Below, piece by piece: positions 1 through 64,000 of a DNA stretch of 64,000 bases (positions are counted from its first letter, which is position 1; every line of letters starts with the position of its first letter). The DNA comes from Desulfarculaceae bacterium (lineage in GTDB: Bacteria; Desulfobacterota; Desulfarculia; Desulfarculales; Desulfarculaceae). Location of the stretch: the NCBI GenBank assembly GCA_021737145.1, contig JAIPEN010000014.1, positions 37,782 through 101,781 on the forward strand, written 5' to 3'. The translations under genes were made by a program, and so were the position numbers. The notes beneath the pieces are model-generated. The model saw nothing but the letters and a program-made list of their open reading frames with translations, ran no database searches and had not been told where the DNA came from.

Positions 1-1
1 G

Positions 2-151
2 CTGGGCGAGGGCCCCGGCTCCAAGGCGGACAAGGCCCGCGACCTGGGGGTGGAGATGATCGGGCTGGACGAGTTCCGGCAACGGGTGGCCGAGGCGGGA
101 GCCGGAGAGCCCCCAGACTCGGCCGGCCCGCTGTTCGACCAAAGGGGATGA
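2..151 (+). CDS. ligA: NAD-dependent DNA ligase LigA, C-terminal BRCT end (partial)
   Basis: Frame 2 reads LGEGPGSKADKARDLGVEMIGLDEFRQRV..., typical LigA C-terminus; stop TGA at 149-151. Confidence 0.8.
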   Translation: MGEGPGSKADKARDLGVEMIGLDEFRQRVAEAGAGEPPDSAGPLFDQRG

Positions 152-432
152 GCATGCCGCAGGTGAGAGCCGTGACCCTTATCAAGGGCCGGGTGCAGGG
201 GGTCTGGTTCCGGGCCTCCACCAAAAAGGAGGCAGACCGGCTGGGCCTGGACGGCTACGTGCGCAATCTGCCTCTGCGCAAGGTGGAGGCGGTGTTCCAG
301 GGCCAACGCGAGGTGGTGGAGCAGGCCCTGGCCTGGTGCCGCCTGGGGCCGCCCCGGGCCGAGGTGCGCGAGGTGGAGGTCTCCTGGCACGATCCGGACC
401 CCGGCCTCCAGGGCTTTGAGGTGCGTTATTGA
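148..432 (+). CDS. acyP: Acylphosphatase
   Basis: GRVQGVWFRASTKKEADRLGLDGYVRNLP signature; ATGA overlap with ligA. Confidence 0.93.
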   Translation: MSMPQVRAVTLIKGRVQGVWFRASTKKEADRLGLDGYVRNLPLRKVEAVFQGQREVVEQALAWCRLGPPRAEVREVEVSWHDPDPGLQGFEVRY

Positions 433-516
433 CCCATCGCCCGGCACGGGGTGTTTACAAGCGCCCCTCTGGCAGGGATAATGCCCAGGAGTCCGGTTCG
501 CAACGGGAGTAAAAGC

Positions 517-1479
517 ATGCACTTTCAGATGAAGCCCGCGCGGCGCCTGCTGCCGCTGATCATATTGTCCCTGCTGCTGGCCAGCGCCGTTGGCTGCGGC
601 TTCACCCAGACCGTCACCGACTACTGGCACGACCTCACGGACAGCCAGGACACCAACCTGCGCAAGCGGGTGGTGGTGGCGCCTTTCCTCAGCAGGCTTC
701 CCGGCCTGGAGGCGCGGGCCAAGGCGGTGGGCAAGTCCATCAGCCAGCGCCTGGAGAAAAAGGGCGGCGTGGTGCTGGTGGAGTTCAAGGAGCTGCGCCA
801 GTCGCTGTCCAAGGTGAGCCCCAAGATCGTCAACAGCGAGGACCGCATCGTGGCCGCTGCCCGGAGCCTGGGGCTCAACACGGTGCTCAGCGGGGCCGTG
901 ACCAATCTGTCGGTGCAGTACGACAAGACCGGCATCTACGGCTTTAGGGACAACGAGCCCTTCGGCCTCATGGAACTGGACCTGAAGCTCATCGACGTGG
1001 CCACCGGGGTGCTCCTGGGCGAGACCTCCATCGCCAGCCGGGTTAAGCTGACCGAGACCGGGGCTTCCAACATCCGCCTGGGCAAGCCCTTCCCGCCCAA
1101 GGTGATCAACATCCTGCAAGCCGATCTGGTGGATCCGTCCCTGGACTGGGTGACCGAAAAGGTCACGGCCCAGGCCTGGGTGGGCTTCATCCTGGAGGTG
1201 GACAAGCGGCGGGTCAAGGTCACCGTGGGCCGCGACACCGGCCTGCCCCTGGGGGCCGAGCTGGTGGCCTATGCCCAGGGCCAGCGCATCAAGTCCGGCA
1301 GCGGCCGGGTGCTCTATCTGCCCGGACCGCCGGTGGGCCGCCTCAAGCTGGTGAAGTTCGAGTCGCGCACCGCCTGGGCCGAGCCGGTGCTGGTCCCGGA
1401 AAAGAAAAAGGAAGACGGCAAGGAGGCGCCCAAGGCCAAGCTGTCCTTCCAGCCGAACCAGGTGCTGCGCACTCAATAG
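517..1479 (+). CDS. Putative lipoprotein
   Basis: Internal ATG gives MHFQMKPARRLLPLIILSLLLASAVGCG, signal peptide plus lipobox. Confidence 0.7.
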   Translation: MHFQMKPARRLLPLIILSLLLASAVGCGFTQTVTDYWHDLTDSQDTNLRKRVVVAPFLSRLPGLEARAKAVGKSISQRLEKKGGVVLVEFKELRQSLSKVSPKIVNSEDRIVAAARSLGLNTVLSGAVTNLSVQYDKTGIYGFRDNEPFGLMELDLKLIDVATGVLLGETSIASRVKLTETGASNIRLGKPFPPKVINILQADLVDPSLDWVTEKVTAQAWVGFILEVDKRRVKVTVGRDTGLPLGAELVAYAQGQRIKSGSGRVLYLPGPPVGRLKLVKFESRTAWAEPVLVPEKKKEDGKEAPKAKLSFQPNQVLRTQ

Positions 1480-1515
1480 ACACCGGCCAGGCCGCTCAGC
1501 CAGCCTAAACAAATC

Positions 1516-1556
1516 AAGGACGGCGTTGGGTAGCACCCGCGCCGTCCTTGTCTTTT
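1516..1556. terminator. Rho-independent (possibly bidirectional) terminator
   Basis: AAGGACGGCG...CGCCGTCCTT stem followed by GTCTTTT, between convergent genes. Confidence 0.7.
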
Positions 1557-1566
1557 GCAGGAAAGC

Positions 1567-3273
1567 CTAGAGTTTTTGCTTGGCCTGGCGGGCCGCCTCC
1601 AGCATCTCCAGGGCATGCTCCCGGGCCGCCTCGCCGGTGCCGACCCCGGCCAGCATGCGGCCCATCTCTTCCGAACGCCCCGCCTCGTCCAGCAGGGCCA
1701 GGCGGGTGGCGGTGCGTCCGTCCTCCACCTGCTTTTCCACCGCATAGTGCACGTCGGCCCAGGCCGCGATCTGGGGCAGATGGGTGATGCAGATCACCTG
1801 GCCCCGGGTGGCCAGGCGGGCCAGCTTCTTGCCCACCGCCGCGCCGGTGGCCCCGCCTATGCCCGCGTCCACCTCGTCGAAGATCAGGGTGGGCGCGCCG
1901 TGGCGGCGGGCCACCAGGGTGCGCAGGGCCAGAAGCATGCGCGAGAGCTCGCCGCCCGAGGCGATACGCCTCAGCGGCCTAAAGCCCTCGCCCGGGTTGG
2001 GCGCGATCATGATCTCGGCCGCCTCCAGGCCCCGGGGGCCCAGGGGGCCTTGCGGCGTGTCCAGGCCGCCGGCCGGGGAGGCAAAATCCAGGCGCAGGCG
2101 GCAGGCGTCCAGGCCCAGCTCCGACAGCTCGGCCTCGGCCGCCTCGGCCAGTTTCCGGGCCGTTGCCCGCCGGGCCTTGCCCAGCTTGCTCGCCAGGGCC
2201 ACGGCCTGGTCCAGGGCCTCCTGGCGGCGGGCCCGCAGCTGGTTCAGCTTTTCCTCGCCGCTGTCCAGGCCGGCCAGCTCTTCCTTGGCCCCGGCCAGCA
2301 CCTCCAGGGCCCCGGCCGCGTTCCCGCCGTGACGCCGGGTGATGCGCCGGATCTCGTGCAGCCGCTGCTCCACCCAGTCCAGACGGTGGGGATCAAACGA
2401 CAGGCTCGCCTCGTAGTCGCGCACCTGGTGGGCCACGTCCTCCACCAGGAAAAAGGCCTCGCTCAGGCGCTCCGAGGCCTGCGCGGTGCGCGGGTCCAGG
2501 CGGGCCAGTTCCTCCACCAGGCCGCGCAGCCGGTCCAATACCTCCAGGGCCGAGCCGTCGTCCGCGTAGAGCCCCTGGTGCGCCTGGGAGGCCAGAGCGG
2601 CCACCTCCTCGGAGTTGGCCAAGAGCTGACGCTCGGCCTTGAGCTCGGTCTCCTCGGCCGGGTCCAGGTTCACGGCCTCCAGATCGGCCACCAACTGCTC
2701 CAGCTCCTCGCGGCGCTCCTCGCGCCGGGCCAGGGCCTCTTCGGAGCGGGCCACCTCCCGGTCCATCTCGCGCACCTTGGCCACGGCCCGGCCCACCCCG
2801 GCCACCTGGTCCTCCAGGCCTCCAAAGGCGTCCAGCAGCCAGAGCTGCTCCTCGGGCTTCAGGAGGGCCTGCGAGGCGTGCTGCCCCACGATGCTCACCA
2901 GCTCGGGGCCCAGCTCGGCCAGCAGGCCCAGGGTGGCCAGGTTGCCGTTGACCTGCACCCGGTTGCGCCCCTCGCGGTTCACCAAACGGCGCACCACCAG
3001 CTCGCCCTCCTCGCCGGCCATGCCCTCGTCGTCCAGGCGATGGGCCGGATCGCTGGCCGCCTCCAGGTCGAACTGGGCCTCCAGCACCGCCTGGTCGGCC
3101 CCGGCCCGGATCAGCTCCGAGTCGGCCCGCTGGCCGATGAGCATGTTCACCGCGGCCAAAATGATGGACTTGCCCGCCCCGGTCTCGCCGCTGAGCACGG
3201 TAAGCCCCGGACCCGGCTCCATGGCCAGGGAGGATATGAGCGCGAAATTCTTTATGCCCAGATAGGTCAGCAT
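1567..3273 (-). CDS. recN: DNA repair protein RecN
   Basis: MLTYLGIKNFALI...GETGAGKSIIL...FDEVDAGIGG. Confidence 0.95.
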   Translation of the reverse strand: MLTYLGIKNFALISSLAMEPGPGLTVLSGETGAGKSIILAAVNMLIGQRADSELIRAGADQAVLEAQFDLEAASDPAHRLDDEGMAGEEGELVVRRLVNREGRNRVQVNGNLATLGLLAELGPELVSIVGQHASQALLKPEEQLWLLDAFGGLEDQVAGVGRAVAKVREMDREVARSEEALARREERREELEQLVADLEAVNLDPAEETELKAERQLLANSEEVAALASQAHQGLYADDGSALEVLDRLRGLVEELARLDPRTAQASERLSEAFFLVEDVAHQVRDYEASLSFDPHRLDWVEQRLHEIRRITRRHGGNAAGALEVLAGAKEELAGLDSGEEKLNQLRARRQEALDQAVALASKLGKARRATARKLAEAAEAELSELGLDACRLRLDFASPAGGLDTPQGPLGPRGLEAAEIMIAPNPGEGFRPLRRIASGGELSRMLLALRTLVARRHGAPTLIFDEVDAGIGGATGAAVGKKLARLATRGQVICITHLPQIAAWADVHYAVEKQVEDGRTATRLALLDEAGRSEEMGRMLAGVGTGEAAREHALEMLEAARQAKQKL

Positions 3274-3315
3274 GCCGCTAGCTTGCCACCGGCGGGGCGG
3301 GGTTGCAAGGCCGCC

Positions 3316-4062
3316 CTACCAGCCCTCGCCAGCCTGCTGCAGGATGGCCTCCACCCGTTTGGCGTCGGCCGGGCGGTCCACCTCGGGAGAGTCGTAGTCG
3401 GTTATCACGCAGCGAACCGCGTGGCCGTGCTCCAGGGCGCGGAGCTGCTCCAGTTTCTCGATCTGCTCCAAACGCCCGGTGGGCAGAGCCGTGAACTCGG
3501 CCAGGAAGGAGCGGCGGAACACGTAAATCCCCAGGTGCTTGTAATAGGTGATCTGTTCCCCGTCGCGGGGATGGGGCACCGCCAGGCGCGAAAAATACAA
3601 GGCGTCGCCCCCCGCGCCCAGGGCGGTCTTCACGTGGTTGGGGTCGTTTATCTCGCCGGGGTCCTTGATGGCCACCACCGGGGTGGCCATGCCCAGCCCG
3701 GGCTCGGCGATCAGCGGCGCGGCGCACTGCTCCAGCACCGCCGCCGGCAACAGCGGCTGGTCGCCCTGCACGTTGGCCACCAGCTCGTCGGGCCCCAGGC
3801 CCAGCATCTCGGCGGCCACGGCCACCCGGTCCGAGCCGCTGCGGCAGGCCTCGGGGGTCATGAGCACCTTGCCCCCAAAGGCCTCCACCGCCTCGGCCAC
3901 CCGCTGGTCGTCCGTGGCCGCGGCCACGGTCTCCACCCCGCCCGCCCGGCCCGCCCGCTCCATGACGTGCTGGATCATGGGCTTGCCCGCGATCTTGACC
4001 AGGGGCTTGCCCGGAAAGCGGCTGGACCCGTAGCGGGCCGGGATGATGATGTGCAGGGCCAC
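3316..4062 (-). CDS. kdsB: 3-deoxy-manno-octulosonate cytidylyltransferase (KdsB family)
   Basis: GTG start, VALHIIIPARYGSSRFPGKPLVKIAGKPMIQHV...NVQGDQPLL. Confidence 0.93.
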   Translation of the reverse strand: MALHIIIPARYGSSRFPGKPLVKIAGKPMIQHVMERAGRAGGVETVAAATDDQRVAEAVEAFGGKVLMTPEACRSGSDRVAVAAEMLGLGPDELVANVQGDQPLLPAAVLEQCAAPLIAEPGLGMATPVVAIKDPGEINDPNHVKTALGAGGDALYFSRLAVPHPRDGEQITYYKHLGIYVFRRSFLAEFTALPTGRLEQIEKLEQLRALEHGHAVRCVITDYDSPEVDRPADAKRVEAILQQAGEGW

Positions 4063-4064
4063 GG

Positions 4065-5258
4065 CTAGAGTTCCGCCACGGCCCGGTTGATGGCCTCGGT
4101 CATCTGCTTGAGCTTGGCCTCGTCCCAGTTGAGCATGATCTGCCAGCTCAGGCAGCGCGAGAGAATCTCCGCGGTCTTGGGCAGCACGGCCGGGTCGTAC
4201 TCGGCCGGCCCGTCGGGCCGGGCGAAGGGCCAACCGCCGCTGGGCAGGCTGGCCCCGTCGTGCAGGTGCTCCCAATGGGAATAGGCGTGCCAGGTGTTGG
4301 CTCCCCAGGGAATGGCCGCCGCGCCGTTGTCGGCCAGGAGCCCGGCGAAGCGCTGGGCCTGCTCCGGGGTCTCGTGGAACCAGGCCAGGAAGGTGGCCGA
4401 GTCGCCGGCCTCGTCCAGCACCTCGCGGAAGCTCACTCCGGGCACCCGCTTGAGAGCCTCCTTGAGCGCGGCCTTGTTCTTGCGCATGGTGGCCAGCATG
4501 TCCGGCAGCTTCTTCAGCTGCACCAGGCCCAGGGCCCCTTGCAGCTCCATCATGCGGTAGTTGAAGCCCATGAAGCGGCGGCCCTCGTTGCCCCGGCCCA
4601 CCGGCTTGTGGTCGTGCCCGTGGTCCTGGTACTCGCTGGCGTTGAGCACCAACGCGGGGTCGTTGCTGATGACCATGCCCCCCTCGCCGGTGGTCAGGGT
4701 CTTGACCGCGTCGAAGCTCAGGGAGCCCATGTGCCCAAAGGTGCCCAGATGGCGGCCCTCCAGGGTGCCGCCCAGGGCCTGGGCGGTGTCTTCCATGACC
4801 GCGATGCCCTTGGCGTCGGCAATGGCCTTGATCTGCTTGATGCGGGCCTGGGCCCCCATCATGTGCACCGGAACGATGGCCTTGGTCTTGTCGGTGATCT
4901 TCTTTTCCAGATCAGCCGGGTCCATGCACAGGGTTTCGTCTATTTCGCAGAACACCGGCTTGGCCCCGCAGTCCAGGATGGCCTCCCAGGTGGCCACGAA
5001 GGTGAAGCCCTGGGTGATGACCTCGTCGCCGTAGCCCACTCCCAGGGCGGCCAGGCCCACCTTTACCGCGGCGGTGCCGCTGGACACCGCGCAGGCGGCG
5101 GCCGCGCCGGTGAACTCGGCCATGGCCTGTTCGAACTGCTTGACCAGGTAGATCCCCTGGCGCTGCTCATCAAACTCGTAGCGGAAGAGCACCCCCCGCT
5201 GCATGACCTCGGCGACCGCGTCGCTTTCTTCCTTGCCGAGCCACTCGAATCCGGGCAT
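4065..5258 (-). CDS. DegT/DnrJ/EryC1/StrS-type PLP aminotransferase, KdnA-like by context
   Basis: AVSSGTAAVKVGLAALGVGYGDEVI...SFDAVKTLTTGEGGM; adjacent to kdsB and Fe-ADH. Confidence 0.85.
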   Translation of the reverse strand: MPGFEWLGKEESDAVAEVMQRGVLFRYEFDEQRQGIYLVKQFEQAMAEFTGAAAACAVSSGTAAVKVGLAALGVGYGDEVITQGFTFVATWEAILDCGAKPVFCEIDETLCMDPADLEKKITDKTKAIVPVHMMGAQARIKQIKAIADAKGIAVMEDTAQALGGTLEGRHLGTFGHMGSLSFDAVKTLTTGEGGMVISNDPALVLNASEYQDHGHDHKPVGRGNEGRRFMGFNYRMMELQGALGLVQLKKLPDMLATMRKNKAALKEALKRVPGVSFREVLDEAGDSATFLAWFHETPEQAQRFAGLLADNGAAAIPWGANTWHAYSHWEHLHDGASLPSGGWPFARPDGPAEYDPAVLPKTAEILSRCLSWQIMLNWDEAKLKQMTEAINRAVAEL

Positions 5259-5287
5259 GGCTTATTCTCCTCGAAAACTGCTGAAAT

Positions 5288-6448
5288 TTAGATGAAGGCC
5301 TCGCGGTAGATGATCTCCAACTCCGCCGCCGTCACCTGGCGGGGGTTGTTGGCGATGGGCACGGCCACGGTCATGGCTTTCTCGGCCATGGCCGGCACCG
5401 AATCCTCGGGCACCTTTAGTTGGCGCAGGCTGGTGGGGATGCCCACCTCCAGGGACAAATCGGCCACCTCTTCCACGCAGGCGGCGGCCGCCTCGGCGGT
5501 GCTCAGGTCGTCGGGCAGCTCGGCCAGGGCGTAGGCCATGTCCGCGAAGCGCTCGAGGCAGGCCATGAGGTTGTAGCGCAGCACGTAGGGCAGCAGCAGG
5601 GCGTTGGCCTCGCCGTGGGGGATGTCGTAGAACGCGCCCAGGGGATAGGCCATGGCGTGCACCGCTCCCACTCCGGCTTGGGCCAGGGCCAGGCCGGCCA
5701 GGTGCGAGCCCAGGAGCATGCCCTCGCGGGCCTCGAGGTTTTCGCCGTGGGCCACGGCCGGGCGCAGGTGCCGCCCGATTAGCTCGATGGCGGCCAGGGC
5801 GTTCAAATCGCTCAGGGCGTGGGCCCGGCGCGAGGTGAAGGCCTCCATGGCGTGGGTCAGGGCGTCCATGCCGGTGATGGCGGTGATGTAGGCCGGGCAG
5901 CTCACGGTGAGCAGCGGGTCCAGGATGGCGGCGAAGGGGTAGAGCTGGCGTCCGTTGATGCCGCCCTTGAACTGGTCCGAGCGCCGGGTGAACACCGCGG
6001 TGAAGGTCACCTCGGAGCCGGTGCCCGCCGTGGTGGGCAGGCAGATCACCGGCAGGCCGGGCTCGCTCACCTTGTCCAGGCCCACGTAGTCGGTGCAGGG
6101 CCCCGGGTTGGTGACCAGCACGCCGGCCGCCTTGGCCAGGTCCAGGGTGCTGCCTCCGCCGATGCCCACCACCGCCTGCACGCCCTTTTCCTTGCCCAGG
6201 GCCGCGGCGGCGTCGGCCTCGGCCGGCTCGGGCTCGCGGGTGATGTCGCTGTAGACCACGCTGTCGATGTCGGCCGCGGCCAGGCTGTCCAGGGCCGGTT
6301 TTATGGTCTCGCTGCCGGCCAGGTTGGGGTCCAGCACCAACAACACCTTGCCGGCTCCCAGCAGGCCCAACTCCGAGCCCAGTTGGGCCGCGCTGCCCTG
6401 TCCGAAGACCATGCGCTTGAGGCCCTCGGTCGCGAAGTTATTCGCCAT
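5288..6448 (-). CDS. Iron-containing alcohol dehydrogenase, KdnB-like by context
   Basis: GIGGGSTLDLAKAAGVL, TTAGTGSEVT, GMDALTHAMEAF; internal start MANNFATEG. Confidence 0.87.
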   Translation of the reverse strand: MANNFATEGLKRMVFGQGSAAQLGSELGLLGAGKVLLVLDPNLAGSETIKPALDSLAAADIDSVVYSDITREPEPAEADAAAALGKEKGVQAVVGIGGGSTLDLAKAAGVLVTNPGPCTDYVGLDKVSEPGLPVICLPTTAGTGSEVTFTAVFTRRSDQFKGGINGRQLYPFAAILDPLLTVSCPAYITAITGMDALTHAMEAFTSRRAHALSDLNALAAIELIGRHLRPAVAHGENLEAREGMLLGSHLAGLALAQAGVGAVHAMAYPLGAFYDIPHGEANALLLPYVLRYNLMACLERFADMAYALAELPDDLSTAEAAAACVEEVADLSLEVGIPTSLRQLKVPEDSVPAMAEKAMTVAVPIANNPRQVTAAELEIIYREAFI

Positions 6449-6642
6449 GTGAATGTAACCTTTCCCGTCCCCCGTTCCAGCGGGGATGCGGATGGGATTT
6501 TCGCCTCTAAGGCCCGCCGATCGCGGGCTTTTTGATGGTAGCACAACTCGGGCGCTTGTAAAGAGCGCCGGGGCCTTGACCCCCCCGGGGAGCGGCGCTA
6601 GCATGGCTTCATCAGGCCCTTTAACTTTCAAGGCGGTGCAGC

Positions 6643-7983
6643 GTGCGCATAGAACCTCATACGGTCAAGGCCTCCCAGACCAAAATACCAACCCTGGGCG
6701 CGGCCAAGATACCCAACCCCGCCACCTCCATGTGCGGCCCGGACAGCAGCGTGTGCACCTTCATGGACGAAAACGACCGGGTGCTGGTGAGCCCCTACCT
6801 CAAGGACGTGATCGGTAAAAAGAGCCCGCCCACCTTCGAACTGGCCGGGCCCCACCCCAACGTCTACTTCGACCCCACCAAGCTCAAGGCGGCCATAGTC
6901 ACCTGCGGGGGCATGTGTCCGGGCATCAACTCCCTGGTGCGGTCCATCGTGTTGCAGCTCTACTACATCTACGGGGTGCGCAACATCGTGGGGGTGCGCT
7001 TCGGCCTGCAGGGCTTCAGCCCCCGCTTCGGCCACCAGATGCTGGAGCTGACCCCCGAGCTGGTGCAAAACATCCACGGCCGGGGCGGCTCGTTCCTGGG
7101 CATGAGCCGGGGGCCCCAGCCCATGGAAGAGGTGGTGGACTCCCTGGAGCGCTCCAACATCGGCCTGTTGTTCATGATCGGCGGCGACGGCACCCTCAGG
7201 GCGGCCCAGGCCATTCACCATGAAATATCCAAGCGCAAGATCAAGCTGGGGGTGGTGGCCATCCCCAAGAGCATAGACAACGACATCTGCTTCGTGGAGC
7301 GCACCTTTGGTTTCGAAACCGCGGTGGAGGCGGCCACCCGCTCCATCCTGGGGGCGCACAACGAAGCCACCGGCCTGCCCGGCGGCGTGGGCCTGGTAAA
7401 ACTCATGGGCCGCTTGTCCGGTTTCGTGGCCGCCCACGCCACCCTGGCCCTCACCGAGGTCAACTTCTGCCTGATCCCCGAGGTGCCTTTCGACCTTGAG
7501 GGCGAGCAAGGCCTGTTGGCCCACATGGAAAAGCGCCTGGCCCACCGGGGCCACGCGGTTATCGTGGTGGCCGAGGGCGCGGGCCAGAACCTCTTTGACG
7601 ACCAGGACCTGGGCCACGACGCCAGCGGCAACCCGGTGCTGGGCGACATCGGCCTGTACCTCAGGGAGCGCATCAAGGGCTACTTCGTCAAGAAGGGCAT
7701 TGAGATCAACCTCAAGTACATCGATCCCAGCTACACCATCCGCTCGGTGCCGGCCAGCAGCGACGACCGGGTCTTCACCGGCTTCCTGGGGCACCACGCG
7801 GTGCACGCGGGCATGAGCGGCCGCACCGGCATGCTGGTGTCCATCTGGAACAACCACTTCGTGCACGTGCCCATCCCCCTGGCCGTGGACCACCGCCGCA
7901 GGGTGGACCCCCAGGGCGACCTGTGGCGCGCGGTGCGCGAGGCCACGGGGCAGGAATCGCTGATCAACCAGGCTGACAAGTAA
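6643..7983 (+). CDS. 6-phosphofructokinase family protein
   Basis: TCGGMCPGINSLVR, GGDGTLRAA, PKSIDNDI motifs. Confidence 0.9.
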   Translation: MRIEPHTVKASQTKIPTLGAAKIPNPATSMCGPDSSVCTFMDENDRVLVSPYLKDVIGKKSPPTFELAGPHPNVYFDPTKLKAAIVTCGGMCPGINSLVRSIVLQLYYIYGVRNIVGVRFGLQGFSPRFGHQMLELTPELVQNIHGRGGSFLGMSRGPQPMEEVVDSLERSNIGLLFMIGGDGTLRAAQAIHHEISKRKIKLGVVAIPKSIDNDICFVERTFGFETAVEAATRSILGAHNEATGLPGGVGLVKLMGRLSGFVAAHATLALTEVNFCLIPEVPFDLEGEQGLLAHMEKRLAHRGHAVIVVAEGAGQNLFDDQDLGHDASGNPVLGDIGLYLRERIKGYFVKKGIEINLKYIDPSYTIRSVPASSDDRVFTGFLGHHAVHAGMSGRTGMLVSIWNNHFVHVPIPLAVDHRRRVDPQGDLWRAVREATGQESLINQADK

Positions 7984-7999
7984 AGGGAAAGGCCTTGGC

Positions 8000-8902
8000 C
8001 TAGAAGTTCTCCGGGCCCTCGGGGGGCGGTTCGCCCTCGTGGCGGGCGGGGGGCAGGTCTTTCTTGTAGACCAGGGTGCGGTAGGGGAAGGGTATCTCCA
8101 CCCCCTCGGCGTCGAAGCGCTTCTTGACCATCTCCAAAATCCACCAGCGGGCCGACCAGGACTCGGAGATGTCCGCGGTCCACATTACGAGGCGCAGGCC
8201 GATGGAGAAGTCGCCGTGGGAGATGACCCGGACCGCCGCCTCTTCCGGAGCCAGGCTGTCGGCCAGGCGGTGGGGGCAGCGCTCGGCCTCCTCCAAAATC
8301 AGCCGCCGGGCCAGATCGATGTCCGTGTCGTAGCTCACCCCGAACTCCACCCGCAACAGAATCTTGGGATCGATGATGGTGTAGTTGGTCAGGGCCAGGT
8401 TGTCGATCTTCTCGTTGGGCAGGATCAGGCGTTTGTTTTCCCAGGTGCGCACGATGGTGTGCCTGAGGGTGATGTCCTCCACCGTGCCGTACTCGCCCTC
8501 GATGGTCACCTTGTCCCCGATGCGGAACGGCCGGTAGATGGCCAGGGAGAAGCCGGAGATCAGATTGGCCAGGGAGGACTTGGCCGCGAAGCCCACCACG
8601 ATGGCGGTGATGCCCGCGCCGGCCACCAGGGTGCCCAGCAGGCCCCGGAGCTGGGGCACCAGGGCCGCGAAGAACACCACCGCGGCCAGGTAGATGATCA
8701 CCGACTTCAGGCGCAGGGTGAAGGCCACGACCGTCTGGTCCACCCGGCGCCCCAGGTGGCCCATGACCCAGTTGGAGCGCTTGAGTATCTGGGTCAGCAG
8801 GCGGGAGGTGACAAAAGCGCACAGGAACAGGAACACGGCCAGGGCCAGCATGCCCAGGGGGTTTGCCGGGTCCAGCAGATGCTTGGGCTCGAACCAGAAC
8901 AT
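8000..8902 (-). CDS. MscS-family mechanosensitive ion channel
   Basis: GFAAKSSLANLISGFSLAIYRPFRIGDKVTIEGEYGTVEDITLRHT. Confidence 0.9.
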   Translation of the reverse strand: MFWFEPKHLLDPANPLGMLALAVFLFLCAFVTSRLLTQILKRSNWVMGHLGRRVDQTVVAFTLRLKSVIIYLAAVVFFAALVPQLRGLLGTLVAGAGITAIVVGFAAKSSLANLISGFSLAIYRPFRIGDKVTIEGEYGTVEDITLRHTIVRTWENKRLILPNEKIDNLALTNYTIIDPKILLRVEFGVSYDTDIDLARRLILEEAERCPHRLADSLAPEEAAVRVISHGDFSIGLRLVMWTADISESWSARWWILEMVKKRFDAEGVEIPFPYRTLVYKKDLPPARHEGEPPPEGPENF

Positions 8903-8929
8903 ATGCGCCCCTCGCCTTTTCTTAAACTC

Positions 8930-10219
8930 TTAGTGCTTGAAGGCCCGCTGGCCGGTGAAGACCATGGCCACCGGCGGGTCGGCCTGGTTGCAGGCCTCGA
9001 TGGACTCCCAGTCCCTGAGGCTGCCGCCGGGATGGGCGATGCAGCTCACTCCCTCGGCCAAACCCACGTCCACCCCGTCCCGGAAGGGGAAGAAGGCGTC
9101 GGAGATCATGATGGAGCCGGGTAGCCCGCCCTTGTCCAGCTGGGTCTGCTCGTCGAGGGCCTTGATCTTGGCCGGCTCCTCGCGCCCCTCGGCCACGGCC
9201 AGGGCCAGCTCATCGTACTTGAGGCCGTGCTCCAGCCAGCAGAGCTTGTTGGCGTACTTGGTGTAGGCCTTTGAAGCCGCGATGCGGGCCACGCCCACCC
9301 GGTCCTGCTCGCCGGTGCCGATGCCCACGGTGCAGCCGTCCTTCACATAGATGACGCTGTTGCTGGTCACCCCCTGCTCCACGGCCCAGCCGAAGACCAC
9401 GTCCTCCAGCTCGGCCGGGGTGGGCTGGCGCAGGGGCTCGACCATCTCGCCCTTGTGCTCGCACTTGGCGGGCAACAGGTCGGCCGCCCCCTTGACGGGG
9501 TTGAAGGAGCTGGTCTGCAGGACCATGCCGCCGTCGATGAGGCACTTGATGTCCAAAAAGCGGCGGTCCCGCCACTGATCCAGCTCGGCGATGCGGGGCA
9601 TGCCCAGGATGCGCAGGTTCTTGGCCTTTTTCAGGATGTCCAGGGCGCCTTCCTCGTAGTCCGGCGCGGCCACCACCTCCAGGTAGAGCTCGCCCATCAT
9701 CTCGGCCGTGGTCTTGTCCACCGGACGGTTGAGCACCGCCGCCCCGCCAAAGGCCGCGATGAGGTCGGCCAAAAAGGCTTTCTCATAGGCCTCGGAGATG
9801 GAGTCCGCCACCGCCGCGCCCGAGGGGTTGTTGTGCTTCATGATGGCGCAGGCCGGCTTGTGGGTCAGGTAGCGCAGGATGTGCAGGGCCCCGTCCACAT
9901 CGGTGAGGTTGGTCTTGCCCGGGTGCTTGCCCGCCTGGAGCATCTGGGCCTCGTCAATGGCGCTGACCAGGCCCTGTCCCGGGCCGATGAGCTCCACCTC
10001 GCCCACGCTTGGCTGGCCGGAGACCAGCTGGTAGAGCGCGGCCTCCTGGCCCGGGTTCTCGCCGTACCTGAGGCCCTTTTCGATGAGCTCGCCCTTGTCG
10101 TCGGCCAGCTTCCAGGCGCGCTTGGCATAGACCAGCTCCGTGCCGCCCAGGTTCAGCTTGACCTCGGACGGAAAATGATCGGCCATCACCGTGCGGTATT
10201 GAGCCTTGATGTCTGCCAC
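8930..10219 (-). CDS. AICAR transformylase (PurH C-domain type), no IMP cyclohydrolase domain
   Basis: LRYGENPGQEAALY, KHNNPSGAA, FFPFRDGVDVGLAEGV; 429 aa. Confidence 0.85.
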   Translation of the reverse strand: MADIKAQYRTVMADHFPSEVKLNLGGTELVYAKRAWKLADDKGELIEKGLRYGENPGQEAALYQLVSGQPSVGEVELIGPGQGLVSAIDEAQMLQAGKHPGKTNLTDVDGALHILRYLTHKPACAIMKHNNPSGAAVADSISEAYEKAFLADLIAAFGGAAVLNRPVDKTTAEMMGELYLEVVAAPDYEEGALDILKKAKNLRILGMPRIAELDQWRDRRFLDIKCLIDGGMVLQTSSFNPVKGAADLLPAKCEHKGEMVEPLRQPTPAELEDVVFGWAVEQGVTSNSVIYVKDGCTVGIGTGEQDRVGVARIAASKAYTKYANKLCWLEHGLKYDELALAVAEGREEPAKIKALDEQTQLDKGGLPGSIMISDAFFPFRDGVDVGLAEGVSCIAHPGGSLRDWESIEACNQADPPVAMVFTGQRAFKH

Positions 10220-10264
10220 TGACTATCTCCTTCCGGCTCAGCGAGCCGGCGCGTGCTTAAAGGT

Positions 10265-11077
10265 CTATTTCTTGCCCAGGGACTTGCCCCGCCCGGTGGC
10301 CGCCTCCACCGCGTTGTACAGCGCGGCCCTGAGGCCTCCGCGCTCCAGCTCGGCCAGGCCGGCTATGGTGGTGCCGCCGGGGCTGGTCACCATGTCCTTG
10401 AGCTCGCCGGGGTGCTGGCCGCTCTCGATGAGCAGGCGGGCCGCCCCGGCCACGGTGTGAGCGGCCAGGGCCAGCGAGGTGGCCCGGTCCAATCCCTGGT
10501 TCACTCCCGCGTCGGACAGGGCCTCGATGATTATGAACACGTAGGCCGGCCCGGAGCCGGACACGGCGGTCACCGCGTCCATGAGCTTTTCTTCCACCAC
10601 CACCACCGGGCCCACCGCGCCGAAGATCAGGCGGGCGGTCTCCAGGTGCTCCCCGGCCAGGCCGGGGCCGCCGCAAATGGCGGTGATGCCGTGGCCGATC
10701 AGGGCCGGGGTGTTAGGCATGGCCCGCACCAGGGGCTGGTCCGCGGGCAGGGCCTCGGCCACGCTGGCCCGCTGGACCCCGGCGGCCAGGGTGATGACCA
10801 AAGTGTCGGGGGTCAGGCAGCCGGCCGCGGCCTGGGCCACTCCGGCCATGTCGGCCGGCTTGACCGCCAGGATGAGCACCTCCAGGCCGCCCAGGCCGGA
10901 GCAGGCGTCCACCACGCTCACCCCCAGGTCGGTGCGGAGCTGGCCGGCCCGCTCTTCCAGCTTTTCGGCCACCACCACCTGATCGGCTCCGCAGAGCCCG
11001 GAGCCCAGCATGCCCTTTAACAGGGCCGAGCCCATGTTGCCGCCCCCCACCAGGCCTATGCGTCCCTTTAATGCCAT
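10265..11077 (-). CDS. proC: Pyrroline-5-carboxylate reductase
   Basis: GLVGGGNMGSALLKGML...VRAMPNTPALIG...SGSGPAYVF. Confidence 0.93.
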   Translation of the reverse strand: MALKGRIGLVGGGNMGSALLKGMLGSGLCGADQVVVAEKLEERAGQLRTDLGVSVVDACSGLGGLEVLILAVKPADMAGVAQAAAGCLTPDTLVITLAAGVQRASVAEALPADQPLVRAMPNTPALIGHGITAICGGPGLAGEHLETARLIFGAVGPVVVVEEKLMDAVTAVSGSGPAYVFIIIEALSDAGVNQGLDRATSLALAAHTVAGAARLLIESGQHPGELKDMVTSPGGTTIAGLAELERGGLRAALYNAVEAATGRGKSLGKK

Positions 11078-11154
11078 GATGCCATTCTCCTCCCCGGCGT
11101 TCGGCGCCGGGCTTGTCCCCTACTATAGCCGTTGGCGGCCCCGGGCTCCAGGGG

Positions 11155-12582
11155 TCAGGCGCAAGATGGCCGCCCGATCCGGTAGCGGCGGCCTCCCCGC
11201 TTGCCGTTGGCCTGGGCCAGGCCGGCCTTGGCCAGGGCGGCCAAGACGTTCTTGGCCGTGGAGTCGGAGCAGTCCAGCTCGGCGCGCAAATCCTGGTTGG
11301 CCATTTCCCGGTCTTGCCAACGGGCCAGCACCCCGGCCAGGGGGGCCTTGCGCGCCCGGGCGATGCCCTCCACCGGGCCCAAATCGGCCAGCCAGCGGGC
11401 CTCGTCGCCCTGGCCGCCGCACAGGTGGGGCGGGAGCTGGGCCGGGGTTATCTCCTCCCCCCGGCACAGCACCACCAAACGCTGCACCAAATGGTTGAGC
11501 TCGCGCAGGTTGCCCGGCCAGGCATGGGCCTTCATCAGCTCGCGGGTCTCGGGGGACATGCTCACCCGCCGCCTGGCCAGGCCGCAGGCCTGCTCCAAAA
11601 AATAGTCCATCAGCAGGTCCAGGTCTTCCTTGCGCTCCCTGAGGGGCGGCAGGTCCAAGGGCACCACCTGGATGCGGTAGAGCAGCGCCTGGTTGAACCC
11701 GCCCTTGGCGGCCGCGCCAACCAGGTCGCGGTGGGTGGCCGCCACCAGACGGAAGTCCACCGGCACCTCGCCGCTGCCGCCCACCGGAGTCACCGCCCGG
11801 TTCTCCAACACCCTGAGCAGGCGCACCTGCACCTCGGGCGGGGCCTCGCCGATCTCGTCCAAGAACAGGGTGCCCCCGGCCGCCTGGCGCACATAGCCCT
11901 GGCGGGCCTGCTCCGCGCCGGTGAAGGCCCCCTTTTCATGACCGAACAACTCGCTCTCCAGCAGGTTGGGCGGCAGGGCCGCGCAGTTGACCACCACCAG
12001 GGGCCCTTCCCGCCGGGGGCTGAGCCGGTGCAGGCGGCGGGCCATCAGCTCCTTGCCCGTGCCGCTCTCCCCGGTGATCAGCACCGGGAAGTCCGTGCCA
12101 GCCACCAGGCTCAAGTCTTCGACAACCTTTGCAAAGGCGGGCGACGACCCCAGCAGGGTCTCGCCGGGCTCCAGGGCGGCCGGGGCCGGGGCGCTTATCC
12201 CCTCCCCGGCCAGGGCGGCCAGACGCTCCAGGTTCATCAGCCCGGGCAGGGCCGCCTCCATGCGGGCTGCCACGGTCCGCTCCAGGTCCGGGGAGGCCAT
12301 GAGCCGCTTGTGCACCTCGCGGCGCACCGCTGTCTCGGCCTCGCCCAGGGCCAGGCGTCTGCCCGCCAGGGAGAGCACCACCTCCACCACCGCCGAGGCC
12401 AGGTCCTTCACGGCCTGGCGCTGCCGGTGGTCCAGGCCCTCCACGGGCGGCAGGGGCCGCACCCGCTGCCCCACCCGGGGACGGGCCAAGACGCCGCTTC
12501 CATTCAGATGGGCGGCCAGCTCCCCGGCGGCGGCCAGGGCGACTCTCTGGGCTGGTTGCAAGGGCTCCCCCCTTCCAGGCAA
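11155..12582 (-). CDS. Sigma-54 interaction (AAA+) transcriptional regulator
   Basis: [32 protein letters not shown] motifs; exact start uncertain. Confidence 0.88.
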
Positions 12583-12708
12583 AGTTGTTCTTTAATACCC
12601 CAGGCTCGGCCCCCCTGGCAAGCCGCCGCCGCCCTTGCCAGTATGGGGGCCCGATGCTATAAAATCTTATTCAGGCTGTATAAATCGCCAACCGGCTCGG
12701 AGCGAAAC

Positions 12709-13809
12709 ATGATCAAAACCCGCCTGGCCAAGCTGCGCGCCTTCTTGGCTGCCCAGGACCTGGACGCCCTGCTGGTCACCCTGCCGGCCAACCGCCGCTA
12801 TCTCAGCGGTTTCGCGGCCGAGGACGGCCAATGGGGCGAAAGCTCCGGCTCCCTGCTCATCAGCCAAAACGCGGCCCTGCTGCTCACCGACTTCCGCTAC
12901 GAGCTCACCGCCCGGGCCCAGGCGCCCTATTTCGAGACCCTGACCTACCAGCAGGGCCTGCCCTTGCTCCTGGGCATGGTGCTGCCCGAGCTGGGGGTCA
13001 AGACCCTGGCCTACGAGTCCGAGGGCATGCTCGACATCTGGCGGCGGCGCATCGAGGCCAAGCTGGACGGGGTGGACCTGGTGCCCACCGAGGGACTGGT
13101 CGCCCAATGGCGGGTGGTCAAAAACACCGCTGAAATAGAGGCCTTGGCCGCCAGCCTGGCCCTGATGGAAAAGGTGCTGGACCAGGTGTTGGCCTCGGAC
13201 ATCGTGGGCAAAAAGGAGCGCGAGCTGGCCCTGGCCATCGCCCGGGCGGTGGAGGACGCCGGAGCCCAGGACGTGGCCTTTCCGCCCCTGGTGGCCTCCG
13301 GGCCCAACGGGGCCGAGCCCCACGCCGAGAGCGGCGAGCGGGTCATAGAGCGCGGCGACCCGGTGGTGTTCGACGTGGGCGCGCGACTCAACGGCTATTG
13401 CTCGGACATCTCGCGCACCGTGGTGGCCGGCGGCCTGGAGGCGGCGGACGAGCGCTTCAAGGAGATATACGCCGTCACCCTGAAGGCCAAGCAAAAGGCC
13501 ACGGCCGAGATCATGCCCGGCATCACCGGCAACGAGGCGGACCAGATCGCCCGCCAGGTCATCGACCAGGCCGGCTTCGGCTCCCGCTTCGGCCATTCCC
13601 TGGGCCACGGGGTGGGCCTGGCCACCCACGAGGAACCCCGGGTGGGCCCCCGGGCCGACGACGTGCTGAGCCCGGGCATGGTCTTCACCATCGAGCCGGG
13701 CATCTATCTTCCCGAATACGGCGGAGTGCGCCTGGAGGACATGGTGCTGCTCACCGATGGCGGCTGCCGCCGCCTGGGGAGCCTGGACCGCTTTTATGAG
13801 CTCGCCTAA
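12709..13809 (+). CDS. M24 family Xaa-Pro peptidase
   Basis: Internal ATG MIKTRLAKLRAFLAAQDLDALL...DVGARLNGYCSDISRT...HGVGLATHEEPRVG. Confidence 0.92.
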   Translation: MIKTRLAKLRAFLAAQDLDALLVTLPANRRYLSGFAAEDGQWGESSGSLLISQNAALLLTDFRYELTARAQAPYFETLTYQQGLPLLLGMVLPELGVKTLAYESEGMLDIWRRRIEAKLDGVDLVPTEGLVAQWRVVKNTAEIEALAASLALMEKVLDQVLASDIVGKKERELALAIARAVEDAGAQDVAFPPLVASGPNGAEPHAESGERVIERGDPVVFDVGARLNGYCSDISRTVVAGGLEAADERFKEIYAVTLKAKQKATAEIMPGITGNEADQIARQVIDQAGFGSRFGHSLGHGVGLATHEEPRVGPRADDVLSPGMVFTIEPGIYLPEYGGVRLEDMVLLTDGGCRRLGSLDRFYELA

Positions 13810-13810
13810 G

Positions 13811-14068
13811 AGCCCGCATATTTCATTAGGGTTGGGTGGCAATTAGCGACGGATCGGTACTCATTGGCCGTTATGAAAAAAGTACCCACGTTATTCAGGT
13901 GCAGTTTGTTATCACCACCGGCACAGCCAGCCGCAGGCAGACAAGGCGGCCGGCAAGTGAGGGCCGCAGGCGTAGCCATAGCTACGTCGAGGCCCGAGCG
14001 TAGCCGGGAACGCCGTATGCCGGTGGCTGGCGCAGCCGGACGCGCGGCCCTAATGAAATATGCGGGCT
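13811..14068. mobile_element. MITE-like 258-bp element with 21-bp perfect terminal inverted repeats
   Basis: AGCCCGCATATTTCATTAGGG at 13811-13831 is the exact reverse complement of CCCTAATGAAATATGCGGGCT at 14048-14068; internal palindromes. Confidence 0.7.
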
Positions 14069-14974
14069 AACCCCCCGGCCCCGGCCCTGCACCAGGCGGT
14101 GGACCGCTATCTGGAGCACCTGGCCGCCGAGCGGGGCATGAGCCCCAACACGGTGCAGGCCTATGCCGAGGATCTGCACGAGATCACCGGCTATCTCCTG
14201 GAGCAGGAGATCACGGCCTGGGACCAGGTGGAGCCCTTGCACCTGGTGGGCTACCTGGCCAAGGCGTCCAAAAAGGGCCTGGCCCCCCGCACCCGGGCCC
14301 GGCGGCTTTCGGCCGCGCGCGGACTGGCCGCCTATCTCATGGCCCGGGGCGAGATAAAGGCCGACCCCCTGGCCGGGCTGAGCGGGCCCCGCCTGCCCGG
14401 CGGCCTGCCCTACTTCCTCTCCCGCGAGGAGGTGGAGGGACTGCTGGCCGCGCCGGACCCCAAGACCGACCTGGGGGCGCGCGACCGGGCCATGCTGGAG
14501 CTGATGTACGCGGCGGGCCTCAGGGTCAGCGAGGTGCTGGGCCTGGGGGTGGGCGACGTGCAGTTCCAGATCGGCTGCCTGCTGATCAGGGGCAAGGGCG
14601 ACAAAGAGCGCCTGGTGCCGGTGCACGAAACCGCGCTCAAGGTGCTCACCGAATATCTGGAGGGCGCCCGCAACCGCCTGCTCAAGGGGCAGCGGCACGA
14701 AGAGGTGTTCCTCAACAACCGGGGCGGCCCCCTGAGCCGCATGGGAGTGTGGAAGATCGCCAACAAGTACTTCAAGCAGGCGGGCATCACCGGGCCGGTG
14801 ACCCCCCACACCCTCAGGCACACCTTTGCCACCCATCTGCTGGAGGGCGGGGCCGACCTGCGCTCGGTGCAGCTCATGCTGGGTCATGCCGACATCGGCA
14901 CCACCCAGGTCTACACCCACGTAACCACCCAGCGGCTGGTCAAGGTGCACCACCGCTACCACCCCCGGGGCTGA
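14060..14974 (+). CDS. Tyrosine recombinase XerC/XerD
   Basis: VDRYLEHLAAERGMSPNTVQAYAEDL...HTLRHTFATHLLEGGADLRSVQLMLGHADIGTTQVYTHV. Confidence 0.92.
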   Translation: MRANPPAPALHQAVDRYLEHLAAERGMSPNTVQAYAEDLHEITGYLLEQEITAWDQVEPLHLVGYLAKASKKGLAPRTRARRLSAARGLAAYLMARGEIKADPLAGLSGPRLPGGLPYFLSREEVEGLLAAPDPKTDLGARDRAMLELMYAAGLRVSEVLGLGVGDVQFQIGCLLIRGKGDKERLVPVHETALKVLTEYLEGARNRLLKGQRHEEVFLNNRGGPLSRMGVWKIANKYFKQAGITGPVTPHTLRHTFATHLLEGGADLRSVQLMLGHADIGTTQVYTHVTTQRLVKVHHRYHPRG

Positions 14975-14981
14975 TTTTTTC

Positions 14982-17660
14982 ATGAGCGCCGCCGGCCCTT
15001 ACCAGAAACCGCCCCGCGACGTGGAGGTGATCACCACCCACGTCAACGCGGACTACGACGCCCTGGCCTCCATGCTGGCCGCGGCCAAGCTCCATCCCGA
15101 GGCCATGCTGGTCTTCCCCGGGGCCCAGGAGCGCAACCTGCGCAACTTCTTCGTGGAGTCGGTGAGCTTTCTCTACAACTTCGTCAAGATCAAGCAGGTG
15201 CCCTTCGACCGGGTGGGCCGCCTGATCCTGGTGGACAACCGGCAAAAGGACCGCATCGGCGACCTGGCCCGCCTGGCCGACGACCCCGAGGTGGAGGTGA
15301 TCGCCTATGACCACCACCCGGACTCGGACAACGACGTAAAGGCCGACTTCCAGATCGTGGAGATGGTGGGCTCCACGGTGACCATCATGACCAAGCTGCT
15401 GCGCAAGGAGGGCATCACCCTCAGCGAGGACGAGGCCACCCTGCTGGCCCTGGGCATCTACGAGGACACCGGCTCCTTCCACTTCATCTCGGCCACCCCG
15501 GCCGACTTCGAGGCCGCCGCCTGGCTGGTGAGCCAGGGGGCCATGCTCAACGTGATCTCCGACCTCATCACCCGGGAGCTGTCCGCCGACGAGGTGGGCC
15601 TGCTCCACGACCTGATCGAGGCGGCCGAGACCCTCAACGTGGGCGGGACCTCCATCGTGGTGAGCCAGGTGAGCCGCGATGCCTACGTGCCCGAATTCGC
15701 GGTGCTGGTGCACAAGTTCATGGACATGGAAAACCTGGACGCCCTGTTCACCCTGGCCCGCATGGAGGGCCGGGTGTATCTGGTGGCCCGCTCCCGTTTG
15801 CCCGAGGTGGACGCCGGAGCCATCGCCTCGGCCATGGGCGGGGGGGGACACCCCAGCGCGGCCAGCGCCACCCTCAAGGACATGACCCTGGTGGAGGCCT
15901 CGGAGCGGCTCAAGAACCTCCTGCGCTCCTCCATCAACCCCACCATCCTGGCCCGCGACCTGATGACCGCCCCGGTGATAACCGTGCCGCCCGAGACCAC
16001 CCTCAAGGAGGCGGAGGGGGTGCTCACCCGCTACAACGTCAACGTGCTGCCGGTGAGCGGCGGGGGCGAGGTGCGGGGCATCATCACCCGCCAGACCGTG
16101 GAAAAGGCGGTGTTCCACGGCCTGGGCGATCTGAGCGTGGTGGAATACATGACCCCCGGAGGAAAGGTGCTCGCCCCGGAGGCCACCCTGGTGGAGGTGG
16201 AGGAGGCGGTGGTGGAGCGCCGCCAGCGCCTGGTGCCGGTCATGGAGGGCTCCAAGCTGCTGGGGGTGGTCACCCGCACCGACCTGCTCAACACCCTTAT
16301 CGAAAACCCGCTGATCACCGAGCGCCACGCCGAGCGCTACGAAGGCCCCCGCCCGGTGCGCCACAAGAACATCAAGAGCCTCATGGGCGAGCGCCTGCCC
16401 CGGGGGGTCATCAAGACCCTCAAGGAGATGGGCTCGGTGGCCCAGGATTTGGGGTTCAAGGCCTTTTTGGTGGGCGGCTCGGTGCGCGATCTGTTCCTCA
16501 GACGGGACAACCTGGACCTGGACATCGTGGTGGAGGGCGACGGCATCGCCTTTGCCCGGCGCTACGGCCAGCTCCACTCCGAGGTCAAGGTGCGCACCCA
16601 CAAGAAGTTCAACACCGCCAACCTCACCTTTGACCGCGGGCTGAGCATGGACGTGGCCACCGCCCGCCTGGAGTACTACGACTCCCCGGCCGCCCTGCCG
16701 GTGGTGGAGCTTTCCAGCCTAAAGCTGGACCTCTACCGCCGCGACTTCACCATCAACACCCTGGCCGTGGTGCTCAACTCCGAAGGCTTCGGCCAGCTGG
16801 TGGACTTTTTTGACGGACTCCGCGACATCAAGGAAAAGGCGGTGCGGGTGCTGCACAACCTTTCCTTTGTGGAGGACCCCACCCGGGTGTTCAGGGCGGT
16901 GCGCTTCGAGCAGCGCTTCGGCTTCCGCATCGGCAAGCTCACCGAGGGCCTGATCAAAAACGCCGTCAAGATCGACGCCTTCAAGCGCCTGTCCAGCCGG
17001 CGGCTCTTTGGCGAGTTCCGCCAGATGCTCGAAGAAGAGCGGGCGGTGGACTGCCTCCGGCGGCTCCGGGCCCTCAGGCTGCTCTACGTGTTCCACGCCG
17101 AGCTCAGGCTGGAGCCCAAGGACGAGGAACTGCTGGGGGACCTGGAAGAGGCCCTGGCCTGGCACCGCCTTTCCTTCCTGGACCAGCCGGTCAGCCAATG
17201 GCTGGTATACTACCTGGGCCTGGGCGACTCCCTGGAGCGGGAGCAGCGCCTGGCCTTGAGCAAGCGCCTGGGTTTTTCGCCCAAGCAGCGCGAGGAAATG
17301 GAAAACGAGCGCTCGCGGGCTTTGCAGTCCCTGAACCTCTTGCAGCGCAAGAAGCCCCGCGCCTCGGAGATTTACTTCTGGCTGCAGCCCCTGGAGCCGG
17401 AGTACCAGTTGTTCGTCATGGCCAAGGCCACCCGCCAGTGGGCCAAGCGGGCGGTTAGCCAATATCTCACCAGCCTGGTGCGGGTGCGGCCCGATCTGGG
17501 CGGCGGGGATCTCAAGGACATGGGCTTTTCGCCCGGTCCCTTGTTCAAACGCATCCTGGACCGGCTGCAGGCCGCCCGCCTGGACGGCGAGGTGCTCACC
17601 CGGGAGCAGGAGTTGCAACTGGTGAAACGCGAATTCAGCCCGGAGGAGCAGTCGGCATGA
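14982..17660 (+). CDS. DHH phosphoesterase - CBS pair - polyA polymerase/tRNA nucleotidyltransferase fusion
   Basis: THVNADYDALASM, VDNRQKDR, DHHPDSDND; two CBS repeats; VGGSVRDLFLRRDNLDLDIVV, RDFTINTLAV. Confidence 0.92.
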   Translation: MSAAGPYQKPPRDVEVITTHVNADYDALASMLAAAKLHPEAMLVFPGAQERNLRNFFVESVSFLYNFVKIKQVPFDRVGRLILVDNRQKDRIGDLARLADDPEVEVIAYDHHPDSDNDVKADFQIVEMVGSTVTIMTKLLRKEGITLSEDEATLLALGIYEDTGSFHFISATPADFEAAAWLVSQGAMLNVISDLITRELSADEVGLLHDLIEAAETLNVGGTSIVVSQVSRDAYVPEFAVLVHKFMDMENLDALFTLARMEGRVYLVARSRLPEVDAGAIASAMGGGGHPSAASATLKDMTLVEASERLKNLLRSSINPTILARDLMTAPVITVPPETTLKEAEGVLTRYNVNVLPVSGGGEVRGIITRQTVEKAVFHGLGDLSVVEYMTPGGKVLAPEATLVEVEEAVVERRQRLVPVMEGSKLLGVVTRTDLLNTLIENPLITERHAERYEGPRPVRHKNIKSLMGERLPRGVIKTLKEMGSVAQDLGFKAFLVGGSVRDLFLRRDNLDLDIVVEGDGIAFARRYGQLHSEVKVRTHKKFNTANLTFDRGLSMDVATARLEYYDSPAALPVVELSSLKLDLYRRDFTINTLAVVLNSEGFGQLVDFFDGLRDIKEKAVRVLHNLSFVEDPTRVFRAVRFEQRFGFRIGKLTEGLIKNAVKIDAFKRLSSRRLFGEFRQMLEEERAVDCLRRLRALRLLYVFHAELRLEPKDEELLGDLEEALAWHRLSFLDQPVSQWLVYYLGLGDSLEREQRLALSKRLGFSPKQREEMENERSRALQSLNLLQRKKPRASEIYFWLQPLEPEYQLFVMAKATRQWAKRAVSQYLTSLVRVRPDLGGGDLKDMGFSPGPLFKRILDRLQAARLDGEVLTREQELQLVKREFSPEEQSA

Positions 17661-18331
17661 TGGGCGGCATCACGGATTTTCTGGTCAAAGTGGTCATTCT
17701 GGCCCCGCCCATTCTCATGGCCCTGACCGTGCACGAGGCCTCCCACGCCCTGGTCTCCTGGCTGCGGGGCGACTCCACGGCCAAGCTCAGGGGCCGCCTG
17801 AGCCTCAACCCCCTGCGCCATCTGGACCCGGCCGGCACCCTGGTGTTTTTCATCACCGCCTGGTTCGGGGCTGGCTTCGGCTGGGCCAAGCCGGTGCCGG
17901 TGGACGGACGCCGCCTCAAGAATCCCCGGCGGGACATGATCTGGATCTCGGCCGCCGGTCCGGTGAGCAACATCCTGTTCGCCATCATCATCGCGGTGGT
18001 GCTCTACTTCCTGGTGAGCGCCGGGATCTTCGCGGGCTATGCCGACTGGAAATGGTTTTTGGCCCAGATGTTCCTCACCGGGGTGACGGTCAACGTTATC
18101 CTGGCCTTTTTCAACCTGATCCCCCTGCCCCCCCTGGACGGCTCGGGCATCCTCACCGGCCTGCTCAGCCCCCGGGCGGCCATGCGCTATCAGGAGCTCA
18201 GCCGCTACGGTTTCATGATCCTCCTGGCCCTGATCTTCCTGCCCCGCTGGGTGCCGGGCATGCCCGATATAATCAGCTACCTGGTTCTCTATCCGGCCCA
18301 TTCCGTGCTAAACCTGTTGTTGCCCTACTAG
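17657..18331 (+). CDS. Site-2 protease family (M50) membrane metalloprotease
   Basis: HEASH motif, SAAGPVSNILFAI, NLIPLPPLDGSGI. Confidence 0.9.
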   Translation: MMGGITDFLVKVVILAPPILMALTVHEASHALVSWLRGDSTAKLRGRLSLNPLRHLDPAGTLVFFITAWFGAGFGWAKPVPVDGRRLKNPRRDMIWISAAGPVSNILFAIIIAVVLYFLVSAGIFAGYADWKWFLAQMFLTGVTVNVILAFFNLIPLPPLDGSGILTGLLSPRAAMRYQELSRYGFMILLALIFLPRWVPGMPDIISYLVLYPAHSVLNLLLPY

Positions 18332-18350
18332 GCTAAGAGGCGAGCCGGGA

Positions 18351-19121
18351 ATGGACGTAGCCCTAAAGCTGGAAATCTTCGAAGGCCCCCTGGACCTTCT
18401 GTTGCACCTCATCCGCAAGAACGAGGTGGACATCTACGACATCCCGGTGGCCCTGATCACCCATCAGTACCTGGAATATCTGGACCTGATGCGCGATCTG
18501 TCCATCGGGGTGGCCGGCGACTTCCTGGTCATGGCCGCCACCCTGCTGCACATCAAGAGCCGCATGCTCCTGCCCTCCTACGACTCCAGCGAAGACGAGC
18601 AGGAAGAAGACCCCCGGGTGGACCTGGTGGAGCGGCTCAAGGAGCACATGCGCATCAAGGCGGCGGCCGACAAGCTGGGCGAGCGCGACTGGCTGGACCG
18701 CGACGTGTTCGCCCGGGGCGGCGGCCACAAGGAAGTGGAAAAGGTCCGGGCCGGGCAGGAGGAGGTCATCGAGGCCGGGGTCTTCGAGCTCATCGAGGCC
18801 TTCCGCCAGCTCATGAACCGCCGCCACGAGCAGCTGGTGCTGGAGCTTCCCAAGGACCGCATGTCCCTGGAGGACCGCATCAGCCAGTTGCTGGAGCTTT
18901 TGCGCCGCCGCCAGACCATGACCTTTGAGGAATTTTTCGCGGACGCGCGCACCCGCCCCCGCTTGGTGGTAACCTTCCTGGCCTTGCTGGAGCTGACCCG
19001 TCTGGGCCTGATCCGGCTGTACCAGGACCGTATGGCCGGCCAGGCGAACCAGCCGCCCCAGTGGGGCGTGTTGCGGGTGTATTTCCAAGTATCGGCCGAG
19101 GGACAGGAGAACGAGGCTTGA
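18351..19121 (+). CDS. scpA: Segregation and condensation protein A
   Basis: LEIFEGPLDLLLHLIRKNEVDIYDIPVALITHQYLEYL. Confidence 0.95.
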   Translation: MDVALKLEIFEGPLDLLLHLIRKNEVDIYDIPVALITHQYLEYLDLMRDLSIGVAGDFLVMAATLLHIKSRMLLPSYDSSEDEQEEDPRVDLVERLKEHMRIKAAADKLGERDWLDRDVFARGGGHKEVEKVRAGQEEVIEAGVFELIEAFRQLMNRRHEQLVLELPKDRMSLEDRISQLLELLRRRQTMTFEEFFADARTRPRLVVTFLALLELTRLGLIRLYQDRMAGQANQPPQWGVLRVYFQVSAEGQENEA

Positions 19122-20008
19122 GCCGGGACATTAAGATGATCGTGGAGGCGCTCTTGTTCGTCTCCGAAAGCCCCCTGAACCTGGCCCAGTTGTGCCAGGT
19201 CATGGAGTCCGACGACCGGAAGGCGGTCAAGGAGGCCCTGGAGGAATTGATCGCCGAGTACCAGCAGATGGAGCGCGCCTTCGAGCTGGTGCAGGTGGCC
19301 GGCGGTTTCAGCTTCCGCACCAAGCCGGGCATGGCCTTTTGGCTGCGCAAGCTCCGCAAGCAGCAGGTCACCCGTTTGTCCAAGGCCGCCCTGGAGACCC
19401 TGGCCATCGTGGCCTACAAGCAGCCGGTCTTGAAGGCCGAGGTGGAGCGCATCCGCGGGGTGGAGGTGGGCGGCATTTTGCGCACCCTCATGGAAAAGGG
19501 CCTCATCCGGGTGGCCGGACGCAAGGACCTGCCCGGCAAGCCCCTGATCTACTCCACCACCCGCCGTTTTTTGGAGGTGTTCGACCTCAAGGACCTGAAG
19601 GACCTGCCCACCGTGGAGGAGTTGGAGAACCTGGCCGGCATCGCGGCCGAGCCGCCCGAGGACGAGGCCCCCACCCTGCCCCTGGAGCAGGCCCCGGCCC
19701 CCAGCCTGGACGACCTCATCCCCCTGGAAGAGCCCCTGCCCCCCCTGAGCGAGGCCGAGCAACAGGTTCTGGAAGAGGCGGCCGAGGTGGCCCGCCAGCC
19801 GGTGCGCCAACCTCTCTTGGAGCAGCCCGGCACCGAGGAGTCGGAGGCGGAGGCGGCCGGCGAGCAGCCTGCCCCTGAACCGGAGCAGGCCTCCGGGCAA
19901 GCCGCCGAACCGGAGCAGGCCGCCGAGCCCGCCCCCGAGCCGGAGACCGCTTCCGAGCCCGAACCGGAGCCGGGCCCTGACCCCGAATCCGGCTCCCGGC
20001 CGGCCTGA
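19118..20008 (+). CDS. scpB: Segregation and condensation protein B with long Ala/Pro/Glu C-terminal tail
   Basis: TTG start overlapping scpA stop; IVEALLFVSESPLNLAQL...AIVAYKQPVLKAEVERIRGV. Confidence 0.9.
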   Translation: MSRDIKMIVEALLFVSESPLNLAQLCQVMESDDRKAVKEALEELIAEYQQMERAFELVQVAGGFSFRTKPGMAFWLRKLRKQQVTRLSKAALETLAIVAYKQPVLKAEVERIRGVEVGGILRTLMEKGLIRVAGRKDLPGKPLIYSTTRRFLEVFDLKDLKDLPTVEELENLAGIAAEPPEDEAPTLPLEQAPAPSLDDLIPLEEPLPPLSEAEQQVLEEAAEVARQPVRQPLLEQPGTEESEAEAAGEQPAPEPEQASGQAAEPEQAAEPAPEPETASEPEPEPGPDPESGSRPA

Positions 20009-20012
20009 TCCC

Positions 20013-20828
20013 GTGGCAAGCGAACGCCTGCAAAAGATCCTGGCCCAGGCCGGGGTGGCCAGCCGCCGCGCGGCCGAGGATATCATCCTGGCCGGACGGG
20101 TGGCGGTGGACGGCCAGGTGGTGCGCCAGTTGGGCACCACCGCCGACCCGGCCGAACAGAAAATCACCCTGGACGGCAAGCCCCTGCCCGCGGCGGAAAA
20201 AAAGCAATACTGGCTGCTCAACAAGCCCACCGGGGTGGTGAGCACCGTGGACGACCCCCAGGGACGCCCCACGGTGCGGGGCCTGCTGCCCTCCGAGGCC
20301 GACGCCCGGCTATACCCGGTGGGGCGGCTGGACTTCAACAGCGAGGGGCTCATGCTGCTCACCAACGACGGCGAGCTGGCCCAGCGCCTCATGCACCCCC
20401 GCCACCAGGTGGCCAAGCGCTATTTGGTCTGGGTGGAGGGCCGCCCCGGACAGAGGGCCCTGGAGGCCCTGCGCAAAGGGGTGGAGATCAGCGGACAGAA
20501 GACCGCGCCGGCCAAGGTGGGCATCAAGTCGGCCACCAAGAGCGGCAGCAAGCTGAGCATCACTATCATCGAAGGCAAAAAGCGCGAGATACGGCGCATG
20601 TGCGCCGCGGTGGGCCACCCGGTCAAGCGGCTGGTGCGCATGTCCATGGGGCCCCTGCACCTGGGAGACCTGCCCCAGAGGTCGTCCCGGCCCCTAAAGG
20701 CCGCGGAAGTGGACCAACTCCGCAAGGCCGTGGGGCTCAAGACCCCTTGCAAAGCCCCGGTTGATGGTGTAAAAAAGAGCCCTCGGAGCGGCGGAACGCC
20801 CTCTGGCAGAGCACATAAAGGCCGGTAA
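20013..20828 (+). CDS. rluB: 23S rRNA pseudouridine synthase, RluB family
   Basis: RLQKILAQAGVASRRAAEDIILAGRV...VGRLDFNSEGLMLLTNDGELAQRLMHP. Confidence 0.9.
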   Translation: MASERLQKILAQAGVASRRAAEDIILAGRVAVDGQVVRQLGTTADPAEQKITLDGKPLPAAEKKQYWLLNKPTGVVSTVDDPQGRPTVRGLLPSEADARLYPVGRLDFNSEGLMLLTNDGELAQRLMHPRHQVAKRYLVWVEGRPGQRALEALRKGVEISGQKTAPAKVGIKSATKSGSKLSITIIEGKKREIRRMCAAVGHPVKRLVRMSMGPLHLGDLPQRSSRPLKAAEVDQLRKAVGLKTPCKAPVDGVKKSPRSGGTPSGRAHKGR

Positions 20829-20893
20829 CTCAGCGGGAGAGTGCCATCCTCACACGGTGGAAGTCATGGGTTCAAATCCCATCCGGCCTACCA
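20819..20893 (+). tRNA. tRNA-Val (CAC)
   Basis: AGGCCGG/CCGGCCT acceptor stem, CCATC-CTCACAC-GGTGG anticodon arm, GGGTTCAAATCCC T arm, encoded CCA. Confidence 0.93.
20839..20893 (+). repeat. attL core (3' part of tRNA-Val)
   Basis: GAGTGCCATCCTCACACGGTGGAAGTCATGGGTTCAAATCCCATCCGGCCTACCA identical to 62368..62422. Confidence 0.95.
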
Positions 20894-20903
20894 GCTAATA
20901 ATA

Positions 20904-20940
20904 ACAGGCAGTTAGGGCGCAACCCTGACTGCCTGTCTTT
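20904..20940 (+). terminator. Rho-independent terminator downstream of tRNA-Val
   Basis: ACAGGCAGTTAGGG-CGCAA-CCCTGACTGCCTGT stem with TCTTTGTCT tail. Confidence 0.8.
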
Positions 20941-21000
20941 GTCTCGAATCCCTTAAAATCTTGTACACACGGCGTACACACCGGCCGGGCCCGCTAAGGC

Positions 21001-21576
21001 TCAGGCTTGCTCCCAAATTGGAAAATCGAATAGTTTGTCCGGGCTGACAAAGCCCTCCGGCCAAGCCAGCACCTCCGCTGGCAGAGGCTGTTCAAGCAGG
21101 TGATTGACCCGTTTGATCAGCTTGAATACCAGCTCCGAGCAAAACAACTTATCGGGATCGTTGTACGGGTTGGGTTTGCCGTCCGCACCGTCCTGGTCGC
21201 TGGAGGGGAAACCCATCATCACCGCCCAGGTGTCATATTCTATCTTCGCGGCGGCCCAGCCACGGGCGATGCGCAGCATCTCCGCCACCGCCGGCTCGGT
21301 CACACCCCGAATTTTCCTTACCCAAAAGAGGCACTCGCGGTTATCCAACAGCGGCCGGATCGGGGCTTCGCCTACCCCGTCCTTGTGCGCCTCGATCACC
21401 GTGTCCGGGCCGGCCACGAGCAGAGCGTGGGTGGCCACCACCAAGTCCTTGTCCCAGGTGGCTACGTCGGTCTGGTGGGCGATAAGGCTGGTCAGCATTT
21501 CGTCAGGCCAGCAGGTGAACCCCACCTGGCCGGTGAAGTAGTCGCGGCCATGCCGCGCCCCTTGCTTGATCAGCAC
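21001..21576 (-). CDS. Permuted papain-like (YiiX/NlpC-P60-like) cysteine peptidase candidate
   Basis: N-terminal ATHALLVAG and C-terminal LFCSELVFKLI as in permuted NlpC/P60 folds. Confidence 0.55.
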   Translation of the reverse strand: MLIKQGARHGRDYFTGQVGFTCWPDEMLTSLIAHQTDVATWDKDLVVATHALLVAGPDTVIEAHKDGVGEAPIRPLLDNRECLFWVRKIRGVTEPAVAEMLRIARGWAAAKIEYDTWAVMMGFPSSDQDGADGKPNPYNDPDKLFCSELVFKLIKRVNHLLEQPLPAEVLAWPEGFVSPDKLFDFPIWEQA

Positions 21577-21578
21577 GA

Positions 21579-22016
21579 CTACGCCCCCACCTTGGCCAGC
21601 AAGTCGTCTATCTGCTGCCTCTTGCCCTTGGCGATGTCGTTGTTCTCCCGCAGATCGGAAATAACCCCGACCAGCTCCTGCACCTGCTCCACGCCGTTCA
21701 CCGCCATCTCGACCAGCGGGGAGATGGCGGAGCCGCCGGGAATAAGCCCAATAATCTCATTGAGCAGCGAGGGGGAGGCCTGGTTGTTTTGCACCGCCAC
21801 CACGGCCTGGGCCAACAGCGCATTGGTGTCCACGATTGTGGTCGGGCTGCCGCCCGCGATGGCGCTCGTCTCGCCGCCCGCCGCCGGGGTCATGTCCACC
21901 GCGCCACGGCAAAGCAACGCTTGGCCGGTGGCAAGGTCAATCAAAACCGAGCCGCCTTGCCCCTGCATGATGGAAAAATCCTCGGGGGCGACGAAGTCGT
22001 ATCTTTTAATAGACAT
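21579..22016 (-). CDS. Phage hypothetical protein
   Basis: Intact ORF within the late operon. Confidence 0.6.
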   Translation of the reverse strand: MSIKRYDFVAPEDFSIMQGQGGSVLIDLATGQALLCRGAVDMTPAAGGETSAIAGGSPTTIVDTNALLAQAVVAVQNNQASPSLLNEIIGLIPGGSAISPLVEMAVNGVEQVQELVGVISDLRENNDIAKGKRQQIDDLLAKVGA

Positions 22017-22025
22017 TGCGGCCTC

Positions 22026-22853
22026 CTATGGCCAGGGCACACAACTGATCGATGTGCGCTCGTGTACGATTGGCTCCACTTCCCAGGTCCACCTGCCATT
22101 GATGCGGCCGCGTGACAGGGCCGCCACGCAGAAGCATATTTTCTCTCCGCTTTTGGGCCGCCAGTCGTCGGGTATCTCGCGGACCTTGCCGTCCGGGTCG
22201 CCCACCGCCCTCTTGGCTCTGGTCTGGCTTCCTGGGCCCATCCACTCGAACGAAAACCCGTACCAGGTGCCTCCGAGATTGATAATCACCCAAGAATTGG
22301 CAACCAAGCCCTTGCCCTGAAAGTTCTTGGCCGGCCAGACGGAGGTGCGGTCCTGTTTGAGCACCACGTCTCCGCCGGAAAAGCTCACCTCCAGGTCTCC
22401 GGTGATGGCCCAGTCCTTGATGCCAGCCGGGTCCCCCACCCAGTTGATGCTGTTGGGGTCGATATCGTCCTTTAGGCCCCCGGAAGAAGCGGGCGGCGAA
22501 GCAACGGGCGTTTCGGCCGGCAATGGCTGAGCGGTCTGTTGGCTGGCCGCCAGCGCCTTGGCCAGCGCCAGCGCCTTGGCCAGCGCCAGCGTCCGGTCCT
22601 GCCACCTTTTGAACACGGCCACGTCCGCTTTCCCGCTGCCGCACACCTGCGCCTGGGCGGTGATCTCCTTGATGCCCTGGACCATCTCGGACTGGCTGGA
22701 CGGCAGGGCTGTGGCCACGCGCTGCATCTGTTTGATCAACAGTGGGTATTCGTCGCAGTCCAGCTTGGCCTTGGTCTGCACGGCGCCGCACCCGGCCACC
22801 AGCACCAACGCCATCACCAACAAAATCGCGGTCTTTTTCACCATTTTTTCCAT
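22026..22853 (-). CDS. Prophage lipoprotein
   Basis: MEKMVKKTAILLVMALVLVAGCG lipobox; overlaps upstream ORF. Confidence 0.7.
   Translation of the reverse strand: MEKMVKKTAILLVMALVLVAGCGAVQTKAKLDCDEYPLLIKQMQRVATALPSSQSEMVQGIKEITAQAQVCGSGKADVAVFKRWQDRTLALAKALALAKALAASQQTAQPLPAETPVASPPASSGGLKDDIDPNSINWVGDPAGIKDWAITGDLEVSFSGGDVVLKQDRTSVWPAKNFQGKGLVANSWVIINLGGTWYGFSFEWMGPGSQTRAKRAVGDPDGKVREIPDDWRPKSGEKICFCVAALSRGRINGRWTWEVEPIVHERTSISCVPWP
22549..22592. repeat. 18-bp tandem repeat (about 2.4 copies) encoding ALAKALALAKAL
   Basis: CAGCGCCTTGGCCAGCGC repeated. Confidence 0.7.
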
Positions 22854-23089
22854 TGCTCCCAGAACCTCCAGGCTATGGGTGTCTTGGCTTGTGCCTCCCC
22901 GTACATCCACCAAAAACCCCAGATAAGAACGTTCCAATCCTCTTGGGTCAGCCGCTCGGTTGCGTAGGCCCACAGGTCTAAAAACGGCTGCTGCAATTCC
23001 GGTGGCACCAGCTTGAAAAGGACCGAGCCGAAGAGCAACGCCCGGCCCCACGCCCGCTTGGACTTGAAGGGGTTCTTGCCCTGGTTCAC
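22838..23089 (-). CDS. Small phage protein, Trp-rich
   Basis: Intact ORF MNQGKNPFKSKRAWGRALLFGSVLFKL, between endolysin and lipoprotein. Confidence 0.6.
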   Translation of the reverse strand: MNQGKNPFKSKRAWGRALLFGSVLFKLVPPELQQPFLDLWAYATERLTQEDWNVLIWGFWWMYGEAQAKTPIAWRFWEQWKKW

Positions 23090-23174
23090 GGCTCTTGTCT
23101 CCTATATCGGCCGGGGGCGCGGGGTGATTTTTTTGGGGTGGTCTAACCCCATCAAATCCGCCCCCGGCCGGGGT

Positions 23175-23738
23175 TTACGTTCGGTCCAGGTGCGCCTGGA
23201 TCAGGGTCTCGCCCAGCAGGGCCAGGCGCGTGCACCAATGGCGCAGGTTGGGCAGGTCCGCTGGGCGCTTGTCCACGATGGCCCGGTACAGCTTGAGCCG
23301 GGCCCAGAGCACGGCCTGGGCCACATCCAGCTCCCGGTCGCGGTCGTATTGGGTTATGGCGTAGAGCTTGCCCCTGGTTTGGGGGCCGACGTGGCCGTCC
23401 ACCTTGATCTTCTTGGCCCCGCCCAGGCGGTTCAGTTCGGCCTGGAACAACCGGGCCATGGCCGTCTGCCCGTGGTTGACCGCCCCGCCCAGCAGCACCA
23501 TCTGCAACGGCAGCGGCGCTATCTTGCCCAGGATCAGGTTGGGCGCGTCCCAGAAGTCGCGGCGATAAATCTCCTTGGCCTCGTCGCGTGTGAGCGCGGC
23601 AATATTCAGCTTCGGATAGCTGCGCTGGCTTATGCCCCATTTGGTCCGACCGCCCCGATCGTTTGGCGAGTCGCAGAACTTGCCCTCGATCTCCGGACGC
23701 AGCAGCCAGTCCACCGAAATGTCAAAGGCGCTAGCCAT
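23175..23738 (-). CDS. Endolysin, glycoside hydrolase family 108-like
   Basis: EIEGKFCDSPNDRGGRTKWGIS, YRRDFWDAPNL, NHGQTAMARLFQ, VDGHVGPQTRGKL. Confidence 0.85.
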   Translation of the reverse strand: MASAFDISVDWLLRPEIEGKFCDSPNDRGGRTKWGISQRSYPKLNIAALTRDEAKEIYRRDFWDAPNLILGKIAPLPLQMVLLGGAVNHGQTAMARLFQAELNRLGGAKKIKVDGHVGPQTRGKLYAITQYDRDRELDVAQAVLWARLKLYRAIVDKRPADLPNLRHWCTRLALLGETLIQAHLDRT

Positions 23739-24126
23739 TGTGCAAATCCTCAATGAGCAGCTGAAGGGCGGCGCAGTCCAGTTTGTCGCCGAACTTGGCC
23801 TCCCAGGCGCGGCACAGGCGGTCCAGGGTGAGCAGGATGGTGCGGAAGGCCCGCTCGAAGTCGTCGAAGCACACGTCCCCGTCGGTGAGCCGGGCCGTGG
23901 CCTGTTCGATGGCTGCGCTCAGCCCCTCTATGTCCTTGGTCAGGGCTCCCAGGGATGCCTTGAGCGCCGCTTCCAACTCGTCCTTGGTGACCAGGTGGCT
24001 GTGTTCGTCGACCTGGCGGCCCTTGGCGGCCCTAGCCCGGTATTCCTTGATGGCATGGACCAGCAGGCCGCCCACCACCACCCCGATCACACCGGCGGCG
24101 ATTTCCCAGAGTGGACCCACGGGCAC
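23731..24126 (-). CDS. Single-TM phage protein, holin/spanin-position
   Basis: IAAGVIGVVVGGLLVHAI N-terminal TM, directly upstream of endolysin. Confidence 0.5.
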   Translation of the reverse strand: MPVGPLWEIAAGVIGVVVGGLLVHAIKEYRARAAKGRQVDEHSHLVTKDELEAALKASLGALTKDIEGLSAAIEQATARLTDGDVCFDDFERAFRTILLTLDRLCRAWEAKFGDKLDCAALQLLIEDLHNG

Positions 24127-24330
24127 CTACCTTTCCTGCAACAGCGCCGTGAAGATGGCCACCAGCGCCGCCTTGACTTGGCTCAAGGAATTGGCAGCCT
24201 CCAGCTCGGCCAGCACCGCCTCCAGGCTGGCCGGGTCGCTGGCCACCAGCAGCTCGTTGTGTTCCACCACCTTGGCTTTTTTGCTCTTGGCCTTTTTCGT
24301 GGCCATGGGCGTGAGCTTGCTACTCGCCAC
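24127..24330 (-). CDS. Small phage hypothetical protein
   Basis: Tightly packed ORF in operon. Confidence 0.5.
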   Translation of the reverse strand: MASSKLTPMATKKAKSKKAKVVEHNELLVASDPASLEAVLAELEAANSLSQVKAALVAIFTALLQER

Positions 24331-24757
24331 TTATCGCCTCCACTTCAACCGGCTCGGCCCGGTAGGTGATGGGGTCGGCAACATCGATTTCGATTGTGCA
24401 GGGCGTGGTGGCCGCGATGGGCTTTGTCTGGCCCTGGCCGCCGCTCAGGGCCACCTCTTGCTCGATGTCCCCCACAAGCACCGCTATGCTCTCCGGCGGG
24501 CTCTCGCCGGCCACGCTCACGCTCACCACCGCCTGTTCCGCTCCGTCGGCGGTGATCAGCGCCTTGTCCGGGGTGAATGTCACCAGGACCTTGGGCTTCA
24601 TCTCTCCATTGAGGACGTAATCCCCTACCGGGTCTGCCATCCTCTCGGTTCTCAGCACGCTGAAGCCCTTGGCCGCCTTGTTCGCGGCCCACTCGGGCGA
24701 ATCCTTCACCGCCCCCACGATTTCGCCGGTTGCCGGGTCATAAGCCAAATAGGGCAT
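24320..24757 (-). CDS. Phage hypothetical protein (tail-associated position)
   Basis: Intact ORF between tail fibre and lysis genes. Confidence 0.6.
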   Translation of the reverse strand: MPYLAYDPATGEIVGAVKDSPEWAANKAAKGFSVLRTERMADPVGDYVLNGEMKPKVLVTFTPDKALITADGAEQAVVSVSVAGESPPESIAVLVGDIEQEVALSGGQGQTKPIAATTPCTIEIDVADPITYRAEPVEVEAISGE

Positions 24758-24766
24758 GTCAGCCTC

Positions 24767-26221
24767 CTATATTCCAGCCGGGAGAGTGCGGCACACTAGC
24801 CTGATGATGTAAGTGGACCAGGTGCCATCCGTTGAGTAGTGGCGAATCTGGTCGCTGGCATTTGTCGTTACCGCCCATGGTACCGAGGTAGGCCCAGCAG
24901 CGGCTGGCGTGGTGAGCTGGACTGCGGTAGCGCCGCCCCCGGTCTGGATGAACATGGTTTGGGCAGCAGCGGCGTGTTGAGCGGAGGCAAACCCCCCACA
25001 CAGCACCGGCGCGCCCCATGCGTGGACACCGGCCGAAATGACCTCTGGGCTCGTTGCTGGGGTGGCATCGTTGAGGATTATTATGGCTGAATGTGAATAG
25101 ATACAGCCGTTCGGCCCGGTCCAGGTGCTGGCCGGGTCGACATTTCCCGAGCCGTCAGTCCTGAATTGCTGGAAAATCGCCGCCCCACCGGCATCATAAA
25201 AACCGCGCTTGCTCGCGCTGTATGTGGGGGGGGTGCCGGTGACGATAAACTCGGAGGCGCTCAGAGCGTTACCACTGGAGGGCTGGGAGAAGCCAACAAA
25301 GTAGTCGTTGTTCGCGCTCAACGCCCCTCCCGCGTCAACCTCGAAAGCAGTCTCACCGCTGAGAGCACAAAGCAGGCCGTCAATCTCAATCTCACCCGCG
25401 CCTAGATAAATTTCATTCCCATCTTTATAGCGCGGGACAAGTCCCTCCCGGTGGCCAAGCGCGGGGGGAGCCTTGATATGGTTTCTGGCCGCCTCGGCGC
25501 TGACGGCCCCCAAAAAACTTTGAATGAAGCTCTCAATCGCGTTGGCGGTAAGCTCGTACCCGTCCCCCGCCGCCTTGACGATCAGCAGCTTGTCGGCGTC
25601 CGCAACGGTGATGCTGGGGAGGTTGACCCCCGCCGCCGCCGCTTCAGCCGCTGCCCGGGCCGCCTCGGCAGCGATTTCGGCCGCCGCCGCCGTGGCTGCC
25701 GCCGCCACCGCGCTGGTAATTCCGCTGGGGTTGCTGGTCAGGCCGTCCCCGTCATCGTTGAAGCCGATGGGCGCTCCCGCCACCGGATCGGGCAGAGTCA
25801 GGTCCAGGCCGCCCTGGTCCAAGCCCTCCCGCATGCGGGGCACCCGGGCCAAGAGCTCGCCAATTTGCTGGTGCATCATGATGGAACGGTCCACCATCTG
25901 CTCCAACACTTCGCGGTTGTCCGGCCCCCAGTTGCGCAGGTCGGTCAACTGGGTTAAAGGCAACACCCGGTTGATGGTCACCGCTTCGTTGGCCGCCGGG
26001 ATGGACCCCGCCTCGAACACCACGTTGCCCCCGCCTTCGTCGCCCACCCCGGTCACGGTGTAGTCGACGTTCAGGACCTGGAGCGTGTCCACCAAATCGG
26101 GGCCGGTCACCAACACCCGCAGGTCTTCCTCCGCGAAAATCTTGCAGCCATAGGCAAAGGTGGCCTGGGAGCCGCTGCCCGCATATTGATAAGGCCCGCC
26201 ATACACGCCAACCGTCATCAC
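24767..26221 (-). CDS. Tail fibre with T7 gp17-like N-terminal domain
   Basis: YAGSGSQATFAYGCKIFAEEDLRVLVTG...DYTVTGVGDEGGGNVVF...NRVLPLTQLTDLRNWGPDNREVLEQMVDRSIMM. Confidence 0.85.
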   Translation of the reverse strand: MMTVGVYGGPYQYAGSGSQATFAYGCKIFAEEDLRVLVTGPDLVDTLQVLNVDYTVTGVGDEGGGNVVFEAGSIPAANEAVTINRVLPLTQLTDLRNWGPDNREVLEQMVDRSIMMHQQIGELLARVPRMREGLDQGGLDLTLPDPVAGAPIGFNDDGDGLTSNPSGITSAVAAAATAAAAEIAAEAARAAAEAAAAGVNLPSITVADADKLLIVKAAGDGYELTANAIESFIQSFLGAVSAEAARNHIKAPPALGHREGLVPRYKDGNEIYLGAGEIEIDGLLCALSGETAFEVDAGGALSANNDYFVGFSQPSSGNALSASEFIVTGTPPTYSASKRGFYDAGGAAIFQQFRTDGSGNVDPASTWTGPNGCIYSHSAIIILNDATPATSPEVISAGVHAWGAPVLCGGFASAQHAAAAQTMFIQTGGGATAVQLTTPAAAGPTSVPWAVTTNASDQIRHYSTDGTWSTYIIRLVCRTLPAGI

Positions 26222-29200
26222 TTATCCTCCCTGCCTGGGCCCAACACCGGGGCCAAGGGGCTATCGGTCTTTCCCTGGGCCAGGGCGGCCAAGCCCCGGG
26301 CCGTGGTGATCATCTGCCGCGCGGGCAGGCCCAGGGCGTATCCCATGGCCAGCACGGCCTTCTTGGCCAGTAGCTCCGGGGCCACGTCCTCGCCGCCGGC
26401 CAACCGGCCGCCCAGCTTAATCAAGTCGCTGAAGGTCTCCAGGCCGTCCTGCACCGGGCTCATGGCATATCCCCAGGGGCCGGTTGCGGCGGTCCACATG
26501 TCCCGGATCACCGGCACCCCGCCCAACAGGTAGCCCACCGTCTTGACTCCCAGGTCCTTGTAGTCGTCGGCTTCGTCGGGTATGTCCTGCTCGTCGATCA
26601 GGTAGGCCATGAACACCGGCAGCACCATCAGCAGCCAGGCCGCCCTGGCCCCTTCCCAGGCCCCCAGCTCGCCCTCGGCCAGCTTGTAGCCCTTTTCGAT
26701 GGCCCGGTTGGTGAAGGAGCTAAAGAAGCTCTGGAACATGGTCAGGATGCGCCAGAGGCCCGGCTTGCGGTAGATGGCCGCCAGGTCCTTGGGGCCCGCC
26801 GCCGGCTGGGTGGTGCGCATCACGCCATCGGCAAAGTCCGCCGCCTGGTGCTCGGTCATGCCCATGGCCACGGCCTTTTCGTATCCGGCCAGCCAGGTAA
26901 CCGTGGTGGTGCCCAGGTCCACCATGCGGATGGGCCACATGATCACCTGGGCCGTCTGCTGCTTGAGCTTGGCCCCGGAAGGGCTCACCCGCTGCACCAG
27001 CTCGATGGCCTCGCGGTCCCAGGTCTTGGAGCGGTTGCGCAGGGCCGGGCTGGCCTCCTGAGCAAAGGCCGTTGCCTCCGCCGGGTTGCTCATCCAGCGC
27101 GCCAGGCCCTTGCGCACCCACTTGAGGCCCACCTCGTCAATGGTCTGGGTGAGGCTGAGCCCCTGCTTCAGGCTCACCGTGGCCTTGAGGCCCAGGGAAA
27201 CCAGGGTGGCATTGCGGCGCAGGGTGTCCAGCCAGTTCTCCATCTCCAGCAGGCGGTGATACTCCGGCCGGGCGATGTGTTGCAGCCAGGGGCGCAGCTC
27301 CTTGTAGCTCTCCTGGCCCAGGGCCTCGCTGAATTGCTCCCGGAATACCGGATGGGTGATGACTTTTTGTACGTCGCGCACCGCCGGCCGGTGGCTGATA
27401 TCGTGCAGCACCGACCGCAAGTGCTGGTTGATAGTGCCCAGCTTGAGCATGGGGGCCTGGCGGGAGCCGGTGCGCTCGTGGGTGGCCCCGGCCCGAGTGC
27501 TGGTGGCCCCGTACACCGCCGCGAAGTAGTCCTTGGCCGCCTGGGCCTCCTGTTGGGCCTCGGTCACGGGGCTGAACTTGGGGTCGCTGATAATGGGGAA
27601 GTAGCCGCCTTCGATCTCGCCGAATCTGGTCTGCACCTTGATGGGCTCAACCTTGACCAGGTGCACCCCGGTCATGCGGTGGTGGGTTTCGTCCAGGAGC
27701 GGGAAAAACTCATCCAGCAGGGCCCAGATGTTTTGGATCATTTCCCAATGGCGTTCATCCAGGTGGTTCAGCACCGCCTGGTGGGCCTCGGGATCGGCCA
27801 GCCAGGCGTGGTGCTCGCTGGTGCTCTGCTTCAGGGCCCGCAGGTTGCCGCTGTTGCCGGAGTTGAGGCCGATCATGACCACCTCTTCCATGTTCAGCAG
27901 CACGGGCACCCCGTCTATCTTGATGTTGCGGGTGCGCCAGCCCTTACGCTCGCCCAGGGGGATGGCCTCGAAAATCTCCTTTAGCCGGCCAAAGGCGTGC
28001 TCGCCCAGCTCGAACTCGTAGTCCTCGGCCTTTTTGATGGGGTGCATGATCAGGCGCTGGAACGGGCCGTCATGTTTCCAGTGGTCCGCCCGGCGGAGCA
28101 AGAACTCGGTCTTGATCATCTCGGCCACGGCCCGGCGGAAGCGGCCCTTAAAGCGGCCCTTTCCGTCTTGCAGCTCTTCCCAGCCCTTACGGATCGGGTG
28201 TTTTTTGTATTTGCCCAGGTGCTTGGTCATCTGCAACACCGCCCCCTCCAGGGTCATGGCGTTGCCTTCCCACACCAGCTTGCCGCGTTGGCGGCCCAGG
28301 TGGGCAAGCTGCTTGACGATGTTCTTCAGGTCGACCCAATCCTGGGCGCTCTCCAGGCTGCCCGGCACTTCGGGCATGGATTCGATAAGGTCCTCGGCAA
28401 ATTCCTGGTTGGTCTTTAGCCCCTCCAGGAACTCGCCCAGGGGCGGGGTGTCGCTCCGGGCCTGAAAGGAAATGGGCAAGTTGCGGAAGCGGCCCACCAG
28501 TTGGCGAATCTGTTGCAGGAAGTCCCAGTCAACCCCGCTGCCCTTTTGGGGGTCAAAGGGCTTGAGCCTGGCGGCGCGGTCCAGGGCCTCCTTGGCCTTG
28601 GCTATCTCCTGGCGAGCCCGTGCCCGCTCGCGGATTTTGTCGGCCGCCGCCCGTTGGCGTGCCTTCTCCTGGGCGGCCTGGGCGTTGCGCCCGGCCCGGT
28701 AGTGCTCCACCGCCTTGGTGGCCGCGTCCTTCATGGCCGCCACCAGGTCGTTGTAATCCCGCCGGTCCAGCTCGCTGGTGCTCACCCCGGCGGCCCGCTC
28801 GTTTATGCCGCCCTGTAGCGCCGCCGCCGCGTCCGCGGCCTTGCCGCTGCCCGGGGCCAGCATGTCCTGCTCGGCCTTCAAAAGCTCCAAAAACTCCGGC
28901 CCCACCCCCACCTCCAGGGCGGTCATCTCGGCGTCGAACTCGGCGGTCTTCTTGGCCAGCCAAGCCTCTTGCAGCTCTCCGATGGTGGGCGTGGCCAGGA
29001 GCTGGCCCAGGAGCTCGCGGGGGTCCAGGTTTCGCCCGGCGGCGTATTCCTCCAGGCTCACCGAGCCCTCGTGCTTGATCAGCCGGGGCCGCTTCTTCAT
29101 CAGGGCCTTGTACTCGGCCTCGCCCAGCAGGTCTTTCACTTCCCCGGAGACAAAGCCGCCCAGCTCCACCACCTCGGCCATGATCTCCTGGCCGGGGTGG

Positions 29201-32200
29201 GCCCGGGCGTCTTCCAGGGACTGTTGCCGCCAGGCGGGCATCAGGCGCTTTAGCGCCCCCAGGCGGCGCTCGGCGATGCGGGCCGCGCTGTCTTCGGCCG
29301 CCAGGCTGCCCTGCCGCTTGTAGAACAGCCAGGCCTCGGGGCTCACCCCCGGTGGGGCCTCGGCCAGCATGGGCGCGATTTCGGCCTCGGCCTGGGCCGC
29401 CTCGATCTCGCGCTCGGTGGCGATGAGCCGGTCGAACACCCCCGCCATCTCCGGGCCCACCTTGTCCTGATCCTTGAGCGCCCCATACATCTGGATGAAC
29501 CAGCTCTTCATGCGGGCGAAAATGCCGGCCGTGGCCTTGCTGGGCGGGGTGCCGGTCTGCAAGTAATCGATTCCCGCCTCGGCGAACTTTTCCTCCTGGG
29601 CGCGGGTCCAGGGCTTGCCCACCTCGGCCCCCACGAACTTGCAGGCGGCCTCCCAGTCGGCCCTCAGGCGCTCCTTGACGTGCTCATAGCCCCGCAGGGT
29701 GGACGCGGGGTCCAGGGCCAGCTCTTCCAGCTCCCGCCGCCACACATGGACGATCTCGTGGGGCGCGCTGGTCAGGTCGGCGGCCTGGAAAAACTTCACT
29801 ATGGCCTTGTCGTCATCGTCAAAACGCACGCTGGCCTTGGGAACCTGTTCACCGGAGCCCTGGCCGGGCACCTTCACGTCCTGGAACAGCTCGTCAAGGT
29901 CCTTGCTTTTTTGCTCGGCCGGGCTTAAATTGTTCTTAGAAGGCTCCCCCTGTGGCGAAGGAACGCCCTGTTCGCCACTACGTCCGGCAAAGGTTGACGT
30001 ACCGCCGGAGGGGGGTGCCTTCTCCGTTCGGGCAAAGGCCGTCAGGAGCCAGGTTTTGTTCTGACGGTTCCAGTCCAACCGGATCACCGCCCGCTCAGCC
30101 TGTTCCGTCTCGATGTAAACCCGGTTCTGGTGCCGCACCGTGACCTTGCCGGTCTCCATAATCTCCGGCAGGCGCGGCAAGATGTCCTCGCCGTGCTTGG
30201 CCAGGATGTGGGCCAGGCCGAAGCCGCGCCGGTATTCGTTGCCGGGGTCGCCGGGCCGCCCCCAAACCAGGTCTATGTCGCCCAGCTCGGGGTGGTGGAA
30301 CGCGCCGGGCACCTCGCCGGTCTGCACGGCCATGAGCTTGGCTATGGCCTGCTCGGGCTGGCCCTTGAGCTGGGCGAACACCGGGCCAAAGGGGCCTTCG
30401 GTTTGGTAAAGCGAAAACCGCCCCAACTCCCCATATTCCCAAAGAACGATCGCATCTTCGCGGTTTTCCGGCGGGGTTTTCGCCCTGAGTTGTTTAGTGT
30501 AATTTCGCCGCCTGGCCGTATCTCGCGCCTCCACTTCACCCGCAAGGCGCTGATAGATTCCAAATGCTTTTTCGTCGGCGTCTTTCTCTAACTCAAGAAC
30601 CTCATTGGAGACTTTTTCACGGGCGGCCATTATTTCCGGATATTCGGGAGTGCCTACGGCCTCGCTTAGCAATTTGTTAAGCTGTTCAACTTCTTCCATC
30701 AGGCCCTTAATATCTGCCTGCATTTGCCTGTAAATTCCAACGGGGTGCCCGCCACGGGCGAAACCTTCACGGCGCTGTATCCAGTGCTGTATTTCATGGA
30801 TTAAAATCTCAAAGGCGGTGCTGTAATCCTTCGCAACAACCCTGATACCCCTGGCAGAAAGCGATCCGTTTTGACCGCCAGCAGCATAAACAGGATGAAC
30901 TCTCATGGCGGTTGGAACATCGGCGATGCTTGGATATGCAGCAAACAAGTCTGGATGGTTTATCACCATTCCCAAATTGATTTGGTCTTCATAATCCCAG
31001 TCGTCTACCCTTTCCACATGCTCTTTAAATGACGCCTTGCTATCGTCGATCTCAAAGCGCCAAATGTTGTCCATGCCCTTGAACCAACCGGTCGCCGCGC
31101 GAATTTCCTCCTTATCCGCTCCCTCAGCTTCCATGCTGATTGCCTTCTCAAGCTGGTCGTGTGCGGCGGTGGCGGCTTCTTCACCGGCATACTGGAAAAG
31201 CTCGGCCTCCGGCCCCCCAAACCAGTTGGCAAAGCTCTCTTCCGGGGTCAGCTTGATGATGGTCTGCTGGCCCCCGGCGGCCAGGGCCGCGTCCTGGGCA
31301 TAGCCCGCGAAGGCGTCGCGGACTTGGTTGGGCCCGTTGTCTTGCAGGAACATGGCCAGGACGGCCGCCTGCTCGCCCATCTCCGCCTCTTCGGCTCCGG
31401 GCAGGGCCTGCTGGCGGGCCAGCTCGCGCACGCTCTTGATGCCCGTGGCCTGCATCTTCACGGTGATGCCCAGGGCCTCGCGCAAGGCGGGCATGATGTC
31501 CCACTGGCCGCCCACGGCCATGATCTTGACCAGGCTGGGCAAGCTCCGGCTGATGTTGGCCAGCACTGAGCGGGGCAGGTTCTCGATCAGCTCGGCGTCT
31601 TGCAGGATGGCCCCCAAAACGGTGCGCTCCACCAGGCGCTTGCCGTCTTCATTGAGCTGGCCGAAGCGCTCGGACCAATACTTGTTGGCCTCTTCCTGGC
31701 TGATCACTCCGTCGTTCACCAGGCGCTGCAAGATTCTCTTGGCCACGTCGGCATTTGCCAGCAGTTCGCGCAGGGTGGCCTCGTGCTGGGCCAGCAGGGA
31801 GCCGATGCGCTCCAGGGTGGCCTGGGAGACGTTGTGCCCCATGGAGGCGGTGGCCGTGGTTTCGCCCATGGCCTGGGTGGGGGCGCGGTTGAAAAGGCTG
31901 GCCAGGCGGTGCAGCTCTTGGACGCTCTCGGCGGGCTGGGTCATACGGGCTAGCACCGGCTCGCGCATGGCCCGCACCTGCTCGGGGTCCAGGCCGAAGA
32001 TGGGGGCGCGGGCCTCCAGGTCCTGGCGGTAGGCGTCACCGTTGCCCTCTTCGCCATAGGCCCGGCTTATGCTCATGGCCCGGCTGTTGCCGCCCAGCAC
32101 CACCCCGCCCGGGGTGATGATCGGCGGGCCGTTCACCGCGTCGGGGTTGTCTGTGATCACATAGCGGGTGTTCAGGTTCTGGGCGTGGCGCACCACCTTG

Positions 32201-34218
32201 AGCTGTTCGTCCTGCTCGGCGTCATAGCGCCGCTCTTGCACGCCCTCGGGGTAGCCCTCGCTGGGCTTAAAGCTCACCGGATCGTGGCTGGTGATCAGAT
32301 CCCCTGCTTCCACCAACACGTAGACCCCGGGCAGGCTGCTGTCCCCGCCATGAATGCGCGTGGCGCTGCCCACGGACACCCGGCCCTGGTCATCACCGCC
32401 GCCCCCGCCGCCCGGCACCTCGAACTCGAAGCGGTCGAAGTAGTCCGCCGGGCGCACCCTGCGGCCCATGGCATTCCAGTCCGTGGCCCACCGCCGGGCC
32501 CTGGCGCCCATGAGCCGCGCGGTCAGCTCCGCCTCTTGCTCCGGCCGGCCCAGGTTCATCAGCTCGGCTTTGAGCTTGAACATCTCTTCTTCGGGCAAGT
32601 CCGGGTCGCGCCGCTCCAGGAGCCTGATCTCCGAGGGGGTTAGCTCCGTCCTAGCCGGGGGCGCAAAGGTCAGCTTGTCTTTCAGGGCCTCGCCCACCGG
32701 TCCGGACATAAGGCGGCCCATCTTCTTGGTGGGGAAGTTCACATTGGTGCCCAGGGCCAGGGCCTCTTGATACTCCTGGTCGCCGATCTCCAGGGCGGCC
32801 AGGGCCTCGGAGACCTCCATGGGGTCCAACTCGCCCATCTGATAGAGCTCATCAATGGCTCCAGCGGGCACATAGACCCGCTCCGGGCCCTGGGCCTTGT
32901 CGCGCACCGTCTCGATGAACTCTTCCATGGCCTCGGGCTCGCGTTGGCCCAGCTTGCCCTCCTGGTGGGCCTTCTGCACCGCCTCGGCCAGGCGGGGGGC
33001 ATTGGGAGCCACCCGGCGGTAAGACTGTATCTGCATCACATGGCCGGGCACTCCCAACAACCCCACCCCCAGGGCGGTGGAGCGGGCCGTTTCCAGGAAA
33101 CTGGGCACCTGGGCGGCCAGGCCCTCCAGGGCTCCCTTGAGATCGGCCTTGCCCTCCATGAGCCGCCCGGTCTGGGCGGCCACCTCGCGGGTCAGGTCCT
33201 GTAGAACTTCCTCGGTCACCTCCTGACCCACATAGGTGCCGTAGCTCTTGGTTGCCCGTCCCAGGGCCTCCACAAAGCTTTTCTTGCCCAGGGCTGCCGC
33301 CACCCCCTTGCGCAGTCCCTGGCTAAGCAGCTCGCGCCCACCGGGCACCGTTTTGACCAGTTGGCCGATCTGGGCCTGTTCCAGCAGGGCATTAACAAAG
33401 CCCACCGCGTTGCCCAGGGCCGCCGCCTTACTCGGCTCCAAGCCGTGCTTTTCCACAAACTCGGCCGCCGCGTGTCCGGCTTCTACCTTGGCGATGTAGT
33501 CGGCTGATCCGCCAGCCATTCCGGCGGTGAACCCGACCATGGCAGCGGCTGGAACCGTAACAATTTCTTCTGGCAAGGCCACCTGGGGTCCGAGTTGGCC
33601 GGCGATAGCCGCCGCGCCGCCGCCAACCATGGCCCCTTCCAGGCCCTGATCCACGGCCTCCCAAAGAAACAGCCCGCGCTGAGTCAAGAAGTTGGCCGCG
33701 CTTCCAATGGCCTCTTCCCACCAGTTGCGAGGAACCAGGGTGCCCTGGCTTTGCTCCTTGAGGTGCGCTATTTCAGAATCGACTTGGGGTGTGTGTTGAC
33801 CTTGCACATATTTTTGATGGTACAGCTCGCCCAGGCGGTTGCCCGCCGAGGCCCGCACCACGTTTTCCATGGCCAGCCGCCACACCCGCTCAACCGCCCC
33901 CAGGCTCTCCACATCGTCCCGGGCCAGGGCGGCATTTCGGGGGTTGGCCAGAAACTGGGCCAGGCCGGGGTTGGTGCGCTTTAGCTGGCTCAGGTCGGGG
34001 ATGGGATAGGCGGCCTGGGCCTTCAGGTCCGGGCTGTCCAGCACGGCCTGGGGGTGCACCCCCGTGCGCCTGCCGTAGGCCACGGCGCGGGCTGCGTCAT
34101 CTGGGTGCACCGTTCCGGCGGCCTTCCAGGCGTCGCTAAGCTCGTCGCCCTTATCCGGTAGAACGCTGGGGTCAAACTGAATCTCATCATCGTGAAGCTT
34201 ATTAAGGTCAAGAGGCAT
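26218..34218 (-). CDS. Giant polyvalent/internal virion protein (2666 aa): DdrB-like, two zincin-like HExxH domains, PBECR-like nuclease, LPD38-like C-terminus
   Basis: NPDAVNGPPIITPGGVVLGGNSRAMS; HEIQHWIQRREGFARGG (30784-30798); HEIVHVWRREL (29746-29760); AHILAKHGEDILPRLPEIMETGKV...WLLTAF. Confidence 0.85.
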   Translation of the reverse strand: MPLDLNKLHDDEIQFDPSVLPDKGDELSDAWKAAGTVHPDDAARAVAYGRRTGVHPQAVLDSPDLKAQAAYPIPDLSQLKRTNPGLAQFLANPRNAALARDDVESLGAVERVWRLAMENVVRASAGNRLGELYHQKYVQGQHTPQVDSEIAHLKEQSQGTLVPRNWWEEAIGSAANFLTQRGLFLWEAVDQGLEGAMVGGGAAAIAGQLGPQVALPEEIVTVPAAAMVGFTAGMAGGSADYIAKVEAGHAAAEFVEKHGLEPSKAAALGNAVGFVNALLEQAQIGQLVKTVPGGRELLSQGLRKGVAAALGKKSFVEALGRATKSYGTYVGQEVTEEVLQDLTREVAAQTGRLMEGKADLKGALEGLAAQVPSFLETARSTALGVGLLGVPGHVMQIQSYRRVAPNAPRLAEAVQKAHQEGKLGQREPEAMEEFIETVRDKAQGPERVYVPAGAIDELYQMGELDPMEVSEALAALEIGDQEYQEALALGTNVNFPTKKMGRLMSGPVGEALKDKLTFAPPARTELTPSEIRLLERRDPDLPEEEMFKLKAELMNLGRPEQEAELTARLMGARARRWATDWNAMGRRVRPADYFDRFEFEVPGGGGGGDDQGRVSVGSATRIHGGDSSLPGVYVLVEAGDLITSHDPVSFKPSEGYPEGVQERRYDAEQDEQLKVVRHAQNLNTRYVITDNPDAVNGPPIITPGGVVLGGNSRAMSISRAYGEEGNGDAYRQDLEARAPIFGLDPEQVRAMREPVLARMTQPAESVQELHRLASLFNRAPTQAMGETTATASMGHNVSQATLERIGSLLAQHEATLRELLANADVAKRILQRLVNDGVISQEEANKYWSERFGQLNEDGKRLVERTVLGAILQDAELIENLPRSVLANISRSLPSLVKIMAVGGQWDIMPALREALGITVKMQATGIKSVRELARQQALPGAEEAEMGEQAAVLAMFLQDNGPNQVRDAFAGYAQDAALAAGGQQTIIKLTPEESFANWFGGPEAELFQYAGEEAATAAHDQLEKAISMEAEGADKEEIRAATGWFKGMDNIWRFEIDDSKASFKEHVERVDDWDYEDQINLGMVINHPDLFAAYPSIADVPTAMRVHPVYAAGGQNGSLSARGIRVVAKDYSTAFEILIHEIQHWIQRREGFARGGHPVGIYRQMQADIKGLMEEVEQLNKLLSEAVGTPEYPEIMAAREKVSNEVLELEKDADEKAFGIYQRLAGEVEARDTARRRNYTKQLRAKTPPENREDAIVLWEYGELGRFSLYQTEGPFGPVFAQLKGQPEQAIAKLMAVQTGEVPGAFHHPELGDIDLVWGRPGDPGNEYRRGFGLAHILAKHGEDILPRLPEIMETGKVTVRHQNRVYIETEQAERAVIRLDWNRQNKTWLLTAFARTEKAPPSGGTSTFAGRSGEQGVPSPQGEPSKNNLSPAEQKSKDLDELFQDVKVPGQGSGEQVPKASVRFDDDDKAIVKFFQAADLTSAPHEIVHVWRRELEELALDPASTLRGYEHVKERLRADWEAACKFVGAEVGKPWTRAQEEKFAEAGIDYLQTGTPPSKATAGIFARMKSWFIQMYGALKDQDKVGPEMAGVFDRLIATEREIEAAQAEAEIAPMLAEAPPGVSPEAWLFYKRQGSLAAEDSAARIAERRLGALKRLMPAWRQQSLEDARAHPGQEIMAEVVELGGFVSGEVKDLLGEAEYKALMKKRPRLIKHEGSVSLEEYAAGRNLDPRELLGQLLATPTIGELQEAWLAKKTAEFDAEMTALEVGVGPEFLELLKAEQDMLAPGSGKAADAAAALQGGINERAAGVSTSELDRRDYNDLVAAMKDAATKAVEHYRAGRNAQAAQEKARQRAAADKIRERARARQEIAKAKEALDRAARLKPFDPQKGSGVDWDFLQQIRQLVGRFRNLPISFQARSDTPPLGEFLEGLKTNQEFAEDLIESMPEVPGSLESAQDWVDLKNIVKQLAHLGRQRGKLVWEGNAMTLEGAVLQMTKHLGKYKKHPIRKGWEELQDGKGRFKGRFRRAVAEMIKTEFLLRRADHWKHDGPFQRLIMHPIKKAEDYEFELGEHAFGRLKEIFEAIPLGERKGWRTRNIKIDGVPVLLNMEEVVMIGLNSGNSGNLRALKQSTSEHHAWLADPEAHQAVLNHLDERHWEMIQNIWALLDEFFPLLDETHHRMTGVHLVKVEPIKVQTRFGEIEGGYFPIISDPKFSPVTEAQQEAQAAKDYFAAVYGATSTRAGATHERTGSRQAPMLKLGTINQHLRSVLHDISHRPAVRDVQKVITHPVFREQFSEALGQESYKELRPWLQHIARPEYHRLLEMENWLDTLRRNATLVSLGLKATVSLKQGLSLTQTIDEVGLKWVRKGLARWMSNPAEATAFAQEASPALRNRSKTWDREAIELVQRVSPSGAKLKQQTAQVIMWPIRMVDLGTTTVTWLAGYEKAVAMGMTEHQAADFADGVMRTTQPAAGPKDLAAIYRKPGLWRILTMFQSFFSSFTNRAIEKGYKLAEGELGAWEGARAAWLLMVLPVFMAYLIDEQDIPDEADDYKDLGVKTVGYLLGGVPVIRDMWTAATGPWGYAMSPVQDGLETFSDLIKLGGRLAGGEDVAPELLAKKAVLAMGYALGLPARQMITTARGLAALAQGKTDSPLAPVLGPGREDK

Positions 34219-36186
34219 CTAGCGCGCCGCCCCTCTCTGCCGTTGGTCTGCCGGTGCAAACTCCGGGCGGTACCTTTTGATCATGGCGTCGATGTTCCGG
34301 GGTGTGGTCTTGTAGCCGTATTTCCCGAGTGCGGTCTCGGCCCAGCGGATCACCTCCGGCGGGTAGAGCTCGTTCAGCTCCTGGATGCTCTCAGCGTTCA
34401 GCACTGGCACCTGGTCGATGGTCACCCCCTGCTGGGCGGCCACGGTCCAGCGCCGCCGCTGGTGCACCGGCAGGTCGTTCCAGCTTTGGCCGTCCTTCTC
34501 GGCCTGCTTTTGGGCATTCACCAGCAGCTCGGCCGGGGTGTCGGGCAGGCGGGGGTCGTAGACCAGGCGGCCCTCGGCGTCGCGCAGCTCGGCCGGGGCC
34601 TGGCCGCTGGTCTCCACTTGGCCGGCCACGTATTCATATATCGGCCCCTCGGTGTCCCAGATGGTGCCGGACTCGGTGACCATCTCCTGGCGCAGGGCCT
34701 TGGCCACCTGCATCACTTTCATGTCCGTGGGGCCTATCTTCTCGGTGTCCATTTGGGCCCGGAGGGCCAGGGAGAAGCGTTGCACCTTTGCCTTGTCCTT
34801 CTCCTGGCCGGAGAACTGGGCCACCGCGTTCTTGAAGTAATCGAACTTGCCCCCGGCCGCCTCGCCCCTGGCCTTGGCCACCTCTTTCATGGCGTCATCC
34901 AGCTTGTCGGGCATAATGCCGATGGCCGCCAATTGCTCGCGGGTGTGGTGGACGCCCAGGTAATAGAGCTGGTGGGTGAACTCGGCCCATGCCTTGTCCG
35001 TGGTGGTGGTCATGCCCTTGGCCGCAGCCTTTTGCAGACGGAACTGGGCCTCGGGCCCCACGAACTTGAAGCGCCGCGCCCTGGACGCCGCGCCGGCCAG
35101 GTCTCCCCCGGCCATGAGCTCATAGGCTTCCTTGAGCTCGCGCTTGGCCCCGGCGGTCTTTAGCTGCCTCTCTTGCTCGCGGGCCTGAGCATCGAACGCC
35201 TGGACCATGTTCCACGCCTCGCGCACCCCGTCGTTGCCGTATTTTTCGATCACCTCTGGCCGCGCCAAATACTCGCTCATGGCGTTGTAGTTCAGGCCGT
35301 GCTTGCGCCTTAGATCGGCCACCAGCAGGTCCACCTGCTTTTCCTGTTGCTCCTTTTCCTGCTGGCGTTTGAAAATCTCGGCCTGCCGGGTCACCTTGAT
35401 GCGGTCGGTGGGGTCCAGGCTGGCCAGGTAGTCCGGGTCCTTGATGGCCGCCAGAAAGCCGGAGGGATCGGCTTGGGCTGCGGTCTCGGCCAGGAGCATG
35501 TCGGCCTGGGCCTTGAAGGCCAGCTTCTTCTTGGCCCCCGCCTCGGGGCTCAAGTAATTAAGCTCCACCCCCTCATTAACCATGTCTTCGTATTTGCTGA
35601 CCGCCAGGCCCCGGGCCTTGACCGTGCCCGCCTGGTAGGACTCGCTGAGCAGGTCCTTTTCGCGGCCCACGAAAGCCGCCCCCCAAACCGAGGACGCCTG
35701 CCGTCGGGCCATGCCGCGCACCTGCACATAGCCCTGCAACACCTGGCCATCGGCATGGGACTGGTAGCTGTCGGCCCAGGGCCCCACCAGGCCATCCGAA
35801 TACCTGCTCTTCAAATCCTGGGCCTTGGCCTGGTAATCCTCTTCCCACTGGGTAAAGTCGCCTCTGTCCTGGTAGGACTCGGCCAGGGTGGTCAGCTCAC
35901 CCCGCAAGGCCACCAGGTTGGCATTGCGCCGGGCCACCTGGTCGGTTTGGACAAGGCGCTGACCCTGGTTGTGAAGCTGCTCGCCCAAGCCCACCAGCAC
36001 GGCCATGGAGTTGGCCAAGGTATCGCTGGCCTGCACTGCGGCGTTCGAGCCCGCGCTGAGCGCCCCCGGGTCCATGCGCACTGCCGGGGCCTGGCCCATG
36101 CCGGGGTTTAGCTGGATGGTGCCGGATCGGCGCGGCAGGGACTGCCTGGATTGATAAGTCGGAATGGGCATGGTGGCTCCCCTCAC
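34219..36186 (-). CDS. Internal virion protein, gp15-position
   Basis: Position between giant virion protein and gp14-like; 655 aa helical. Confidence 0.6.
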   Translation of the reverse strand: MRGATMPIPTYQSRQSLPRRSGTIQLNPGMGQAPAVRMDPGALSAGSNAAVQASDTLANSMAVLVGLGEQLHNQGQRLVQTDQVARRNANLVALRGELTTLAESYQDRGDFTQWEEDYQAKAQDLKSRYSDGLVGPWADSYQSHADGQVLQGYVQVRGMARRQASSVWGAAFVGREKDLLSESYQAGTVKARGLAVSKYEDMVNEGVELNYLSPEAGAKKKLAFKAQADMLLAETAAQADPSGFLAAIKDPDYLASLDPTDRIKVTRQAEIFKRQQEKEQQEKQVDLLVADLRRKHGLNYNAMSEYLARPEVIEKYGNDGVREAWNMVQAFDAQAREQERQLKTAGAKRELKEAYELMAGGDLAGAASRARRFKFVGPEAQFRLQKAAAKGMTTTTDKAWAEFTHQLYYLGVHHTREQLAAIGIMPDKLDDAMKEVAKARGEAAGGKFDYFKNAVAQFSGQEKDKAKVQRFSLALRAQMDTEKIGPTDMKVMQVAKALRQEMVTESGTIWDTEGPIYEYVAGQVETSGQAPAELRDAEGRLVYDPRLPDTPAELLVNAQKQAEKDGQSWNDLPVHQRRRWTVAAQQGVTIDQVPVLNAESIQELNELYPPEVIRWAETALGKYGYKTTPRNIDAMIKRYRPEFAPADQRQRGAAR

Positions 36187-36938
36187 ACCGGGTATTGAGT
36201 GCCAAAGGCCCCGGGGCGACTAGATACCTTGAAACCGGAGCCGGTCTTGGGCACGCTGGCGGTGGAGGGACCGGAGGTGGGCACGCGGTAATACTGCATG
36301 GCGATGTTGCCCGCTCCGGACAGCAGGCTAGCCACGCTGCCCCAGCGGGCCGCGTCCGCCTGGTACCCAGCCGAAGCGGCCCCATATTTACCCGCCAGGA
36401 TGATCTGTTTGGCCTCCAGGCGGCCCAGCGCCGCCTGGCTCAGGGACTGGGCGGCCATGAGGCTGCTAGACATCTCGCTGGCCTTGCCGGTCAGCCGGAT
36501 GCGCGAGGCCTCCAGCGCCCCCTCTTCCATAAGGGCCGCCAGGTCTTCCTCGAACAGCTCGGCCCCCTCGTCCAAAATCTCGCCCAGGCCCGGGTCCGGG
36601 GCGAAGCCCGCCGACGCATAGGTGGCCACTTGGGTTTTTTGCAGGCGGCCGAAGCCGCGCCGGAAGCGCCGCACCTCGCGCAGGGTGGCCCGTTCCACGG
36701 CCAGGGCGTCGCCCTCGGACGCCGCGCGGTTTATCTTGCCGATGCGGGCATAGCTGCCCGCCTCCCAGTCCGAAAGGTCGGCGTTCATGTTGGTGATGGC
36801 GGATTGAATGGCCGCGTTCCGGCGGATCAGCTCGGCCTGGGATTCGTAGACGCCCGCAGCCGAGTACTGCGCCCCCGCCGAAAGCAGGGTGCCCCCAACC
36901 ATTCCCACTGTTCCTAGAATTAATGCAGTCGAGCACAT
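36183..36938 (-). CDS. Internal virion protein, gp14-like
   Basis: Ala/Gly-rich hydrophobic N-terminus, helical body, synteny. Confidence 0.65.
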   Translation of the reverse strand: MCSTALILGTVGMVGGTLLSAGAQYSAAGVYESQAELIRRNAAIQSAITNMNADLSDWEAGSYARIGKINRAASEGDALAVERATLREVRRFRRGFGRLQKTQVATYASAGFAPDPGLGEILDEGAELFEEDLAALMEEGALEASRIRLTGKASEMSSSLMAAQSLSQAALGRLEAKQIILAGKYGAASAGYQADAARWGSVASLLSGAGNIAMQYYRVPTSGPSTASVPKTGSGFKVSSRPGAFGTQYPV

Positions 36939-36945
36939 GGCCGCC

Positions 36946-38688
36946 TCACATATCGTTAGTGTTCATCTGGGGAATGATGCTGGTGATATTCAGGGGCAAG
37001 GGTTCCTCTTGGCCCACCTCGACCTGGCCATCGCGCACATAGTTGCCCGCCAGCACGCAGGGCTTGGTCTTGCCGGTGAACAGAGCGGCCGGCTGGTCCT
37101 CTTGTTGGTCCATCACGTCGGGCAGTATGGGCTGCATATCCTGGCCCACCTGGCCCACGTATCCGCCCACGCTTTTCTCCAGGCCCAGGATCACGGAGTG
37201 CAACCGCTTTTTCCCGCCCTGGGCGGTGCCATCGGCCGCGCCCGCCTCGATGGGCAGGGTTTGCAAGCGGCTGGTGTAGGGCAGCCCCACGTGCACCTTG
37301 CTGGCCGGGGTAGCCAGGCTTATCTGGCCGCTGGACACCACCTGGCTGGGCTGCACCGAACCGTCGGCCAGGATAGCCACGGTCATGCCTTCCAGGTGCT
37401 CCAGTCCGGTGATGGTGTCGGTCTCGGCCCCGTCATGGGTGATCCCCGAGTCCACATAAAAACAGTCCCTCACGTCGTCGAACTCATAGGATGCCAGGCG
37501 CTCGATGTAGCGCTTGGTTTGGCCGTTGATCTCCCGCTTGACCAAGGCCCATACTTCGTCCCGGTCCGGTCCGGGCTTTACCGCGATGCTTTCCACCTCC
37601 CCCTGGGTGGGGTGCTGGTGCCAGGAAACCACCCCTTCGGGGCGGTAATAGGTCATGCCCACCGCCCCGCCGTTGACCAGGTGGGACCACACCACGCTGT
37701 AGGGTTCCTCGGCATAGTCGAAATCCACAATGCCGCTGGCGGTGATGTGGTCGGCCCGCAGGGAGAGGTTGGTGCCCACCAGCTTTTCATAAGCCGAGTC
37801 ATAGACCAGCTCATAGAGCCGCCTGCCGGTGGGGCTTGCGAACAGCACGTTGTCGCCCGCCTTGCGGCCTTGCGCGGACTTGGAGCCCCGGGAGCCCTGG
37901 GGGTCCACCCGGAAGTTGGTGGGGGTTATGGGGTTCAGGGAGCTGGCCACCCCGCCGGCAATCTCGCCGCCCACGCAGCCGAAGATGAGCCGGTCGTCGG
38001 GCTCCAGCCATAGAACCTTGTTGGCCCGTCGGGCGCTGATGGTGCGAATAAAGGCGTCGCTGTCCCCGGTGCCGGTGGTCATGTCGGTATAGGCGTAGGT
38101 TTTGCTTATGTACAGGCGCAGGGGCTGGTCGGGGCATCCGGCCCAGAAGCTGCGGTCCTCATAGATGGCCACCGCGCCGGGGTAGTTGCCCGCTCCCCAG
38201 TCGCCCGGCGTGGCGGTGAAGGATACCGAGGCCACCGCCCAGTTGGTGTGGCCGCTACGGGCCAACTGAGCCGGAGCCACGTCGTTGTGCGCCAAATACG
38301 CAACGTCCATGTGCTGGAAGTGTTTGAGGGCCGCGAGCTGGGCCTCGCTGTGCGCCCCGGTGATCTCGTAGGGGTTGCCCGGGCTGCCCGGGTCCTCTAT
38401 CTGGCCGTCCTCGTAGAAAAAGCGCACATACCCGTCGCCCACCTCCAGGATATAGGCTTGGTCCTCGCTGAAAACAAAGGGGATCAGCCGTGCCTTTTTG
38501 TCGTGGTGCTTGGCCTCGGCTATGAATTCCCAGCCAGGGCGGCGGGTGACTCCGCCTTGGGGCAAAACGATGAAATTTTGCACCAGGGCGCAACCACTGG
38601 CCCAGAAGTCAAGGTCAGCCCGGCCCCAGAGTTTGGGGGAAATCTCGCCAGCGGAGAAGTGCGCGACTAAAGGGGTTACGCGGGCCAT
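36946..38688 (-). CDS. Tail tubular protein B / nozzle (gp12-like)
   Basis: FSAGEISPKLWGRADLDFWASGCALVQNFIVLPQGGVTRRPGWEFIAEAK. Confidence 0.85.
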   Translation of the reverse strand: MARVTPLVAHFSAGEISPKLWGRADLDFWASGCALVQNFIVLPQGGVTRRPGWEFIAEAKHHDKKARLIPFVFSEDQAYILEVGDGYVRFFYEDGQIEDPGSPGNPYEITGAHSEAQLAALKHFQHMDVAYLAHNDVAPAQLARSGHTNWAVASVSFTATPGDWGAGNYPGAVAIYEDRSFWAGCPDQPLRLYISKTYAYTDMTTGTGDSDAFIRTISARRANKVLWLEPDDRLIFGCVGGEIAGGVASSLNPITPTNFRVDPQGSRGSKSAQGRKAGDNVLFASPTGRRLYELVYDSAYEKLVGTNLSLRADHITASGIVDFDYAEEPYSVVWSHLVNGGAVGMTYYRPEGVVSWHQHPTQGEVESIAVKPGPDRDEVWALVKREINGQTKRYIERLASYEFDDVRDCFYVDSGITHDGAETDTITGLEHLEGMTVAILADGSVQPSQVVSSGQISLATPASKVHVGLPYTSRLQTLPIEAGAADGTAQGGKKRLHSVILGLEKSVGGYVGQVGQDMQPILPDVMDQQEDQPAALFTGKTKPCVLAGNYVRDGQVEVGQEEPLPLNITSIIPQMNTNDM

Positions 38689-38689
38689 G

Positions 38690-39268
38690 CTAATTACGCC
38701 TCGTAATCCAGGGGTCCTCGGGAAGCGCCACCGGGGTAGGCTCCGCGTCCTTGAGGATGGCCTCTTCACGGGTGAGCAGGTACGCCTGCCCCATGAGCTC
38801 TTCCGACTTGCGGTTGCCGGTGATCTTGTAGGCGATGAGGTAACCCAGTTTCATGGCCAGGGCCTCGCGGGCCTTGGGGCTCATGGTCATGGGGTCATCG
38901 ATCAATCCGGTGTATTCCAGATGGACCCCATCGCTCACATTACAAAGCAGCTTGCGGCCCTCGATGGAGTAGGCAGTTTCAACGCCCCCCACGTCATTCA
39001 CCCTTACTTCCCGGATGAAGCGGGGGTCGGTGGGCAGGGTGTACTGATAGCTCCAACCGAAGGCGGGGGTGCTGGTGAGCCGGGCCAGGGACTGGCGGCA
39101 TCTGGCCCAAGACCAGTGATGATCCTCCAGTATGGCCTCCAGGGCCTGGTCGAAGTGCTCGGCGCATAGCTTGGCCTCGATGGAACCGGTCTGGTTCCAG
39201 GCCGATATGGGATCAGCCCCGAGCTTGTTCAGGGCCATGTTGCAGATGGAGACCTTGCTGGCGGCCAT
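38690..39268 (-). CDS. Tail tubular protein A / adaptor (gp11-like)
   Basis: ICNMALNKLGADPISAWNQTGSIEAKLCAEHFDQALEAILEDHHWSWA. Confidence 0.8.
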   Translation of the reverse strand: MAASKVSICNMALNKLGADPISAWNQTGSIEAKLCAEHFDQALEAILEDHHWSWARCRQSLARLTSTPAFGWSYQYTLPTDPRFIREVRVNDVGGVETAYSIEGRKLLCNVSDGVHLEYTGLIDDPMTMSPKAREALAMKLGYLIAYKITGNRKSEELMGQAYLLTREEAILKDAEPTPVALPEDPWITRRN

Positions 39269-39326
39269 TGGCTTGCCTCTATCCCGGGGGGCCGGAGCCC
39301 CCCGGGGGTTAATCACGGGTTACAGC

Positions 39327-39851
39327 TCAGCTCAGGGACAGCTCGCCCTTGCCGTCGCTCTCGGGGTCGGGAGCGCCGCCCGCCTTGGCGATGTCGTCGG
39401 CCTTGAGCGCCGCCACCATCTCCTCGACGGTCATGCGGTTGTCGGTGCCGGAGGCAACCAGGCCACGGCTGGATATCTCCGCAGCCAGGGCCTCCTTTCT
39501 CCACTGGTCATAAGGTGGAGGCGTGGGGCCGGCAGGCGTAGCCTGGGAGACCCCATACTGCCGGCGACGCCAGGCGTCGTCGGTTTTCAGGGCCTCCACC
39601 AGGTCCTTTTTGGCGGCCTGCCCCACCTCATTGCGTTTGATGGTAAGCTCCCGACTGGTGGCCAGCAGGTCCAGGTCCCGGAGGTCCATATCCTCATAGG
39701 ACTTGCCCAACTTGTCCTCCAGGGGGGTGAAATGCTTGGGCACCTTTAAATCGGCGGGAAACCAAAAGGTCTGGCCCAGATCGTCCCTGTAGTAGCGCCG
39801 CCCGTTAAAGGTGCACATGGTGTTAAGGATGAAGCCTTTATTCTCTGCCAA
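39327..39851 (-). CDS. Phage hypothetical structural-region protein
   Basis: Intact ORF in virion operon. Confidence 0.6.
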   Translation of the reverse strand: MAENKGFILNTMCTFNGRRYYRDDLGQTFWFPADLKVPKHFTPLEDKLGKSYEDMDLRDLDLLATSRELTIKRNEVGQAAKKDLVEALKTDDAWRRRQYGVSQATPAGPTPPPYDQWRKEALAAEISSRGLVASGTDNRMTVEEMVAALKADDIAKAGGAPDPESDGKGELSLS

Positions 39852-39876
39852 GGATCACCTCCTGTCCGGCTCCGGA

Positions 39877-40326
39877 CTAATGGCCGTAAGCCTTCAAGGC
39901 CTCGGCCACCTCGGCCCCGTTGGTCTGGTCGCTGATAACCCCCACCAGGATGATCTTTCCGGCGGTCATGGGGCCGGTGGCCACGGTGAAGTAGCCGCGC
40001 AGGTAATCCTTGAGCAGCCGGCCAGGGATTCGGCCAAAGGGAATCTTGTACCCCTTGACCAGGGTGGCCTTGGGGATCACCGCGCTGGAGCGGATCACCG
40101 CCTTGGTGCCGAAGCCCTCGGCGTCGTCGGTCTCCAGGTCGACCTTGAGGGTGGCCGCGCCAGCGGCGGTGAAGGTTTCGGTTACTTCGCCCACGATCTG
40201 GATCAGCTCATCGTCGCCGATCTCCATACCGTCCAGCTTGCGCACATTGGTGGTGGCGGCGCTGGCGGTGACCGCCTGTTCCGGATTCCTGGCGGTTCCG
40301 GTGAGGATAAAATTTTTGTCGAGCAT
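39877..40326 (-). CDS. Capsid cement protein, Bbp16-like
   Basis: Directly downstream of capsid gene; beta-rich 149 aa. Confidence 0.6.
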   Translation of the reverse strand: MLDKNFILTGTARNPEQAVTASAATTNVRKLDGMEIGDDELIQIVGEVTETFTAAGAATLKVDLETDDAEGFGTKAVIRSSAVIPKATLVKGYKIPFGRIPGRLLKDYLRGYFTVATGPMTAGKIILVGVISDQTNGAEVAEALKAYGH

Positions 40327-40401
40327 TTCTTTCTCCTTGCGAGACCCCGCCCCCGCTTAGGGGCGGGGCGTGTTATCAGCTAGGGCAGATCGTCACCCCC
40401 G

Positions 40402-41391
40402 CTAAGGAGCGGCGGTCAGTTCGGCCTCGGTCTTGAGGATGGCGTCGCAGATGCGCACCGGGTAGCCGTGCAGGTGCACCACCTTCTTTCCGCCCTCCGC
40501 CGCTTGGTCCAGCGTGAGGGCCGCGTTGGACTTGTCCAGGGCCGCCTGGTGCATCTGCGCGGCCATGGCGCGATTGACGTACCAAACCGCCTTGCCACGA
40601 TCCGGATTGTCCATGGTGTAAAGGGCCGTCACGGTGTGCTTGTAGTCGAAGATATTGACCGCTCCGGCGGTCTCGATGTTGCAGATGCGGACCACCTGCC
40701 GCCAGTCCTCCAGGGTGATTCCACCGTCCCATTTGAAGCGCTTGCGGTAGCCCTCGAAGGTGCCGCCATTGACGGTATCCACGATCTCCACTTCCTTGGG
40801 CTCGGTCTGGACCAAACCGGCCTTGGTGCCCTTGGGAAAGATTCCATACAGGGAATCCGGCCCCCAGCAGACGAACCAGATGCTGGTCAGGTCGTTGCCG
40901 TCGCCGCCGGCGTCGATCACGTTGGGCGAATCCTTGAAGGGGAAGCGTTTGGCCAGGCCGTCGAAGCCCTTGGGGTGGGTGGAACGGTCGCCATAGTAGA
41001 TGTGGTCCACCATGTCGTTGGTGATGGAGGTGATGTAGCCACGGGAACGGCGCAGGAAGAATTCCGGCTTCATTCCGTTGAGCTCGGCCAACTCCTTGTC
41101 CACCTCCATGACGTTATGGAACTTGCCCATTTTGTCGGTGACTTGGATCAGGTTGCCCTTGCTGGACATCACACCCTCGTACAGGGCGCGCAGCACGGTG
41201 GTGGGCAGGCCGGTCTCGATGAGAATCTTGTTTCCGTCGACCATGTTGGACTCGATCCACATGATGTCATCGATGATCGGGTTAAGCCGTTCCATCATGC
41301 GAACGATAGGCAGCAGGGTTTTGCCGTCCGGGCCCAGATAGTCCATTACCCAGTCGCGCAGGGTGTAACATCCGTCTTCCAGGGTTGCCAT
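40402..41391 (-). CDS. Major capsid protein, Bbp17-like
   Basis: MDYLGPDGKTLLPIVRMMERLNPIIDDIMWIESN; position downstream of scaffold. Confidence 0.8.
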   Translation of the reverse strand: MATLEDGCYTLRDWVMDYLGPDGKTLLPIVRMMERLNPIIDDIMWIESNMVDGNKILIETGLPTTVLRALYEGVMSSKGNLIQVTDKMGKFHNVMEVDKELAELNGMKPEFFLRRSRGYITSITNDMVDHIYYGDRSTHPKGFDGLAKRFPFKDSPNVIDAGGDGNDLTSIWFVCWGPDSLYGIFPKGTKAGLVQTEPKEVEIVDTVNGGTFEGYRKRFKWDGGITLEDWRQVVRICNIETAGAVNIFDYKHTVTALYTMDNPDRGKAVWYVNRAMAAQMHQAALDKSNAALTLDQAAEGGKKVVHLHGYPVRICDAILKTEAELTAAP

Positions 41392-41419
41392 TTGGGATCT
41401 CCTTGTTTAAGGTTTGCGT

Positions 41420-42022
41420 TTACTTTTTGCCGAGGTTGTCGAAGCCCATGGCCTGGCTTGCGGACAGCTCCTTATCGCCGCCTCCGCCCCCGCCTTCCTC
41501 GAACGCATCCTCGGAAAACAGGCTATGGGCCCCATGCAGGGCGCGGACCACGGTGGGGTCGTTTCCGAGCCCCGCCTTTTCCAGGGCCTCGGTCAGGCCC
41601 AGCTTGGTGGCCACCTTGTTGGCCATGGCCAGGTTGGCGTCGAAGTCGTTGGCCCAGTCCTTCTTGAGCTTGGCCGCCGCCGCCTCCCTGGCCTCCTTGG
41701 CCTTGGTCTTGTGTTGCTCGGTCAGGCCGCCCAGGTAGCCGTTGGCCCATTTCTCGACCTTGGCAAAGCGCTCCTGATCCAGGCCCAGCTCCTTGGCTAT
41801 CTCGCCAAAGGCGCTGATCACCGGCAGGGGCTCTTCCTGGCCCTCGGCCAAGCTGAACTCGTATGCCTCCGGCACCTCGGGGGGCTTGCTGGCCTCGGCC
41901 AGTTGGCCGTGCAGCTCCAAGGTCTTGGCCGCCAGGCCGCCGGCATCCTCAATGCCGGAAAAGACCTCGTGGCCTTGGATGTCCTCGGGTAGGGTTTCGA
42001 TGAAAGTTGGTTCGTCGCTCAT
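41420..42022 (-). CDS. Scaffold protein
   Basis: Acidic/helical 200 aa protein immediately upstream of capsid gene. Confidence 0.65.
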   Translation of the reverse strand: MSDEPTFIETLPEDIQGHEVFSGIEDAGGLAAKTLELHGQLAEASKPPEVPEAYEFSLAEGQEEPLPVISAFGEIAKELGLDQERFAKVEKWANGYLGGLTEQHKTKAKEAREAAAAKLKKDWANDFDANLAMANKVATKLGLTEALEKAGLGNDPTVVRALHGAHSLFSEDAFEEGGGGGGDKELSASQAMGFDNLGKK

Positions 42023-42090
42023 GGTTCTTGTCTCCCCGGCCGGGTTTCGGTTTGGTTTTTTCCCTTTCCGGCCTTTGCTCTTGGTTTGTG

Positions 42091-42146
42091 GCCAAAGAAA
42101 AAGAGCCCCCGCCGCCCGTTAACGGCCAGGGACTCTTTTCTTTGGC
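42091..42146 (-). terminator. Putative internal terminator of virion operon
   Basis: GCCAAAGAAAAAGAG...CTCTTTTCTTTGGC near-perfect inverted repeat between head genes. Confidence 0.5.
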
Positions 42147-42192
42147 GTTGCCCCCGGTGATCAGCCGGGGTATCTGCATCTATGTTCAGCGC

Positions 42193-42534
42193 CTACTTAT
42201 CGGGCGCGGGGTCTCCATCCTCCTTGTAGTTGCGCAGGGCATCGGTAACAACGTCGGCGCATATCGCAGGCGAAGCCATGGCTAGCATTGCCAGCAGATG
42301 CAGACCCATCTGGCGCTCGCCTTCCAGAAAGTTGGTCCAGGCATTGCCGGTCATGGAGCTTTGGAAAACATGGGCCCGGTCCAGCAGGTGCTGTAATACG
42401 CGCTTCCCCGATGGATTGCTGGCCACGTTCTCCACGTCGATGACCAACTGCCTGAGCTTTTTCGCATCAAGCTCATTGAGGCGATCGAACTCCGCCGCCT
42501 CGTCAAGCAGGTTGGTGGCGTATGGGTTGTTCAC
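42193..42534 (-). CDS. Bbp19-like head-region protein
   Basis: GTG start; GKRVLQHLLDRAHVFQSSMTGNAWTNFLEGERQMGLHLLAML. Confidence 0.75.
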   Translation of the reverse strand: MNNPYATNLLDEAAEFDRLNELDAKKLRQLVIDVENVASNPSGKRVLQHLLDRAHVFQSSMTGNAWTNFLEGERQMGLHLLAMLAMASPAICADVVTDALRNYKEDGDPAPDK

Positions 42535-42890
42535 GGCAGCCTCTGGCAGATCGTGAGGGTGGCGGTGCCGCTGGTGTAGTCGCCGCTCTTGATGCCCAGG
42601 CGCACCTTGCACCCGCTGCCCGCCTGGCCCACCCCTTCAAAGTTGGCGGTGTATTCGGCCACGTCGTACCAGGTGGTTCCCCCATCCCAACTGCGTTGCA
42701 GGGTCACGGTGCCCACCCAGGTACCGGACACGGATATGTCGTAATAGCCAGGCCAAATATCGCGGGCGGAGCCAAAGGTGTCCTCGGCCCCGGCGCTTCC
42801 CGTGATGCAGTCGCCAGCGGCCATGGCCGGGGCAAGGCCCAATCCCAACACCAGGGCCAAGGTTAGAACCAGGGTTAATAGCTTCTTCAT
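42531..42890 (-). CDS. Small secreted beta-rich protein in head module
   Basis: MKKLLTLVLTLALVLGLGLAPAMAA signal peptide; GTWVGTVTLQRSWDGGTTWYDV. Confidence 0.7.
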   Translation of the reverse strand: MKKLLTLVLTLALVLGLGLAPAMAAGDCITGSAGAEDTFGSARDIWPGYYDISVSGTWVGTVTLQRSWDGGTTWYDVAEYTANFEGVGQAGSGCKVRLGIKSGDYTSGTATLTICQRLP

Positions 42891-42899
42891 CGCCGCCTC

Positions 42900-44582
42900 C
42901 TATTCGTTGCCCATGGCCCCGGCCAAATCGGTGAGCGCGTTCTTGCCCTCCGTATCGGCCCGGGAAAGTTCTCTAGCCGCCTGCACCGCTGCCAGGGCCT
43001 GCTCTTGCTTCATGCGCTCCTGCTGTTCCTGGGCCCGGGACTGGCGGATTTGCTGGACTGTTTCGGGGGTGCGCACCAGTTCGGCGGGCACATCCAGAAC
43101 GTTGCCCTTTTTGCGTACCCACACGTCCAGGTCGATGTTGTCGGCCACCTCTGGCACCTGCTGGGCCGCGTTCAGGGTGGTGGATACTATCTGATCCATG
43201 GAGGAAACCCCGGCCATCTTCTGGGCTCGCACCAGCTCCCCGGTGTACTCGATCTCCAGCACGCCCCCGGCCCGCATCACCTCCGGCGGGATCGGCGGCA
43301 TGGCCCCGGCGTCCATCATGTTGTCCAGGTGCCTTTGGGCCCCCGGGTCCAGCATGTCCACTTTCACCCGGTCTACCAGGGGGCCCAGAAGCAGGGCCTT
43401 TTCCTGGTCGCGCTTTAGAATTTCGGTGGCCGTGGCGTTGGCGTTCTGGAGCAAGAATATGAACAGGTCATTAAAGAACCGCTTGGCCACCTGGGCGCGC
43501 AGGTCCTTGATGGCGTTCCACAGGGTAACCATGTCCGGCGTCACGTCGTAGATGGCTCGCACCCCGGACGCCTTGTCCGTCTTGCCGAAGCTGACCCCGC
43601 CGGGCAGCAGGCGCAGCTTCCCCTTGAAAGTTTCGTCGGCCACAACCGGCGGGTCTATGCTCTTGTGGGTCCCCTTGATGCCCGCCTTGCCGTACTCGAA
43701 CAGGGTCTTGACGTCCGGCAGCACCGCCTGGCCCGGACCGCGCCCATAGTCCTCATCGCCGATCAAGTAGTAAGTGCCCACCTGATAAGGGAAGGAGTTG
43801 AAGCCCGAGCGCCGAAGCACCCTGTCGTTGTTTATGGGCTCGTAGTGCACCGACTCCCAGGGCATGCTCTGGTTGTCGGCCTTGTCCGGGTCGAACTTCT
43901 GGTTTGGCTGCACCAAGTGAACCACTTGGTGCTTGTCAAAGGGGTTGCCGCTGGAGTTAAAGCAGTTCTGCACCGCCTGGCTCAGCTCTTGTTCACCGAA
44001 GCGGTCGCGCATGGCCCGGGCGGTCATGCGCATGGAACGATACAGGGTGTCCACGTCGCCCTGGTAATTGCGGCTTATCCAGTAGCGCCCGGCGGTGATG
44101 TGCGTCCAAAGGGTGATGCGCTTGGGGTCTCTGGTCCCCATGGAGCAATAGGTGCCAAAGCCCAAATCCTCCATAAAGTTGGCGAACATCACGTTATAGA
44201 AACCGCCCTGGGGCAGGGTGCGCAAAAACCGATCGGTCAGGTCATCCAGGAAGCGGCGCACCGGGCCCCAGGCCGATAGGTCCGGGTCCGGCATGGTCAG
44301 CTTTAGCCACTTCTGGGCGGGCGGGGTGATCCCAGCCCGCAGACCGGCCGCGCCTATCTCTATGGCCCGGGCGGGCTCGCCGTCGTAGATGACCGCGTGC
44401 TTCTTTTCGCCCTCTTGCCTTTTCTCGCCGTCCTCGGAAAAATCCCCCCACCCCGGCAGGATGTACTCGGACACCTCCTTGCCGTGGGCGTTGTAAGCGG
44501 ACCGGTCCAGGTTGAGATGGCCCCGGTGCTGCTCGTAGAGCTTTACCTCACTCTTGCCATCTATTTGGCGCGCCGCTGGCAT
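42900..44582 (-). CDS. Portal / head-to-tail connecting protein
   Basis: YLIGDEDYGRGPGQAVLPDVKTL and overall podovirus portal pattern; 560 aa. Confidence 0.82.
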   Translation of the reverse strand: MPAARQIDGKSEVKLYEQHRGHLNLDRSAYNAHGKEVSEYILPGWGDFSEDGEKRQEGEKKHAVIYDGEPARAIEIGAAGLRAGITPPAQKWLKLTMPDPDLSAWGPVRRFLDDLTDRFLRTLPQGGFYNVMFANFMEDLGFGTYCSMGTRDPKRITLWTHITAGRYWISRNYQGDVDTLYRSMRMTARAMRDRFGEQELSQAVQNCFNSSGNPFDKHQVVHLVQPNQKFDPDKADNQSMPWESVHYEPINNDRVLRRSGFNSFPYQVGTYYLIGDEDYGRGPGQAVLPDVKTLFEYGKAGIKGTHKSIDPPVVADETFKGKLRLLPGGVSFGKTDKASGVRAIYDVTPDMVTLWNAIKDLRAQVAKRFFNDLFIFLLQNANATATEILKRDQEKALLLGPLVDRVKVDMLDPGAQRHLDNMMDAGAMPPIPPEVMRAGGVLEIEYTGELVRAQKMAGVSSMDQIVSTTLNAAQQVPEVADNIDLDVWVRKKGNVLDVPAELVRTPETVQQIRQSRAQEQQERMKQEQALAAVQAARELSRADTEGKNALTDLAGAMGNE

Positions 44583-44963
44583 CTAGGCCTCCGCCCTGGG
44601 CCGCAATAGGCTGGGGGTGGAGGGGTCGCCCCTTCCTCCGGTTAGTAAGGTCATGGGCCCCGCCGCCGCCATCTCCAGGCGCTTCTTTTTGGCCGCTTCT
44701 TCCTCGGCGGCCTCGGCGGTGGCCTTTTCTTTTTCCTCGGCCAGGGCCTGGCGTTGCTGCTCGGCCATCTCCAACTGGGCCATCAGCATTTCCTCTTGGA
44801 TGCGCGCCTGTTCGGCCAGAATCTCCGCCTGCCGCTGCCCCGCCTCGTTCACCGAGGATATAAGGCTGTCGTAGTCGGGAGCCTCCACCTCTGGCGGATC
44901 GGGAAACATGTCACGGACTGGTTCGCTTATCGTGTCGAACGCATCGTCGATTAAGCCGCACAT
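44583..44963 (-). CDS. Phage hypothetical protein, coiled-coil
   Basis: Intact ORF between portal and acetyltransferase-like gene. Confidence 0.6.
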   Translation of the reverse strand: MCGLIDDAFDTISEPVRDMFPDPPEVEAPDYDSLISSVNEAGQRQAEILAEQARIQEEMLMAQLEMAEQQRQALAEEKEKATAEAAEEEAAKKKRLEMAAAGPMTLLTGGRGDPSTPSLLRPRAEA

Positions 44964-44967
44964 AGGA

Positions 44968-45459
44968 TCAGCTCCTTACCCCACGGCCCCAGAACTGGAC
45001 GTACTCGATCCAATCTTCGGCCTGAGTGCCATAAGCCTGCTTCAACGACTCCGGCCTGAACCCCAGGGCCCGCATAAAGGCGTGCTCCGACTCGCCAGCC
45101 GCAGCCTGGATCATGGCGTCCATGCGGTGCAGGCCGTGCTTGGCCGCCCAGCCCTGGATGATCTCGTGGCACGCCTTGGTGATCCCGCCCCGATAGGGCT
45201 CCATCACGCCGCCCGTGCCGCCCAGAGAAAAGGTCTCGGCCCGGCCCGGCCAGTGGTTGCGGATGCCGGCCAGGTAAAAGGCGCGTCCGGTTTCCACGTC
45301 CACACCGGCCATGCCCTCTCCCAGGCTGGACACGGTAAGGAAGTGCGTAACCAATCCCTCGGCCCGCTCTTCGTCGAACTCGGGGAACTGATCCTCGATG
45401 ATCTGCACGATGTGCTCGGCCTTTAGCTCTTCAACCCTGAAATTCATTGCATCCCTCAA
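44968..45459 (-). CDS. GNAT-like / gp13-position virion-associated protein
   Basis: FRVEELKAEHI...FMRALGFRPESL acetyltransferase-like ends; synteny. Confidence 0.55.
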   Translation of the reverse strand: MRDAMNFRVEELKAEHIVQIIEDQFPEFDEERAEGLVTHFLTVSSLGEGMAGVDVETGRAFYLAGIRNHWPGRAETFSLGGTGGVMEPYRGGITKACHEIIQGWAAKHGLHRMDAMIQAAAGESEHAFMRALGFRPESLKQAYGTQAEDWIEYVQFWGRGVRS

Positions 45460-46892
45460 ATGGGGTTGTAGTCCATGCCGCTGGTCTCGGAATCGGGCAG
45501 CCCTTGCAGGGGGTCATAATCGACTTTGGGCTGGGCATCGCCGCGCCAGCTCTTAGGGGACACCTTCTCGGCAAAGGTGACGGCCAGGGAGTCGCCGCAA
45601 TCGGGGCTGGCCAGGCCGCGCTTTTTCATGTCCCTCTTGCGCTCCAGGGCCAGACGCTGCTTGCTATCGTGGGCGTATAGCGGCCCCACCAGGTCGTCGA
45701 CCAAATCGTCGTCGTCGGGGATTGAGCCGCCGGCCTTTAGCCAAGCCATCATCTCGCCCCATATCTCCGAGCGCTTGTTGTGGTACTTGTTTTCGTCGGT
45801 GGCCACGTCCCCGAAGTTGACCTCGATAACCTCGTGGCCGAGCTGGCGCAGCCGGTCCACCACCCCGGCCCCCATGCCGCCCACGTCCACAAAGGTGGCG
45901 TCCGGCTTCCAGGTGGTGATCTCGTGGGCCACGTGCCCGGCCAGGGTCATGGTGTCTATGCCGTAGAATTTTTGCTGAGGGTGGGTCAGCAGGCCCTGGC
46001 GCTTGGTGATAACGCTACGGTCATCACCAAAGCGGGCCACGTCCACGCCCAGAAGCTTGGCCGCGTGCTGGTACATCTCCGGGCGCATGAACTTGCCGCG
46101 CGCGGCATCCGCCAGGTTGTGGGCGATGAGCTGGTTAAAGGCGGCCCGGGGAAACTCGCCTTGCACCCGGACCTTGAAAATATCGCTGTTGCGCCCATAC
46201 TCGGCCTCCATCTCTTCCACGTACTCGGCGGAGACCAGCGGGCTGTCCTCGGAGTTGAAGGTGAGGCAGTTCCAGCGGGCGCGGTTCTTCTTGAACGCCT
46301 TGGCCGCATAGCCGGTGAGGTCGGTCGGGTTGCCCATGATCAGGATCGAGTTGCCCGCCTGAGTAAGGGCTCCCTTGACCGGCTCGAAGTTCTTTTCATG
46401 AACGCCGAAGGCTTCATCCACTACGAACATCAGGTTGTCGTCGTGGAATCCTTGCAGGGCGTCGGACTCGCCCCGGCGCGCGGTGCGGCCCACCGCGAAC
46501 CAGTCATCCGGGTTGGCCCTGTTGACCACCTTCTTGCTCTTTATGTCGAACTGGTCCCGGAAATGCGGCTCCAGCTTCTTTCCCCATTTGGACAGCTCGG
46601 CCCAAAGGATATCCTCAAGCTGGTGGGCCGTGGGCGCGGTCACCGGCACGCGCGCGTAGGGGAAGCAAACAAGCTTCCACCAAATGGCCATGGCCGCTCC
46701 CGAGCTCTTGCCTGTGCCGTGCCCGCTCTTCACCGCCGTGCGCGGCTTATGGGCCACTGAGTTTAGGAGTTGGTTTTGATGAAGAGTCGGGTCGACCCCC
46801 ATGGTGTCCTGCACGAACAACACGGGCTCTTGCTGCCATTGCTCCAGGTAGGAGTCGAGGACGTCAGTTACTTGAATCGTCGCCGTCTGCAC
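45456..46892 (-). CDS. Terminase large subunit
   Basis: KSGHGTGKSSGAAMAIWW Walker A, MFVVDEAFGV Walker B, DVARFGDDRSVI nuclease motif. Confidence 0.92.
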   Translation of the reverse strand: MQTATIQVTDVLDSYLEQWQQEPVLFVQDTMGVDPTLHQNQLLNSVAHKPRTAVKSGHGTGKSSGAAMAIWWKLVCFPYARVPVTAPTAHQLEDILWAELSKWGKKLEPHFRDQFDIKSKKVVNRANPDDWFAVGRTARRGESDALQGFHDDNLMFVVDEAFGVHEKNFEPVKGALTQAGNSILIMGNPTDLTGYAAKAFKKNRARWNCLTFNSEDSPLVSAEYVEEMEAEYGRNSDIFKVRVQGEFPRAAFNQLIAHNLADAARGKFMRPEMYQHAAKLLGVDVARFGDDRSVITKRQGLLTHPQQKFYGIDTMTLAGHVAHEITTWKPDATFVDVGGMGAGVVDRLRQLGHEVIEVNFGDVATDENKYHNKRSEIWGEMMAWLKAGGSIPDDDDLVDDLVGPLYAHDSKQRLALERKRDMKKRGLASPDCGDSLAVTFAEKVSPKSWRGDAQPKVDYDPLQGLPDSETSGMDYNPI

Positions 46893-47520
46893 GGGCTTTC
46901 CTCTTTTCGGCGATTCGATTCAGCGCGTCCTCAAGCGTGTTCTGGCGCACCTCCTGCACGTCCTTGAACATGCCCTTGTAGCGGCCCAGCATCTCCAGGG
47001 CCTTCTCTTTGCTGTAGAGCTTTACCTTGATCTTGTCGCCGAACTTGCTCGGCTCCCGGCTGATCTCGCTGATCAACCGGCTGGCTCCCGGCGGCAGTTC
47101 GTCCAGGTTGTAAACAGTGAGGGTGCCGTCCTTTAGGTCCACTATGTCGGCTATGTCGCTGTGAGCGATGTTGGCCAGCTCAAGCAGCAGAGCCTCGATT
47201 TTGATCTCTGCCTGCTCGGCCAACTGGTCGGCCCGAGCCTGGATGGCGGCCTGAATGTCAGCATTTGTCAGCAACCGGCTGGCGTTGCGCCGGGCCGTCC
47301 CGGCGTTGACCCCATAAGCACGCATGTACGCCTTATAGGCGACCATCTTTGGGTCTGCCAGGAGGTGGTCAATGAACTTGCGCTGTTCAATATTGCACTG
47401 GAAATAAGGCTCCAGCGCCTTCTCGTTCTCGCTGGCGAACAGGCCGGTTAGAAGTGCCTGGCGCGGCGCGCTATTTTCCTGAGCCTGTTCCATGACAAGC
47501 TCAGGTTTGCCAGCAAACAC
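46864..47520 (-). CDS. Terminase small subunit
   Basis: RKFIDHLLADPKMVAYKAYMRAYGVNAGTARRNASRLLTNADIQAAI. Confidence 0.85.
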   Translation of the reverse strand: MFAGKPELVMEQAQENSAPRQALLTGLFASENEKALEPYFQCNIEQRKFIDHLLADPKMVAYKAYMRAYGVNAGTARRNASRLLTNADIQAAIQARADQLAEQAEIKIEALLLELANIAHSDIADIVDLKDGTLTVYNLDELPPGASRLISEISREPSKFGDKIKVKLYSKEKALEMLGRYKGMFKDVQEVRQNTLEDALNRIAEKRKARADGDDSSN

Positions 47521-47576
47521 TCGTAATTTATAGGGGGTGTTTTACGAGATCAGGGGGTTTCGGGGGGTTTCGGGGG

Positions 47577-47813
47577 TCATTTTTTAAAGGGATGGATGCC
47601 CTCGCGCTCGCAATACTCTTGCACTGCCCATCGTGGATACTTGTAGCTGCCATTGACCGGCTTGGGTGTGCGCTCGATAAGGCCAGCCTCGGCCAGCTTG
47701 CGCAGGGTGTTGCCGTCTTCCTCGCCAATCAGCGACTTGACCATCCACGGCTTGAGCATCATCGGGAGTGCACCCCAACTCGTTACCTCAGCGCCCTTGT
47801 AGATCATTCCCAA
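47577..47813 (-). CDS. Small DNA-binding (winged/helix-turn-helix-like) protein
   Basis: 78 aa ORF overlapping DnaC-like gene; TLRKLAEAGLIERT...YPRWAVQEYCE. Confidence 0.5.
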   Translation of the reverse strand: MGMIYKGAEVTSWGALPMMLKPWMVKSLIGEEDGNTLRKLAEAGLIERTPKPVNGSYKYPRWAVQEYCEREGIHPFKK

Positions 47814-48619
47814 TCGCCCTCCGCCATCAGTGCACTAAAAGCCAGGCCCTCCACCCGCACCGCCTTGCAAATGCGCTGCAACCGGTCCCAGACCCGGTGA
47901 TGCTTCTTGTCGTGCAGGCTGGCGCTCATCTCCTTTTCGCCCGCGTTGGTGCCCACCAGCAGGGGCAGGCCCCGCCGCATGCGTTCGTCCACCACCTCGG
48001 TGATGAACCGCGCCACCCTTAGCCCCACCTTGCCCACGCCCAAATCGTCCAGCACCACCAGGTGCCGCCGCTCCACCGCCTCCATCATGTTGCGGGCCCG
48101 GCTGCCCTTGGCCATGCTCTTGGCGCTCTCCCGGGCCAGGGTGGGCACATGCACGTACACCCCGCTTTCCTCCTCGGCCCGCATGTTTTCCGCCAGGGTG
48201 CAGCACAACAGCACCGTCTTGCCCACCCCCGTGGGCCCGTGCAAGAAAAGCCCCTGCTTTAGGCCCAGCCAATCCCGGCACTCCTGCCAGGGCCGTTCCC
48301 ACAAGGCGAAGTCCTCGCCCTGCTTGATGGCCCGGGCCTCCCGGTAGGCCCGCTCAAAACTCCACTGCCCCAGGCCCGCCGGAAGGTTGGCCTCCATGGT
48401 GGCCGCCATTGCCTCCGCATGGCGCACCTGTGCCTGCTTCTCCCGCTGTTCGGCCTCGGAGCATTCCGGGTGTATCCCCTGGGGCAGCCATTTTTTTATC
48501 TGTTGCAGCCCCTTGATGGGCACCGGCCACACCGGCTTGTGGCACCGCCTGCAAATTTCCGGGGGCGGTGGCTCCGGCCACCCCGGCGGGGCCTTTTGGG
48601 CCATGGCGTCACGCTTCAT
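47804..48619 (-). CDS. DnaC/IstB-like replication ATPase (helicase loader)
   Basis: LFLHGPTGVGKTVLLCCTLAENM, VVLDDLGVGK, CRRCHKPV zinc motif. Confidence 0.88.
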   Translation of the reverse strand: MKRDAMAQKAPPGWPEPPPPEICRRCHKPVWPVPIKGLQQIKKWLPQGIHPECSEAEQREKQAQVRHAEAMAATMEANLPAGLGQWSFERAYREARAIKQGEDFALWERPWQECRDWLGLKQGLFLHGPTGVGKTVLLCCTLAENMRAEEESGVYVHVPTLARESAKSMAKGSRARNMMEAVERRHLVVLDDLGVGKVGLRVARFITEVVDERMRRGLPLLVGTNAGEKEMSASLHDKKHHRVWDRLQRICKAVRVEGLAFSALMAEGDWE

Positions 48620-49427
48620 CAGGGCCTCCCTTGCCTTTCAAAAACCGCCTCACCAGGCCGGGCCGGTCCCCGGAACCCCCTTTTGGGGGAGGACGGTCTG
48701 GGGGTGGGGATGGGTCTCCCGCGCGCGCGAGATACCCCATCGATGCCCCTTTTTTGGGTAAATTTTTTTCACCCCCTCCACCAGGATCGGGGACTTTTTC
48801 CCCATCTCCACCGCCCCCTGTATGCCCCATCGATACCCCATCGATGGGGCATTGCCCGCTGCCCTTCCCTTCCTCGGATACCCCATCGATACCCCATTCA
48901 TGGTCCATCGATGGGGTATCTTCTTCTTGCTCCAGCAGGCGGCTGGCCCGGTCTTGCACCACCTCCGCCATATCGGCCAGCCGCGCCCTGCGCGCCGGGA
49001 TGTTGTCGCCCTTCTTGATGCCGTCGATGGCGTCCAGCATGGCCAGGCCCAGCTTCTGATAGGCAGGCACCAATAGCGGCACCTGGGGCAAGGCGGTCAA
49101 CGAGGTGTATGCCCCGATAACCGAGCGCTCCCCCCGGCTGGCCCTGTCGTGCTCCAGGGCGGGCCGCAGGAAGACAAGCTTGGCCTCCGGGTGCCAGAGG
49201 GCCAAGCCCGCCGCCACAAGGCCGCTCACGGCCTCCTGGACTCGTTTCTCACTCCATCCTGGTGGTAGCTGGGGCAGGATGTCGGCCGGCCGGAAGCGGC
49301 TCACTCCCAGCCAGTGGCGCGGTTCCCGGAACCACAGCACATGCAACACCCGGAAAGCGTCGTCAGGCAGGCCCCTGATCGCTTCGTCGTATTGATACAG
49401 GCCCGGGTCTACTGCGCAGAATCCCAT
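48609..49427 (-). CDS. Phage replication initiator candidate
   Basis: N-terminal wHTH-like region; immediately upstream of DnaC-like loader; contains repeat cluster. Confidence 0.6.
   Translation of the reverse strand: MGFCAVDPGLYQYDEAIRGLPDDAFRVLHVLWFREPRHWLGVSRFRPADILPQLPPGWSEKRVQEAVSGLVAAGLALWHPEAKLVFLRPALEHDRASRGERSVIGAYTSLTALPQVPLLVPAYQKLGLAMLDAIDGIKKGDNIPARRARLADMAEVVQDRASRLLEQEEDTPSMDHEWGIDGVSEEGKGSGQCPIDGVSMGHTGGGGDGEKVPDPGGGGEKNLPKKGASMGYLARAGDPSPPPDRPPPKGGSGDRPGLVRRFLKGKGGPDEA
48731..48920. repeat. Iteron-like cluster, consensus GATACCCCATCGAT(GG)
   Basis: Copies at 48731, 48821, 48832, 48842 (inverted), 48877, 48888 (degenerate), 48905-48920 (inverted). Confidence 0.8.
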
Positions 49428-49430
49428 GGG

Positions 49431-49850
49431 CTAGGCCACCTCCACCCGATCAATCGAAAAAGTGTAAAAGCCCGCCTCCTGGTCATAGGCGATGTCTCGC
49501 GGCTTGCGGTCGCCCGGTGCCTCCACCGCCGTCAGGATCGGCGCGTTGATGCGCCCGCCGCCGTGGCAGCCATAGCAACTCACGGTGTAGGTGTCCGGGC
49601 CCGTGCTCTTCTTGATGCCCACCAGCCGCCGCTCTTCATCCCAGAACCAGGCCACCCGGTCCCCGGGCTCCAGCCCGGTCTCTTCCATGGCGTCCGGGCT
49701 CAGGTGCAGCCAGTCGGCTATCTCTCCGCCGCATGTCCCGTATCCAAAATTGTGGGTCGTGCCCATCATGCGTACGAAAATGCCGTCCCCCGGCCGCAGG
49801 CCGTGCTTGGGCCTGGGCGCTCTAGGCAGGAATCGGCAAAAGCTCATCAC
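49431..49850 (-). CDS. Phage hypothetical protein
   Basis: Intact ORF, overlap with radical SAM gene. Confidence 0.6.
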   Translation of the reverse strand: MMSFCRFLPRAPRPKHGLRPGDGIFVRMMGTTHNFGYGTCGGEIADWLHLSPDAMEETGLEPGDRVAWFWDEERRLVGIKKSTGPDTYTVSCYGCHGGGRINAPILTAVEAPGDRKPRDIAYDQEAGFYTFSIDRVEVA

Positions 49851-50674
49851 GCCGCCTCCAGCAAATCCACCTTGAGCACATACGATTTCTCCCCCGGCTT
49901 GGCGTCCGCCGGGCTCTGCACCCTCTTGCGGCCCTGCCGTTGGGCCAGCTCCACCACCTTGCCCTTGTACGCCCGGTAGTCAATCGGGCTGGGCGGCTTG
50001 GCGTGGTTCAGCTTGCCCACGGCAAAGCAGTCTATGAACTCGTCCGCGGCCTCCATGCATTTGAGCGATTCCGCCGGCCAATAGGTGGGCTCCAGGCTGC
50101 ACCAGGTGGTGATCCCCAGCATCTTGGCCGCCGCCGCCGAGGCGCACCGGTCCCGGGGCAGGGCCGCGAAGGGCTCCACCCGGGCCGCCTTCTCGCTGTC
50201 CAGGGTGGTCAGCGAAATGCCGAACAGGTTGCCCGGCCAGCTCGCCAGCAGCTCCAAATCCCGCATGGCCAGCTCCCCGGCCTTGGTCAAAATTTGCGCG
50301 TTGTGTTGCAGCTCCACCCCCGGCCCGAACATGTCGCCGGGCACCGGGGCCTTCAGGGCCTGGATCGCCTCGCGGGTCAGGCCCAGCTCCTTTTCCAGGG
50401 GCTGATATGGATCTGTCAGGAAACCGAGCTGCACCAGCAGGCGCTCGCCCTTGCGGGCGTGGCTGGCCGCCTCCCTGGCGAACTGCTCCAAGGCCCCCTC
50501 GCGGGCCTCGGGATGGGCATGGAAGGCGGCCACGGACGGGAACCACCTCTGCTTGACTGACAACGTGGCCGCGTAGCAGGGATACTTGCAGCCATGGGGG
50601 CACCCCTTGTACAGGTTGGCCGCCCAGGGCGCATACTCCCGCGCCCGCCCCCCCGGCTGGTAGATAATGCTCAT
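49847..50674 (-). CDS. SplB/COG1533-like radical SAM protein
   Basis: YKGCPHGCKYPCYA cluster motif, LTDPYQPLEKELGLTREAIQAL, ILTKAGELAMRDLELL, VGKLNH. Confidence 0.82.
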   Translation of the reverse strand: MSIIYQPGGRAREYAPWAANLYKGCPHGCKYPCYAATLSVKQRWFPSVAAFHAHPEAREGALEQFAREAASHARKGERLLVQLGFLTDPYQPLEKELGLTREAIQALKAPVPGDMFGPGVELQHNAQILTKAGELAMRDLELLASWPGNLFGISLTTLDSEKAARVEPFAALPRDRCASAAAAKMLGITTWCSLEPTYWPAESLKCMEAADEFIDCFAVGKLNHAKPPSPIDYRAYKGKVVELAQRQGRKRVQSPADAKPGEKSYVLKVDLLEAA

Positions 50675-50936
50675 GACTCCTCCCAGGTGAAGCAATCGCA
50701 ACAGCCATCGGCCCGCACCGGCTGGGGCTTGCCCAGGTTCTCCTTGACCCTCTTCCAATGGATGCACCGGTAGCGCGTCCCGTCGATGAGGACCACCACC
50801 GAGGCGCACAAGGAGCACTCTTAGCCCAGAGGCCGCCCGTCCGGCTCGTCCTCCAGTGGCGGCACGGGCGGGGCCTTGGGCTTCACCTCAACGGTGTTGC
50901 GGTGCAGCCATTCCTCCCAGCGGTACACCTCGGGGC

Positions 50937-51539
50937 TCATTTTTCCCCGTCCTCTCTCTCCAGCTCCTGCTCCATGGCCGCCAGGGCGCACAGGCCCATC
51001 AGCACCAGGCGATAGTCGTTGCGCTGGGGGTCCTGGTGGTATTCACGCCTATGATTGAGCACCATATACATGGCCGTTTCATCCTGGGCCGCCTCCGGCG
51101 TGATCTCCAAGGTGGTGGCAATGGCCTTGACCGCCTTGGGGAAGGTTCGGGCCAACAGCGCCGCGTCGACAAACCCGCAACCGTGGAGCTGGCCCTCATG
51201 GGCCAGGGCCTTGATGCGCTCCAACACCCCCACCACCTCCACCCTGAGGGGCAGCTCGGTCAGCCTGTCGTCCAACACCTCCATGTGAATCTCTTGCAGC
51301 GCGGCCACCATGCCCGTGGCATCGGCCACGATCTGGTCCAGGTTGGCCCGGGCCAGCTTGAGCAAGGCCGGGGCCCACCCGGCCAGGAAGTCCCGCCAGG
51401 CCGCCCAGGCCGCGTTGGCCTCTGACGAATCCATGTCTTTATTACTTGCGGCCTCCCAGCGCTTATAAAGCTCTTCACCAAAGGCCAACACCCTGCCCGG
51501 CGAGTCGGTCATCTTCAAATTCTCTGGCGCCCTACCCAC
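50937..51539 (-). CDS. Phage hypothetical protein
   Basis: Intact ORF. Confidence 0.55.
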   Translation of the reverse strand: MGRAPENLKMTDSPGRVLAFGEELYKRWEAASNKDMDSSEANAAWAAWRDFLAGWAPALLKLARANLDQIVADATGMVAALQEIHMEVLDDRLTELPLRVEVVGVLERIKALAHEGQLHGCGFVDAALLARTFPKAVKAIATTLEITPEAAQDETAMYMVLNHRREYHQDPQRNDYRLVLMGLCALAAMEQELEREDGEK

Positions 51540-51660
51540 CGCACACCTCCCTCATCACCGGCAAAAATGCTCTACCAGACCCCAGACAGCGGCCACCACC
51601 ATGCCGAGAATGCAGACCCAAAACCCAACAACCCCAAGCCCCGCCAGTGCTTCGTCCCGC

Positions 51661-52431
51661 TCAATCACCGCACACCTCCCTCACCAGCTCGGCCAAAATA
51701 TCCCCGTGGCAGGGCTCATGCTCCCGGCAGTAGCAGCCCAAGCGCTTGCCCTTGAGCTCGTGCAGCCGGTCCCCGAACTTGTCCGCTGCGTAGCCCTTGA
51801 AGCGCTTCACGGCCAGCTTCACCGCTCCCTGCTTGCTCGGGGCTCCAGCCACCGCGACATTCTGGTCTAAGTCCCAAACCGCCCACCACCTGCGAGCGAC
51901 CTTATAAACCTTGTACGGATTCCCCCACCGCCCCGGCCGCGTGATCATCACGTCCGGGCACTCCACCCGCACGTCCACCCGCCTGGTGGTGCCGTCATGC
52001 GGGCGGAACAGCTCGTCCTTGTTCGGGCTCGGGGCCCAGAAAAAGGGCCGCGCCTGACGGCCGGCCAAGTAGGTCACCGGCTGGGCAAAGGGCTTGGGGT
52101 CGGCCAGCTCCCAGTGCCAGGCCCCCTTGGCCGCCCACCGGCTCCGGCTGTCTTGCCGACACCCGGTTATCTTCACCGTGCCCAGGATCGCCCGCCGGGG
52201 GGCAATAATATTTGCGAGGACTCCGGCCTCCAGCGGGCCCACCATTTTTCTTAGTTGGAGATAACTACATGCCGGGTCCCACTTGGCCCCCTGGAACACC
52301 AGCACCTCCAGGGGCAGCTTGTAGCTCTCTGGCAGGGCCTCGCCCCGGTTCTCCACGTCCTTGGCCAGGCCACCCTCCAGGAACATCAGAGAGCCCCAGG
52401 GTGCCCACACCGGCAGGCAATGCATGCTCAT
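51661..52431 (-). CDS. ASCH - DUF4326 fusion protein
   Basis: PWGSLMFLEGGLAKDVENRG...GAWHWELADPKPF; GRWGNPYKV...LKGKRLGCYCREHEPCHGDILAEL. Confidence 0.75.
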   Translation of the reverse strand: MSMHCLPVWAPWGSLMFLEGGLAKDVENRGEALPESYKLPLEVLVFQGAKWDPACSYLQLRKMVGPLEAGVLANIIAPRRAILGTVKITGCRQDSRSRWAAKGAWHWELADPKPFAQPVTYLAGRQARPFFWAPSPNKDELFRPHDGTTRRVDVRVECPDVMITRPGRWGNPYKVYKVARRWWAVWDLDQNVAVAGAPSKQGAVKLAVKRFKGYAADKFGDRLHELKGKRLGCYCREHEPCHGDILAELVREVCGD

Positions 52432-53441
52432 GCCGCTTGCCCGACAAAGACATTCGGGTAAAGCTCGCGGGCCATGTCGCGCAGTGGCAGCATCACCTCG
52501 CGCATCTGCGGGTGAGCGGCCTTGTCGCACCTGAGCTTGAAGATGTGCTGCCATTCAGCCAGGGAGGCCGTGACGATAATCTCGGTCTTGGTTGAGTTGG
52601 GGAGCACGGAGCGGGCTTGCTGAGGGGACCAGCCCATCTTGAGGAGGTCGATATAGGCAAGTTCTGCGCCCCGGCAGGAGGCCAGCCATTGCCAGTCGGG
52701 GGTTATATCAGAGGTAGCTTCGGCGCGGTTCAACATTTCTAGGCGGCCGAACTCTCCCTCTTCGACGTCCACCCAAGGCGGGATCACGAAGGCCACCCCG
52801 CCCCCGTAGTTGCAATAGCGGGTGCTCTCCTGGGCGTAGCTGGCCGGGCGGTGGCGCACGATCTCATGAGTAACGCCCCTGTCGCAGACGATCTTTGCAG
52901 TAAATGCCGCCAGCTCGGGCCATGTCTGGATGTCTATTGCCTCCAAGGCATGAACCCGAGCTCCCACATATTTGATAGCATCGCGCCCACACCACTCGTT
53001 AAAGGCGCGGCGGTTGCCAACCAGCAGCCAGTTATCAAGGTCTGAATACTGGAAGATAAAGGGATGGTCGGGGTCAACCTCTCCCAAATGAGACAGGCGC
53101 TCTTTGGGCACGCGCCACACCTCCCAGCTATGCTCAATCATGGCAAGGTGGCCCTTGCCCTCCAGCATGGCCACGAACTTGTGGGCGCTGGTGGGGCACT
53201 TGCCGCCATCGCATACCCGACACGACAGCCTGTCAGTTCGATCTTCCTCCGCGCTATATAATTCGGTAGGCACCTCCCCGGAGCCATTGCACTCCGGACA
53301 CTTTGCCCAAGCCTTGTCCTCCGACTTGTAGCAGGTCCGCCCCGCCGCTTCTATCAGCCTCAGCGGTCGACCGAATGTATATGGCAATTCTTCGTGCCCA
53401 AAGGCCGCCAGTATCTCCACGCTCGGCTTTACTAAAATCAT
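52428..53441 (-). CDS. thyX: Flavin-dependent thymidylate synthase ThyX with Cys-rich insert
   Basis: RHRPASYAQESTRY (RHRX7S motif); insert CPECNGSGEV...CRVCDGGKC. Confidence 0.88.
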   Translation of the reverse strand: MILVKPSVEILAAFGHEELPYTFGRPLRLIEAAGRTCYKSEDKAWAKCPECNGSGEVPTELYSAEEDRTDRLSCRVCDGGKCPTSAHKFVAMLEGKGHLAMIEHSWEVWRVPKERLSHLGEVDPDHPFIFQYSDLDNWLLVGNRRAFNEWCGRDAIKYVGARVHALEAIDIQTWPELAAFTAKIVCDRGVTHEIVRHRPASYAQESTRYCNYGGGVAFVIPPWVDVEEGEFGRLEMLNRAEATSDITPDWQWLASCRGAELAYIDLLKMGWSPQQARSVLPNSTKTEIIVTASLAEWQHIFKLRCDKAAHPQMREVMLPLRDMARELYPNVFVGQAA

Positions 53442-53453
53442 CTCGTTTCTCCC

Positions 53454-53798
53454 CTATCCCAGCGCCGCCAGCTCGGCCTGGAGTTGTTTCACTTCGCTGT
53501 TCACCTTGGCCATCACGTCCGGGGGCTTAAACACCACCGCCTCGGCCCGCGCCACCCGCGCCTCCAGCGCCTCCATGTCCAGGCGCTCCGGGGCAGCCTC
53601 TTGTTCTTCCTCGGGCACCCCGGCCCAGGCCTGCTCCACCAGGTCGGCGATGGGTTCCCAAGTGCACTCGCCCTGGTGATTCAGGTACACCGCCTTACCC
53701 CCCTTGCGGGGGGTGAGGGTCTGACCGCGCCGGTTCATCACCACCCCCTCGCGGCTCACCCTGTAACTGGTGCCCGGGATCGGCCTAAACTCGCTCAT
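53454..53798 (-). CDS. NUMOD4-like phage protein
   Basis: YRVSREGVVMNRRGQTLTPRKGGKAVYLN. Confidence 0.5.
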   Translation of the reverse strand: MSEFRPIPGTSYRVSREGVVMNRRGQTLTPRKGGKAVYLNHQGECTWEPIADLVEQAWAGVPEEEQEAAPERLDMEALEARVARAEAVVFKPPDVMAKVNSEVKQLQAELAALG

Positions 53799-54208
53799 GC
53801 CCCTACTTCCTCCCGCCCAATGGCGGCCTGAATTATTTTTTTGACCTTGTTTCCCACGCGGTCGTGGGTGAACCAGCGCAAAGGCTTGCCCTTGGCCTTT
53901 GCGTACTCCACCTCCACGCCAGTGCTGGCCCCGATATAATCGTTGTAATTGACTACGAAGACCTCGTCGGCTAGATCGATTTTGGCCAGATGCAGCCTAT
54001 CCATTTCCTCCGCGCAACCTTCGTTCTCGGCCAGGTGGTGAACAAGTTGCTCGGCATTGGCTAACTCTTCGCTGTACCAGCCGGGTAGCAGATGCAGGCC
54101 CATGGTGATGGAACGCTCGTCCCGCTCGATTATCCAGGCGACCACGGCCATTACGTCACAAAACCTCGAAGAGCCGCACAAGGTGACGACCTTGGGCCTC
54201 TCGCTCAT
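53795..54208 (-). CDS. Nucleoside 2-deoxyribosyltransferase-like protein
   Basis: VVTLCGSSRFCD...IDLADEVFVVNYNDYIGASTGVEVEYAKAKGKPLRWF. Confidence 0.7.
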   Translation of the reverse strand: MSERPKVVTLCGSSRFCDVMAVVAWIIERDERSITMGLHLLPGWYSEELANAEQLVHHLAENEGCAEEMDRLHLAKIDLADEVFVVNYNDYIGASTGVEVEYAKAKGKPLRWFTHDRVGNKVKKIIQAAIGREEVGA

Positions 54209-54438
54209 AACCTTCTCCCCTTCCCCCGCCCCGCCCCGGCGGGGCCGGCCCAATTGCCGGCCCCTCTCCGTGCCTCTGGTGACCTCGGGGGCCTGTATAT
54301 TCCACCGGCCAGGCCCCCTTCCTGGGGGTTTTGAAAAGTGGCCGGGGCCGTGTTGCCCCTAGCGCCGCCGGGTCCAATCAACATTGCTCGGTTCTCCACT
54401 ATCGCCTCGGCCACTTGTCAAAACCTCCCATCTAAAGG

Positions 54439-54480
54439 CCCGGCCGGGGGCCGGAGGGGGTGCAACGGCCCCCGGCCGGG
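54439..54480. repeat. Perfect 14-bp inverted repeat (hairpin)
   Basis: CCCGGCCGGGGGCC - 14 nt - GGCCCCCGGCCGGG. Confidence 0.85.
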
Positions 54481-54539
54481 GGTGCGGGCATCAAGGGTGT
54501 TTGCCACGCAGCCAGCCCGCCAGCCGCGCCCCTGGTAGT

Positions 54540-54767
54540 TCACTCGCGCCGGGCAATAGAGGCGTTGGCCCACATGACAAACTCGTCCAGCTTGGTCATG
54601 GCCAGGGACTTCTCCCGGCTCTCGGGACACAGGCTGTCGATGGTGCGGGCCAGGGCCTTGGCCTCTTCCCTGATTTCCTCGTACTTGGCGGGCTGCCCGT
54701 CCTTGGGCGGGTGGTAGGTGAATCTCAGATCGATTTCGTCCAGCATTGTCTTTCTCTCCTTCTCCAA
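54540..54767 (-). CDS. Small phage hypothetical protein
   Basis: 75 aa intact ORF. Confidence 0.5.
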   Translation of the reverse strand: MEKERKTMLDEIDLRFTYHPPKDGQPAKYEEIREEAKALARTIDSLCPESREKSLAMTKLDEFVMWANASIARRE

Positions 54768-54780
54768 CGGGCCGCGCCTG

Positions 54781-55644
54781 TTAGGCGATTACCGTCACGT
54801 TCTCCACCTTGGCCTCGGCCAGGCGAAACTCCAGCTCGGCCTGCACGTTGGCCATGGCCTCCAAGCGCCAGCGCCCGCCGTCCGCCTCGAACAGGGCCAG
54901 ACCGCCGCCGGGGCGCACCCGCAGCTTGAACATGCTCATGGGCTGCATCACGTCCACAAAGGTGCGATAGGGCCTGAGCTTGACGGTCTCCTTTAGCTCC
55001 GTCCGGACCAGACTCCCGCTGCCGGCCTTGAGGGTCACCGTCTGGGCCAGGCCGTCGTCCTGGTGCACTGCCTCGGCCTTGTCCACCAGGCTGGTGGCCA
55101 CCTCGGCGCAATACTCCAGATCGCCCAGGTCCGCGCTTAGCTGCGCCTGCTCGGCGTCGGCAGCGTCCTCGGGATCGTCGTAGTTGACCTTGCCGTCGCT
55201 GCCTTCCCGGCGCACCGGCTTGCGCACCAACACCGGCTTGCCGCCCACCCGGACCATGCCCAGGGCATCGGCGTTCACAAACCCCGAGGCCAGCATGATC
55301 ACGAAAGCCTCCTGGGGCAGGAAGCTGCCGAAGACCACATCGGGCAACACCTGGCCGCAGTCGGCCACCATGAACATGTCCCGCTGGCGGAAGTCGCCAA
55401 AGGTGGCTCCGTAGAGCTCCACCAGGGTGGGGCTCTTCACCTGGGCCATGAGCGGTTCGGCCAGCTTGTCCAGGTTGCCCTTGAGGTACTGCACCATGGC
55501 ATCCAGGCTCACCACCTCCAGGGTGGGGGCCGTGGGGGCCATGACCGCGTGCACCTTGCGGTTGGTGTACTCCCGCCCGTCGATGGGCAGCACCGTGGTG
55601 GTGCCCAGTTGCTCCTGCAAAAATTCCAACGCGCCTCTTTCCAT
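54781..55644 (-). CDS. Phage protein, DUF2303-like
   Basis: PYRTFVDVMQPMSMFKLRVRPGGGLALFEADGGRW. Confidence 0.6.
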   Translation of the reverse strand: MERGALEFLQEQLGTTTVLPIDGREYTNRKVHAVMAPTAPTLEVVSLDAMVQYLKGNLDKLAEPLMAQVKSPTLVELYGATFGDFRQRDMFMVADCGQVLPDVVFGSFLPQEAFVIMLASGFVNADALGMVRVGGKPVLVRKPVRREGSDGKVNYDDPEDAADAEQAQLSADLGDLEYCAEVATSLVDKAEAVHQDDGLAQTVTLKAGSGSLVRTELKETVKLRPYRTFVDVMQPMSMFKLRVRPGGGLALFEADGGRWRLEAMANVQAELEFRLAEAKVENVTVIA

Positions 55645-55677
55645 GTCCTCTCCTTCTCGGCCGGGGCCGCGCCCCGC

Positions 55678-56052
55678 CTAGTTCACGGCCCCGATGGGGC
55701 CTTTCTTAGGGTTTTCCTCGGCGTCCTCGCCCTGGTCGCCGCCTTGCTCTTGTTCGTCGAACAGGGGCGTCCTGTTGCCCATGGCCATGACCGCCTTGCC
55801 GTTCTTGACGAACACAAACACCCGCTTTTCCTCCGGCTTGGGCGGGGCCAGGGTCGATTTGACCTTGTAGGTGAGCAGGCCCACGTCGCGGTCCTTGTCC
55901 GGCTTTATGGCCACCTCCAAAACCACCTTGCGCATCGCCTTGGCCTCGGTGTTGGGGTCCATGATGTTCTCGGCCATGGCCGCCAGTTCCCGGTCAAAGG
56001 TCTTTATGGCCGCCCCGTTGGCAATGTCGGCCACGCTCAAAACGTTTTTCAT
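55678..56052 (-). CDS. Phage early protein (replication-terminator-like annotation class)
   Basis: Internal start MKNVLSVADIANGAAIKTFDRELAAMAENIMDPNTEAKAMRKV. Confidence 0.55.
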   Translation of the reverse strand: MKNVLSVADIANGAAIKTFDRELAAMAENIMDPNTEAKAMRKVVLEVAIKPDKDRDVGLLTYKVKSTLAPPKPEEKRVFVFVKNGKAVMAMGNRTPLFDEQEQGGDQGEDAEENPKKGPIGAVN

Positions 56053-56439
56053 CTGCCATTCCCTCGTGCTCCTTTCAAAAAAAATCACCTGTCCAGGCTC
56101 CATGGGCAGCCTCTCCGGCGGCAGGGACTCGGGCAGGGCCACCGGCCCCGGACACCCCACGCACTCCAGGAGCGAGCGCATGCCCGCCGGGGCCAGCTCT
56201 TCTATCGCCTTCACGCTGGCCAGCAGACGCCGCCGCACCTGGCAGGCTTGCAGGCCGTCCGCGTTCAACATGTGCCCGGTCCACCAGGGGCAGCGGTGGG
56301 TGAAGGCCGCGGACTCCGCGCCTTCTGGGCCAGGTACTGGCGCACCGCCACCGCTGGCTCCAGTTTCAGGCGCTCGGGATGTTCGGGGTCCTTGGTCCAT
56401 CGGCTCACTTCTCCCCAAATCTTGTTCAGGCGCACGCCC

Positions 56440-56634
56440 TCACTCACGCTCCCAGCTCTCCTCATCCATGGCCTTGATCAGCTCTCGCCTAAACCGCGAC
56501 TGTAGGTCCAGGCGCACGCTATTGCGGAATGCCGGGTGCTTTATCTCGGCGAACATCTTCCTGGCCGCCATCTTGGCCACCGCCGCCAGGGCCGGCTGAA
56601 CATCTTCGACCACCCGTGAGATACTTGTCCTCAT
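56440..56634 (-). CDS. Small phage hypothetical protein
   Basis: ATGA overlap with next gene; MRTSISRVVEDVQPALAAV. Confidence 0.45.
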   Translation of the reverse strand: MRTSISRVVEDVQPALAAVAKMAARKMFAEIKHPAFRNSVRLDLQSRFRRELIKAMDEESWERE

Positions 56635-56849
56635 GTCGCCGCCCCCTTGAAACGCTGCTCGTATATTTCCGCCGCCTCGGTCGCCGTGGCCGCCGGGATC
56701 ACCTGGGGATTGCGCTCGTAGTCGGTGAGCTTGCACAACACCCTGGCCGTGTATTTCCCAAAAGGCCCCCGAACATAGGGCTTGTCCTCGGTTCCCGCGA
56801 TGGGGTCGTCCTCCACCACCAGCCACCAGCGCTTGTCCTGGTCAGTCAT
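56631..56849 (-). CDS. Small phage hypothetical protein
   Basis: MTDQDKRWWLVVEDDPIAGTEDKPYVRGPFGKYTARVL. Confidence 0.45.
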   Translation of the reverse strand: MTDQDKRWWLVVEDDPIAGTEDKPYVRGPFGKYTARVLCKLTDYERNPQVIPAATATEAAEIYEQRFKGAAT

Positions 56850-57007
56850 CAGGCCCGCCCGAACAGCTTCATGCCGGGCCTTCTCCACGGCCGTGGGGGC
56901 CGGTCCGAGCAAACCCCCGGCTCCAGCAGCTTGCCCTTGGCGTCGAACTTGGCCCACTTCACTGGCCATCGGGTTCTCTTGCGCCGCAAATCCTTCATGC
57001 CCATGCA

Positions 57008-57337
57008 TCAACTCCAAATCAGGCCCAGGCCCCAGGCCAAGCAAAAGCCCACGCTGAGCCAAAACATTCCCCATTGCCGCGCCCGCCAGGTGCTGATCAG
57101 CCAAAAAGGCTGGCTAGCCAGGCCCATCAAAGAGCCCCACCAAGCCCAAGCCCCGCCCGCCTGCACCATGGCCAGGGCTGGCGCGCCCAGGGCCAGGATC
57201 ATAAACTGGCGCACCGCCTCCCAGGCCGGGGCCTTGCGGTCCTTGCCGCAACGGCCACAGGTCTGGTGCAGCCACGGCCCCCATCGGAGCACGGTCTGCC
57301 AGTCGTGGCGGCAACGGGGCGGGAAAAACCAGCTCAT
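57008..57337 (-). CDS. Small phage membrane protein with Cys motif
   Basis: MSWFFPPRCRHDW...CGRCGKDRK plus two hydrophobic segments. Confidence 0.4.
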   Translation of the reverse strand: MSWFFPPRCRHDWQTVLRWGPWLHQTCGRCGKDRKAPAWEAVRQFMILALGAPALAMVQAGGAWAWWGSLMGLASQPFWLISTWRARQWGMFWLSVGFCLAWGLGLIWS

Positions 57338-57831
57338 GACAACGCTCCGCACCTGGCCAAAAGGATCGCCAATAGGTTTGCCGCTATAGATATGGACACT
57401 AAGAACCTGACTCTTGGCCTGGCCCAGGCTGTGCCTGCCATTGCCCCTCGCGCGATTACGAGGACAAGAAGGCAACCAGCTAGCCAGCTCATGCCCCATG
57501 CCTCGCGCGGAATTCCAGCTCGGTGTTCACCGCGTTCATCAGCTCCTTGTCCTGGGGCGTTCTCTCTTTCCATTTCACCGCCGCCCACTTGAGCCACCAG
57601 GTGGGGCACTCTTCCACCGTCTTGCCCTTGAACCTGCCGGTGTGCACCACCATCTCCACGTCGCCGCTCACTTGCCTGCCTCCGGCTTCTTTGCCTTCAC
57701 GACCTTGATGTAGCGAATCTCTATTGGCCACTTGGTGAACCCGTACCTAAGCCCCGCATAGAGCCCGAACCCCACCAAGAACGAAACGCCAAGAACACCA
57801 GCCCCGGCCTTTGCCAACATGACCAGCGTGT

Positions 57832-58200
57832 CTAGCATGCCCCCACCTCAAAAAGACCCCCAGCCGCTCCACTGCGCGCCGGCTGGGGGTCTGGCTTGGG
57901 TTCTGGATTTGGGTTGGTCTGTCTGTCCCCCGTGGGTGTGGGGGACTCCGGGCTCCGGCCGCCTGGAGCATCTTGGGCGCGCGGCTGGCCGGGGGCCGGT
58001 TGGGGGGCTATGCGGATGTTCACCGGCCCGGCGCAGGCGCGCATGCAGGCAGGCGAGAAATACTTGCGTCCGTTGTGATCGGTGCGCTCCCTGGCCTCGC
58101 GCAGGGCGCAGGCCCAGCAGCAGGTCACGCAGTTGTTGCCCTTGCGGGTGCAAGCCACGTACAGCTTGCGGTCCTCGGCGTATTTGCAATCAGGCAGCAT
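57832..58200 (-). CDS. Cys-rich small phage protein
   Basis: CKYAEDRKLYVACTRKGNNCVTCCWACAL. Confidence 0.5.
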   Translation of the reverse strand: MLPDCKYAEDRKLYVACTRKGNNCVTCCWACALREARERTDHNGRKYFSPACMRACAGPVNIRIAPQPAPGQPRAQDAPGGRSPESPTPTGDRQTNPNPEPKPDPQPARSGAAGGLFEVGAC

Positions 58201-58453
58201 ACCGGCCCAGGGCCCAGGAGTTGGCGCAGTTGCCGCAGAGCTCGCCGTCGCCGTCGGGGTTTTCAATCCAGCCGTCCGGCGGGGGCCCCTTGAAATAAGA
58301 GGCCTCTTCCTCCCACACCTCGGTGTGGCATTGGGCGCACTCGTGGCGGTGTTGCTTTTTCGTGTGAACCAGCCAGGCTGGGTCTACGCAAGAACCGCCG
58401 GGATAGGTTTTCCCCGGGTACAAGTTTAGTTTTTTTATGTCTTTAGGCGGCAT
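58190..58453 (-). CDS. Zinc-ribbon-like small phage protein (paralogue A)
   Basis: HECAQCHTEV...LCGNCANSWALGRYAA. Confidence 0.6.
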   Translation of the reverse strand: MPPKDIKKLNLYPGKTYPGGSCVDPAWLVHTKKQHRHECAQCHTEVWEEEASYFKGPPPDGWIENPDGDGELCGNCANSWALGRYAA

Positions 58454-58658
58454 GGCGGCCCAGGGCCCAGGAGTTGGCGCAGTTGCCGCAAAGGGCCCCG
58501 TAGCGCTTGGGCCTGGGGTCGGGTATCCAGCCCAGGGGCAAGGGCAAGTCGCTATGCACCTCGGCATGGCACTGGCCGCATTCGTGACGCTCCAGCTCCA
58601 CGGGCGGAAGACTTGGCTCAACCGGCCCATATCCAAAAATGATGTAGTGGTCACTCAT
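58443..58658 (-). CDS. Zinc-ribbon-like small phage protein (paralogue B)
   Basis: HECGQCHAEV...LCGNCANSWALGRHAA. Confidence 0.6.
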   Translation of the reverse strand: MSDHYIIFGYGPVEPSLPPVELERHECGQCHAEVHSDLPLPLGWIPDPRPKRYGALCGNCANSWALGRHAA

Positions 58659-58894
58659 CAGACACCCCCTCTTATGCGGGCCATGGCCTCGCTTATCTTG
58701 TCCTGGCCGTTGAAGCGCTTTTTAAGTTCGGCCAGGTCCTGCATGGTTCCCACCGCGCGGGGCCGGAAGCCCAGGCGAGCGGCGGCCTTCAAAACTGGAT
58801 AAGGCAGCAGTCCGCAATCGCTCACCGGCCAGGACCCGCAGGCCATGCCCAGGGGCAAAAAGGAGCTTGCCGGTGCCATCTCTACGCCTGCCAT
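58658..58894 (-). CDS. Small phage hypothetical protein
   Basis: Internal start MAGVEMAPASSFLPLG; shares boundary with paralogue B. Confidence 0.45.
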   Translation of the reverse strand: MAGVEMAPASSFLPLGMACGSWPVSDCGLLPYPVLKAAARLGFRPRAVGTMQDLAELKKRFNGQDKISEAMARIRGGV

Positions 58895-58962
58895 GATCTT
58901 CTCCTGGCCGGTCAGGGCGTCAGGCCCGCACCCGACTCTCCCTTGCCCGGCCTGTTGGTGGT

Positions 58963-59460
58963 TCACTTCTTGGCCCCTTTGGGGCCGCCCTTGCCCATGA
59001 TCACCGCGCCCAGCTCCCGGAGCTCCTTGTCGGCTGCCTTGAATAGGCGCTCCAGGGCGGGCCGTTCCTCTTGGTCGATACGTCCGTCTTTCATGGCCTC
59101 GGCAATGCCCTGGGCCAAAGACCCCAGGCGGCCCACCACGTCGTTCATCTCTTGCAGCGGATTGCCGCTGTGTTCCAGGGCGTCCATGTCGTCCACCGCG
59201 CGCAGGGCGGGCCAAATAAGGCACTGCTCCACCCGCCGGGCCCGGGAAGCGAAATGTATGGCCATCACGTCGGCCAGGCGCATATGGGAATCATCGTGGC
59301 CTCTTAGCCGGCTGTAGAATGTGCTGTAATGCACATCAACCAAGGCGGCAGCCCTGGCCACCACATCGCCTCGCTGTTCCACTGTGGCCACCTGGTGGCA
59401 CACTTCGCGGATGGGCCCCGCGTTCACCAGCCGCACCTCTTTCAAGACCCTTAGATCCAT
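58963..59460 (-). CDS. Phage regulatory CII (CP76-like) protein
   Basis: DVHYSTFYSRLRGHDDSHMRLADVMAI...LGAVIMGKGG. Confidence 0.7.
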   Translation of the reverse strand: MDLRVLKEVRLVNAGPIREVCHQVATVEQRGDVVARAAALVDVHYSTFYSRLRGHDDSHMRLADVMAIHFASRARRVEQCLIWPALRAVDDMDALEHSGNPLQEMNDVVGRLGSLAQGIAEAMKDGRIDQEERPALERLFKAADKELRELGAVIMGKGGPKGAKK

Positions 59461-59521
59461 CTCGTAAAATCTCCGCTATCTTTTTTGTGGATTATTAGGC
59501 AGTTAGGTGCCATGGTTTATC

Positions 59522-59731
59522 TTAGGCCCGACTTGCCTCGGGGAGGCCCGGCGTGTTACATTGCTTTACAATTTCTTCCGCTCGCTCCAAGGCCGCGACG
59601 CGGACGAAATCGCTAAGCTTGCGGTGGTCTATCTGGGCGGCGCGCTCAATCAGGGTGCGGTGCGCATGGGTGAGGCGAACATTGACCGGCCTGCCATTTA
59701 ATCTCGTTACGTTGTTTTTTCGCTCTGCCAT
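59522..59731 (-). CDS. Ribbon-helix-helix DUF1778-like protein (orphan antitoxin-like/Cro-position)
   Basis: MAERKNNVTRLNGRPVNVRLTHAHRTLIERAAQIDHRKLSDFVRVAALERAEEI. Confidence 0.65.
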   Translation of the reverse strand: MAERKNNVTRLNGRPVNVRLTHAHRTLIERAAQIDHRKLSDFVRVAALERAEEIVKQCNTPGLPEASRA

Positions 59732-59790
59732 GGCCCATAAATACAACGTAATGTTTTACGATGTCAACCAAAATAACACATTACGCTATA
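59704..59790. promoter_or_regulatory. Divergent operator region
   Basis: TTACGTTGT (59707) / ACAACGTAA (59743) and CGTAATG (59747) / CATTACG (59779) inverted repeats between divergent regulators. Confidence 0.6.
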
Positions 59791-59793
59791 TTT

Positions 59794-60441
59794 ATGGCTA
59801 AAAAGGCGATAACACTAGAAAAAGAGGCCGAGTTCCGTAAACGCATAAAGCGATTGCGGATGGGAAAGAGCCTCAAACAGGAGCAACTGGCGGAGGTTTT
59901 AGGGGTTAGCCAGGCCCTGGTGGGGGACTGGGAGCGCGGCCGTTTGGTGCCCTCTCTGGGGGCCGCCCTGGCTCTGGCTAGGTTCCATAGTGTTAGCCTT
60001 GATTACCTGGTTACCGGCCAAATGCCTGACGGCACGCCCGCCGATCCGGCCGAGGCGGCCTATTGGAAAGCCGAAGCTGAAACCGCCCGCGCCAATGAAG
60101 AGCGGGCCAAGGCAACCGAGGGCGAGGCCGTGGCCAGCCGCAGCCGGGCCGAGGAACGCGCCGAACTGTTACAGGCCGAGGTGAACCAGCTAAAGGCCGA
60201 GCTGGAGGGCCTGCGCGTCCAGACCGTGGCCAAGGTTCTGGGCGATGAAGAGAAGCGCCTGCTCACCGAGGTGGCCGACGCACTGGGGGTGCCCCTGGAT
60301 CACGGCCTGTCCGGCGTCCTGACGCGCGTGCACGCCAACCTGGCCAGCGCGGGGGTTCTATCCCGGCCAACCGTTCATGAGGCCCCGCCCAAAAAAAGCG
60401 GCTCAAAAGGACAAAAGCCCCGCCAGGCCAACTCATCCTGA
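59794..60441 (+). CDS. Phage repressor, HTH_3 plus coiled-coil, no S24 domain
   Basis: KRIKRLRMGKSLKQEQLAEVLGVSQALVGDWERGRLVPSL; downstream Ala/Glu coiled-coil. Confidence 0.8.
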   Translation: MAKKAITLEKEAEFRKRIKRLRMGKSLKQEQLAEVLGVSQALVGDWERGRLVPSLGAALALARFHSVSLDYLVTGQMPDGTPADPAEAAYWKAEAETARANEERAKATEGEAVASRSRAEERAELLQAEVNQLKAELEGLRVQTVAKVLGDEEKRLLTEVADALGVPLDHGLSGVLTRVHANLASAGVLSRPTVHEAPPKKSGSKGQKPRQANSS

Positions 60442-60508
60442 TACAAGATTGGCTGGCCCAAAAAGGCCGCACATGACCACGCCCCGCCTGCCCCGTGAGG
60501 GTGGATAG

Positions 60509-60742
60509 ATGAAAAGATGGCTCCCAGCCTGGGCTGATCGATCAATTTTTATTATTCTTGTTTTATTCGCCGCTATGGAATCTTGGCGCTTTTTTATTTT
60601 TCTGCGCATCTATTTGCAGAACGGCATATTTCCCTCGCGGGCCCAAGGCGAAGGGGTTGCACTCATAACAGCCTTGGTTTTACTTGTTGCCTACACCACT
60701 GCCCGCCACTTTTTTTCTAGAAATAACAACAAGGCAGCTTAA
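60509..60742 (+). CDS. Small membrane protein (lysogeny region)
   Basis: Two hydrophobic helices; between repressor and integrase. Confidence 0.55.
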   Translation: MKRWLPAWADRSIFIILVLFAAMESWRFFIFLRIYLQNGIFPSRAQGEGVALITALVLLVAYTTARHFFSRNNNKAA

Positions 60743-60747
60743 TAAAT

Positions 60748-61026
60748 ATGGGGGCGATTCTATATATTTTAGCTCCTTTTGGGGGGGGCTTTATTGTTGG
60801 TTTTATTACGAATAAAACCCTGGCATTAATAGTCGGGTGCCTCGCTGTAGGGTTCGGCGGGTGCATGCTGAACGCCAAGCGTAAAGACCGCCAGGAATAT
60901 AAAAGGGACCTCAGAAGAAAAGGGGTTGATACCGCTGGAGCCGGATTCTTTTATATTGTGATGATGTTTATTGTCTATGCCGTGATCGCCTTTTTGGGGG
61001 CCGGCTTGGCGAAGCTACTTGTATGA
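60748..61026 (+). CDS. Small membrane protein (lysogeny region)
   Basis: Three hydrophobic helices; 5 nt after preceding ORF. Confidence 0.55.
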   Translation: MGAILYILAPFGGGFIVGFITNKTLALIVGCLAVGFGGCMLNAKRKDRQEYKRDLRRKGVDTAGAGFFYIVMMFIVYAVIAFLGAGLAKLLV

Positions 61027-61032
61027 TCCGGC

Positions 61033-61061
61033 TTGACACCACCCCCTCCCATGACTAGCCT
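61033..61061 (+). promoter_or_regulatory. Possible sigma70-type promoter upstream of integrase
   Basis: TTGACA - 17 nt - TAGCCT; weak -10. Confidence 0.3.
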
Positions 61062-61119
61062 ATGAACATATCAGGCCCGCACCTGACTCTTTCCTTGCCC
61101 AGGCTGGGAGCTCCCCGGC

Positions 61120-62340
61120 TTGGGCATTCCGCTCTACATCCAAGAGCACCTGAGAGCCGCCGCCATGCAGCGCGGTAGGCTCCAGAGCACCCAGGTATGC
61201 CCCAAGTGCAAACAGCGCGGCAGGTACGCCCTCAAGACCTACGATGGGGTCACGGTCCTGGAATGCGCCTGTGGCCAGTTCGCGGCCACCAAGGGCTTTA
61301 GGGTCCGGATCGGCCATCGGGGCCGCGACCTGCATATCTACCACACCCAGGCGGGCAAGCGATTCGCCTCCTTGGAGGAATCCCAGGCCGCCCTGGAAAC
61401 CATCAGGGGGGAGATCAAACGCGGCGTCTTCGACCCCGACCTATGGAAGCCCACCAGCCCCCTGGTTTGGGAAAACTACCTAGCCGAATATCTTGCAAGG
61501 GAAGCCTCCCGCGTTGAGGTGGGGGAGATCAGCCCGGCCACCCTACGCAAGAAAAAGTTTTGGGCCAAGCACCTGGCGGGCCTGAATGGAAACAACCTCA
61601 GGGAGCTACAGGACGCCCAGATTCGAGACTTCGCGGCCGGCCTGGCCTACCTGGCCCCCAAGACCCGGGCCGACGTGTTGCAGGAGCTTCGCCACATCCT
61701 GGCCGAGGCCGTGTATTGGAAAGATATACCTCGGGCTCCCCGGGTGCCTGGGGTCAAGATAGACCGCAAGGCCCCGCCTTGGATCACTCAGGAAAAACAA
61801 GAGGCCATCTTGGCCAAGGTGCCGAGAGAACACCGGCCCATCCTCAGATTCGCCATGCAGTACGGCTGTAGGGTCTCCGAGGCGTGCAATCTCACCTGGG
61901 GGCAGGTGTACCTGGCCGAAGGCGTGCTCGTCCTCTCAGGGACCAAGCAGCGCCGCGACAACCCTCTGCCCATAGTTCACTGGTTTGAGACGTGGGCCCA
62001 CATGCAGCCCAAGGCCATGCCCCATGTCCCGGTGTTCACCAACCCCCAGGCCAGGAACGAGGCGGGCGGATACACCCCCGATTTTCTACGCGGGATTTGG
62101 AACACGGCGGCCGAGGCGGCCGGCTATAGGATCAAGCTCAAGAACGCTACCCGGCACAGCCTGGGCAATAGGTTGCGGAGGGATGGTTGGGACGAGGGGG
62201 CCATTGCCCGGATGCTAGGGCACTCCAGCACTCAGCACACCCGGCAGTTCTATGTGGACACGGACGTGGAACTGCTTAGGGAAAAGCTGCTCCGTACACA
62301 CCGCGTACACACCGCCAAAAACAGCGACACAACTAGCTGA
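61120..62340 (+). CDS. Tyrosine integrase with N-terminal zinc-ribbon-like motif
   Basis: TTG start; CPKCKQRGRY...CACGQF; C-terminal RHSLGNRLRRDGWDEGAIARMLGHSSTQHTRQFY; abuts attR. Confidence 0.92.
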   Translation: MGIPLYIQEHLRAAAMQRGRLQSTQVCPKCKQRGRYALKTYDGVTVLECACGQFAATKGFRVRIGHRGRDLHIYHTQAGKRFASLEESQAALETIRGEIKRGVFDPDLWKPTSPLVWENYLAEYLAREASRVEVGEISPATLRKKKFWAKHLAGLNGNNLRELQDAQIRDFAAGLAYLAPKTRADVLQELRHILAEAVYWKDIPRAPRVPGVKIDRKAPPWITQEKQEAILAKVPREHRPILRFAMQYGCRVSEACNLTWGQVYLAEGVLVLSGTKQRRDNPLPIVHWFETWAHMQPKAMPHVPVFTNPQARNEAGGYTPDFLRGIWNTAAEAAGYRIKLKNATRHSLGNRLRRDGWDEGAIARMLGHSSTQHTRQFYVDTDVELLREKLLRTHRVHTAKNSDTTS

Positions 62341-62367
62341 TAATTCAACGCATTATTTTGGATTTGC

Positions 62368-62422
62368 GAGTGCCATCCTCACACGGTGGAAGTCATGGGT
62401 TCAAATCCCATCCGGCCTACCA
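62368..62422 (+). repeat. attR core
   Basis: Identical 55-nt copy of tRNA-Val 3' part. Confidence 0.95.
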
Positions 62423-62433
62423 TTAATGATTTT

Positions 62434-62470
62434 AAGGAGTTAGCTTCTTTTCGAGGCTAACTCCTTTTCT
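62434..62470 (+). terminator. Rho-independent terminator, probably the original host tRNA-Val terminator displaced by the prophage
   Basis: AAGGAGTTAGC...GCTAACTCCTT followed by TTCTTTTTT. Confidence 0.8.
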
Positions 62471-63208
62471 TTTTTGACGTAAAAATGTAGGCTACCCGCA
62501 GGCTATTTGGTTTCACCCAAATCCTAACCTTTTGGCCGGATCTAATTCGAGGTGACCCTCAGAATCGCCTCCGGGTGGACCGTCTTATCTCTCGAATGAC
62601 GTTACTGGCTCCCATGACTGGTCTCCTCTCTGCCCAAGACCAGATTCCAGGGACCAAAACCAGACGGTCAACCCTAACTTATTTTCAACAACCAAGCTGT
62701 GCCACTTTCCATGACGACAAACAGTTGGTCCTCCTAGCTTGCCAATAGCCTAATTTTCCTGAAGTTATCATGAGTTGGGAAAACAGAAAATTTCCCGCGC
62801 CAGGCGGCTCATGGGACCAGGGCGAGTGAATGCCTACCTGCGCAAGGTATTGAGCAATCTGACCCTAGACGAACTGGATTTTTAAAGGGGTATTAACCTG
62901 TATGATCCCACGACCTTGCGAAGGATTTTTTTTGGAAGAAATTGGGGGGAGGTGAGTTGAGAGATTTAGCCCCGCTGGTTTCAGCAGGGCGACCTATTTC
63001 GCCTGATCCAATAGGGATTTCAACCCGCCAGGCGGGCAGGCATTGCTTAGGTCTGTTGGACCCGCCGGCCTCCAGAAGCACGCGGCGGATTATCGCGGGT
63101 TCCAAGCCCGCTCCTGAGCGCTCCAGCAGTCTTGGCTGTTCTTTGCCCTGCCGGGCCGCTACGGTATCTTTGTTGCGCTAAATCGCGGTTCTTAGCCAAA
63201 AAACGCAC

Positions 63209-63508
63209 TCAGTGGGTGCCCTTTTTCTTAAAAACCGCAAACTCAGTGGCTGCGGCTCCAATCTCCACCCACTCTTCCACCATCTGCTCCAGCGACACGC
63301 CCCTGGTTTCGGCCAAGGAAAGAATTTTTTCATGCCCTTCCTGCGAAACCACGATAACCAACTCGATCTTTTCCTCGGGATCCATGCCAATCGTCCTTTT
63401 CTTGATGTTTACCTCAAGGTGGTGCTGATCAATCCGGGAAAGCGGTGGACCCCATCTGTTGGACAGCTTGGCGGCGTTCTTAAGGTGGATGGCGTTTGTT
63501 GTTTTCAT
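63209..63508 (-). CDS. Hypothetical protein
   Basis: MKTTNAIHLKNAAKLSNRWGPPL...KKRTIGMDPEEKIELVIVVSQEGHEK; start overlaps IS3 remnant stop. Confidence 0.45.
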   Translation of the reverse strand: MKTTNAIHLKNAAKLSNRWGPPLSRIDQHHLEVNIKKRTIGMDPEEKIELVIVVSQEGHEKILSLAETRGVSLEQMVEEWVEIGAAATEFAVFKKKGTH

Positions 63509-63610
63509 GCCGCCGCTTCGATCAGTCCCGCCATGGGTAGGCCCCAGTATGCCTCGTCTGGCGTTCTTCCGCCCAGGCTGGAGTGGGGGCCGCCGCTGGT
63601 TGTAGCATGA
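63505..63610 (-). pseudogene. IS3-family transposase (OrfB) C-terminal remnant, frameshifted
   Basis: YNQRRP then, after a C5 run, HSSLGGRTPDEAYWGLPMAGLIEAAA* in a shifted frame. Confidence 0.75.
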
Positions 63611-63862
63611 ACTGTAGCCGACCCGCCTGCGCCAAGCGAGCGAACCCAGATAATGGGCATCTGCACCTTTTAAATTCAATCTGATGTTTTTCATGGTCCA
63701 GTAGGTTAGCTGAGTTAGTCCAAGTGCAACCCTACTGGCTCGTTGCTGCATTCAAAGGTGTAGCCGACAAGTTACAAACTTGCTTGATTATCAGTCGAAT
63801 GATTCGGCTGTAGCTTGCAGCAGCTACCCCCAAGGCACAGATCATGGCCGCAATAATCAGTC

Positions 63863-63883
63863 ACCACCGGCATAGCCGGTGGT
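63863..63883. repeat. Perfect hairpin, IS200/IS605-type right-end candidate
   Basis: ACCACCGGC-ATA-GCCGGTGGT. Confidence 0.65.
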
Positions 63884-63910
63884 ATGAGGAAGGCCCCTAA
63901 AAGGGGCCAT

Positions 63911-64000
63911 TAGTTCAGTTCAAGCCCCAACTGTTCTTGGTCTTGTTGGAACTTCTCTTGCTCCCTGATGTATTTTCGAATGCCTTGTTCGTCCCAGCCC
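63911..64000 (-). CDS. IS200/IS605-type (REP-associated) transposase TnpA C-terminus, partial at window edge
   Basis: Reverse frame GWDEQGIRKYIREQEKFQQDQEQLGLELN*, like TnpA C-terminal helix. Confidence 0.6.

Follow-up and report, generated by a model that had tools for sequence, protein, structure and literature searches.

A prophage of a Desulfarculaceae bacterium encodes a 2666-aa protein in which, with a probability of roughly three in four, we see the ejection protein that a temperate short-tailed phage has at its gp16 position, organized into a carrier and its cargo. The gene is a single uninterrupted open reading frame (ORF) with an ATG start on the minus strand at 26218-34218 of the window (the whole stretch of DNA analyzed, 64,000 nucleotides), as the initial annotation had described. 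That the product is a polyvalent protein, also proposed there, was borne out by Pfam: several effector-type domains sit on one chain, namely LPD22, ddrB-ParB, LPD23, and PBECR1 (all four above the Pfam gathering scores), together with two HExxH domains. The finding is sound but lies within a described class, polyvalent phage proteins being already known. Added here are the split between carrier and cargo, the finding that the two zincins differ in status, and a cysteine signature for ejection of the whole chain.

From the N terminus, with all features on the minus strand, LPD22 (aa 35-118; 33865-34116; Pfam E-value 9.6e-16) is followed by a hydrophobic Gly/Ala-rich stretch (about aa 164-400; 33019-33729), by ddrB-ParB (aa 628-759; 31942-32337; 3.6e-16), which includes the previously noted GGNSRAMS string (32071-32094), and by LPD23 (aa 1008-1065; 31024-31197; 9e-23). 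Zincin-like domain 1 (aa about 1066-1265; 30424-31023; phrog_21376) comes next, with HEIQH at 30784-30798 starting at aa 1141, then the RNase-like PBECR1 (aa 1306-1400; 30019-30303; 6.4e-13), whose WLLTAF string (30034-30051) holds the strand residue T1393, and zincin-like domain 2 (aa 1456-1640; 29299-29853), with HEIVH at 29746-29760 starting at aa 1487. The remainder is an alpha-helical C-terminal part (aa 1640-2666; 26221-29301). Both HExxH motifs were thus found at exactly the bases first assigned to them, and the DdrB/ParB-like and PBECR- or nuclease-like segments stand. The DdrB, LPD23, and PBECR profiles, which the initial annotation had proposed as a check, were all matched above gathering scores. 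Its description had missed the LPD22 and LPD23 domains, and its LPD38-like segment has to be withdrawn, with no Pfam match to LPD38 in the giant protein at E ≤ 1 or in 18 family cores at E ≤ 0.1. An RNA polymerase domain of the N4 vRNAP type likewise gave no Pfam match in the giant protein at E ≤ 1, PADLOC returned no match, and a PDB sequence search nothing credible. Among PHROG families, phrog_9880, whose function is unknown, matched the protein best (E-value 1.9e-175), most strongly over aa 1832-2654. The names "Crystallin beta/gamma" and "lysin" carried by some relatives were dropped, as no Pfam match in the cores backs them.

The prophage spans 41.6 kb and is bounded by 55-bp att repeats, one in the 3' part of a tRNA-Val gene (20839-20893) and the other (62368-62422) adjoining the integrase (61120-62340). 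Its late minus-strand genes run in the order TerS, TerL, portal, GP7-type capsid protein, tail tubular protein A (38690-39316; phrog_394, 5.4e-40), tail tubular protein B or nozzle (36946-38769; phrog_376, 9.2e-174), a 251-aa gp14-like internal virion protein (36183-36938; phrog_418, 2.6e-5), a 655-aa protein assigned by gene order to the gp15 slot (periplasmic tunnel; 34219-36186), the giant protein, and a tail fiber protein (24767-26221; phrog_1640 tail protein, 7.9e-26). The giant ORF hence lies among the late virion genes, as polyvalent proteins do, and after the gp14 and gp15 genes, as gp16-type proteins do. Gene order matches that of BPP-1 (bbp13, 12, 11, 10), Pseudomonas phage AF (AF_012 to AF_016), and further annotated phages, which upholds the internal-virion slot proposed at the outset. 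In T7, gp14, gp15, and gp16 hold these positions and are ejected into the host (PMC8954989). Since the T7 equivalents are ejected and the same order recurs in BPP-1 and AF, the argument from position holds.

The 655-aa protein in the gp15 slot matched no Pfam family at E ≤ 0.1. Neither a lysozyme nor a transglycosylase could be recognized in it, although annotations of relatives name structural lysozymes, and none of the three ejection genes here has a recognizable peptidoglycan hydrolase. Elsewhere in the prophage, 52428-53441 resembles thymidylate synthase (phrog_85) and 47804-48619 a DnaC-like helicase loader (phrog_50). A family member also occurs in a viral sequence with Methanomicrobiales as recorded host (L039, vir555), in the same order of phrog_376, phrog_418, and then phrog_9880.

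Comparison with about 70 relatives (phage homologues and prophage relatives in bacterial genomes) shows that the carrier is conserved and its interior exchangeable, the protein of this prophage being heavily loaded. Although tblastn matched 210 phage records, none reached 80% query coverage. The region of aa ~1456-2660 (zincin 2 and the C-terminal part) is common, wholly or largely, to the 16 phage homologues compared, and in local comparison the region before aa ~1456 matches other phages in scattered pieces only: BPP-1 in LPD22 and PBECR1, AF in LPD23/zincin 1, and ctCJ8213 in a ParB segment. Carin1 gp32 is 30% identical over aa 164-601. Against bacterial genome contigs, the full-length protein as a query found no match, and a profile of the core alignment returned 80 loci, many from Proteobacteria and others from Planctomycetota, Synergistota, Bacteroidales, and further groups. 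In a single-sequence search of 54 complete relatives, zincin 2 was present in 52 and the C-terminal part in 51, compared with three for PBECR1, one for LPD23/zincin 1, and none for ddrB. Similar segments were also found, separately, in giant ORFs from other genomes of the phylum.

Pfam found LPD22 in 42 of 46 N-terminal parts (giant protein included). The domains beside it vary, with ART-PolyVal in eight, MuF_C in six, LPD3 in six, PBECR1 in four, and GNAT in four, followed by PBECR3 (three), PBECR5 (two), LPD23 (two), and ddrB-ParB, SLT, and Zeta toxin (one each), and this variable bay is placed between LPD22 and zincin 2. Because LPD22, zincin 2, and the C-terminal part are near-constant and the domains between them change, the family has a conserved carrier (N-terminal LPD22, a zincin with HExxH...E, and a helical C-terminal part of ~1030 aa) with exchangeable cargo. 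The initial annotation had listed two zincin-like segments; both are there, but by this comparison they are not equivalent, zincin 2 being assigned to the carrier and zincin 1, with LPD23, to rare cargo alongside DdrB-ParB and PBECR1. Two members, of 1554 aa (L050:6862-11526; C-terminal part kept) and 1666 aa (L129), are without HExxH, and the carrier can apparently exist without zincin 2.

Active-site residues are retained in carrier and cargo. In zincin 2, H1487, E1488, H1491, and E1543 (the third ligand) were invariant in 18/18 sequences with 19%-27% identity to the giant protein, and again in 38/38 aligned sequences. Because HExxH...E is invariant at identities of roughly 19%-34% over both alignments, the pattern argues for selection on catalysis. 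Within the cargo, G710, N711, and R713 of ddrB-ParB were invariant in nine sequences, and PBECR1 kept T1393 in 6/6 sequences and the helix residue H1337 in 5/6. These residues match the kinds named for the two domains by Iyer et al. (PMC5512222). Zincin 1 was invariant at H1141, E1142, Q1144, H1145, Q1148, G1156, and G1157 in six phage and plasmid sequences.

Two regions of the protein were modeled. The AF2 model of aa 1640-2666 is nearly all helix (pLDDT 80.7, pTM 0.75); Foldseek found no solved relative in the PDB and matched many predicted phage giant proteins with a probability of 1.00, several of them named for other cargo (ART, nuclease, acetyltransferase, MuF C-terminal domain). A three-domain model of aa 985-1645, which includes the PBECR1 helix and strands, was weaker (pLDDT 66, pTM 0.37). 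Within it, zincin 2 is modeled mostly at pLDDT 80-97 (about aa 1455 to 1584) and shows the helix, strands, HExxH helix, and Glu helix expected for a zincin; a Foldseek search of this zincin/PBECR model, poor overall by its pTM, matched no solved zincin in the PDB at E ≤ 0.001. The C-terminal membrane segment noted earlier was recovered as one clear hydrophobic helix (aa 2523-2541; 26596-26652; mean hydropathy 1.75), a candidate transmembrane segment, and most relatives checked have one hydrophobic helix about 110-153 residues from the C terminus. Toward the N terminus, hydropathy peaks at aa 219, within the Gly/Ala-rich stretch, which is a candidate membrane or tunnel segment.

Cysteine content provides a separate line of evidence. 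The giant protein has one cysteine in 2666 aa (aa 1526), and the 17 family proteins (giant protein and 16 phage homologues) have six in 40,567 aa (0.015%), compared with 0.60% in the annotated genes around these members. The 54 prophage relatives have 40 cysteines in 111,742 aa (0.036%), compared with 1.14% in other ORFs on their contigs. Those control ORFs were called mechanically, so that spurious frames may have raised their value, and 0.60% is the safer reference. Tryptophan, another rare residue, makes up 1.25% of the family, and the scarcity of cysteine is therefore not a general avoidance of rare residues. Depletion extends over the cargo: the part of the chain that precedes zincin 2 (cargo included) has 0.028% cysteine, compared with 0.041% for the core.

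The same exclusion is seen in proteins of distinct ejection systems. Zero cysteines were counted in T7 gp15 and gp16, in P22 gp7, gp20, and gp16, in N4 gp50, gp51, and gp52, and in SP6 gp37, phiKMV gp37, and P-SSP7 gp16. The nine gp15-position proteins compared also have none, that of this prophage is cysteine-free as well, and T7 gp14 has one. P1 DarB keeps its cysteines (9/2255), as do plasmid LPD23 polyvalent proteins (13/4287, 23/3133, 4/852, and 4/1017; 0.3%-0.7%); the first of these is encoded on the large P. aeruginosa plasmid p382 (L067), where its annotation covers 15 kb (about 5000 aa), of which 4287 aa were read. Some non-ejection phage proteins are cysteine-free as well (T7 gp9, N4 gp56 and gp57, and P1 Sit); absence means little for short proteins, and it is length that makes the case of the giant protein telling. 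As the sequences counted share descent and are not independent trials, the argument rests on the agreement of distinct ejection systems. For N4-like vRNAPs, a lack of cysteine has been proposed to be needed for passage through tail and periplasm (PMC3715699, PMC2784036, PMC3915230). The near absence of cysteine along the chain, as in known ejection proteins, is independent, though indirect, support for the ejection of carrier and cargo alike. Four relatives from Bacteroidales, Acidaminococcaceae, and Bartonella (L108, L109, L111, and L116) have the highest counts, 4-7 cysteines instead of 0-1, and the constraint may depend on host envelope or redox conditions.

The initial annotation had suggested that the enzymatic domains are ejected with the DNA; the cysteine data back that suggestion, with packaging and ejection themselves being steps that we infer. 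The protein would be packaged in the head and would thread through the tail, largely unfolded, after the gp14- and gp15-position proteins. LPD22, the N-terminal hydrophobic stretch, and the C-terminal hydrophobic helix might help to join the tunnel and the inner membrane, where the chain would be held by its hydrophobic parts. The interior DdrB-ParB, LPD23/zincin 1, and PBECR1 domains would then refold in the host cytoplasm, with nucleic acid or host proteins as their early targets; anti-defense, raised previously, is one option among several for what the ParB-like domain, PBECR1, and zincin 1 do. Zincin 2 would most likely act on the chain itself, e.g., in cargo release, and a self-directed action of such zincin domains has been proposed by Iyer et al. 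(PMC5512222). Against self-cleavage counts the zincin-bearing N4 vRNAP, which is packaged unprocessed (PMC5512222), and the two relatives described above without HExxH count against the reading as a whole. The papers searched contained no virion proteomics for a homologue.

Other explanations share parts of this evidence. The protein might be ejected from the gp16 position with interior domains that catalyze nothing and serve in structure or binding, a role suggested for the PBECR of Mu MuF. An inactive PBECR has indeed been described in that protein (PMC5512222), and the rapid turnover of cargo domains among relatives would fit such a role, but the retention of active-site residues (R713 of DdrB, T1393 and H1337 of PBECR1, HExxH of zincin 1, and HExxH...E of zincin 2) makes it improbable. 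We think it very improbable that the prophage uses the cargo within its own host, or to exclude superinfecting phages or plasmids, rather than on entry. Osa-like ParB DNases do attack rival elements (discussed in PMC5512222), yet the gene sits in the late virion operon and the exclusion of cysteine spans the cargo as well as the core. Least credible to us is a head-assembly or maturation factor that is processed and then discarded, with zincin 2 as a prohead protease. P1 DdrB, which is processed before packaging (PMC5512222), offers a precedent, whereas T7 and P22 have ejected proteins at the gp16 position, N4 has the unprocessed vRNAP at the corresponding one, and the cysteine pattern is that of ejected proteins. 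An ejected carrier with active cargo remains our preferred reading.

Delivery of proteins ahead of DNA by short-tailed phages has been detailed for few of them, T7 and N4 foremost. If the preferred reading is true, a family of such carriers, with cargo that can be exchanged, would open the delivery of anti-host enzymes by these phages to direct tests. The cysteine signature would be a cheap means of picking ejection candidates from sequence. Telling the conserved peptidase, which likely belongs to the machinery of delivery, from the variable peptidase, a likely effector, also changes what is to be expected of mutants. A wider generalization, which we regard as possible but doubtful, is that many giant polyvalent proteins form one family of ejectosome carriers with a near-universal C-terminal fold and zincin and an exchangeable cargo bay. 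The zincin would be a general cargo-release protease, and the oxidizing periplasm would impose a near-total cysteine exclusion by which ejected giant proteins could be told from their sequence alone.

Among known systems, BPP-1 Bbp10 (2052 aa) and AF gp16 (AF_016; 2213 aa) occupy the same gene position as the longer protein described here, and their zincin 2 and C-terminal parts are homologous to it at about 25%-33% identity. Bbp10 shares LPD22 and PBECR1, and AF gp16 shares LPD23/zincin 1, but neither matches the ddrB-ParB segment or combines these three cargo units. The polyvalent proteins of Iyer et al. (2017) have the same domain vocabulary (ddrB-ParB, PBECR1, zincin, and numbered LPDs) and late-gene context, although the main text of that study makes no mention of gp16, ejection, or cysteine (PMC5512222). 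P1 DdrB, which is packaged in the head, similarly joins ddrB-ParB to a metallopeptidase domain (PMC5512222), but it is 995 aa long, belongs to a contractile-tailed phage, and is encoded at another gene position.

T7 gp16, like the giant protein, follows gp14 and gp15 and has zero cysteines, and C-terminal membrane helices are predicted for it (PMC8954989). It differs in its length (1318 aa) and in its N-terminal transglycosylase, which Pfam did not detect in the giant protein. Alignment to T7 gp16 by hhalign, alone or with three relatives, was not significant, and neither hhalign nor hmmsearch with shuffled and reversed controls gave a significant match between N4 vRNAP and the family profile, negatives that are weak where single-sequence hhalign profiles lack depth. 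One family segment scored low against T7 gp16 660-729, yet 0/104 shuffled controls were as good, and the last family segment scored low against phiKMV gp37, yet better than all 122 controls; N4 gp53, which is not in the gp16 position, outscored every control as well on the first segment. Homology to T7 gp16 or N4 vRNAP was thus not established by these searches or by Foldseek. N4 gp50 (vRNAP) is nonetheless giant and cysteine-free and adjoins the gp51 and gp52 ejection genes. Its layout, an N-terminal membrane region, a catalytic middle, an HExxH domain, and a mostly helical C-terminal part of ~1100 residues (PMC12633501), agrees in outline with that of the giant protein, the cargo in N4 being an RNA polymerase. 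The giant protein therefore appears gp16- and vRNAP-like in position and composition.
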